This document shows positions 1 through 38,434 of a DNA stretch of 38,434 nucleotides, piece by piece. A program made the position numbers and the translations under genes. The stretch comes from a virus. Within the stretch, counting starts at the first letter, position 1; each line of letters opens with the position of its first letter. The stretch lies in IMG/VR virus record IMGVR_UViG_3300025141_000282, positions 1 to 38,434 of that record. One strand, given 5' to 3'. Below the pieces are notes generated by a model. The model saw only the letters and a program-made list of their open reading frames with translations, made no database searches and had not been told where the DNA came from.

Positions 1-292
1 CTGATTCAACAGCAACAACTTTGCCTACGCCTAAATCATCGGAATCGTGCTTAACTTTGTCCCCTACTTTAAACTTGGCTTCATTTAACATTTTTGTGAG
101 TTCTTCTTGGATGATTTCTTGTAGATTTTTTCTTTCAGTTTCTGCTGCTCTGGCTAGGTCATAAGCTTCTTTGGCTTGATATCCTAATCCATAGGCCTCT
201 TCCGGGTCTAATTCAGCTAAATTTTCAGGAGCAAGGTGTATTTCCAATTCTTCTTGGATAAGCTGTTTTAGATGTGCTTTGGTTAATTTCAC
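1..292 (-). CDS. Partial protein with repeated IQEEL motif and basic-barrel-like segment
   Basis: A reading frame opens with GTG at 292 and stays open for 97 codons to the left edge, so its C-terminus is missing. The start is supported by an AAGGA site at 306..302, nine bases upstream, and by a GTGA overlap with the stop codon of the resolvase gene before it, which suggests translational coupling. The N-terminus reads KLTKAHLKQLIQEELE, and a similar stretch, LQEIIQEELTKML, recurs at about residues 58-70. Between them lies an acidic, Ala/Glu-rich helical segment. The last visible residues contain KFKVGDKVKH followed by LGVGKVVAVES, a pattern resembling small SH3/KOW-like barrels of the CarD type that bind nucleic acid or polymerase. 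That resemblance is only suggestive. I do not recognise the family and assign no function. Confidence 0.72.
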   Translation of the reverse strand, partial: MKLTKAHLKQLIQEELEIHLAPENLAELDPEEAYGLGYQAKEAYDLARAAETERKNLQEIIQEELTKMLNEAKFKVGDKVKHDSDDLGVGKVVAVES

Positions 293-846
293 TTATTTAA
301 GTCCTTGTTATAGCAAGTATGTTGCTTCCCTTCTTCAGATAAATAGTGTCCAGCTTTAGCAACTACCACTGAATCTGCTCGATCATAAGTTCCTTTTACT
401 GGATTTCCTTTTTTAGTGTACTCTGCCTTAAAGTTTTTGTAATTCTCTAGAATGTTTTTCAAAACTATTTCTTTAGAGTTCTGCCCTCTTTTAACTGAAA
501 TCCCGCATTTTTTCCTTGCCGTAAAAGTATTAATATATTTTGGCTCCAACTTAAAGGCTTGACTTAAAATCCAACATGTTGCACCATTAAATCTTTGAAC
601 CTTAGAAATGATTTGTGCCGAGCTTCTGCCGGATGCAAACATTCCCAATGGCTCTTCGACATAAACCATTTCAATTGGGTATTGTGCTCTTATAAATAAC
701 ACATTCTCTTTAATAATATCAAGCTTTTGGTAAAAAGACAAACCTTTTTTGTCAGTTCTCCACGCTTGACAATATATTAAATCGCCATATTTGTCTATAA
801 TTGAAGCACCCGTAATTGAAGTGCTCACGTCTAATCCTAGTATCAT
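289..846 (-). CDS. RuvC-like Holliday junction resolvase (RNase H fold)
   Basis: A protein of 185 residues with the layout of RuvC-type crossover junction endonucleases. Strand one is MILGLDVSTSITGASIID, giving the first acidic metal ligand at D6. A second acid sits in VYVEEPLG (E64 or E65). The C-terminal helix has YDRADSVVVAKAGHYL, giving D155 and D158. This four-acid pattern is the family's two-metal active site. Bacterial RuvC is about 170 residues, so the length fits. The expected role is cutting branched replication or recombination intermediates so that concatemeric phage DNA can be packaged, the job done in T4 by the unrelated gp49. ATG is four bases after the stop of the gene before it, with an A-run and no SD site, so translation probably depends on coupling. 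It is the first non-structural gene after the virion block. Confidence 0.82.
   Translation of the reverse strand: MILGLDVSTSITGASIIDKYGDLIYCQAWRTDKKGLSFYQKLDIIKENVLFIRAQYPIEMVYVEEPLGMFASGRSSAQIISKVQRFNGATCWILSQAFKLEPKYINTFTARKKCGISVKRGQNSKEIVLKNILENYKNFKAEYTKKGNPVKGTYDRADSVVVAKAGHYLSEEGKQHTCYNKDLNK
302..306 (-). promoter_or_regulatory. Ribosome binding site deciding the GTG start at 292
   Basis: AAGGA on the minus strand, nine bases before GTG at 292. It lies inside the last codons of the resolvase gene and supports GTG over the next in-frame ATG, which is about 70 codons further in. Confidence 0.6.
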
Positions 847-850
847 TTTT

Positions 851-2206
851 TTATAAGTCTAACTTTAATTTAAAAGTGTATTCGTCTGTTTCTAATTTTC
901 TCACAGGAGTGGCCATTTTTGCAATTGCAATAAGGTTTTTATTTTCATCGTATATGCCTATTTTATTAATAAATGTTTGCTTTTTAAAGCTGCCAGTGAA
1001 ATCGCACCCGTAAGAACTGCTAATTGTATTTTTAATTTTAACACTATCTGGTTCCTTATAGAATCCTTGTGAGCCGGTTGCAGAAAAGGAAGCTGTCTGT
1101 TGCCCATATTTTATATATGTTGGATTGTTTGAGTGGTTTAATTCGCCTCTTTTTGCATGGGCAAGCATTGTCATAGTTGGTACATAATTTGTGCCTGAAA
1201 AAGCCATATGAAAACTTGATGTCATATGCAGTAGTGATCCAGAGCTATCATTCATTCCAGTGCCGAAATAGACCCATTTCGGGTTGGAGGTGGTGCCTTC
1301 GACATATTCTTCCAGTGCGGCGCCGGCAGAGGAAGTTAAATTCCAACTCCCAGTTAAGATCACAAAGCCTTCTTTATATAAAACAACCCCAGCAACAGAA
1401 CCAGTTGTCCGGGCTGGATTTGATGACGTAATTTCAATTAATTCGCCGTTGCGGTTTTCATCTCGCAACTCTGCCAATAAGCTACCGGACATATAAAATT
1501 TTAAGTTAACCGTACCTTTTTTAATTGAAGAGCCATAAAAAATAGAAGGTATGCTAATGAGCGTTAATTCTTGATAGGCCTTGTTCCAAGCGTGATTATC
1601 CAAATCAGTTTCTTTTGTGATTGGGTGAACTCCCAATTTCGTAACAGGATCTATTGACGAAGAAAAAGTATAATGCGGACTTAAATTTGTATAATAATTT
1701 AATGTATTTTCAAGCGATAAAATGTGCTTTTTCTGAAGTTCAATTACATCAGTTTTAGTTTCTTTTTCATTGGTTTGTGGATTTATTAAAATTTTCTTAG
1801 ACACAGCAGCTTCGGGGTGGCTGCCGACAAATTGAAGATTTTGTGGCAATCCTTTGTAAAAATACTCTCTACTAATAGAAGCCGATAAAGGATAACTGCT
1901 AGTTAGTGTATCCCCATATAAAAAATCTGAATTGAATTCTTCGGTTGATAATGTTTTAAATGAAGAGAAGCTTCCACCCTTGCTAATGAACGGATAAATT
2001 ATAGAGCCTGTCTGGCGGTCGACGTTTAATTCGTATAGGCTTATAAATCCGCCAGAAACGTGATTTATTAAATTACTATACTGGCCGCTTCTTGGAATCT
2101 CATTGTTATAATAAACACTTCCACTATAAACAAGAAATTCACAAGATGGATATGTTTTTATAACGCTGCGAAATAGGTCGTTTTCTTCAAATCTATAATA
2201 GGGCAT
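851..2206 (-). CDS. Virion structural protein, paralogue of the preceding gene
   Basis: A 451-residue beta-rich, Ser/Gly/Thr-rich protein. It is a diverged tandem copy of the 392-residue protein encoded just before it. Both contain IKKG(S/T) followed by alternating hydrophobic strands (here from residue 228), then an AG(L/V)-(I/V)-x-Y-x-x-G-(V/F)-V strand ending in a (S/T)GS turn (here about 272-286), then a SNPTY motif. Both end in a strand pair of the type GIYDENKNLIAIAKMATP closing with LKLDL. This copy has an extra segment at about 125-180 with a predicted helix (TDVIELQKKHILSLENTLNY) and a different N-terminus. The composition and position late in the structural operon suggest a peripheral baseplate, collar or fibre protein; the exact role is unknown. 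The upstream gap is 34 bases and holds no clear SD (only CGGGAA). Confidence 0.85.
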   Translation of the reverse strand: MPYYRFEENDLFRSVIKTYPSCEFLVYSGSVYYNNEIPRSGQYSNLINHVSGGFISLYELNVDRQTGSIIYPFISKGGSFSSFKTLSTEEFNSDFLYGDTLTSSYPLSASISREYFYKGLPQNLQFVGSHPEAAVSKKILINPQTNEKETKTDVIELQKKHILSLENTLNYYTNLSPHYTFSSSIDPVTKLGVHPITKETDLDNHAWNKAYQELTLISIPSIFYGSSIKKGTVNLKFYMSGSLLAELRDENRNGELIEITSSNPARTTGSVAGVVLYKEGFVILTGSWNLTSSAGAALEEYVEGTTSNPKWVYFGTGMNDSSGSLLHMTSSFHMAFSGTNYVPTMTMLAHAKRGELNHSNNPTYIKYGQQTASFSATGSQGFYKEPDSVKIKNTISSSYGCDFTGSFKKQTFINKIGIYDENKNLIAIAKMATPVRKLETDEYTFKLKLDL

Positions 2207-2240
2207 ACTTTTATTCCCGAATCATTCATTATAATTAGTT

Positions 2241-3419
2241 TTAATAATCTAATCTTACACGAATTGTGACTTCAGATTCAGGAGTTTTCTTAAGTGGTTC
2301 AGATAACTTTGCCACAGCCAATAATTCATTATTCGGAGAATAAAGTCCAACGGTCGTAATATAGCTTACTGGAGAGTCGAGAGTATTTTCTTTAACTCTT
2401 ATTTTACTGCCAGATAGATACGTTGGGTTCGCGCTATAATTAAAATCATTGTGATTTACTCTGCAGAAATAAATTGCAGAATTTAATTCTGTTGTGTTGT
2501 TAAACGACAAATTATAAATTCTATTACGCAAAGCATGGGCGAAAGTTTGTATTGTGCTACCAGTGAGCACCGCATCTGAACTAATAATTGGCGGAGATGC
2601 ATCAGTCGTTAAAACCGGTGGGCCATATTCGGTGTTGCCCAGGCGGCCATTCACGTGATCGTGGAGTATTCCATGACTACTTCCTGAATTTCCGTGAAGG
2701 TTGAAAATTGACCCGCTCAAAACCACGACGCCGGCTTGATAAAATATTAATCCCGCTCTCATAGATCCAGAGCCTTGGGCTGTTCCGTAGCCTATTCCAT
2801 CTGCACCCAATGTCGTATAAGACGAAGAAGCAAAAAGAACGCCATATTCGCCTGCGGGAGAGTTAACAAAATACCCGTCAGAACCGCTAGCATCTGTTAA
2901 TTTAATTCGCGTATTATGTACGGAGCCATCATATAAAAAGCTTTCAGATCCGCTTACACCTAATTCAAGAGAAAATGAGCCTTTTTTTATTTCGTCCTTG
3001 GTAAGAAGTCTTGAAAAATTGATAAAAAACACTTCTTTCATTTTCCTGCCGCCGGTTAAATCTCCGTCTTCATCAAACTCACGAATTTTTCCGCTTGAAT
3101 CGTGACCCATTAAAACTTGGGCCATTTGATTGTAAATGTTGAGTTTTTTATCATTTTGGGTATTAGCAGAAGATGACAATTGCGACCCCGTTGAGTATCC
3201 GCATGTAATATCAAGAATTTGATTTGAAGACGAACTTAAATAGGGATAATCATAAACCGACTGAAACATGCCGTGAGAATAGTTTTTGATATTCGGTTCG
3301 GTGCCGGCATCGGCATATGTTCCAGAAACAATTGATCCAGTTAACGGTATTGCTTCATGGAGTAATGTTTTGGTTGTTTTTTTATCAGCATCTGTTAATG
3401 TCTTATATATAGTTGCCAT
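2241..3419 (-). CDS. Virion structural protein, first of a tandem paralogous pair
   Basis: A 392-residue beta-rich protein with many Ser-Ser, Gly-Ser and Tyr residues. Shared features with the downstream 451-residue protein are IKKGSFSLELGVSGS (from residue 144), RAGLIFYQAGVVVLSGS in the middle, SNPTY near the end, and a closing block TVGLYSPNNELLAVAKLSEP with a VRLDY terminus. The pattern suggests a repeated beta-sandwich fold used twice, perhaps as subunits of the same peripheral structure. The residues between the shared blocks differ strongly, as expected for exposed loops. A GAGGAAA ribosome site lies about six bases before the ATG. It is 19 bases downstream of the 342-residue gene and 34 bases upstream of its paralogue. 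I do not recognise a named family and infer the virion role from composition and context. Confidence 0.86.
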   Translation of the reverse strand: MATIYKTLTDADKKTTKTLLHEAIPLTGSIVSGTYADAGTEPNIKNYSHGMFQSVYDYPYLSSSSNQILDITCGYSTGSQLSSSANTQNDKKLNIYNQMAQVLMGHDSSGKIREFDEDGDLTGGRKMKEVFFINFSRLLTKDEIKKGSFSLELGVSGSESFLYDGSVHNTRIKLTDASGSDGYFVNSPAGEYGVLFASSSYTTLGADGIGYGTAQGSGSMRAGLIFYQAGVVVLSGSIFNLHGNSGSSHGILHDHVNGRLGNTEYGPPVLTTDASPPIISSDAVLTGSTIQTFAHALRNRIYNLSFNNTTELNSAIYFCRVNHNDFNYSANPTYLSGSKIRVKENTLDSPVSYITTVGLYSPNNELLAVAKLSEPLKKTPESEVTIRVRLDY

Positions 3420-3438
3420 TCTATTTCCTCTTTCTTGT

Positions 3439-4467
3439 TTATGTTTCTGAGCACCCTGTGCACTTAACGAATCTAACTGGAATATCCAATCTATAGCCCG
3501 TGGTATTTCCGGTCACTCGCACAACTGTATCGATATAGAGCACTTCACCGGACGCGGAGCGAGTATCTAAATCATTCGCGCTGATTTCCTGCTCGGTTGT
3601 TAAAGCGGTAAGTGCCGTCCAGTCTCCACTACTAAAACTGCTACCAAATTTTGTAAATAGAAAATTACTTTTTTGCAATTCAAGCGATGCCTTAATAGAG
3701 AAGTCCAATCGAGTGCCGCGAGGGCCTGAAATGATTGGTGTATTGTTTAATTTATAGTCCCCTGTCTGGGAGCTAATATCTGTTACAAAATTGCCATTCC
3801 CAAGTTGAACTCTATAATTTGCAATATTATCGTCGTCAATAAATGCTTCTTTGATGGGATCGCCGGTAGTCGGGTCCGCGATGTGTCCCAGCCTGGCGTC
3901 CATTTCAATAATATATTGAGTTTCCCTTAAATTTATATCCATTGTTGTTGTTGGAGAAATATCTAAAGTGTTCAAACCTTGTTCGATGCGTATGAATTGA
4001 TTATTATAAGAGGCGCCCCATATGACTCCTTCTGCCTTTTTAGTAAATGCTACTTCTGTTGGCTTATCAACTGCAACGGCGTATGTGTTGAGCATTGGCG
4101 AAGAATCAAAAGCTTGATGGGTGGTTGATTTTTTATACTCTGTGCCATCGCTCAATTTCAAAACAGGGAGATATAATAAATTTGTATTTGCATGAGTCAT
4201 CAACTTTGACTTTAAAGATACAATATTATCTGTAAATGCTTCTAAAACGGGTGTTTGGAGAATTTCTAAATCATAATAAGCACTGCCGCTAGCATGTGCG
4301 CCATCCGTGTGATTTGCGTTTCTATACAACTTATAAACAATCTCATCATCTCCTAGCGCAAATTTTGTGATTTTAAAGCTGCCATCGCCGCGGGCCATGC
4401 GCTGTCTTCCCAAATCTGTCAATACTGCGTCTAGAATAATATCTCCACTATTATCTAAAAATGCCAT
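3439..4467 (-). CDS. Virion structural protein with the LTDLGR/GDDEIVY N-terminus
   Basis: A 342-residue protein starting MAFLDNSGDIILDAVLTDLG, then an RQRMARGDG turn and KFALGDDEIVYKLY (to about residue 48). This N-terminal module (a hydrophobic strand, L-T-x-x-G-R, then a F-x-x-x-D-D-E-I-x-Y strand) recurs at the start of the 396-residue protein at 12361, so it may be a shared docking domain to the baseplate. The rest is beta-rich with segments such as RETQYIIEMDARLGHI. The last eleven residues contain a CxxC pair (VKCTGCSET), which could bind a metal or form a disulfide. The gene follows the longest intergenic gap in the window (63 bases) and has two AAGGAG sites upstream of the start. A virion role is inferred. 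Confidence 0.85.
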   Translation of the reverse strand: MAFLDNSGDIILDAVLTDLGRQRMARGDGSFKITKFALGDDEIVYKLYRNANHTDGAHASGSAYYDLEILQTPVLEAFTDNIVSLKSKLMTHANTNLLYLPVLKLSDGTEYKKSTTHQAFDSSPMLNTYAVAVDKPTEVAFTKKAEGVIWGASYNNQFIRIEQGLNTLDISPTTTMDINLRETQYIIEMDARLGHIADPTTGDPIKEAFIDDDNIANYRVQLGNGNFVTDISSQTGDYKLNNTPIISGPRGTRLDFSIKASLELQKSNFLFTKFGSSFSSGDWTALTALTTEQEISANDLDTRSASGEVLYIDTVVRVTGNTTGYRLDIPVRFVKCTGCSET

Positions 4468-4473
4468 TTTATT

Positions 4474-4488
4474 CTCCTTTTGCTCCTT
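4474..4488 (-). promoter_or_regulatory. Doubled Shine-Dalgarno site before the 342-residue protein
   Basis: AAGGAG occurs twice on the minus strand, at 4488..4483 and 4479..4474. The nearer copy sits six bases from the ATG at 4467. The doubling suggests high translation, as expected for a multi-copy virion protein. Confidence 0.55.
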
Positions 4489-4500
4489 AATAATTAGTAT

Positions 4501-4508
4501 TTTTTATA
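4501..4508 (-). promoter_or_regulatory. Possible T4-type late promoter element (TATAAAAA)
   Basis: TATAAAAA in the only sizeable intergenic gap differs by one base from the T4 late -10 element TATAAATA, which is read by gp55-type sigma factors. It lies 34 bases before the ATG at 4467, so a transcript would carry a short leader with both SD sites. AT-rich DNA gives such octamers by chance, so confidence is low. Confidence 0.25.
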
Positions 4509-4530
4509 ATAAAAGCTTATTTTTTAAATT

Positions 4531-7500
4531 TTATGTCTCATAATTCTTAAGCCATTCTTCTTCTAACGATAACATTCCCTCTTGCTCAACTTTCTTTAAA
4601 TAGTCCTGCCAGCGGTCGTCATGTTCTTCTGCGTGAAGCATTTTCAAATTTAAATCAAACTTTCTCCCTGTAGATTTGCTCGTGAATCGAATTTTAAACC
4701 TCTTCGGCTTGTTTGATTTATTTGAGCTAAAAACATCTCCAAAGCTTACCTGCGGCTCTCCTTCATCTGGGATTGTCACGTTCATTTTGCTCTGCGCGAA
4801 TGATGGGACAATATGAACAAATCGCCTCATTGGTTTTTCTTTCACTGATGAAACTGGCGATTCGAAATCCACTATTTTAGTAACGGGGTAAACGGCGCCA
4901 CTGTTAAATACTAATTCTACTTCATATACTGGTGTTGGATTTGAAATGTTGCCATGGATATCGACCGCCCTGAAAATATAATAATATTTCTTATTTGGCT
5001 CAAGCTTGTCAACAAATGAATCTTGCTTCATCTCCAATTCCGGCTCGCGCAGACCCACAGCAAAATCTTCATAGCTAGCGGGTTTTTTATCTATTCTAAA
5101 TACTTGATATTGTTTTACGTAATCATCAGATTTAAAACGAAGAAGCGTCTTCTGTACCGTAAGCCATGGAACTTCCCAGCCAAAATCCCCTTGTGCAACT
5201 TTCATAAATTTCTCTTTGTCTTCTGGCAATATTGCTATTGGTTTGGCTAGGGTTTCACCAACAGATTGATTTAACCAAAAGAGCATTTTATCTTTAACGC
5301 CCTTAAAGGGTATGATCTCTACATCCGGTGGCAGCGGCGGGTCATCAACAACGCTAATTTTTGTAGCATGCCCAGTGATTGTTGCAAAACTGATATAGGG
5401 CACTTCAACCAAATGAACCGATGGCCTGTTGAAAACTGCGAATTCTATGGGGGCGCCAGATATCACGACTTTGCCGGGTATAATTTCTTCTTCTTTTTCG
5501 TGCCAAGTAAATTGAAAAGTGTCCTTATTAAAATTTGTCTCTGCCACAACCCCCAGCTTACCTTCTGCTATGGACAAAATATCATTATTCTTGTATAGGT
5601 GATTGATGTGTCCCAAATATTCATATTCGTTTCCGGCAACCAACACATAAGCTTTTACTCTGTATTCATAAGTGTCTCCATATTTTATTTGAGTATCTAT
5701 AAAATTAATCAAATCACTTTCTTTGGGCTGGGGAATATAATAGTCTTGTAAAATGTTTTTATCTGCATCTAGTTTTTCAACTTTAAAGAACATTAACTCA
5801 GAATAAGCGGTGCCGCCGTTATAAACGTTAAACATGCACCGAAATAACTCGTCGGAATTGGAATGCGCATTTTCAAATTTATCGTCGAGGCCTAGGCCGC
5901 CGGGGATGTTCGTGCTATTAAAAACACCAGAAAACAATTTAGTATTTAAAAAATTCAAATCTGGTTCGTTGAGGTTTGGGTCGCCCGTTAAAACTAAAGC
6001 ATTGTCTATTTTATGTTCTAGGTTCTCAGAAAATTCACCTGGTATATTAGGCCCAAGTGCATGCCAGAGAAGTTCCGGGCATTTAATGTATTTTGACATG
6101 TCCCATGTTTTGTATTCTCCGTCATGCCACCGCAAAGGGCCGTCTTGATCGTAAAGGTCCAATGGAAAAGTTCCAATGCCCCAATGTGTTAGATCTATTA
6201 AAGGCGTTGGACCAATATTTACATTATCAACCATCTTCTCCATTAGCCATCGTATTGAGAAATCATCTTTAAAATTATCTATGAAAATATTCCTAGGGTT
6301 TGGTGGAGAAGTTTGGAATGTCATCTCTGTATACATTGGAAATAAGCTTTTTTTATCGTTATAGCTGTTTCTTATTGGTTCGCCTGTGTGATCAAAAAGC
6401 AAATGTTTTGCTTCATTAAAATGTTGTAACTGGGAATTGATCGTAGTTCCCGTGGCGGAAAAAGTGTTGATTGCCTTGGCCCACGATTTAAAATATCCAT
6501 TGAGACTAAAAAAGCCAAAATTTACATCTTCATAATAAAACTTACCAATCAAAGGAGTTATTTCATCAGAATCCCACGAAAGTTTGGCGCCCAATTCTAA
6601 TATTTGATTAAATTTGCCGCCGTAGTCACCTAAAACAGTTTGATGTTCCTGTATAAAAGCAAGTAAATTTAAGTTTGGAAGAAGATGAGTCCCCATTACT
6701 TTTGCTGCGGCTTTTTCATAGCGTTCTTGATTATAGTTGTATTTAACATCCAATTCCGCAATGCCAGTTGCTTCGTTGTTGACGTTGGCACGTTTTGGAT
6801 AATAGGATTTAAATGTATGGTCCTCGTGCATTCCGGAAAATATACCACTTAGCCATTTATCAGTTTTATTCCAAAGTGCTGAATGTAGTCGTGGGGTAAC
6901 AGCTTCCCAATATTCTTTTATCGTTTCCTTGTCTTCATCGTCGAGTAGCTCCCCGTTTGTAATTAAATTCCATACATCAGGATATATTGAGAGTTCATTA
7001 TTTTCTACAACAACGCCTTCTTCAACAAGAGCATCTGCATTTATTCGAAGTTTCAAGCCTTCTATAAGGCCAATATCGCAATGATCATAGCTTGTACTTG
7101 TCGACTTGTCGATGCCGGATGTTCCGGCTTCGACGGGGCCAGCATCGAAGCCAGCATCAAATAAAACTTTATTGTGACTGTGTGATTGTGGCTCATACAT
7201 ATATTCGCCAGTGGGTACACCTTCAAGATTTAATTCAAACTCGCGAGGGACTATAGTTATTGCTTCTTGTACTTCATAATTTATAACTTTATGCATATGG
7301 TGTGATAGTTGGTGAGGCATTTTTTGGCCGGTAACATCTCCAGTATCCTCTTGTTCGAGAAACTCTTCCAATGTTTTTGGGCTGGTTATTACTGCAAATT
7401 CCCCTTCGCCATAGCTTTCTTGGCCAATAAAACTAAAGTCCAATTCTGTAGAGAATGTATAGCCGTTGCCATTTTCATCTAAATAGGCCCTATGTTTGTG

Positions 7501-7908
7501 TGGCAAAATATGGTGGTCGGGGGATATATCATACCAAGTTTGGAACTGAGTAAACGAGGCGGCCTTTCTTATTTGATTTTCATACGGTGTTGTATCTTCA
7601 CCTTCTATGGAAGTCATCCTGTAGGTTTCTGCAATTTGGCTAGGGACAAAGCCGCATGGCGACTGTCCGGGCAATGGATTTTTAGCAACTGCTGCTAGGG
7701 ACCCGGGTTTGAATGGGTTGCCATCCACCCCGGCCGGCGCCGGCGATCTAGAGGCAAATAGTAGCGCACCTTTTCCAGAAACTTTTTTGGGGGCCACCCA
7801 ATGTTCTATAATATCTCTTAATGCATCACTAACCTCTGAAGAGGGGCCCTCAACGCAATCACTTCTGACGTATATCGGGTTGCCTTTTATGTAATTTTCA
7901 TCGGCCAT
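4531..7908 (-). CDS. Large virion protein with fibronectin-III-like segments
   Basis: A 1125-residue protein. Two stretches have the strand pattern of fibronectin type III-like sandwiches. One, at about 690-765, runs from LMFFKVEKLDADKN to YGDTYEYRVKAYVLVAG. The second, at about 925-1010, runs from VKQYQVFRIDKKPASYEDF through LEPNKKYYYIFRAVDIHGN to VYEVELVF. The tyrosine-rich Y-x-Y-R-V-x-A and Y-Y-Y-I-F-R-A-V-D motifs are typical of such domains. The N-terminal half is not recognised; it is rich in His and aromatic residues (HQLSHHMHKV, SHSHNK). The C-terminus is acidic and helical (EEEWLKNYET). In phage tails these sandwiches often decorate the surface or mediate weak binding. ATG overlaps the stop of the preceding gene in TAATG, with a perfect AGGAGG six bases upstream. 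Peripheral baseplate or fibre-attachment roles are plausible but unproven. Confidence 0.85.
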   Translation of the reverse strand: MADENYIKGNPIYVRSDCVEGPSSEVSDALRDIIEHWVAPKKVSGKGALLFASRSPAPAGVDGNPFKPGSLAAVAKNPLPGQSPCGFVPSQIAETYRMTSIEGEDTTPYENQIRKAASFTQFQTWYDISPDHHILPHKHRAYLDENGNGYTFSTELDFSFIGQESYGEGEFAVITSPKTLEEFLEQEDTGDVTGQKMPHQLSHHMHKVINYEVQEAITIVPREFELNLEGVPTGEYMYEPQSHSHNKVLFDAGFDAGPVEAGTSGIDKSTSTSYDHCDIGLIEGLKLRINADALVEEGVVVENNELSIYPDVWNLITNGELLDDEDKETIKEYWEAVTPRLHSALWNKTDKWLSGIFSGMHEDHTFKSYYPKRANVNNEATGIAELDVKYNYNQERYEKAAAKVMGTHLLPNLNLLAFIQEHQTVLGDYGGKFNQILELGAKLSWDSDEITPLIGKFYYEDVNFGFFSLNGYFKSWAKAINTFSATGTTINSQLQHFNEAKHLLFDHTGEPIRNSYNDKKSLFPMYTEMTFQTSPPNPRNIFIDNFKDDFSIRWLMEKMVDNVNIGPTPLIDLTHWGIGTFPLDLYDQDGPLRWHDGEYKTWDMSKYIKCPELLWHALGPNIPGEFSENLEHKIDNALVLTGDPNLNEPDLNFLNTKLFSGVFNSTNIPGGLGLDDKFENAHSNSDELFRCMFNVYNGGTAYSELMFFKVEKLDADKNILQDYYIPQPKESDLINFIDTQIKYGDTYEYRVKAYVLVAGNEYEYLGHINHLYKNNDILSIAEGKLGVVAETNFNKDTFQFTWHEKEEEIIPGKVVISGAPIEFAVFNRPSVHLVEVPYISFATITGHATKISVVDDPPLPPDVEIIPFKGVKDKMLFWLNQSVGETLAKPIAILPEDKEKFMKVAQGDFGWEVPWLTVQKTLLRFKSDDYVKQYQVFRIDKKPASYEDFAVGLREPELEMKQDSFVDKLEPNKKYYYIFRAVDIHGNISNPTPVYEVELVFNSGAVYPVTKIVDFESPVSSVKEKPMRRFVHIVPSFAQSKMNVTIPDEGEPQVSFGDVFSSNKSNKPKRFKIRFTSKSTGRKFDLNLKMLHAEEHDDRWQDYLKKVEQEGMLSLEEEWLKNYET

Positions 7909-10900
7909 TAATATCCTCCTGATGGACTGCTCATTCCGCCGCCAGTTGTTGTTCCGCGTGAGCCTGCTGCGGTGGCGGTAGTTGTGGTGCCACCGCGGGA
8001 GGCCCTTTTACGAGTTCTTTTGTTTGCTGCGCCAGGTGGCAAATTGACAGAAAGCCTCGATGGAACAGGACTGGTATACATATATTCATTATCAATTCTA
8101 AGAGACGAATCGTTTTCTAAAGTTTCAGAAATCTCCTCAAGTTTTATGGTGGCCGGCCTAACGGCAGTTATATTTTGGCGCGGATTTACGCCAATATTTA
8201 ACAAAAAATACTGATTATATATTGGCAGCTTAACAATCTCTAAATTAACAGGGCCAGCGTCTGAAACAGATCGAGTTTGATTTGAATATGGCATAATCCT
8301 GCACAATAAACTTTTATTCGAAGCCGTTACGTTGCCTAAAGTTGTGCGATTCAATGTTTGCCAAATTGGCTGTCTTAGGTTTCCATTTTTAAATCCAGTT
8401 AGCGCTTCAACTGTCGCCAAGGTCTTATAATGAAGGATGAAAAATGCAATTTTTTCTAGGGTATTCTCCTCTGAAAACCAGTTGAAATTGACATTCGGGT
8501 CGCCCGCGCTGTCCGCTATTAAGCTTTTTAATTGATTCGGGAGGGTACCCCTTGTGCCAATCGTCGAATAATTAAAAGTGGAGGAATTCGTATCATATGC
8601 TTTAAGTCGAGAATTCTCGCCCAATATATTAAGATATTTCATGTACGCAATCGGCGTTGCAATAGTATTTATGTGCGCCTGTAAAGCCATTTCGCCTCTT
8701 GTCGTTGATTTTGTGTTTTCTAGAGGGTCTTCCACTTCAAAATCGCTTTGATTTGCAACTTTGGCGCCAAAAAGATCTCTTTTTTCCAATTCACCTTCTC
8801 CATCTATTAAATCACTTGAGCACTCTGAACTCGGATCATATAATTCCACAGTGCAATTTGAAAATGAAAGAAGGTCTGATAATTTGTTTGCTATTTGTTT
8901 GTTTTGCATGTTCGCAGTACTGATCCCTTTCAAGTCTCCGTCCCCGACAACATTGGCCTTTGAAGTAATAGATTTTGAATTTTCTTCTAGCGCAATGCCA
9001 ACTTCTGGGATGTGCTTAAGTTTTTTATAATTTACAATATCTAACAATGGCTTAATGGTGTTGTCAGTATTTGCTTTAATCATATTATTCTTTAAAGTAT
9101 ACATTTCATAAACATCTCTAGGAAAACGTATGGTTCGCGGAGTCAAATATGACATTTCCGTCATTGAGGTGGAATCTTCGTATTGCGTTCCTGGCATTAT
9201 TATATTATCTGAAATGTCAGAAAAATATTTTAGAGTCTCCTCTCTTGTTCTATTTTGATAATTATTTAAATTAATGCTCTGTATCCCTTTAGAGTCCCTT
9301 AGTCTATTCTGGCTTATGTATTCATAGCCAACGTTTTTATATTCATATATATCTATCGAATCTTGAAAGTCATGTTTAATGATAAACGTACTTGCCGGCT
9401 GTCGATTTCCGGAACTTGCTTCTGGCCTTGAATCGCTCCCTTTGTTCTGCGGGCCTTGCGCGTTCGTTTTTAAAATGCTTTCCAACTTAGAAAGTGTGCT
9501 CTGTGCTGCCTGAATAAGTAGACTAATGCCCTTGAGGCTTCCGTTGTGTGGGGAACTCATTAGGTATAAGTTTTGATGAACTTTAGGAGATGGTGTAGCG
9601 GAGCTAGATGTTTTAAATATGTTGACAATCTCTGTTAATAACGCAGGTAAGCGTTGCCATGGATTAGCTCCGGTTTTAGAATGTGGTCTTGAACTGTTCA
9701 ATGCGATGCCGGACAAATTCAAATCTTGTATATTTACAAAGTTATTAGATACAGCTTTAAATTTATTATTTGATTTAATAGACATTACAATATAATTATA
9801 ATAATTTTCGGCATCTTTAATCTCATTTTTTAGCCGGCCTATTATCTCATTTAAAAACTTAATTGTACCATCTTCAATCTCAACTTCAACACTATATTGA
9901 TATTCACCATCATTATTTTTTGCCATAGAGAGATCAACACCAGTAAAGTGCCTATATTGCAACGGTGGAATTAATTTTCCTCCGCTAGTTTTTGTCGATT
10001 GCAAAAAAAGATCATCAAACTCTCTGATAGAGCCAATTGATTTTAAAGTCTTTTCCTCTGTTTTGGAAGACTGCATTTCTGCCAGATCATTTGGAGCAAT
10101 GGTGTTGCCAATATCTTGCGAATAAACAATAACTTTTTCTTCGGTATTGTAAAAAGATTTCATTTTTGCATTGTCAACCAAGGTACTCATTAAACTAGAA
10201 TTATTATCTTTACTTAAATGGTGTATTCTGCGCCTTTTTATTGTTATTGACCTTATCCTACTTAGGCTTAAAACCTTTTGAAAATTGCGTCTTTCGTGGT
10301 CTAAAACCGGGGTCCCGGGGGCAACTTCGGATGCTATAAATCGTGGAAACTGGCTATTGTGAAAAATTGCTTCGGCCCAATTCATACTAAAGTGGAATCT
10401 ACAATTACCGCGAACATCCAAAGCTAAATTTATATCTGAAAAATATGCATTTTTCGGTTTTTTATCAATACCAGTGTGGGAACGATGGCCGGCCTGGTGG
10501 AATACTGATTGTTGCACAACATTGCTGTTTATTTCTAAGTTCTTAACTAGATCAGCGTCTCTAAAGTCTTGTATCGTCGTGTTGATAACTTCATTTTGAG
10601 TGGCTTCGCCACGTTGGGCACCTGGAAGGAGCAGCCCTTGTGAATTGGATACATTTACTTTTGCCATGTCGACAATTTTAGCATTTTCAATAACAATTTC
10701 TCCACAAATTTCAGAAAGGTGTGGGTGCATGCCATAACAAGTAATGGCTATAAATGCTAAAAAACCAGGATCTTCTATAATTTCAAATTTTTCTGTGAAT
10801 AAAAAATCTTGGGTTTTTGTTTTTTTATTAAAATATGATGAGTTTACGTTGGTTTTCAGATCTGATATCTGTATCGGTCGTATCTCCGTGCTTTGGGGTG

Positions 10901-11171
10901 ATTGATTTTCGCGGGAGGCCCTATAACTGGGGCTAGACAATTCTTCTAGCAATTTTTGGCGGAATTGCGGTGACATATACATTTCGAACAGCGCCCTGTC
11001 CGTTACACGAATTAGGCTTAATGTAAGATTTTTCTTCTCTTCTCTAAATGCCCAACGGAAGTTTGACGATTGTTTTAATACAATATCAACTGTTGCATTC
11101 GATTTTTCTATGCCTATTTTCTTAAAAAAGGGCCTCGGGGATGTTTGCCCTATGTCCATATTGGCAGCCAT
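7908..11171 (-). CDS. Large virion protein with Thr/Gly/Arg low-complexity tail
   Basis: A 1087-residue protein of unrecognised family. The N-terminus (about 25-100) has a strand-rich block, FRWAFREEKKNLTLSLIRVT, followed by a helix with MYMSPQFRQKLLEEL. A long helical segment, GTIKFLNEIIGRLKNEIKDA, lies near residue 430. A further helix rich in Ala, Leu and Ser is near 550-570. The last 45 or so residues are low complexity: a basic NKRTRKRASRGG patch, then Thr and Ala runs, then GGGMSSPSGGY. That tail is probably disordered and may act as a flexible linker or binding peptide. The gene overlaps the preceding stop by one base (TAATG) and overlaps the following ATG the same way, so three genes are translationally linked. 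Size and position suggest a baseplate-associated protein; I cannot name a T4 equivalent. Confidence 0.82.
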   Translation of the reverse strand: MAANMDIGQTSPRPFFKKIGIEKSNATVDIVLKQSSNFRWAFREEKKNLTLSLIRVTDRALFEMYMSPQFRQKLLEELSSPSYRASRENQSPQSTEIRPIQISDLKTNVNSSYFNKKTKTQDFLFTEKFEIIEDPGFLAFIAITCYGMHPHLSEICGEIVIENAKIVDMAKVNVSNSQGLLLPGAQRGEATQNEVINTTIQDFRDADLVKNLEINSNVVQQSVFHQAGHRSHTGIDKKPKNAYFSDINLALDVRGNCRFHFSMNWAEAIFHNSQFPRFIASEVAPGTPVLDHERRNFQKVLSLSRIRSITIKRRRIHHLSKDNNSSLMSTLVDNAKMKSFYNTEEKVIVYSQDIGNTIAPNDLAEMQSSKTEEKTLKSIGSIREFDDLFLQSTKTSGGKLIPPLQYRHFTGVDLSMAKNNDGEYQYSVEVEIEDGTIKFLNEIIGRLKNEIKDAENYYNYIVMSIKSNNKFKAVSNNFVNIQDLNLSGIALNSSRPHSKTGANPWQRLPALLTEIVNIFKTSSSATPSPKVHQNLYLMSSPHNGSLKGISLLIQAAQSTLSKLESILKTNAQGPQNKGSDSRPEASSGNRQPASTFIIKHDFQDSIDIYEYKNVGYEYISQNRLRDSKGIQSINLNNYQNRTREETLKYFSDISDNIIMPGTQYEDSTSMTEMSYLTPRTIRFPRDVYEMYTLKNNMIKANTDNTIKPLLDIVNYKKLKHIPEVGIALEENSKSITSKANVVGDGDLKGISTANMQNKQIANKLSDLLSFSNCTVELYDPSSECSSDLIDGEGELEKRDLFGAKVANQSDFEVEDPLENTKSTTRGEMALQAHINTIATPIAYMKYLNILGENSRLKAYDTNSSTFNYSTIGTRGTLPNQLKSLIADSAGDPNVNFNWFSEENTLEKIAFFILHYKTLATVEALTGFKNGNLRQPIWQTLNRTTLGNVTASNKSLLCRIMPYSNQTRSVSDAGPVNLEIVKLPIYNQYFLLNIGVNPRQNITAVRPATIKLEEISETLENDSSLRIDNEYMYTSPVPSRLSVNLPPGAANKRTRKRASRGGTTTTATAAGSRGTTTGGGMSSPSGGY
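7915..7920 (-). promoter_or_regulatory. AGGAGG site built into the last codons of the upstream gene
   Basis: The terminal Gly-Gly-Tyr-stop codons (GGA GGA TAT TAA) of the 1087-residue protein, with the A before them, form AGGAGG at six-base spacing from the ATG at 7908. The protein's Gly-rich C-terminus therefore doubles as the ribosome site for the next gene. Confidence 0.7.
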
Positions 11172-12361
11172 TATTCACAATCCGGAATAGAAGTATTTTC
11201 TTCTTCCGCCCCATAAATGCTTGTAATTGGTATGTTCTCTTCAGAATCAAAACAGCCATACTGATCTGAAATAAACACGCTCTTGTCTTTTGTCATTGGC
11301 TTAATATCGCACATTAATTTGTTATCAATTTCCCCGTCTGTTGAAATTTCGAAAAAATACTCAACATAATTATTATCCAAATTTGGAAATTCTTGCTCTA
11401 ATTCCTTCTCAGCTTGTAATTGCTTTTCTTCAAAACTCATTAAAAGGTCATTTTTTGTATGCGTCGGTGGTTTTACAAAATATTTTGGTATCAAAATTTC
11501 TTTTTCTTCAACGTTTGTGGCCGTGTCTTGTTCTTCGATCTCAAATACTTCTATTTCAAAATTTTCTTTTGAATAAGGGGCATTTTCTTCCACTATCTCA
11601 AGAACTATAAAGTCTTCATCAAAATCATAATAAAGATCGTCTGGTCCAACTGTAGATACAATCATTGGGTCCTCGTGCAATTCTGTAAATTCCGAATATC
11701 GCTTCTTTGGCTTATTCTTCCCAGCATCCGAAAGGGCACCCTCTGGTAAAGAAGTGCTTGTTTTGTACGATTTATATTCGATCTCTATGTCGATTTGTGG
11801 TATTTTTAAGTATGGGCGAGCTGATGATGTTAATATTTGGGCTGCATTTTTTACTGAACCGTATAAGAAATTAACATCCCAAGCCGGCAATGTAGTGCTA
11901 TCATAGCTAGAATTTCCTAGTGGAAGGGGGAGGGCAAAATTCTTTGTGATTGGATCTTGCTCCAGTACTTTGGGAGTGGTTAAATATTGTTGCTCGAAAG
12001 ATAAGTTAGTTAAAAGTGCACCTTTCCCTGTCTGGATCGTTTCCATGATCTCTAATATATCACCTTCAGCTGTATCAATATTTTCCAATTCAAGGGCACC
12101 TTCGCCGCTCCAAGTTTGCGTTGGTTTGTCAATCGTTCTAAAAACCACTTGTGGCTTCATCCTTGGCACCTCTTTGATTCTATCTTTTATATTGTTCTGC
12201 GGCTCTTCTTTGTCTGTGTGGGTCATTTGGCTTTCATATATAATTTCGTCATCAAAAAAAGCATAATACATTGGCTTTAAATTTCCCTGAGATAATAAAA
12301 TTTCACCAACTGGCGTTAATTCCAAATCTATTACATCTTCTCTTTTATTAAAAAATTCCAT
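11171..12361 (-). CDS. Acidic virion structural protein with DLELTPVGE/FDDEIIY N-terminus
   Basis: A 396-residue acidic protein. Its first 45 residues (REDVIDLELTPVGEILLSQG, then MYYAFFDDEIIYE) match the start of the 342-residue protein at 4467 in layout: a hydrophobic strand, L-T-x-x-G, a short turn, then F-x-D-D-E-I-x-Y. The remainder is rich in Glu and Asp. It includes a probable helix, SFEEKQLQAEKELEQEF, at about 315-331 and an acidic C-terminus (CFDSEENIPITSIYGAEEEN). The shared N-terminus suggests that both proteins dock on the same kind of partner and carry different outer parts. It starts eight bases after the stop of the 2990-residue gene with only a poor SD (TAGAAG), and ends in TAATG with the next gene. 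Confidence 0.84.
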   Translation of the reverse strand: MEFFNKREDVIDLELTPVGEILLSQGNLKPMYYAFFDDEIIYESQMTHTDKEEPQNNIKDRIKEVPRMKPQVVFRTIDKPTQTWSGEGALELENIDTAEGDILEIMETIQTGKGALLTNLSFEQQYLTTPKVLEQDPITKNFALPLPLGNSSYDSTTLPAWDVNFLYGSVKNAAQILTSSARPYLKIPQIDIEIEYKSYKTSTSLPEGALSDAGKNKPKKRYSEFTELHEDPMIVSTVGPDDLYYDFDEDFIVLEIVEENAPYSKENFEIEVFEIEEQDTATNVEEKEILIPKYFVKPPTHTKNDLLMSFEEKQLQAEKELEQEFPNLDNNYVEYFFEISTDGEIDNKLMCDIKPMTKDKSVFISDQYGCFDSEENIPITSIYGAEEENTSIPDCE

Positions 12362-12368
12362 CTTCTAT

Positions 12369-15300
12369 CTACTCTTTTCCCCTGGGGGATGACGCGCCCT
12401 CGGTCCTTTGTTTTGTTGTTGTGGTCGTTACTGTTTTTCCCTCTTCGTCCCCTCCGCCTTGTAGTAGGCTTCTTTTTCCGGCCTCTGGAGTTTCAACAGT
12501 TTGTGTTGTAGTAGTAACTACTTCTTTTTCTAGTTTTTCAAACTTGACCTCTGCATCAATTTTCGCCAATTCAACCAATGAGCAATAATCATATGGCCAA
12601 TTATAGCTATATTCTGGTGTAGTGCTCTTTTTGCTGCCTATATCAAACTTAAAGAGTGCATCATCTAGGGTGTCGGCTGTTTTTTCATAATAATTTTGCT
12701 TTGCCTTTTTCTTAACTTTAAAAACTATCCAATGCAAATCTGTCTCCGGTATGTCTTTCATTAATTCATTTTTTAAAAATTTATGACAAATCGTTACTTG
12801 CGATTCTTTAAAAGATCTTCCAATATCTGGTGGCAAGTTTTGCCAAATGTCAGTTACATCTTTTTGAGTTAACTGGTGTTCAAACTCGAAAAAATACATT
12901 GCAAACGGCTTAACTTTGCTTTTTCCGGGGAACTCGCGTTTTTGTTCTCTTTCCATCTGAGTGATAAAATCAAATTTTGGAGGAATAACATACTCGGTCA
13001 TTGCAGCAATCATATTATAAATCGACTCTGAGGTCTCAGACTCTGGCTGCGGCACCCCTCCATTGACGGCCTTTATTGCTTTTTTAACAGTGCTTTTGTT
13101 TAAATTAAAAAATTTGGTTGTGATCGCGGACGTGCGGGGATTGCGTGAATTGGTAAAGGGTATTAAGACAATTGCTTCTTTAATAGAGACTTCGCTGTCT
13201 TTTGTTGGTTTGCCAATTTTCTTTCTAGTTGATGAGGCTTGCGAGGATTGAATAAATCCACATTTTTGCGCCAAGGAACCAGTCCTTTTCATATCGGCTG
13301 GAATATCGATAATGTAGTCGTTTGCATTTTTTATATAAAGATCGCCCATTAAGTGATGATTTTGAGGCTCGGTAATTTCTACAAATATGCCCGATGATCC
13401 AGACGGGATGGTGCCAAGTTGATGCCACATTCCTTTTCCGGCGGACCCGGAGCCTATTAATGGCAAAGTCTGGGCGGAGCCAGTAAAATTCAAGCATGGA
13501 GTTTCCCATTTGGTTTGTATAACCCAGCGCGAACCTTGATCAAAGCCTCCTATTTTAGTGCTTTTTACGTCGCCGTCGGAAATTTCGGCCTCAGATTCAT
13601 TAACAATTTGAAATAAATTAAAACTAGAACTAATATGCATAGCATTGTTATAATCTATAGATGCCGAATGGCCTGCCCCGGGGATATCTGTGGCCAAAGG
13701 ACCAGCGCCATAATTTGGGCTCTGATTAAGGTTGGCATAGAAAAGGCCATTTAAAGCGCCATAACTATAAGAAGCTGTTTTCATAGCTGTATGATCTGAT
13801 GCATCTTGATAGATGCCATCTCCCTGAATGCCGGCTGTCCCCATAAAGCGAGCATACGAGGCTGTCGCATGCGTTATGATTTCCGGTATAGTATAGCGGC
13901 CCGGGCCGTTATATGGCGTAAACGAAAGCCTAACGCGAGCCTTTCCGCTCCAATAGGGCGGTGTAAATGGATTTCTTGCTGCTCCGGTCATAACATTCAC
14001 GGGCTTACTAGCAGATCCGCTAAATTCAAAAGATTGGTCAACTAGGGGTCCAAATGCGCCCCAATTATCATACATTTCCATCCTTGCAGGGTAATCTGCA
14101 GCATGTATATGAACCGATTCATAGTCGGTACTCATCACTGCCGTATCATAATTGTGTGATTTATATATATTAACATCCATCATGTATGGCTTTGTTTCTT
14201 CGAAGAAAAAGAAATTTTGATCTGTATCAAGGGCGGACTGAAAATTTGTTAGCTCTCCGCCATCTAAAAAGAATTCGACGCTTTCAGCCAAGAAATTATG
14301 CATGGCCATTTCATACAACGGCGAAGTGCTACCTCCGCCCCAGCGTACTATCGAGCCGAGTGAGGCTGACGGATGTGGATTTGAGTCCGCGATATGTTTG
14401 CCTGCTAAATATTCTCTTGGATTGATCAAAGCTTCAAATGGAACTCTAAAATCAAAATTAGTCCCAATCCTAGGAAATGAAATCGATGGCGTGGCATTAT
14501 TGTTCGCTGTGCAATTATCTACAGTATTATTTGCTGTGGAACCAGTAAATGCGCCGGTTGGGAATGTATTTAAGTGCACTGGCCAGTCTACAGCGAGGCC
14601 AGATTTAATAGAATTAAATAATACTCCAGGAGCGAATAGCGGCTGGAAAAATGTTCTATTATGGCTTCCGTTAGTCAAATCTGGCTTAAAGCGATTTCCA
14701 TCTTTATCTAGTGGAAGCCGAGTAATGTCATGAGCATATGAGCCAGAAAATAGCTGAAATAATTGAACTGTTCTTTGCGCAGGATAAAAGCCGTGATAAG
14801 GCAAAAACTTCATCAAAGCTTTGCATGTTAATTTAATTTCTGACGGGCCGGAAAAGCCTTTTTCAAGATCTTTCACTACTTTGAAGTTCTTTAAGAAGTC
14901 ACCATGAGAATAAATTTTCCACCAATTATCTTCATTGCTAGCAGAAACAGGTGCGGCACCTGTCAATGTTAGAATGTTGTCTCGGTGGGTGAAAAAATTT
15001 CCTTCTTTTTCTTTAATGTAGTGTTCTACGTGCTCGCTGATTCTAAACTCTGGAATTATTGAATAGTCCTTCCCCACTCGTTTGATGTCTTCATTATAAT
15101 CACTATAGCTGTTATAAAATGGATTTTTTCCCGCTTGGGTGCCCGCTTCCCACAGCACATCGCTTGAGAACACTGCACCATTATCGATCCCCCCAGTCTC
15201 ATCCCACTGAGTGTAAGCATAAAGTGGGCCAGCGGTTAAACTCAGATGAGGATCAGAAGAGGCACTATGGTAAATTACATGATTGTTTAAAAGCTCGCCG

Positions 15301-18300
15301 GCACCGCCGGTTTCGCCAACCGCATTTGCCGCAGTTGTAAAATCTAATCTTGCGTCCAAAGACCACATGCTTTGGTTTGAAATTGTTTTACCCGCGGAAT
15401 TTAACACGCTTGTTTGGGCCCTTTCTGCTCTTGAGTCCCTCCAATTGAAATCAAACTTTTGGCGACTTCGTATTTTATCTAGAAATGTATTTTCTTCGCG
15501 CGGCCACATAGTCTCTTTATAAGAAAAGCTAATAAATTCCGGTGCATATGCTGGCATAGAATTATTTAAGTATAATTTTCTAAGCTCATCATATGTTTGT
15601 TCTCCGCCTGGGATGTAAGTGTTCAGCTTTTCAACAAACTTTTTATTGGCAAAAGTTCCTAAATTATTTGCATATGTGTGTTTAAACAATAAGGGTTGCG
15701 TAGTCCCTTTTGGTATTAAAACGTGCTTTATTGGCGAATAGCGAGAGGTGACTACAGATTCTGTAAGGTTAAGGAACGTATGCCCCCCTTTCCCCACTCC
15801 CTCTACAATCGAAAGTATGTTATTGTTACGCTGGTCTCTTGCTATTTGATGATCTCCAGTTCTAAGCTGCTTCCATGAGGGGTATTGTGTCGGACCGTTT
15901 CGATTCAATAGAAGTGCATTTAACATACTTGAGTCGCTAACGGTGCCTAAAGTTGTATTGCCATAAGAATTAGTCGATGAACTTAAAGTATTTGAAGAGC
16001 GAATAATCGAATCAACAACTACATTATTCATCCCAACAAAATCAACTTTTACACCATTGGCGTTTTCAATGTCACTTTGTAATTTAAATATAATATCTGT
16101 CGATGCCTTACCTGCATTCGCATGATCCTTTTCTTGATACCCAATTATAGAATTGGTGGCGGCGCCGGTAATCCACTGTTGTTGCATGTCGCTTTGTGGA
16201 ATTGGGCGTTGTATAAACCAATTATCATGAACAGAAGATGTATATACATCTTGGGCAGACGTGTATTTTAAAACTCTTTTGGTGTTCCTATGTGTTTTAT
16301 GGAACGAAGACGAACCATGATAATTTGATGAATTTATAGAGCCATTGCGGCCAGGGTACGAGCCGGCAGATTTAATGCCATCGTTAATGGCGTCGCGGTA
16401 GCTGGAGGAAAATCCCGTATCACTATAAAATCCACCTTTATTTGTATGGTCTGCGAGTAAATTATACAGCGGCATTCGAACGGATAAGTTTCGCCATGGT
16501 AAAGCATTGTAAATGCTTTTTTCTCCAGATTCAATATCCAACATGCCTTCGCACATTGTTGTGGGATCTCCCGGGGCGCTAAATCGCTCAACAAAAACAA
16601 AGCTGTTTGTACCAGACACTGCGCGATCCACTTTTGTATATTCTGGGACGCCATAAATGGGCAAGGCAAATGAATCTGGTTTTTGTGTTGCCAGCCATTC
16701 TACACTAATGCCCTCATTCTCGGTAAAGTGGCGATTATTAATTCCCCTACCGGATGTTTGTACAATTTCATAATCATGCGTATAGTTGCCAATATTAGTC
16801 AGGTTTGAGCCAGTTGTTTGTCTTATGTTTCTGATATTTACAGGTCGTTTTGTATGCTCGTCTCGTGAAAGTTGCGCACGAGGATTTTCTGCGGAATCCG
16901 GCTTGGAAAAGGTTATTGTATTGCTACTAAGAGATATTTTCCAGGCTTCTGCCCGGGTAGCTGGAGTATCCTGGGCGTTAAAATTTATATCCGTATGTCT
17001 GTGCTGGTTCCCTCCAACAAATTTCTCTGTAAACGGACTCTGCAATGGCACCTCGTTTGTTGGACTCGTGGAATCATAATGAAGATTTGTTACATCGACA
17101 CTACTAGAGAAGGTCCCGGATATTTGTTTTATATATCCTCCATCTGCAGTGGTCTTACGAAGATTAAATGGTACAATATAGTCACCATAACTATCTGATA
17201 TTAATGGCGATGTAATCTTAAATGGGATTTTAATTTTTCTTTCGGGTTGTGCCAAGTCTCTTATTTTACCTGCAAGTTCGCCTTCTCGCTCGATATCGGT
17301 TGATAAAATTGTAATGTCGTCTTCTCTAGAAGAAAAATCAACTGTTGGCTTGTGGCCCGAATTCTTTTTGTTTCTATGAACGTTGTGGCCAGATGTAATC
17401 TCTATGGTGCTTTTTCTGTCTACTGTAAAGTTTGCTGGGCTGCGGGAATGGCGGCCATGGGCTTCTTTTATAACTTTCCTAATAGCTTCTCTGGCGTCGT
17501 CAACGGCGTCATCGCCAGTGCGAATATCGCCTGTATTTGAATTTGTTGGTTTGTTTCTTTCCTGGGATATATGCTTGAACAGTGGCCCGGGTTCGGTTGT
17601 GCCGGGTTTAGGCAGATTAGTTGACAATTGAGTGCCAGGAACAATGTTCGGCATTACTGAATAGTTTTGAGTGGCCGGAGGAGCTTGTCCCATGCCAACA
17701 GCGACGGGTGGCAAGTCTTTTGGTCCCCCATCAGATGATTGTGCACCTACGGCCGTTTCAATATCATCAGAAGATCGGTGGCTATCTAAAGTTGGAAATT
17801 TTGCAAAATATTTATTTCTCTCTAAAATATGACTTTCAATGATATTTCGTATTTTATCTGCATGTCTTGCCGAAGCTGGCATTATTTGCACAATCATTTC
17901 TGACAGTGCCCCATCAATCCATTTATAATAATCAAAAAATCTTTCGGTGTCTGGATCTTTTTGCACTTTTTCAAAGAAAAATTGTCTTAATTTTGCTAAA
18001 TCTTTATAATCTTGTCGATATGTGTTTACCGGCTCTCCAATTAAATTATTAAAATCAACAATTGTTGCAAACATATTTAACATTTCTTGAGAAATAATCT
18101 GATGCATGCTCTTTTCGACGGCAAAGAAATGTGTGGTTGGTCTTGTATCTCTCGTGAAAACTTCATCATCGCGAGAGAGAACCTTGACTGTATCAGAGCT
18201 TTGAAGGTTTTCTGGTAAATTCTGTCGGGCAGAATGTATATATTCTCTGCTAATGGAACCAGTATCATTTGGTAAGAAAAAATCTCCCTTACCAGTATGT

Positions 18301-21300
18301 TCTTTTTTAATTATATTTCCAAGCCAGCCGTAACTACTAGACAACCTTACAGCACCATTCCAAGTATTGGCACTTGGAAGAGCCGTAGAACCCGAAGAAA
18401 AATCTTCGACGTTAAAGCTGGCGCTGTTTGTCTGCGCACCATAATAGCCAGCGCTGTCTGAATTTCCAGCATTTGATGCAGACACTGTAGAGAAGTCCCA
18501 ATTTAGTGCCAGGGTATCTATTTGTGGTATTTCCACCGGGAGACCTAGATCCTCGAAAAGATAAGCGCTTCGTCGCGGATGAAGGGTTCCAAAATTTTCT
18601 GGGTCTCGGGCATGAGCTTTGATAACCTCATCATTTAAATAACTCTGCCAATAGCGCGCAGAGGTAATTTTCACATCAGAACGCTGTAGTACACCGCTAA
18701 CAAAATCTGTTCTATGAGCCCCAAGATATACTCTTTTGGAGCTTGTCATAAATTGCGTTCCTTGATCATTTGTAATCGTCCCAGTGACAAGAAATTCATT
18801 TATTACAACATCTGCTTGTGAGTTTACTCCATAAAATTCTACATGATATGTTGTATCGCCCGTAAAAGACCCGTGTACATTTCCGGCAAACGGATAGTTT
18901 GTGGGCTTTACTCGTACGGCGAAATTCCACTTGCTGTTATCATATACATTAGAAAATACAGAACTTGTAAGTTCTGGAATTAAAGCGCCGTCGAGGCCCG
19001 TGTCGGAGCCCGTTAGCATAAAATAGGCATCTTTCCTGTTATAGCCTTTGGCGCTAACAATATCAATAGAGTCTGTTTTTCTTATTGCATAAACTTGAAA
19101 ATTACTTGGATCTGCGTCGTACCAAGATAAATCTGTTAAATTCTCACTGCCATCGCTAGAGCCGGATTGTTTTGCTGTGTGTATTCCAAACAGCGAAGAA
19201 GTCATATTGGAAAAATGTGTGTAATAAGGGCTAGCCGGAGAGAATTTTTTGGGAAAAATAACTTCTGCTTCCATTGTCATTGGCACACTAGCTGAAGCAC
19301 CGTTAATGGCTCCAGAAATAAATGAAGTGGAATTAACATTCGAACTAGCTGTGAATTGATAAACGGTGGCCTCATTCCTGTCAGGGTGGCTAAAATCGAC
19401 TGCCTTCTTTTTTACAGACAAGGAACTAAAATTATTTTCGAAGGCGTACGTAACATTATCACCGTAAAGATTAAGTTTTAAAAGCTCGTGGCCAACGCCA
19501 TAGCATCGAATTAGATTTCTAAACGCCTTCTCAGTTCCCTTGGATTTATAAATATAAGATAAGTTGTTATAGATATTTTGATATATTTTATTTTTTATGT
19601 CATAAAGTTTTTCTGCAAACAGTTCGCTCTCGCCTCTATTGAGAAAATATTCAATAATTTCTGCGTCTGGGAAGAGATCTGGAGCTATGAAACCTTTTGC
19701 TTCCAACAGCCTATTTGTAAATGGGTATGGCTTTTGCGTTCCACTTAAATAATTAACATTTTTAATTCTCGGCAGCTCTTGTATCTGCAAATATAGTGTG
19801 TCTAGATATGTTGCAATGATTTGTGTTAATTTTTTGAGTGTTCCGTCTGTATCTTCTTCAATAATCCAAGATGGGAAGGAGTTATAAAGAGAGGAATTAT
19901 TCCTGTAATCGTATTCTTTTCCTATCAACATCGATGAAGTTAGCAGCGAATCGACTTTTGCGTGCTCTGAATATAAAATTGGGTCTAAAAATTCAAAACT
20001 GGCACTAGCAAAAGACGATGAAACAATTGCCGATCCAGTGTTCCTAGACGTAGTTGTGTAACCATTCCAAGCGCCGTTGCTAATTCTGCCAGAATAATCT
20101 AATACGGTATTATCAATGCTGGCGGCGCCGACAATTCCTTCATTAAATTTATAGTAGACTCCTAAATCAGTATTTGCAGTATCCGTATTTGCGCCGCCGC
20201 CGACTTGGCTAATCCAATATCGCCCAATATCTTGCGCTGTTCTGTTTGTTTTCCAGAATCTAAATTCATCCAAAGAAGCCGATAGCTTGCCCCAGCCCAA
20301 ATCTGTACTTTGAAAGGATGCAGATGGGGCACTAGCTAGTGCTCCAACTGTTGCAACCATTGCACCGCTGACATAATCTATAGTTGCAGTAGAAGCGCCT
20401 TTTGCAAGATTGTCGGAGGAGCCGGCAATCGTACTATCGCATTGACCGTCGATATATAATTTTGCTAGCAAATTACTTCCGGAATTAGCAACAGAGATTG
20501 CATAATGATGCCAATTCCCGTCCGCCATGGTGCTTGTTGTGACCGATCCAGAGCCGAGAGATGCAGTCGCAAAGCCTACATTTCCGGACATATAAGTTAA
20601 AAGAAGTGGAGAGAAAGTGCTTGAATCTGCGCTTGGATATCCACCAGTTAATTCAATTGTCATGCGGCCGTAACCATCTGCAGTATAAGCTGCATTGGCC
20701 GTATATGTATCGAATATTACTTCCCTGGCTCGCGAGCCAGAGAAAGCATCCTTTCTCATCCAAAATTCTACAGTATTTCCATCTGCGCCGTCGATTTTTA
20801 GATTTGATTCTCTATTTTTTGAAAGATCAAGTAAATTTGAATAGCCACTTTTGTAATCCCCAGAGGCGTTAGTGATTTCCTTGCCTTTCTCTCTTTTACT
20901 AACATGCGGGCCGCCCTTAAAGAGAATGTATTCTCCCAAAGAACTGCTTGTATAGTGGGTCGATTCATTTGCCACTAAGCCCCAGCCGTCTGCTGCAAAT
21001 GTAATATATCCAGTTGTTCTGGGATATCTATTCTCAAAAATATAATTTTCGAAATAAGAAGAACTATTGTGCCAATCTAATTTTTCTTTTCGAGAGCCGT
21101 CATATGGGTAAGTTTTATAAACTCTTTTGATGGCATCTTCGTAGTATTGCTCTGCTAAGCCAAATTTTGCAAAATTTGATGCACTTGTAAAGTCTACATG
21201 TGGTACAAATCTATCTTTTTCTTCTATAAAAGATTCAATATACCCTGCAGACTCCACTTCCTTTCCAGCAGTCTCCACGTCTGTAGATGTTAGAATTGTT

Positions 21301-21341
21301 TTTAATTCGTTATCTTTGCTAAAGATCTTCTTAATGCTCAT
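12369..21341 (-). CDS. Giant baseplate wedge-like protein: LamG, tail-protein-I-like, LamG-like
   Basis: A 2990-residue protein. Residues of about 170-385 form a LamG/concanavalin-like sandwich: VEFWMRKDAFSG, DGNWHHYAISV (about 275), AKLYIDGQ (about 295) and LDEFRFWKTNRTAQDIGRYW (about 356-375). Residues of about 480-625 resemble P2 tail protein I, whose T4 counterpart is gp7: LKKLTQIIATYLDTLYLQIQ, KGFIAPDLFPDAEI, then YIYKSKGTEKAFRNLIRCYG leading into LLKLNLYG. A second sandwich-like region spans about 645-910 and closes with ITSARYWQSYLNDEVI. A helical domain follows (about 1040-1180), then a Pro-rich linker (about 1205-1270) and a long beta-rich part containing YKETMWPREENTF near 1940. The C-terminus is helical, then Thr-rich (VVTTTTQTVE, TVTTTTTKQRTEG). 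T4 gp7 is 1032 residues, so this would be nearly three times larger. The gene lies downstream of the gp25 and gp6 homologues, where gpI/gp7 is expected. Confidence 0.8.
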   Translation of the reverse strand: MSIKKIFSKDNELKTILTSTDVETAGKEVESAGYIESFIEEKDRFVPHVDFTSASNFAKFGLAEQYYEDAIKRVYKTYPYDGSRKEKLDWHNSSSYFENYIFENRYPRTTGYITFAADGWGLVANESTHYTSSSLGEYILFKGGPHVSKREKGKEITNASGDYKSGYSNLLDLSKNRESNLKIDGADGNTVEFWMRKDAFSGSRAREVIFDTYTANAAYTADGYGRMTIELTGGYPSADSSTFSPLLLTYMSGNVGFATASLGSGSVTTSTMADGNWHHYAISVANSGSNLLAKLYIDGQCDSTIAGSSDNLAKGASTATIDYVSGAMVATVGALASAPSASFQSTDLGWGKLSASLDEFRFWKTNRTAQDIGRYWISQVGGGANTDTANTDLGVYYKFNEGIVGAASIDNTVLDYSGRISNGAWNGYTTTSRNTGSAIVSSSFASASFEFLDPILYSEHAKVDSLLTSSMLIGKEYDYRNNSSLYNSFPSWIIEEDTDGTLKKLTQIIATYLDTLYLQIQELPRIKNVNYLSGTQKPYPFTNRLLEAKGFIAPDLFPDAEIIEYFLNRGESELFAEKLYDIKNKIYQNIYNNLSYIYKSKGTEKAFRNLIRCYGVGHELLKLNLYGDNVTYAFENNFSSLSVKKKAVDFSHPDRNEATVYQFTASSNVNSTSFISGAINGASASVPMTMEAEVIFPKKFSPASPYYTHFSNMTSSLFGIHTAKQSGSSDGSENLTDLSWYDADPSNFQVYAIRKTDSIDIVSAKGYNRKDAYFMLTGSDTGLDGALIPELTSSVFSNVYDNSKWNFAVRVKPTNYPFAGNVHGSFTGDTTYHVEFYGVNSQADVVINEFLVTGTITNDQGTQFMTSSKRVYLGAHRTDFVSGVLQRSDVKITSARYWQSYLNDEVIKAHARDPENFGTLHPRRSAYLFEDLGLPVEIPQIDTLALNWDFSTVSASNAGNSDSAGYYGAQTNSASFNVEDFSSGSTALPSANTWNGAVRLSSSYGWLGNIIKKEHTGKGDFFLPNDTGSISREYIHSARQNLPENLQSSDTVKVLSRDDEVFTRDTRPTTHFFAVEKSMHQIISQEMLNMFATIVDFNNLIGEPVNTYRQDYKDLAKLRQFFFEKVQKDPDTERFFDYYKWIDGALSEMIVQIMPASARHADKIRNIIESHILERNKYFAKFPTLDSHRSSDDIETAVGAQSSDGGPKDLPPVAVGMGQAPPATQNYSVMPNIVPGTQLSTNLPKPGTTEPGPLFKHISQERNKPTNSNTGDIRTGDDAVDDAREAIRKVIKEAHGRHSRSPANFTVDRKSTIEITSGHNVHRNKKNSGHKPTVDFSSREDDITILSTDIEREGELAGKIRDLAQPERKIKIPFKITSPLISDSYGDYIVPFNLRKTTADGGYIKQISGTFSSSVDVTNLHYDSTSPTNEVPLQSPFTEKFVGGNQHRHTDINFNAQDTPATRAEAWKISLSSNTITFSKPDSAENPRAQLSRDEHTKRPVNIRNIRQTTGSNLTNIGNYTHDYEIVQTSGRGINNRHFTENEGISVEWLATQKPDSFALPIYGVPEYTKVDRAVSGTNSFVFVERFSAPGDPTTMCEGMLDIESGEKSIYNALPWRNLSVRMPLYNLLADHTNKGGFYSDTGFSSSYRDAINDGIKSAGSYPGRNGSINSSNYHGSSSFHKTHRNTKRVLKYTSAQDVYTSSVHDNWFIQRPIPQSDMQQQWITGAATNSIIGYQEKDHANAGKASTDIIFKLQSDIENANGVKVDFVGMNNVVVDSIIRSSNTLSSSTNSYGNTTLGTVSDSSMLNALLLNRNGPTQYPSWKQLRTGDHQIARDQRNNNILSIVEGVGKGGHTFLNLTESVVTSRYSPIKHVLIPKGTTQPLLFKHTYANNLGTFANKKFVEKLNTYIPGGEQTYDELRKLYLNNSMPAYAPEFISFSYKETMWPREENTFLDKIRSRQKFDFNWRDSRAERAQTSVLNSAGKTISNQSMWSLDARLDFTTAANAVGETGGAGELLNNHVIYHSASSDPHLSLTAGPLYAYTQWDETGGIDNGAVFSSDVLWEAGTQAGKNPFYNSYSDYNEDIKRVGKDYSIIPEFRISEHVEHYIKEKEGNFFTHRDNILTLTGAAPVSASNEDNWWKIYSHGDFLKNFKVVKDLEKGFSGPSEIKLTCKALMKFLPYHGFYPAQRTVQLFQLFSGSYAHDITRLPLDKDGNRFKPDLTNGSHNRTFFQPLFAPGVLFNSIKSGLAVDWPVHLNTFPTGAFTGSTANNTVDNCTANNNATPSISFPRIGTNFDFRVPFEALINPREYLAGKHIADSNPHPSASLGSIVRWGGGSTSPLYEMAMHNFLAESVEFFLDGGELTNFQSALDTDQNFFFFEETKPYMMDVNIYKSHNYDTAVMSTDYESVHIHAADYPARMEMYDNWGAFGPLVDQSFEFSGSASKPVNVMTGAARNPFTPPYWSGKARVRLSFTPYNGPGRYTIPEIITHATASYARFMGTAGIQGDGIYQDASDHTAMKTASYSYGALNGLFYANLNQSPNYGAGPLATDIPGAGHSASIDYNNAMHISSSFNLFQIVNESEAEISDGDVKSTKIGGFDQGSRWVIQTKWETPCLNFTGSAQTLPLIGSGSAGKGMWHQLGTIPSGSSGIFVEITEPQNHHLMGDLYIKNANDYIIDIPADMKRTGSLAQKCGFIQSSQASSTRKKIGKPTKDSEVSIKEAIVLIPFTNSRNPRTSAITTKFFNLNKSTVKKAIKAVNGGVPQPESETSESIYNMIAAMTEYVIPPKFDFITQMEREQKREFPGKSKVKPFAMYFFEFEHQLTQKDVTDIWQNLPPDIGRSFKESQVTICHKFLKNELMKDIPETDLHWIVFKVKKKAKQNYYEKTADTLDDALFKFDIGSKKSTTPEYSYNWPYDYCSLVELAKIDAEVKFEKLEKEVVTTTTQTVETPEAGKRSLLQGGGDEEGKTVTTTTTKQRTEGASSPRGKE

Positions 21342-21343
21342 GT

Positions 21344-22918
21344 TTATTCGACTCTAAATTTAAATGTATCTGCTTGTTCGGTATATTTTCCATTTTCATA
21401 AAAAACATATTTAATTCCATACATATAGCCTTTTTCTAGCAATGACATGTTTAAATTAAAATAACTTCCACTTGTATCGTAAGAAAGCCGTGTATGATTT
21501 AAACTACCAGTGCCAAAATCAATTGCCGTATGATCATCTCTTACCCTATAAATCTTATAATAGGCATCTTCAACAGTGCTGAATTGTACAGTATTTGATG
21601 CCTTAGTATAAATAGTTGGGCTCCAATCTTTTTTTCGAGCAGAAACTCTGAGGCGAGCCGTTTCGGAAGTAGAATATTTCTGTCTAAGGTTTGGCATAGA
21701 AACAACATAATTTGGATTTGGATCGTACCCTGCAGCATTTAAACTTTTTACATTAATTCCGCTGCCGGTGCGATATTGAGTGTGAGTGGCGGCGCCGCCA
21801 GTGTGCCAAACATCAAATATTTTTGTTAATGTTGATGATCCAGTGAGTGTAAATGAAGCTGAATATATGCCAGTTTCAACATAAGAGGCTGTAGTGTTCT
21901 GATCTGCGGCTGTAACAGTTCCGCCGCCGGCTGAAAGTTCTAGTTTTCCGGATGCTGTCGGGTGTGTGTTCGCAGAAGAGCCGGAATATAAACTAACAAG
22001 TATGGTCCCAGTTTCAACCACTGGGATGTTTTTTAATTGCCCTTTTACATAATTATAAAAATACAACTTCATTAGATTATCAGAAGGAGAGGCGAGAGAC
22101 GAACTTAGATAAAAATTCCCTCTATTGTCTTTTTTAGATGAATCCCATCTTGCTTCTATTACTGGCCTCTTGAAAAAATATTCAGTGCCTCTGGCAAAAA
22201 ATTTCTTTGTGTAATATGAAATTGTTGAGCCCGTTGGGTTGTGTAAAATGCCTACATTTTCTTCTGATCCTGTATATATTGCCTCCTGGCTGCTTGTTAA
22301 AAATACACCTATACCATATCGTGCACTTGATTTGTCCCCAAAGACATTGCCGGCTGAATTAACCCATTGTTCAACTAATGGTGTGATGTCCATCTCTATA
22401 TCTTCTGTGCCATTATCAAAATTTTGCTTAAAAGAAGAGCTTGCAAAATTTAAATCATAGTCGCCACCTGGGCGTGCCCAAGCTGTGCCGGGCTTTGTAT
22501 TCATCCAATCTGAACCAGTAACACCTTTTGTCAAGTCTGTGTATGTTTCCATATCTAAGCCGTCGCCTTCTTCCCAGTCGGCTGTTACGGCTGAAGCGAC
22601 CAAAGTATAATTTTTAGGAACTGTGGTGGCATGCTCCGCGTTAAACATTCTTAAATAAAAGCTAACACTTCCGGAAGCTGGTATGTCGCTGTTTGTTCTA
22701 TCTGTTGCAATATCTGCTGCAGGGAAGTTGATTAATATTCTTGATAATTCGGAAGTTTTTGCGGCGTCAGAGCCGCTAACTGCTTGACCATAAATTGAAA
22801 ATACCTCTAGACTATCAGAAGCGCCCATATTCGAGCCAGTACCGCGGGTTGTAAGATTGGCTTCAAAAGCGTTGGTTATTGTTGTATCTGCATTCGCAAC
22901 ATATCTCTTAATCGCCAT
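21344..22918 (-). CDS. Virion structural protein with DNRLRE-like N-terminal domain
   Basis: A 524-residue beta-rich protein. The first 245 or so residues follow the plan of DNRLRE-type beta-sandwich domains: an opening RYVANADTTITNA, a central RILINFPAADI strand, then VTADWEEGDGLD near 111-122, WARPGG, MDITPLVEQWVN (about 177-187) and YGIGVFLTSSQEA. These domains are common in large surface and adhesion proteins. The C-terminal half has further sandwich-like repeats ending in YKIYRVRDDHTAIDFG and YMYGIKYVFYENGKY. It overlaps the gp6-like stop in TAATG, with AAAGGAA upstream. It sits between the J-like and I-like genes, where simple contractile tails have nothing, so it may be an added wedge accessory or cap. 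The domain match is from pattern only. Confidence 0.83.
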   Translation of the reverse strand: MAIKRYVANADTTITNAFEANLTTRGTGSNMGASDSLEVFSIYGQAVSGSDAAKTSELSRILINFPAADIATDRTNSDIPASGSVSFYLRMFNAEHATTVPKNYTLVASAVTADWEEGDGLDMETYTDLTKGVTGSDWMNTKPGTAWARPGGDYDLNFASSSFKQNFDNGTEDIEMDITPLVEQWVNSAGNVFGDKSSARYGIGVFLTSSQEAIYTGSEENVGILHNPTGSTISYYTKKFFARGTEYFFKRPVIEARWDSSKKDNRGNFYLSSSLASPSDNLMKLYFYNYVKGQLKNIPVVETGTILVSLYSGSSANTHPTASGKLELSAGGGTVTAADQNTTASYVETGIYSASFTLTGSSTLTKIFDVWHTGGAATHTQYRTGSGINVKSLNAAGYDPNPNYVVSMPNLRQKYSTSETARLRVSARKKDWSPTIYTKASNTVQFSTVEDAYYKIYRVRDDHTAIDFGTGSLNHTRLSYDTSGSYFNLNMSLLEKGYMYGIKYVFYENGKYTEQADTFKFRVE

Positions 22919-24735
22919 TATTTAATTGTTCCTTTGATGTCCACATTTGGAAATTTAATTTCAAAAATTCCATTTTCTGGCATTGCAACATATCTACCAT
23001 CTGGTGATAGAAAATAATCTATATCATAATGAATTTGAGAATATTCTGGGCCAGATCTTTTCACGATTTTAACATTTGTTGTATCGGCGACTCCGCGGAT
23101 TCTATTTAAAACTTTATAAACATCGGTTATGTAAAGATTCTCTCCCATTGAAAATATTTTATCAAAATAGAATTCTTTTAATTTAGTGGTGGCCAAACTT
23201 AAAATTTCAAATTTATTACTTTCCACTACGCTTACAATTTCGAACTCGATTCCAATATTAACAACATGTCCATCTAAAATATCAATCGTGTCGTTAATCA
23301 TTTTGTATTGATTTAACCAAGTTTTAATATTTGATTTTAACGTACTATTTGGTATCGTCAAGTGCCCGTTAGCGTTCTCAGTTAAAGCATAAACATTTAA
23401 ATTACGCTTAAACGAATCTACGTCCGGTATGATATGGCACTTTGCAACCGCCCCAAAGCCGGGGGGCATTCTGTAGATTATATTTTGATAATCTTCTAGC
23501 GTCACTGCTCTATTTTGCGTAGGGAACGTAGAACGAATTCTATGTTTAATTTCTTCTAAGGTTGGAAAAGAAACATCACCTGTAATCGGCGATTCATTAT
23601 TGACCTCCAGTGAGCCAACAACATTTTGAATTGTGTTAGCATTTAATGCTACACCTTCTAAAACTGAAGGAAACTCAAAAACTGGAGAGCCAACAACAGT
23701 TACTGTATTGGTGGTTGCATTCGAGTCTTCCGTCGAAGCAACTCTGTATGTGACTTGTAAAGTGGTATTCGATGGGCTTATTCCAAACTTGTCTGATGAT
23801 AATAGATTTGTTGGATCAAAAGCTTCGTCTGTGATATGATTTCTTCCGTGAATTTTTAAAGCCAATTCGCTTGGATCCTTGAGACTGGCATTCTCAGAAG
23901 AGACTTCATTTTCGGAGCCGTAGCCAAATTGTAAAAATGTTCTACCTCCTTCTTTCTCGACAACAAATCTGCGCGGTACGGAAAGGAGTTTCATTATCGA
24001 AGGTGTTGTGGTTTTGTCAGCATTTTTATTTGGAATTGGAACTATCACCACGTCTTGAGATAAAAAGTCGACTTCAAACCATTCATGCCCGTCGCTATCC
24101 GTTACGGATAATATTTCTAAAACTTTATCGCCGCCGGCCAATTCTGTTCTATAGAATGAAGAATACTCTCCAATATCAATAAAATCTATTGCAATTTCTC
24201 CAGCAATAACTTGCCCCTGCGCTTTTATAGCATATTGCGTCACCGCAGAAGTGGAATCATCAAATTTTGCTGCAATTACTTCATTTGCTTCTCCGGAAAA
24301 ATCAATATTTTCGTTTAATATGTATATATTGCCGTTTGTACCATTGAAAGTGCTGCCCTTTTTCAATAGAGGGGCATAATCTAAATCAACTCCGATTCCA
24401 TTAGAATTCGCAGGAGCGAGAATGTAAAACGATAAAACACCAGTAGCAGTTGAAAAGCGCTCATGTTTATAGCCCAACTCTCTACCATGTCTTATTACAT
24501 TATCGATCTCTATGGATGTGTCTAAAAAAGATTCATTCGCTTGATAGTCCAGATAGAAAGAAAGAATATCGCCAACATAAGCCACAGTATCTAACATCAG
24601 CGAGCCAAAAGATGCCTCGTTGAAGTCTTTAAACGTATTTGGGTAATATTTTTTTGTATATTCAATTAAATCACTTTTAATACTCGCAAAATCCCTACTA
24701 GTGTATTTAATTGGTACATTCTCTTTTATAGCCAT
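22918..24735 (-). CDS. Baseplate wedge protein, gp6 / baseplate J family
   Basis: A 605-residue protein with the N-terminal signature of T4 gp6-type wedge proteins: YTSRDFASIKSDLIEYTKKY (11-30), FNEASFGSLMLDTVAYVGD (38-56), LSFYLDYQANESFLDTS (58-74) and RHGRELGYK. A second block typical of baseplate J proteins is found at about 390-430 (IRSTFPTQNRAVTLEDYQN, then IIYRMPPGFGAVAKCHIIPD). T4 gp6 is 660 residues, so the length is close. In contractile tails two copies per wedge form the inner iris that ties the wedges to the tail tube and sheath. The C-terminus, with FYFDKIFSMGENLYITDVYK, matches the dimerising end of the family. It is 23 bases downstream of the gp25 homologue with an AAGGA site, as in the conserved W-J arrangement. 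Confidence 0.92.
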   Translation of the reverse strand: MAIKENVPIKYTSRDFASIKSDLIEYTKKYYPNTFKDFNEASFGSLMLDTVAYVGDILSFYLDYQANESFLDTSIEIDNVIRHGRELGYKHERFSTATGVLSFYILAPANSNGIGVDLDYAPLLKKGSTFNGTNGNIYILNENIDFSGEANEVIAAKFDDSTSAVTQYAIKAQGQVIAGEIAIDFIDIGEYSSFYRTELAGGDKVLEILSVTDSDGHEWFEVDFLSQDVVIVPIPNKNADKTTTPSIMKLLSVPRRFVVEKEGGRTFLQFGYGSENEVSSENASLKDPSELALKIHGRNHITDEAFDPTNLLSSDKFGISPSNTTLQVTYRVASTEDSNATTNTVTVVGSPVFEFPSVLEGVALNANTIQNVVGSLEVNNESPITGDVSFPTLEEIKHRIRSTFPTQNRAVTLEDYQNIIYRMPPGFGAVAKCHIIPDVDSFKRNLNVYALTENANGHLTIPNSTLKSNIKTWLNQYKMINDTIDILDGHVVNIGIEFEIVSVVESNKFEILSLATTKLKEFYFDKIFSMGENLYITDVYKVLNRIRGVADTTNVKIVKRSGPEYSQIHYDIDYFLSPDGRYVAMPENGIFEIKFPNVDIKGTIK

Positions 24736-24758
24736 GTAATCAATTCCTTTTCCTAAAT

Positions 24759-25151
24759 TTAATTAGTTTGATTAACTGTTATATTCAAAATATCAGTTAC
24801 ATTTAATGGTTTAATAAAATACTTTATTCTCACTTCTATAGAATTAAGTTCATTATCAGGAACATCTTCTTTTGGTGATAATACAACCGCACTAACTTCT
24901 AAAAAGGGCATATATTTAGAAACTTGTCTTGTAATGTGTGCTGTAATTTGCTGGTGTATTTCCGAGATATTGTGTTCAAATAAATAATTTCTAATTCCAA
25001 CTCCAAAAGTTGGATCCATCACTCTTTCTCCGGGTGCAGTAAGAATTAAATTTTTTAAATTTTGCGTCACAAGTTCACTATAAGATTTTATTAACGCATG
25101 GCCATCAATATTATCAATTGATAATGGCAGTTTAGGTGCTAATCCTGGCAT
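24759..25151 (-). CDS. Baseplate wedge protein, gp25 / W family
   Basis: A 130-residue protein (T4 gp25 is 132 residues). The family core is clear: the helix HALIKSYSELVTQNLKNLIL (18-37), then TAPGERVMDPTFGVGIRNYL (38-57) running into FEHN, then the helix EIHQQITAHITRQVSKYMPF followed by the strands SAVVLSP and IEVRIKYFI. GER and DPxFGxGIRxxLFE are hallmark residues of the GPW/gp25 fold. In the assembled tail this protein is part of the wedge core and contacts gp6 and gp53, and it helps start sheath polymerisation. It has one of the strongest SD sites in the window, AAGGAGG at seven-base spacing. No C-terminal extension or fusion is present. Confidence 0.95.
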   Translation of the reverse strand: MPGLAPKLPLSIDNIDGHALIKSYSELVTQNLKNLILTAPGERVMDPTFGVGIRNYLFEHNISEIHQQITAHITRQVSKYMPFLEVSAVVLSPKEDVPDNELNSIEVRIKYFIKPLNVTDILNITVNQTN

Positions 25152-25158
25152 GTATTTA

Positions 25159-25165
25159 CCTCCTT
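25159..25165 (-). promoter_or_regulatory. Strong SD site for the gp25-like gene
   Basis: AAGGAGG on the minus strand, seven bases before the ATG at 25151. It follows the stop of the giant 2998-codon gene, so the wedge gene should start translation independently of ribosomes finishing that long frame. Confidence 0.7.
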
Positions 25166-25178
25166 GTCGTGTAGACTG

Positions 25179-28100
25179 TTATGCGAACCATTCGCCACCT
25201 TCGCCTTCTCCAATCAGTGGATCGTAGTCTGCATTATAAAATGATGCTTGCTTAGTAGATATTAATTCATCGAAATAAGAATCAATATGAGACATCATTG
25301 CTTCTGCGAATTCTTCTCCGGATGCGTCCCAGAAAGGAATTGGCTTTTCTTCAGAAAAATCCAGTTCTCCGAATCCAAGGCCTTCCGGATCTTGTATGGT
25401 AGAATTAATCTTGCCAGCAACTTGATCAAAAAACTGCATTGCCGTTTCAAGTTTGAATTTAGCTGTGCAAATTCCATAATTCTCAACAATGTCAGCAAGA
25501 TCTTCACATGGCGGAATATTTTGAATCCTTGATTTAAGATTATTCCACACAGTCATCGCCTGAATTATAAGTCCGGGATATGTTGTTTCGCCGTCCCAAT
25601 AAAGATAATCATAATAAGGAACTCGGGCCCAAGAAACCTCATACGACGAGGGGTCGTCGAAGGCGCCGAGCCATGCGATCCTAACTTCATCACCTACAAG
25701 TACGTTATAACAACCGCCGTCTTTGGTACAGGGTTTAAAGCCGGCTTTCGGGCGCAAATATACAGGGAGGTTGCCGTTGGGTCCGGTGTGATGGTAACCC
25801 TCTTTTGTTTTGAGCCTTATTACTGATGGCAAATCATCTTCCGTTTTGTAGTCGGCTAACGTTTTCCCGTTATACCGCTCGGCGACTGTTAATGTGGCCT
25901 TCTTTACAACCGGATCAGCTAATAGATATTCATTTATATCGTCTCTCAACTTAGCAAATGGAAGCTCGCCGATGGTCTCAGTATTAGAAGGAAAATGTTC
26001 TGCAGCAGTATCTCCTGGTCCCATCTTTTTAGAGTTTACATAATCCATAGCAGATGGCCCTGGTGGGGACTCTCCCAAGAAAGGTTTGAAATATTCGTCA
26101 TGCTTAAATTCATAGGCTCTGATGATTTCTTTGAGTACTATTTTTTGCACTCTATATGGTACAGTTATTTTATCTACTTCTTCATTGGTATTGACCCACT
26201 CTGAGGCTAAAGCTCCGAATGGCATCTTTAATATTGTATCTCCATTTTTTGGCTCCCATAGAAGAGTGGTTGGATTCAGCGGCCAATCACTAGTTTCATC
26301 ACTACCGCCATATTCAAGATTGTTGACCGCGGTGTGGACTAAGGAGCGAAGTGACACTTTTAACTCTTCATTTGAGCTAACCATGTCTTCATACGCCAAT
26401 ATGTACTCGTCTAAAAGTTCAAATATGGGAGATAATTTATTTTGCAACTCAAACGTGTCGCCATAAGTCTCAATGGCCGTATAAAAAGCGCTTGTAATGG
26501 AAAACGATTCGTCATCTGCAAAATATTTAAAAAACGCATCTTGCGTTTTTTGTGAAACGCCACCTTTTGTCATTATTTTTCTTAACATTTTAATATTTTC
26601 ATCTGGTTCTGGTGTCTTTTCAGGGCAGACCAGTGTTTCGTCTTCGAGATCTCCAAACCAAGGGTTTTTATCTGTTTTATTCAAAAAATATGCAACCCAG
26701 CCGGCCGGCGTCCATGGATATTTTTTCCAATTGGGATCAATTAAAGTAACAAGACCCTTAAGAATTGATACTGGAGTTGCAGCTGCGAACATTGCGGCCG
26801 TTGCCATCACTGGTCCGAAAAAATTAGGCATGCCCAAGGCGGCAGATTCAGATGAAGAAACTTTTGGATTATCCTCATATCTTTGGGCGTTTAAAACTGT
26901 ATAAAAATTTTCTCGCAGTAGGCGCTTGGTATTTAAAAAGACCTCTTTAAATTGTGGCATCTTATCTGTGCTCATAAGTGTATAAAATGTCATCATTGTT
27001 GATATGTTATTTAAACTAATAAGTCCGGGTGTTTCATTATTAATTTTATTGAATAGGATATTAAAATCATTGTTTGATATCATTTTCTCAAATAACTCTT
27101 GGTACGGAAAATCTTCCCAAGCGTTAATAGTTATAAAATAATCTAATTCTACGTCTAGGCCGCCGGCGACCGGTGTTTCAACTTCTGCGAAGGGAACCTC
27201 ATAGTATGCATGTGTTTTTGCGCCTGTCAATATGTTAATGTCGTTTTTTAAGAAATACGAAATATTTACTTCGCCGGTCTCGTCATTAGTTGTTGAGACC
27301 TTATCAAAAAGTTGTTCCTCAATTGAGTCGTCCGTGCCCCACTCGGCTACTTGATACCAAGCAGAATCCCCTTCGACGGCCGCGGCGGTGGTGGGGGGAT
27401 ACACATATTCAACACCACGAAATGCCTTTTTGGTTTTTTTAACTTGATTAGCATTCCAACCTAGGGTCTGAAAATCGGTGTTATGACTGAACGCCCCCAT
27501 TATAGATTGTCCATCTATTTGATCTGAAAATTCTTTCCCTGGTGTTTCTGGTAAAATATAGGCCAATCGAAGGCCATACGACCACCCATTAAAATACTTT
27601 TGATAGGAAGTCTTTGACTCTTTTTTGAGTGTTAACCAAATTGAAAAAGCGTCAGTGCCAAATAGATCATTCCACTCTTGCAGGTTAAAATAAATGCCCT
27701 CTCCGAAGGTCGAGCCCGGGGGATCCAACAAGTTTATATCTCCATGAAATGCTTTTTCAATATTAAAAGTGAATTCTTCAAGAGCAGTTAATGTTTTTTC
27801 TACATCGGCATAGACTACTTTTTGAAGCTTATCCACTATAGCCATAATATTTTTACGATAACCTATTTGCATACCTAATAATGCACACTTATGCTTTCTG
27901 AACCACCAATATTTGGAAGACCATTCTATTTTAGCTTTAGGCGTACACCAGCCTGCTCCGCCTGGCATCCAACAATCTTCTTGAAAGTCTATACCTTCTA
28001 CTTTATTGCCGTCTGGGGTCCACATACTCTGGACCCATGGGTCATTCCATAAAAATCCAATTAAAATTCTTTCCGCACGATTTCCAAGAGAATCCGTCCA

Positions 28101-31100
28101 TTTCTCTCTATTTAATCCCAAATTACTAATTGGCATGCCCGGCGCGGCGGGAACTGGGGTATTTTCTGTGAAACCGAGGCAGGACCGGTTTCCCCAGATT
28201 TCGCCGGCGTGGTCCTGATCATCAGTTCTTCCAAACCAATTTTTCCAGGCTTCACCACCGGGATAGAGATATGCATGTCTATTTATACCAGTAGTTGTCC
28301 ACGCGGGAAACTGGCCTCCAATAAAATCCATCGGGGCAGCATGTTTGCTAATATCATAATTTTTTGGCAATTGATAATCGGGGTCCAATAATTTTGGATT
28401 ATCAAGGTAGTGTCTCACTCTTTTTTCTATCAGTAGAGATCTAATTTTTTCTCTTTCTTCTTCTGTTAAATTAATAAAATCAGTTCCGGTTTCGCCGGCA
28501 GTATGCATTGAAGCGCGTATATATGGCTGTAATACAAAGCCGCCGCCTTTCACTTGATCATAAAAATCCGTGGGAGCAAAAATATTAAATGTTTGGTCGT
28601 GCATTGTTTTTGTCTTAAACTCAAAAAATCTTCCGGCGCCGTCGTACCGCGAGAGCGCGTCGGATAAATTTGAGGCACGAGGAAATGCATCTACCAATAA
28701 GTTACTATCAGATACCCTTTTCCAATTTGTCGGTACAGATATGCCATCAAATTCAAGCATTCTTAGCCACATTCTCTTGATATCCTCAACATAAGCATTG
28801 GGTACTGCATTGTTTACCTTATCTTTAAAGTATTTTACGGTATCCAATAATTGTTCTCGCATTAAGAATCGAATTCCATTTAAGCCATAAAGATCTTCAA
28901 AATTACTTGATGGGTACGGCTTCCCTTCGCTGAATAATTGGCCACCGTCAAGTTCTATCTTTTTTGTTCTATTTTTCATTATTTGGTTTGCATATCTAAG
29001 CACGTGCTTTTGATATTTAGGAACAAAAGGCTCCACTGCAAATTCAATTTGTGGGGGGCTTAATACTGTCATATTTGTAATACAAGAAGAAACGCCGGGC
29101 GGGCAAGAAAGCCTTCCGTCTTCATTTTCAACCAACTCGGGCCCACTCTTATAGACATGGTTCACTATTGCGGTCGAGGGTATCCTGGGAAACTTACCAT
29201 CTCCTGGATATCGAGCTATATGTCCTGGTATAGTAATAACTTTTTTCGTTCTCGTACGCCAAGTTTTCGGATCATACGTTTTTGATATTGGAACAGCATA
29301 TCGTCTAGGTGATGCGGCTGGTTGTGGTGGTTCTTCGATAGAAGTTTTCCCAAGCCTTTCGCTAGTATATGGCTCGATTTCTACTATAGCAGGGTTTTTA
29401 TCGTGTATTTTAGAATTTATTGTGGGTGTCGCGACTTCATCTACGCTTTTCAAATCTTCCAATACTAATTCTACTAAAAATTCGACTACTTCGTCTCCTA
29501 TAATGCCATCATAACCAACTGTAAACATCATTGGAAGAGTTTTCATTACCGCCTCAACGCTGTATAATCTTAGCAAAGTTAAAACTATTGCCTCGGCCGT
29601 AGCTACAGATAAAGATGGTGCATCTTGTCCCATTTTATCATATTGTTTAAGCGCACCTGGCCAGCGCCTCTGTACAGCACAATCAATATCCTTACTCCGC
29701 GACTTTGCATATTGTTTAAAGGCTTTAACGCGAATTAAACTTGCATCATTTTCTGGATGGCAAGTTTCTCCGACGGGGAAAACCTGTTGTGGTACCATAG
29801 AAGAAAATATCGACCTAAATCTAGTTGGAGTAATATCAAAAAACTTTGACTGGGATGCTGCAAAGGCAAACCTCTCCATGACTGAAATCGTCATATTGTT
29901 GAAGAGTTCTCTTATTTTTTCTTCTGGGGTTTTTGTATTGCTGATATCCATCCCCGACCATGGGTCTGGATATTTATGCGGAAACGGACTTAACTTGCCA
30001 ATAAAAAAGTCTACAAATGTATCGGACATTTTTGAATACATAACATTGCCATTGGAATCATTTGAATTTGTGTCGACGTCGCCTGGTAATGAAAGCGAAG
30101 GTTTCAACAAAGTGGGGTCGAGCGATACGAGGTCGACGTTTGGGTTATCGCCAAGTGTGGGGTCTTCGGATCCCAAAAGTTTTGCAGGTTTAGCTGACCA
30201 ATTTATTTTACCGGCGTCGACAAGGTAAGAGTAAAAGAAATCATCGCCATCTTTATCCTTCCATGTTATAGTGATTGTATATTTATCTGCACTATTAGGT
30301 GATAGTTGATATATAATACGACCTTCTGCACCGAGTGGATTATCTATTTTTATTTCATATGTATTGTCGGAAAAAATCTCATTTCCTTCGAAAATCGTGC
30401 CCTGGTTCGGTTTCCACATTATTTTGTCTGGTACGTCGACGATCTTCATTAACTCTTCATTATCGGTCGCCTTTTGTATATTATAAAGAGTTGCAGCATA
30501 TTTTTGATCATTGATATCTGTAATATCTGGTATGAATGTATTAAAATCTTCTTTTAGTTGACCCAACAACATATTAGACATGCCGCCCTGCAAGGCTTTA
30601 AGAATGTCTCCTGGTGTATTATCATCGGTTGGTACTACAGAATTCGCAAATAAGGTTTCTGCTTCGCTTCCTGCTAGTTTCAAATACTTATCCATAAAAA
30701 GATGAAAATCTGACCTGAACGTTGCTTCGATGGGGTGAAAAACCATATCTAATAAATTCTCATTTATAAACCCTAGCGGCTCAACATCATGAGGTAATAT
30801 GCCCTCCCTTTCCCCATCGCACCATATTGGCGGAGTATCAACGGGGTTTTTCCCTGCTGCTAAATCTAAAGCGAAAGATAAGCTATTGTATTGTTCTTCT
30901 TCCGCTTCTTCTATACAATTGTTTAAACCTTCTTCAGTTAGCCAATCTTGCAATAAATAACAGCGCGCATCCTGCTGAGCCGGCATTGGCATGCAGCAAG
31001 TAAAATTTTGATCTATCTCTGCCAATGAAACCGTTAGGTCTTCACAATATCCGTCTTCTAATAGATTTTCAAATTGTTTGAAGAAATTTGCAATTGCAGC

Positions 31101-34100
31101 ATCAATCGCATATCTTTCCCCTCTAGATATTTTCTGAAATATACCAGGATATCTCACTTCTAGCAAGTTTCTTACATACTGTGCAACATTTGGATCTGGC
31201 TTGCCCTTAAAGAGGTCGCAAATTTCCACTGCAGATAGAAGCAATTCTATATCGGATAGAAGTTTTGAAAAATCTTCTACATCACACGCCTCTGGTGTAA
31301 AGCCATATTGATCTAATATTTGACACATTGCTTGGGCGGCTTCGTCTGGGTTATCTTCTAGTAGATCTCTAAAATTAGCCTGCCCGGGCCTTCTGGGTCT
31401 GTCGTCCTCTGGGTCCTGGAGTTCTCGACACCATTCCCAAATTTCCTTCAAAAGATACTTGAGTGTCTCTGTTACAATCGAGGAAATCTGCCAAGTAATA
31501 AATTTGTTTAACAGCTCTCTTGCATAATGAGTGATTGGGTCTGATGGTAATTCTGGCCATGCCGGTTGTTGAAATCTGTTTGGTTGGCCTTTTCCTTTCT
31601 CGCCTTCTTTTTGTATTTTTTCTATGGAATCTTTTGTGCCTTTTTGTGATTGAGATGAATTATATATCATTTCAGCAAAATCTATTGCATATTTAAGAAT
31701 ATTTTTACAAATCTTATCTTTAAGGTTTGGATCACTCAAATTACTTATAATTCTAGCAGTTTCCCTACTAGCTCTTTTTGCCTCTTCTGCTTGTTCGTGA
31801 CTTATCGGCAAATAAGAGCCTGCAGAAGCGTTGTATTTTGCAGAATATTCATCTAATTCGACTAGTTGCCTCCTACCCTCGTAATCATTTATCTCGTTGT
31901 TAATGTTGTCTATTCTTTCTTGTTGTTTTGGTGTGGGAGCTGAGTCTGTGGGGATTTCCTTCTGAACCTTAGTTCTTAGCTCAACTAATCGTAAAATTTC
32001 TTGATTATATTGTTCTTTTTCATGTTCTAGTTTGACATATTCAGTTTGCTGAACTGCTTTTGATTGTTGTACTTGATTTACTACTTTTCCAAAATCTTTG
32101 TTCGCCTGCATTAATGATTCTAATAGGCCACTCTTCCTTAAGGATTCTAAAAGGCCGTCAATCCCCATATTTTCAAAAATATAGCGGCATAAAAGCTCCA
32201 ACCAGCGGTCTGGTGATAGGCATCTTATCATTTTTATAGCTAAAGTTTTTACATCAGCATTATTTAAGACTTGTTTGTAGATGCCGCTTATAGGATGTGG
32301 CATGCCGCCCAAACGAACCCGCGGTGGAGTAGGGCCGCCAACAATATCCATCATTATAGAATCAGCAGAATTTGTAAAAGCCTCTGCAGAATAATATTTT
32401 TCATACTTATTTGACCAAGATTGATCAGCTAATAGAGAAAAGTCTTCTTTTTCATCGTCTTCATTGGTTGATGGGTTCGTATCAAGGCGCGCCTGTTCAG
32501 CGTTTTTGTACCTATTAAGTACTGCCTGCGGTTTGGGTTCTTTGAGGTATTCATATTGATAATTATAGATATATTCTTCTACAAACTTTTGAAAAGAAAC
32601 TGTTTCCAATAATTTTTTTCTATCGCCTGTTTTGAGGAAGTTTGCAAATGCTTCTTGGTTGTCTGTCGGGCCTTTACAAACATTAGAATAGTGATGTATT
32701 TTGTATAAAAAATTAACAACCATTTCTGATTGGACTGCTTCGTCATTTCTAAAGTCGCTTAAGTGTGTTAGCAATATGCGCTTGCCACCTTTCTCATTGG
32801 TATCGCTACCCCGAATCTTCCCTAGGCGGCCGACAGCCAGGGCGCCCGCTTGATCAAGGTCATCCCAACTAACATCTTCACTGCTAAATTCCTTTTCCGG
32901 AACATATTCAGTTACCATAAGCACTCGTGTGCCTTCTGGCGGTACATATTTTACGGGATAGCCATCGACCCATTTTACAACTGTTTTCTCACCTTTGGTG
33001 AAATACACTTCTAGAATATTACCATCTTTACCAAATCTGTTATCAGCCGTCCTGGCAATCTGATCTGGTTTCAAGCTTGCAAAGTCTGCATCGGATTCCT
33101 CTGTGGTAATATCTTTATCATCATAATACGATGGATCGTCTTTCCACTTATCGCTTTTCATAACAGTTGCTATGTCTATATCTTCATCTTTAGCATCTTG
33201 GGCGCGCTTTGGCATAAAATATGTAATAGGTGTTCTTGATGACTTGTCAGCCAACTCTTTTAGGGCTTGACCAAACGCTCGGACATCATCTGCCATGGCA
33301 CCTAAATCAACCTGTACAGCATGTTTCTTTTTCTGCTCTGTAGTGAGGCTGCCTATTTCCACATTCTGCGTGGCTCCTGTTTTCATTAATCTAGTTTTTG
33401 GGATATAAAGGCCACCCTCTGGGGAGGCCGCCAGCAACTCCACGGTTTGGTAGAACTCTAAGAGGCGTGCCATTTCATCAAAATGGCTATCAATATCTCC
33501 AATTTTAATTTTAAGAGAGCGTTTCGGGTCTATTTCAAAATATCTAGCATAGCCTGGGGAGCCGCCAAAAATATGCCTATCGTGTGGCAATCGTTTTAAA
33601 GCTTTTGTTTTAATCCCTACAAGAAACCGCAAACCCGGACTAACTGCATTGGACACTTCATTATTTCCGCGTGCCTCAACGGTGTAATCGCCAAATTGTA
33701 TAACATGCTCTTGGCTGCTTCCAATTAACCCGGAGTCGTCGCTAAAGTGCCTTTTTATAAAGGATTGTATCGTGCTGTCATCTGATTTTCTACCTGCAAG
33801 TTTAAAAATGTGCTTTAAAGATTCACGAACAAATTTATCAAAATGCTCTCTTATTGGAGTATCTTTTAGTGTGCTACCTGTGGCGTTCCAAGATGCTGGA
33901 TCTTTTTGTGTCGCATTCGCGTAATTAAACCAGTCGACAATAAAATAAGACCATTCAGTATTTTCTATTTCTTTAATGCGGCCGGTAGGGCTTACATTTT
34001 TTTGCTCATCTTCTACATCAGACCATTTGGGCATATAGATAGATTTTTCATATTTACGCCACTTAATGTTACGCTCTAGTACTATTTTTGCAAAATCATG

Positions 34101-34175
34101 AATAAAGTTAACGCCAGAATCTACATTATATACATCCTGGTTGTTGCCCCATTTTCTTTCCCATTTTTCAGCCAT
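25179..34175 (-). CDS. Giant cysteine-rich virion protein, family not recognised
   Basis: A 2998-residue protein between the spike-like gene and the gp25 homologue. Visible parts: a mixed N-terminal region with SLKIKIGDIDSHFDEMARLL (about 215-240); a strongly helical zone at about 660-900 that includes a probable coiled coil at about 700-775 (VKLEHEKEQYNQEILRLVEL); and a Cys-rich helical zone at about 950-1100 with FTCCMPMPAQQDARC. A beta-rich stretch follows near 1260-1340. A hydrophobic run, GPVMATAAMFAAATPVSILK, lies near 2450 and is followed by GLVTLIDPNWKKYPW. About thirty cysteines occur, several in close pairs (CPPGVSSC, CWMPGGAGWC, CTKDGGC). The position suggests a baseplate hub or wedge component. 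The helices and hydrophobic run also recall tape-measure-like proteins, but nothing proves this. AAGGAA precedes the ATG at rather long spacing. Confidence 0.82.
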   Translation of the reverse strand: MAEKWERKWGNNQDVYNVDSGVNFIHDFAKIVLERNIKWRKYEKSIYMPKWSDVEDEQKNVSPTGRIKEIENTEWSYFIVDWFNYANATQKDPASWNATGSTLKDTPIREHFDKFVRESLKHIFKLAGRKSDDSTIQSFIKRHFSDDSGLIGSSQEHVIQFGDYTVEARGNNEVSNAVSPGLRFLVGIKTKALKRLPHDRHIFGGSPGYARYFEIDPKRSLKIKIGDIDSHFDEMARLLEFYQTVELLAASPEGGLYIPKTRLMKTGATQNVEIGSLTTEQKKKHAVQVDLGAMADDVRAFGQALKELADKSSRTPITYFMPKRAQDAKDEDIDIATVMKSDKWKDDPSYYDDKDITTEESDADFASLKPDQIARTADNRFGKDGNILEVYFTKGEKTVVKWVDGYPVKYVPPEGTRVLMVTEYVPEKEFSSEDVSWDDLDQAGALAVGRLGKIRGSDTNEKGGKRILLTHLSDFRNDEAVQSEMVVNFLYKIHHYSNVCKGPTDNQEAFANFLKTGDRKKLLETVSFQKFVEEYIYNYQYEYLKEPKPQAVLNRYKNAEQARLDTNPSTNEDDEKEDFSLLADQSWSNKYEKYYSAEAFTNSADSIMMDIVGGPTPPRVRLGGMPHPISGIYKQVLNNADVKTLAIKMIRCLSPDRWLELLCRYIFENMGIDGLLESLRKSGLLESLMQANKDFGKVVNQVQQSKAVQQTEYVKLEHEKEQYNQEILRLVELRTKVQKEIPTDSAPTPKQQERIDNINNEINDYEGRRQLVELDEYSAKYNASAGSYLPISHEQAEEAKRASRETARIISNLSDPNLKDKICKNILKYAIDFAEMIYNSSQSQKGTKDSIEKIQKEGEKGKGQPNRFQQPAWPELPSDPITHYARELLNKFITWQISSIVTETLKYLLKEIWEWCRELQDPEDDRPRRPGQANFRDLLEDNPDEAAQAMCQILDQYGFTPEACDVEDFSKLLSDIELLLSAVEICDLFKGKPDPNVAQYVRNLLEVRYPGIFQKISRGERYAIDAAIANFFKQFENLLEDGYCEDLTVSLAEIDQNFTCCMPMPAQQDARCYLLQDWLTEEGLNNCIEEAEEEQYNSLSFALDLAAGKNPVDTPPIWCDGEREGILPHDVEPLGFINENLLDMVFHPIEATFRSDFHLFMDKYLKLAGSEAETLFANSVVPTDDNTPGDILKALQGGMSNMLLGQLKEDFNTFIPDITDINDQKYAATLYNIQKATDNEELMKIVDVPDKIMWKPNQGTIFEGNEIFSDNTYEIKIDNPLGAEGRIIYQLSPNSADKYTITITWKDKDGDDFFYSYLVDAGKINWSAKPAKLLGSEDPTLGDNPNVDLVSLDPTLLKPSLSLPGDVDTNSNDSNGNVMYSKMSDTFVDFFIGKLSPFPHKYPDPWSGMDISNTKTPEEKIRELFNNMTISVMERFAFAASQSKFFDITPTRFRSIFSSMVPQQVFPVGETCHPENDASLIRVKAFKQYAKSRSKDIDCAVQRRWPGALKQYDKMGQDAPSLSVATAEAIVLTLLRLYSVEAVMKTLPMMFTVGYDGIIGDEVVEFLVELVLEDLKSVDEVATPTINSKIHDKNPAIVEIEPYTSERLGKTSIEEPPQPAASPRRYAVPISKTYDPKTWRTRTKKVITIPGHIARYPGDGKFPRIPSTAIVNHVYKSGPELVENEDGRLSCPPGVSSCITNMTVLSPPQIEFAVEPFVPKYQKHVLRYANQIMKNRTKKIELDGGQLFSEGKPYPSSNFEDLYGLNGIRFLMREQLLDTVKYFKDKVNNAVPNAYVEDIKRMWLRMLEFDGISVPTNWKRVSDSNLLVDAFPRASNLSDALSRYDGAGRFFEFKTKTMHDQTFNIFAPTDFYDQVKGGGFVLQPYIRASMHTAGETGTDFINLTEEEREKIRSLLIEKRVRHYLDNPKLLDPDYQLPKNYDISKHAAPMDFIGGQFPAWTTTGINRHAYLYPGGEAWKNWFGRTDDQDHAGEIWGNRSCLGFTENTPVPAAPGMPISNLGLNREKWTDSLGNRAERILIGFLWNDPWVQSMWTPDGNKVEGIDFQEDCWMPGGAGWCTPKAKIEWSSKYWWFRKHKCALLGMQIGYRKNIMAIVDKLQKVVYADVEKTLTALEEFTFNIEKAFHGDINLLDPPGSTFGEGIYFNLQEWNDLFGTDAFSIWLTLKKESKTSYQKYFNGWSYGLRLAYILPETPGKEFSDQIDGQSIMGAFSHNTDFQTLGWNANQVKKTKKAFRGVEYVYPPTTAAAVEGDSAWYQVAEWGTDDSIEEQLFDKVSTTNDETGEVNISYFLKNDINILTGAKTHAYYEVPFAEVETPVAGGLDVELDYFITINAWEDFPYQELFEKMISNNDFNILFNKINNETPGLISLNNISTMMTFYTLMSTDKMPQFKEVFLNTKRLLRENFYTVLNAQRYEDNPKVSSSESAALGMPNFFGPVMATAAMFAAATPVSILKGLVTLIDPNWKKYPWTPAGWVAYFLNKTDKNPWFGDLEDETLVCPEKTPEPDENIKMLRKIMTKGGVSQKTQDAFFKYFADDESFSITSAFYTAIETYGDTFELQNKLSPIFELLDEYILAYEDMVSSNEELKVSLRSLVHTAVNNLEYGGSDETSDWPLNPTTLLWEPKNGDTILKMPFGALASEWVNTNEEVDKITVPYRVQKIVLKEIIRAYEFKHDEYFKPFLGESPPGPSAMDYVNSKKMGPGDTAAEHFPSNTETIGELPFAKLRDDINEYLLADPVVKKATLTVAERYNGKTLADYKTEDDLPSVIRLKTKEGYHHTGPNGNLPVYLRPKAGFKPCTKDGGCYNVLVGDEVRIAWLGAFDDPSSYEVSWARVPYYDYLYWDGETTYPGLIIQAMTVWNNLKSRIQNIPPCEDLADIVENYGICTAKFKLETAMQFFDQVAGKINSTIQDPEGLGFGELDFSEEKPIPFWDASGEEFAEAMMSHIDSYFDELISTKQASFYNADYDPLIGEGEGGEWFA

Positions 34176-34194
34176 GATAAGTTTCTATTTCCTT

Positions 34195-35196
34195 TTAAGT
34201 TGTATGTACGTGTCTGCTGTTAATGTACCGGCCGCCCATAGGGTCCGTATAGAGCATTGTTTTTCCTTTTATACTTGCAGTCTGGCTAATGCCAGATTTT
34301 GCCGAAACGGTGCCTAGCCGAAAATTTGTATTCAATCCCATTGTGGCAGCATCGATGGACGGCCCAGTGGGCGACCCAAAGAAAGGAGACGGGTGCGTAT
34401 GCATCGCTAAAGCAGAGTTCATTTTCATTTGCGCAACTATTACGCCCAAAAGATCACCTTCCAATATTTCAAGATGCTTAAATATATCTTTTATACATTC
34501 GACCAATCTGTCGCCCTTCACTAACGGCTCTAGGCTTTCTGTTCCTAAATATCCACCACCTGCAATAAAATCAATTCCAGGCACTGTATCTATTGGGCCT
34601 CCCATAGAATTATATCTGTCCGGTTTAGTGACGAGTCTTATCCCTTCTTGCCCCATAATAGCAACGTGGTCCGCCTTTATTCCTATGCCAGAGCGCGGTT
34701 GTGCGGGTTTGGGGAATTGCCATCTTTTCGTTCCTTCTGCGGGGTATGCACCCAATCCAAAAGCATCAGCAAGATGGGTTTTTTCAGATATATAAATTCT
34801 TGCTGCATCGGATGCAAATTTAACTTCTTTTTCATCTGTGTTGGCGATTGGAGTGAAAGTTGGATTAACTTTTGATGGCTTGTTGTTCTTTCTCATGACC
34901 GTAGGCCTCCCAACAACAATATCAATCGAGGCACAATCGGTATCTCCCTTTCCACCAAAACCAGAATATCTTCCGGATGGGCGGTCCCTTCCTAAAACAA
35001 TCCAAGCATTATATTTATTTTGTATTACTTTTTCGCATGGCATTTTATTAAAAGTAGGTTTAGGGTATTTTGGAATATGTTGGCATCCAGCGCCGGATTT
35101 TTGGGATATTGAAGTTTCAGCAATCCTATCAGAAATTACCCTCTTTCTTGGGTTGGTCTCGGTCGTATTGAGTGCGGGTTTTTTATCATCAGCCAT
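34195..35196 (-). CDS. Baseplate spike-like protein with HTHP tip motif
   Basis: A 333-residue protein. After a variable, charged N-terminus comes YNAWIVLGRDRP (62-73) and GFGGKGDTDCASIDIVVGRP (79-98). Next is a strand repeat of the kind seen in gp5/VgrG-type beta-helical spikes: ARIYISEKT near 132, then GIGIKADHVAIMGQEGIRLV (170-189). A helix runs LVKGDRLVECIKDIFKHLEI and continues to MNSALAMHTHPSPFFGSPTG (259-278). The HTHP followed by G-x-P-T-G-P is a frequent motif near the end of baseplate V/spike proteins. The expected role is part of the cell-puncturing spike under the hub. It directly follows the gp5-like 670-residue gene, so the two may share the functions that T4 combines in gp5. 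The SD GTGGAG lies eight bases before the ATG. Confidence 0.75.
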   Translation of the reverse strand: MADDKKPALNTTETNPRKRVISDRIAETSISQKSGAGCQHIPKYPKPTFNKMPCEKVIQNKYNAWIVLGRDRPSGRYSGFGGKGDTDCASIDIVVGRPTVMRKNNKPSKVNPTFTPIANTDEKEVKFASDAARIYISEKTHLADAFGLGAYPAEGTKRWQFPKPAQPRSGIGIKADHVAIMGQEGIRLVTKPDRYNSMGGPIDTVPGIDFIAGGGYLGTESLEPLVKGDRLVECIKDIFKHLEILEGDLLGVIVAQMKMNSALAMHTHPSPFFGSPTGPSIDAATMGLNTNFRLGTVSAKSGISQTASIKGKTMLYTDPMGGRYINSRHVHTT

Positions 35197-35222
35197 ATAA
35201 TTTTCTCCACTTTTTAATTAAT

Positions 35223-37235
35223 TTATTGTCGCACATATCTCGTTGCTTTGGCCCACATTTGCTGCCCTTTTGCTAATAATCTATTTCTTTCCGCATTGAT
35301 TGGCAGAGTAGATGGGCCTAACCCAACCCCTCCAAATCTTTTAGGAAATGTCTCAGAGGCAGCTGCCAAAGCAATATACCAAGCCTCTTTGTGGCCAGAA
35401 TCCAAAGAGCGAGCCAATAAATAATATTCTAGAAACACGCCGCCACTACGATTTTCCCATCTGGAATCTGAAACTATGCCAGAAATATTTTTTTTCGGCG
35501 ACAATTGATTTTCCCACCATTTATGATATTGAGAGCGTCTTCTATACCCATATTCTCCAACTCTGCCCCATGGGAACCCAGAACTAACTTTTATTTCACC
35601 TTGTGGAGTCTTAGATACAAAATTACTATATCTATAAGTCGGATCACCGCCCCCAACGGCGGGAAATGACCACGATATTTGATGATTATTTCTTTGAGGC
35701 TTTGTAAAACCCCATGAATAATATGATTCTGGTGGATTATTAATCAGACTATTAATTAGTTCGTACAAAGTAAAAGCCTGTATCATAGTTGGCAGTATAT
35801 AGTGGCCAGTTTTTGTCCAAGATAAAAATCCGCTAGCAAATGCTGCAGAATCTAAATCTGAAAAATCTGCTTTTTGGTTTGCAAGAGGGCCCGTTCTTAG
35901 CCCGGGCGTGCCCCATGGGCCCAATACAAAAGCCTCTTGGCCACCTGGAATTTTTTTACTTGCCATCCATTGAAATAATTTATTTCTAATTACGGGATAG
36001 TGTGTCGAGTTGAAAAAATTGGTGCCACTCCCATCAAAAGGCGAAGAAATCATACATCCCACGCAGCTATTTGATATAGTTCCTTTTCTATTGCCTATTG
36101 TTAAGCCATATGGTATATTTACACGTATCGTACACCCCTGTTCAGACTCAATCATAGTGAGGTCTCCACTTTCTTCATTTGAATTCATTGCTATTCCAAA
36201 ATGCATTAGGGGAGATTTTTTAACCTTGTTATATGCTGCAGAATGAAAATTACCGGTCTCGCCTATAATAATCATTTTTGTATTTGTACGCTGAAAAGCA
36301 ACTTCCTCCGCTGGTAAACAATAAGCTTTGCCGTTTTTTCTGTACATTTCTGTAGTGTCTGCTGTTTTTTCAACAATTTTAATTTTGGAATTGTTTGCTG
36401 GTAGACCTGCATATGGTATTATGGCTGTTTTTTTAAGGCCTGGGCTAGGATAGTCTATTTTTCTTTCAACGTATATTTCTTTTTTATCGTAAACGGCAGA
36501 CGGTGACGGGCCTATCTTTTTTTTGTTTTTTGAATATGACTTTGTTCCCCCCCAGTCTTGGATTTTTTTTACAATTTTTGGAGCCGGCTCTTCGTTGAGG
36601 CTTTTTCCGGTTTGGCCCGGGCCCGGAGAAAAGGGAGTCCAATCGGCGGATGTTTCCACTGCCGCTAGCGCGTCGTCGGCGCCCGCTTGATTATGAGCTT
36701 TTTTTGCTACATGTAGCTCTGGGAGGGCTTCCAATTCAGAATCCGCGTCGTTTACGGGCCGTAAATATACGGGAGCATCCCAATCAAATAACGGCATACC
36801 AGTTTTTTTGCCCCAATCTACTTCAATTCTCTCTCCAATTTCAGGCTCGCGGGGTGTAGGATTATTAACCGGCACAAACCTCATGTTTGCACTGCCCTTC
36901 ATGTTTACAAGATCATTATCTAATTTATAGCCATCACCATATTCTCTTATTTGAGGTAAAAAATCAAACAACTTTACACGCGCAAGTATAGTGTATTCAG
37001 ATTGCGTTGTTATTGCGTTTGGATCCTTGGCACAATTTTTTTCCCAAGAGCCGGGATTCGGGCCCCTTCTTATATCTTCAACGACAGCAACGAATGGGCC
37101 AAATGAAGAAAAATCAACATCTGGTTTGTATAATTCCCTAAAAGAGGTCTCCATGGCATCCATTAAAGGATCGTTGGTGTCTGGGTCGAATACGCGGGTT
37201 CCTTCCGGATACCTCGCTCCATACCACAAAGCCAT
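35223..37235 (-). CDS. gp5-like hub protein with OB-fold start and degenerate amidase-like domain
   Basis: A 670-residue protein. Residues of about 40-160 look like the OB-fold of gp5-type hub proteins: FGPFVAVVEDIRRGPNPGSW, YTILARVKLFDFLPQI, and EIGERIEVDWG before a proline-rich linker (about 160-250). Residues of about 318-425 resemble an N-acetylmuramoyl-L-alanine amidase of the T7-lysozyme type: KMIIIGETGNFHSAAYN (H331), SPLMHFGIAM (H345), then IGNRKGTISNSCVGCMISSP and HYPVIRNKL. C394 falls where the family's zinc cysteine lies, but the usual second zinc histidine position reads N382, so the site may be inactive or rearranged. The C-terminal 230 residues are aromatic-rich (YYSWGF, GEYGYRRRSQYHKWW) and not recognised. 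T4 gp5 has OB-fold, lysozyme and beta-helix; here the helix-like part may be the next gene. ATG directly follows the preceding TAG. Confidence 0.7.
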   Translation of the reverse strand: MALWYGARYPEGTRVFDPDTNDPLMDAMETSFRELYKPDVDFSSFGPFVAVVEDIRRGPNPGSWEKNCAKDPNAITTQSEYTILARVKLFDFLPQIREYGDGYKLDNDLVNMKGSANMRFVPVNNPTPREPEIGERIEVDWGKKTGMPLFDWDAPVYLRPVNDADSELEALPELHVAKKAHNQAGADDALAAVETSADWTPFSPGPGQTGKSLNEEPAPKIVKKIQDWGGTKSYSKNKKKIGPSPSAVYDKKEIYVERKIDYPSPGLKKTAIIPYAGLPANNSKIKIVEKTADTTEMYRKNGKAYCLPAEEVAFQRTNTKMIIIGETGNFHSAAYNKVKKSPLMHFGIAMNSNEESGDLTMIESEQGCTIRVNIPYGLTIGNRKGTISNSCVGCMISSPFDGSGTNFFNSTHYPVIRNKLFQWMASKKIPGGQEAFVLGPWGTPGLRTGPLANQKADFSDLDSAAFASGFLSWTKTGHYILPTMIQAFTLYELINSLINNPPESYYSWGFTKPQRNNHQISWSFPAVGGGDPTYRYSNFVSKTPQGEIKVSSGFPWGRVGEYGYRRRSQYHKWWENQLSPKKNISGIVSDSRWENRSGGVFLEYYLLARSLDSGHKEAWYIALAAASETFPKRFGGVGLGPSTLPINAERNRLLAKGQQMWAKATRYVRQ

Positions 37236-37550
37236 CTATTTGTTCCCCTGAATTAAATCAAAAAGTTCGTCTTTGTCTTCGCCGGAAAGCTCTGCAATAC
37301 TTTCGCGTGTTTCTTTTTTCTGTAAAAGTGTGGCGATTTTGACTAATTGTTCATTAGATCTTTGCAGGGTTTCAACATATTTTGCTGCAATTTGCCCCAG
37401 TTCTTTGTGGGAATCATAAGAAGATGCCCGGGCATTTTTTATTTCTGTAATTACATCTGTTAATAAATTGCTGGTTACGGCTCTATCGTCTTTTATGTTC
37501 TGAATTGCGTTTTCGATATATTCATTAATATCTTTTAATTTTCGTTCCAT
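37236..37550 (-). CDS. Small helical protein between the sigma factor and hub genes
   Basis: A 104-residue protein, almost wholly helical by composition, with no Pro, Trp or Cys. It has hydrophobic spacing suited to a helical bundle or coiled coil, for example TSNLLTDVITEIKNARASS and GQIAAKYVETLQRSNEQLVK, followed by a basic KK and an acidic tail (LSGEDKDELFDLIQGNK). The terminal DELFDLI is of the acidic-hydrophobic type by which some phage proteins bind partners such as a sliding clamp or polymerase, though that is only a guess. The start overlaps the sigma gene by 16 bases, and the stop TAG is followed directly by the ATG of the hub gene, so it is tightly coupled to both. I do not recognise the family. 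Confidence 0.78.
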   Translation of the reverse strand: MERKLKDINEYIENAIQNIKDDRAVTSNLLTDVITEIKNARASSYDSHKELGQIAAKYVETLQRSNEQLVKIATLLQKKETRESIAELSGEDKDELFDLIQGNK

Positions 37551-38218
37551 TCTTTTTTTATTTCCCGATATCGAACTCTTATTTTATTTAAGTTATTTAC
37601 AACTTGTTTAGTGTTTAAGCCCGTTATTTCTCTAAGGTATAAATAAATAGCTTTTTTATTGAAAATTTCAATATCTTCGGAGTTTTCAAAGAGTATTTTC
37701 ACTGCCTCTAAAACTTTTCTTTCATTGGCTTTTAAATTCTCCTCCTCCCAACAGTCCATCTTGGAGTAGAGTAATTGCCAAAATTCTCGATCACTTCTTT
37801 TTTCATAATAATCATTATACGCAACTAATTTTGAATTACTATAATTATTAATGTGGGTGTCCTCTAGTTGAATTTCTCTCTTGCTTTGGTTTGTGTTTTT
37901 TTTCACTTTGTGAATAAACCAATTTTTTGTGATCACACTAAAATATGAAAAAGCTTTCGACCCCTTGGTCGAATCATATTTATCCAATATTGTAGTTAGC
38001 CAAATTTTACACTCGTCTCTTAAATCATCTATATTTGGAAGATTTGTAAATTTATATGTATAAACTATTTTATCTACCATCTCATCAAAAGCTGGGCCAA
38101 TATATTCAATGTATAATTTAGTACGAACTTTTATATCATCCGTTAAAGCATATTGTATTATGGCATTTTCGTGATCTTTTGTGAAATAATGATTACTCTT
38201 CCGTCGTCGTCTCGCCAT
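37535..38218 (-). CDS. RNA polymerase sigma factor for late transcription (gp55-like)
   Basis: A 227-residue protein. Residues 65-119 fit sigma-70 region 2: DLRDECKIWLTTILDKYDST, then KGSKAFSYFSVITKNWFIHK and a basic KVKKNTNQSKREIQLED. The D-x-x-x-G-x-x-A-F-S-Y-F layout with following aromatic and basic residues is how such factors bind the beta-prime coiled coil and melt the -10 element. In T4, gp55 directs host polymerase to late TATAAATA promoters. T4 gp55 is 185 residues; this protein is longer and ends in a probable helix-turn-helix (about 186-220, KAIYLYLREITGLNTKQVVN and NLNKIRVRYREI) that looks like a small region 4. The short hydrophobic/acidic C-terminal clamp-binding tail of gp55 is not seen. 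It overlaps the genes on both sides. It probably drives the virion genes that follow. Confidence 0.83.
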   Translation of the reverse strand: MARRRRKSNHYFTKDHENAIIQYALTDDIKVRTKLYIEYIGPAFDEMVDKIVYTYKFTNLPNIDDLRDECKIWLTTILDKYDSTKGSKAFSYFSVITKNWFIHKVKKNTNQSKREIQLEDTHINNYSNSKLVAYNDYYEKRSDREFWQLLYSKMDCWEEENLKANERKVLEAVKILFENSEDIEIFNKKAIYLYLREITGLNTKQVVNNLNKIRVRYREIKKEWNEN

Positions 38219-38434
38219 AATATTCTTCTACCTCATTTAATTCTTCGTCTTCGCCGTGTGTGATATCATAAATATCTCTATAGGCCCGGATCTCTTCAGC
38301 AATACTTTTTGAATGTTCTAACAAGTTTTCCAATGTCTGATCTCCGTAATATGCTTCTCGTTTGTAAACACTTTCTAGATGTTCAGAAAAACTTTCTAGT
38401 GTCGTCAATAAGTCTCCAATATTTTCAGAAACAA
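38193..38434 (-). CDS. Partial acidic helical protein running off the right edge
   Basis: The frame is open to the window edge, ending at 38193 inside the sigma gene (26-base overlap). A TTG at 38408 with GGAG five bases upstream could start a 71-residue protein. However, the frame continues upstream without a stop (reading VSENIGDLL before the TTG) with the same helical character, so I favour a longer protein whose N-terminus lies outside the window. The visible part is strongly acidic: the helix ESFSEHLESVYKREAYYGDQ is followed by LENLLEHSKSIAEEIRAYRD, and the tail is EDEELNEVEEYYGETTTEE. No family is recognised. Confidence 0.6.
   Translation of the reverse strand, partial: VSENIGDLLTTLESFSEHLESVYKREAYYGDQTLENLLEHSKSIAEEIRAYRDIYDITHGEDEELNEVEEYYGETTTEE

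Follow-up and report, generated by a model that had tools for sequence, protein, structure and literature searches.

Gp7-type wedges of contractile tails, giant proteins at the gp7 position of cyanophages, and wedge proteins with binding modules are already known. In T4, gp7 (1032 aa, phrog_964) is encoded directly after gene 6, and accessory sequence of another kind, ∼640 residues long, comes before its core. P2 gpI (PF09684, Tail_P2_I) is a protein of 176 aa without inserts. The cyanophage giants (S-SCSM1 SSCSM1_15, 4120 aa; ACG-2014j, 3516 aa) are encoded directly after gp25–gp6; a helix of the gpI type and a KGT lie close to their N-termini, with thousands more residues behind. Another wedge-protein accessory domain, YHYH (PF14240), is strong in these giants (L316:8137-20499, 1e-26; L317:17776-28326, 5e-30).

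In TssG, the gp7 homologue of the T6SS, two loops protrude from the sheet and each anchors one trimer of TssK, a relative of receptor-binding protein (PMC6300606). Phage A-1(L) anchors its long tail fibre through a domain inserted in the wedge protein gp31B (PMC10966104). Given these two cases, a loop of the gp7-type fold is a known attachment point. Vp4 Gp119 is a baseplate wedge 3 (BW3) protein with carbohydrate-binding modules that are absent from its homologue, Deep-Blue Gp177, and its binding to host cells is experimental (PMC11406892). Evolved Dit of siphophages, a core protein of the tail tip, has acquired carbohydrate-binding modules as insertions (PMC6669499, PMC10688798). In the open-licence literature that we searched, we found no description of LamG inside a gp7-type fold in a large lineage.

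A 2990-residue protein at the gp7/gpI position

The window analysed here is the whole of a virus record of 38,434 bases. Its minus strand carries a baseplate operon consisting of gp25/W, gp6/J, a gene for a 524-aa protein and a 2990-aa gene (Table 1). As the first-pass annotation had stated, clear homologues of W (PF04965, 4e-15) and J (phrog_219, 5e-19) lie directly upstream in transcription, with the 524-aa protein separating gp6 from the 2990-aa gene. The order gp25–gp6–X–2990-aa-type gene is common to relatives, and two isolated phages have the same order plus one further gene. The position after W/gp25 and J/gp6 is that of the wedge family, with one extra gene between, and the order in Microcystis phage Mel-JY01 is similar.

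We consider it probable that residues 1–1190 form a gp7/gpI-type wedge subunit with two LamG jelly rolls (LamG1 ahead of the core, LamG2 inside it) that most likely bind glycans or neighbouring proteins, and that residues 1200–2990 are a fused second unit.

Table 1. Coordinates of features in the window, with the evidence for each
Feature	Positions	Strand	Evidence
gp25/gpW wedge subunit	24759..25151	-	PF04965 4.2e-15
gp6/gpJ-like wedge subunit	22918..24735	-	phrog_219 4.6e-19; identity 31% to Mel-JY01, 30% to immuto
524-aa protein between gp6 and gp7-type gene	21344..22918	-	Mel-JY01 counterpart, 24.6% identity
2990-aa gene, gp7/gpI position of baseplate operon	12369..21341	-	ORF list; 21 relatives in viral contigs
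Conserved wedge module, residues 1-1190	17772..21341	-	Alignment with 18 relatives; 146 full-length modules; ORF stops soon after module in L013, L227/L228, L252/L253
LamG1 with conserved tail, residues 161-445	20007..20861	-	PF13385 in 17/19 members, e.g. L008 168-343; LamG/pentraxin fold matches
N-terminal part of putative gp7/gpI-type core, residues 455-640, KGT 601-603	19422..19979	-	A2 alignment; hhalign prob 96-98% to Mel-JY01, immuto, LR756508; gp7 set E 4e-4
LamG2 and tail, inserted within putative core, residues 641-1045	18207..19421	-	AF2 pLDDT mostly 75-97 over jelly roll; Foldseek laminin LG4-5, agrin LG, lectins; conserved flanking spacings
C-terminal part of putative core, residues 1046-1190 (strand, helices, PASA, LERNK)	17772..18206	-	A3, mean column identity 61%; hhalign prob 95.5% to LR756508, 96.9% to three-relative profile
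Second unit, residues 1200-2990	12372..17744	-	No Pfam match; own gene in L013, L015 (apparently L014 too)

The first-pass annotation had placed the wedge-like segment in a single 2990-residue protein. The wedge module is residues 1 to ∼1190; what follows is a second unit, encoded on its own in some relatives. L013 and L015 have two abutting genes, the first corresponding to residues 1 to ∼1190 and the second to ∼1350 to 2930, and in L227/L228 and L252/L253 the ORF stops 115–122 residues past the wedge module; because of these arrangements, we regard the 2990 residues as two units. In another relative (L014:14929-15046), the two halves lie in frames overlapping by 118 bases, where a gene boundary and a frameshift are both possible. 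The separate encoding in L013 and L015 could also be taken to mean that unrelated genes were joined into the long ORF by faulty assembly, but many independent contigs have intact single ORFs of ∼2820 to >4000 aa and homology is collinear across the full length among relatives, and we regard such an artefact as highly improbable.

A whole-protein scan returned 21 loci among viral contigs. Scans with two core segments gave at least 592 and at least 437 confirmed stretches, with several contigs common to both lists; the wedge-module family is therefore large, and the module is found in hundreds of viral contigs. One copy lies in a MAG titled WOR-3 chromosome (L138). We rejected it as a prophage, as runs of N stand beside the module and no gp6 match occurs in that genome; it is likely a binning or scaffolding artefact.

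The putative core and the stretch between its halves

The first-pass annotation covered a span (18550–20850) equivalent to residues ∼165–931 of the 2990-aa protein, and pointed to a pattern there that was said to mirror tail protein I. The pattern is indeed present: KSKGTEKAFRNLIRCYG occupies residues 599–615, with LDTLYLQIQ before it and the LNLYG strand after it, at 623. KGT occurs in 130 of 133 aligned modules, the window counted, and KGN in the remaining three.

Using hhalign, we matched the window core to proteins of Mel-JY01, Immutovirus (immuto) and the huge phage LR756508 with probabilities of 96–99%. Immutovirus gp161 (immuto35A_161, 1265 aa) and Mel-JY01 WWT39511.1 (1336 aa), both annotated 'hypothetical protein', share the operon position as well as the homologous core, and LR756508 has a 1401-aa counterpart with a homologous core. 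A search of the literature on structural proteins of immuto and Mel-JY01 yielded nothing useful.

More distant comparisons, which gave moderate profile support, were made with a gp7 set consisting of the T4 gp7 family (residues ∼640–800) and the N-termini of the two cyanophage giants. The core matched this set with E 4e-4, a value that none of 100 column shuffles reached, and with a probability of 35% over ∼33 columns around KGT; the set was assembled once KGT was known, and hence its statistics flatter the match. The same region of T4 gp7 (residues 646–758) is where its PHROG matches other wedge families. P2 gpI aligned at the same KGT, in the right register (1/100 shuffles), short of significance. 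Direct hhalign of the core to P2 gpI or the T4 gp7 family alone, with both landing on this KGT, gave probabilities of 0.3–2.5%, which are not significant. A weak PF09684 match (E 0.024) was seen in LR756508, at the KGT that aligns with that of the window. Scanning the complete 2990-aa window protein against Pfam and PHROG returned nothing useful, with neither a PF09684 nor a tail PHROG match, and a PDB sequence search gave no significant match.

Residues 455–640 and 1046–1190 are best read as a putative gp7/gpI-type core, remotely homologous to the described proteins. Like the window gene, gene 7 of T4 follows gene 6, and the helix, 'TKG' motif (STKGIEAS at 736) and strand of T4 gp7 come at near-equal spacing; elsewhere the two proteins have no similarity. 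P2 gpI shares the order of KGT, strand and C-terminal 'PAS' segment, although the window protein and its close relatives do not score PF09684. The cyanophage giants are similar in position and in the helix and KGT, but their core is N-terminal and their accessory domain is YHYH, not LamG. Judged by these alignments, P2 gpI is predicted to be a more distant relative than gp7 of cyanophages and T4-type phages; of the proposed likeness to tail protein I, a gp7/gpI-type core with KGT is what is supported.

The 2990-aa protein could instead be a peripheral fibre or adhesin whose KGT likeness is convergent. Its size, its LamG domains and the absence of a significant match between the window protein and curated gpI or gp7 models are what such a protein would show. 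However, the operon position, the homology of the core to same-position proteins of Mel-JY01, immuto and LR756508, the match to the gp7 set and the absence of another PF09684 match from the longer relatives all argue for a wedge subunit, and we think a fibre or adhesin improbable. As to the last of these points, the first-pass annotation had named a separate gpI gene as evidence against its reading; PF09684 finds no second match in the window, five longer relatives or the immuto and Mel-JY01 genomes, a weak test because this model also misses T4 gp7.

Four proteins allow the stretch between the halves of the core to be compared. KGT and the LxLYG-type strand are 22 residues apart in the window, Immutovirus, Mel-JY01 and LR756508, and the second strand and the PA motif are 80–85 residues apart in the same four. 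Between the strands lie 61 residues in Immutovirus, 350 in Mel-JY01, 419 in LR756508 and 449 in the window. Since the flanking spacings agree while the intervening stretch varies, we conclude that LamG2 is an insertion inside the wedge core. Immutovirus gp161 differs in being without a LamG2-type insert, and neither it nor WWT39511.1 has a LamG Pfam match. LamG2 weakly resembles the Mel-JY01 insert (probability 39.5%, E 3e-4); its similarity to the LR756508 insert was below significance, and a Pfam scan of the window protein gave no match in LamG2. Across 133 aligned modules, the core halves are near-constant in length (185–219 and 131–147 residues), while the LamG regions range over 257–537 and 351–748 residues. 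The predicted core is discontinuous, its second half (1046–1190) lying beyond LamG2. The first-pass annotation had placed the core between two LamG regions; jelly rolls do bracket the segment it named (by PF13385 in relatives, and by AF2 and Foldseek), but LamG2 lies within the core, which resumes at 1046–1190.

An AF2 model of residues 445–1190, based on 102 sequences, had a mean pLDDT of 79 and a pTM of 0.76, with the core mostly at 60–87. Against the PDB, Foldseek matched its LamG2 jelly roll to laminin LG4-5, agrin LG and legume lectin (prob 0.98–1.0, E 5e-4 to 1.5e-3), so that by AF2 and Foldseek LamG2 has a jelly-roll fold. A first model, of residues 1–1190, gave Foldseek matches to pentraxins, neurexin LG and CBM40; its core (pLDDT mostly 27–40) was too uncertain for use. 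All PDB matches of the residues 445–1190 model were LamG-type, with no solved gp7/gpI structure matching the core, and the core assignment hence rests on sequence, order and position. Of the folds that the first-pass annotation had proposed to check by structure prediction, the jelly rolls were recovered and the gpI/gp7 fold was not. The secondary-structure order in this model is consistent with a helical N-part, a KGT helix, and a mixed sheet with helices. Among viral models, the best Foldseek matches were unnamed or uncharacterised homologues.

LamG variation and possible roles

PF13385 (LamG_3) matches LamG1 in 17 of 19 alignment members (best 2.2e-29), the window itself falling below threshold. 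Extra LamG_3 copies were found in long regions, in LamG1 of L002 and L287 and in LamG2 of L247. Mean pairwise identity is 38–40% for the LamG bodies, 47–54% for the core and 62% for the LamG1 tail, and none of the 133 aligned modules lacks either LamG region. The alignment of LamG1 to LamG2 by hhalign was not significant, which gives no support to a recent duplication.

By analogy with the (gp6)2–gp7 unit of T4 and the (TssF)2–TssG unit of the T6SS, we would expect the wedge core to be built from two gp6-like copies joined to the helical N-part, the KGT helix, the strand and the C-terminal helices of this protein. LamG1, ahead of the core, and LamG2, in a loop within it, would project from the wedge, and a baseplate of six wedges would carry ∼12 LamG domains. 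These domains would most likely bind surface glycans, or else neighbouring baseplate proteins. In this way, a load-bearing component of the injection machine may also contact the host surface. The core loop appears to be filled here by a LamG domain, and its comparison with the TssG loops is by analogy.

What the LamG domains contact can be weighed from these data. A wedge subunit whose LamG domains are structural, docking the 524-aa neighbour, the second unit or fibres in the way that TssK trimers are held by TssG loops, and making no host contact, is a reading to which we give appreciable weight, while thinking it somewhat less than an even prospect. LamG folds bind proteins too, the presence of both regions in every aligned module is expected of a structural part, the LamG1 tail is highly conserved, and the gp31B insertion domain of A-1(L) holds a long tail fibre (PMC10966104). 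However, the lower identity of the LamG bodies relative to the core and the extra LamG copies gained by some members are a better fit to variable ligand binding. Because sequence conservation is lower in the bodies than in the core, because LamG domains are multiplied in some members, and because the modules of Vp4 Gp119 bind cells, we place contact with the cell surface somewhat ahead. Vp4 Gp119 resembles the window protein as a wedge protein with carbohydrate-binding modules and differs in being a BW3 of the A511 gp105 type that forms the proximal tail fibre, with other modules and a Bacillus host (PMC11406892).

A bolder proposal is that LamG built into the wedge fold binds surface glycans and relays contact directly to the contraction-triggering wedge, without a separate fibre, in an abundant lineage known almost only from metagenomes; we offer this tentatively and hold it to be rather unlikely. 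On the main reading, lectin-like domains added at a defined site within a conserved wedge fold are the contractile-tail counterpart of evolved Dit, which belongs to another protein family and a non-contractile tail; the coupling of adhesion to baseplate triggering would thereby become testable. The wedge reading also suggests what may be the role of a protein family found in hundreds of viral contigs, whose members in isolates (Immutovirus, Mel-JY01) carry no annotation.

Several other genes in the window were noted. Upstream of gp25 lies a second giant ORF of 2998 aa (25179-34175), whose counterparts in relatives run off the locus edge. The products of 851-2206 and 2241-3419 are two structural proteins, probably paralogues, since their sets of matches among tail-region proteins of immuto, Mel-JY01 and L008 overlap. 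A RuvC-like Holliday junction resolvase is encoded at 289-846 (phrog_159, 2.5e-7), and a gp55-like late sigma factor, with counterparts in immuto and Mel-JY01, at 37535-38218 (phrog_234, 8.8e-7).
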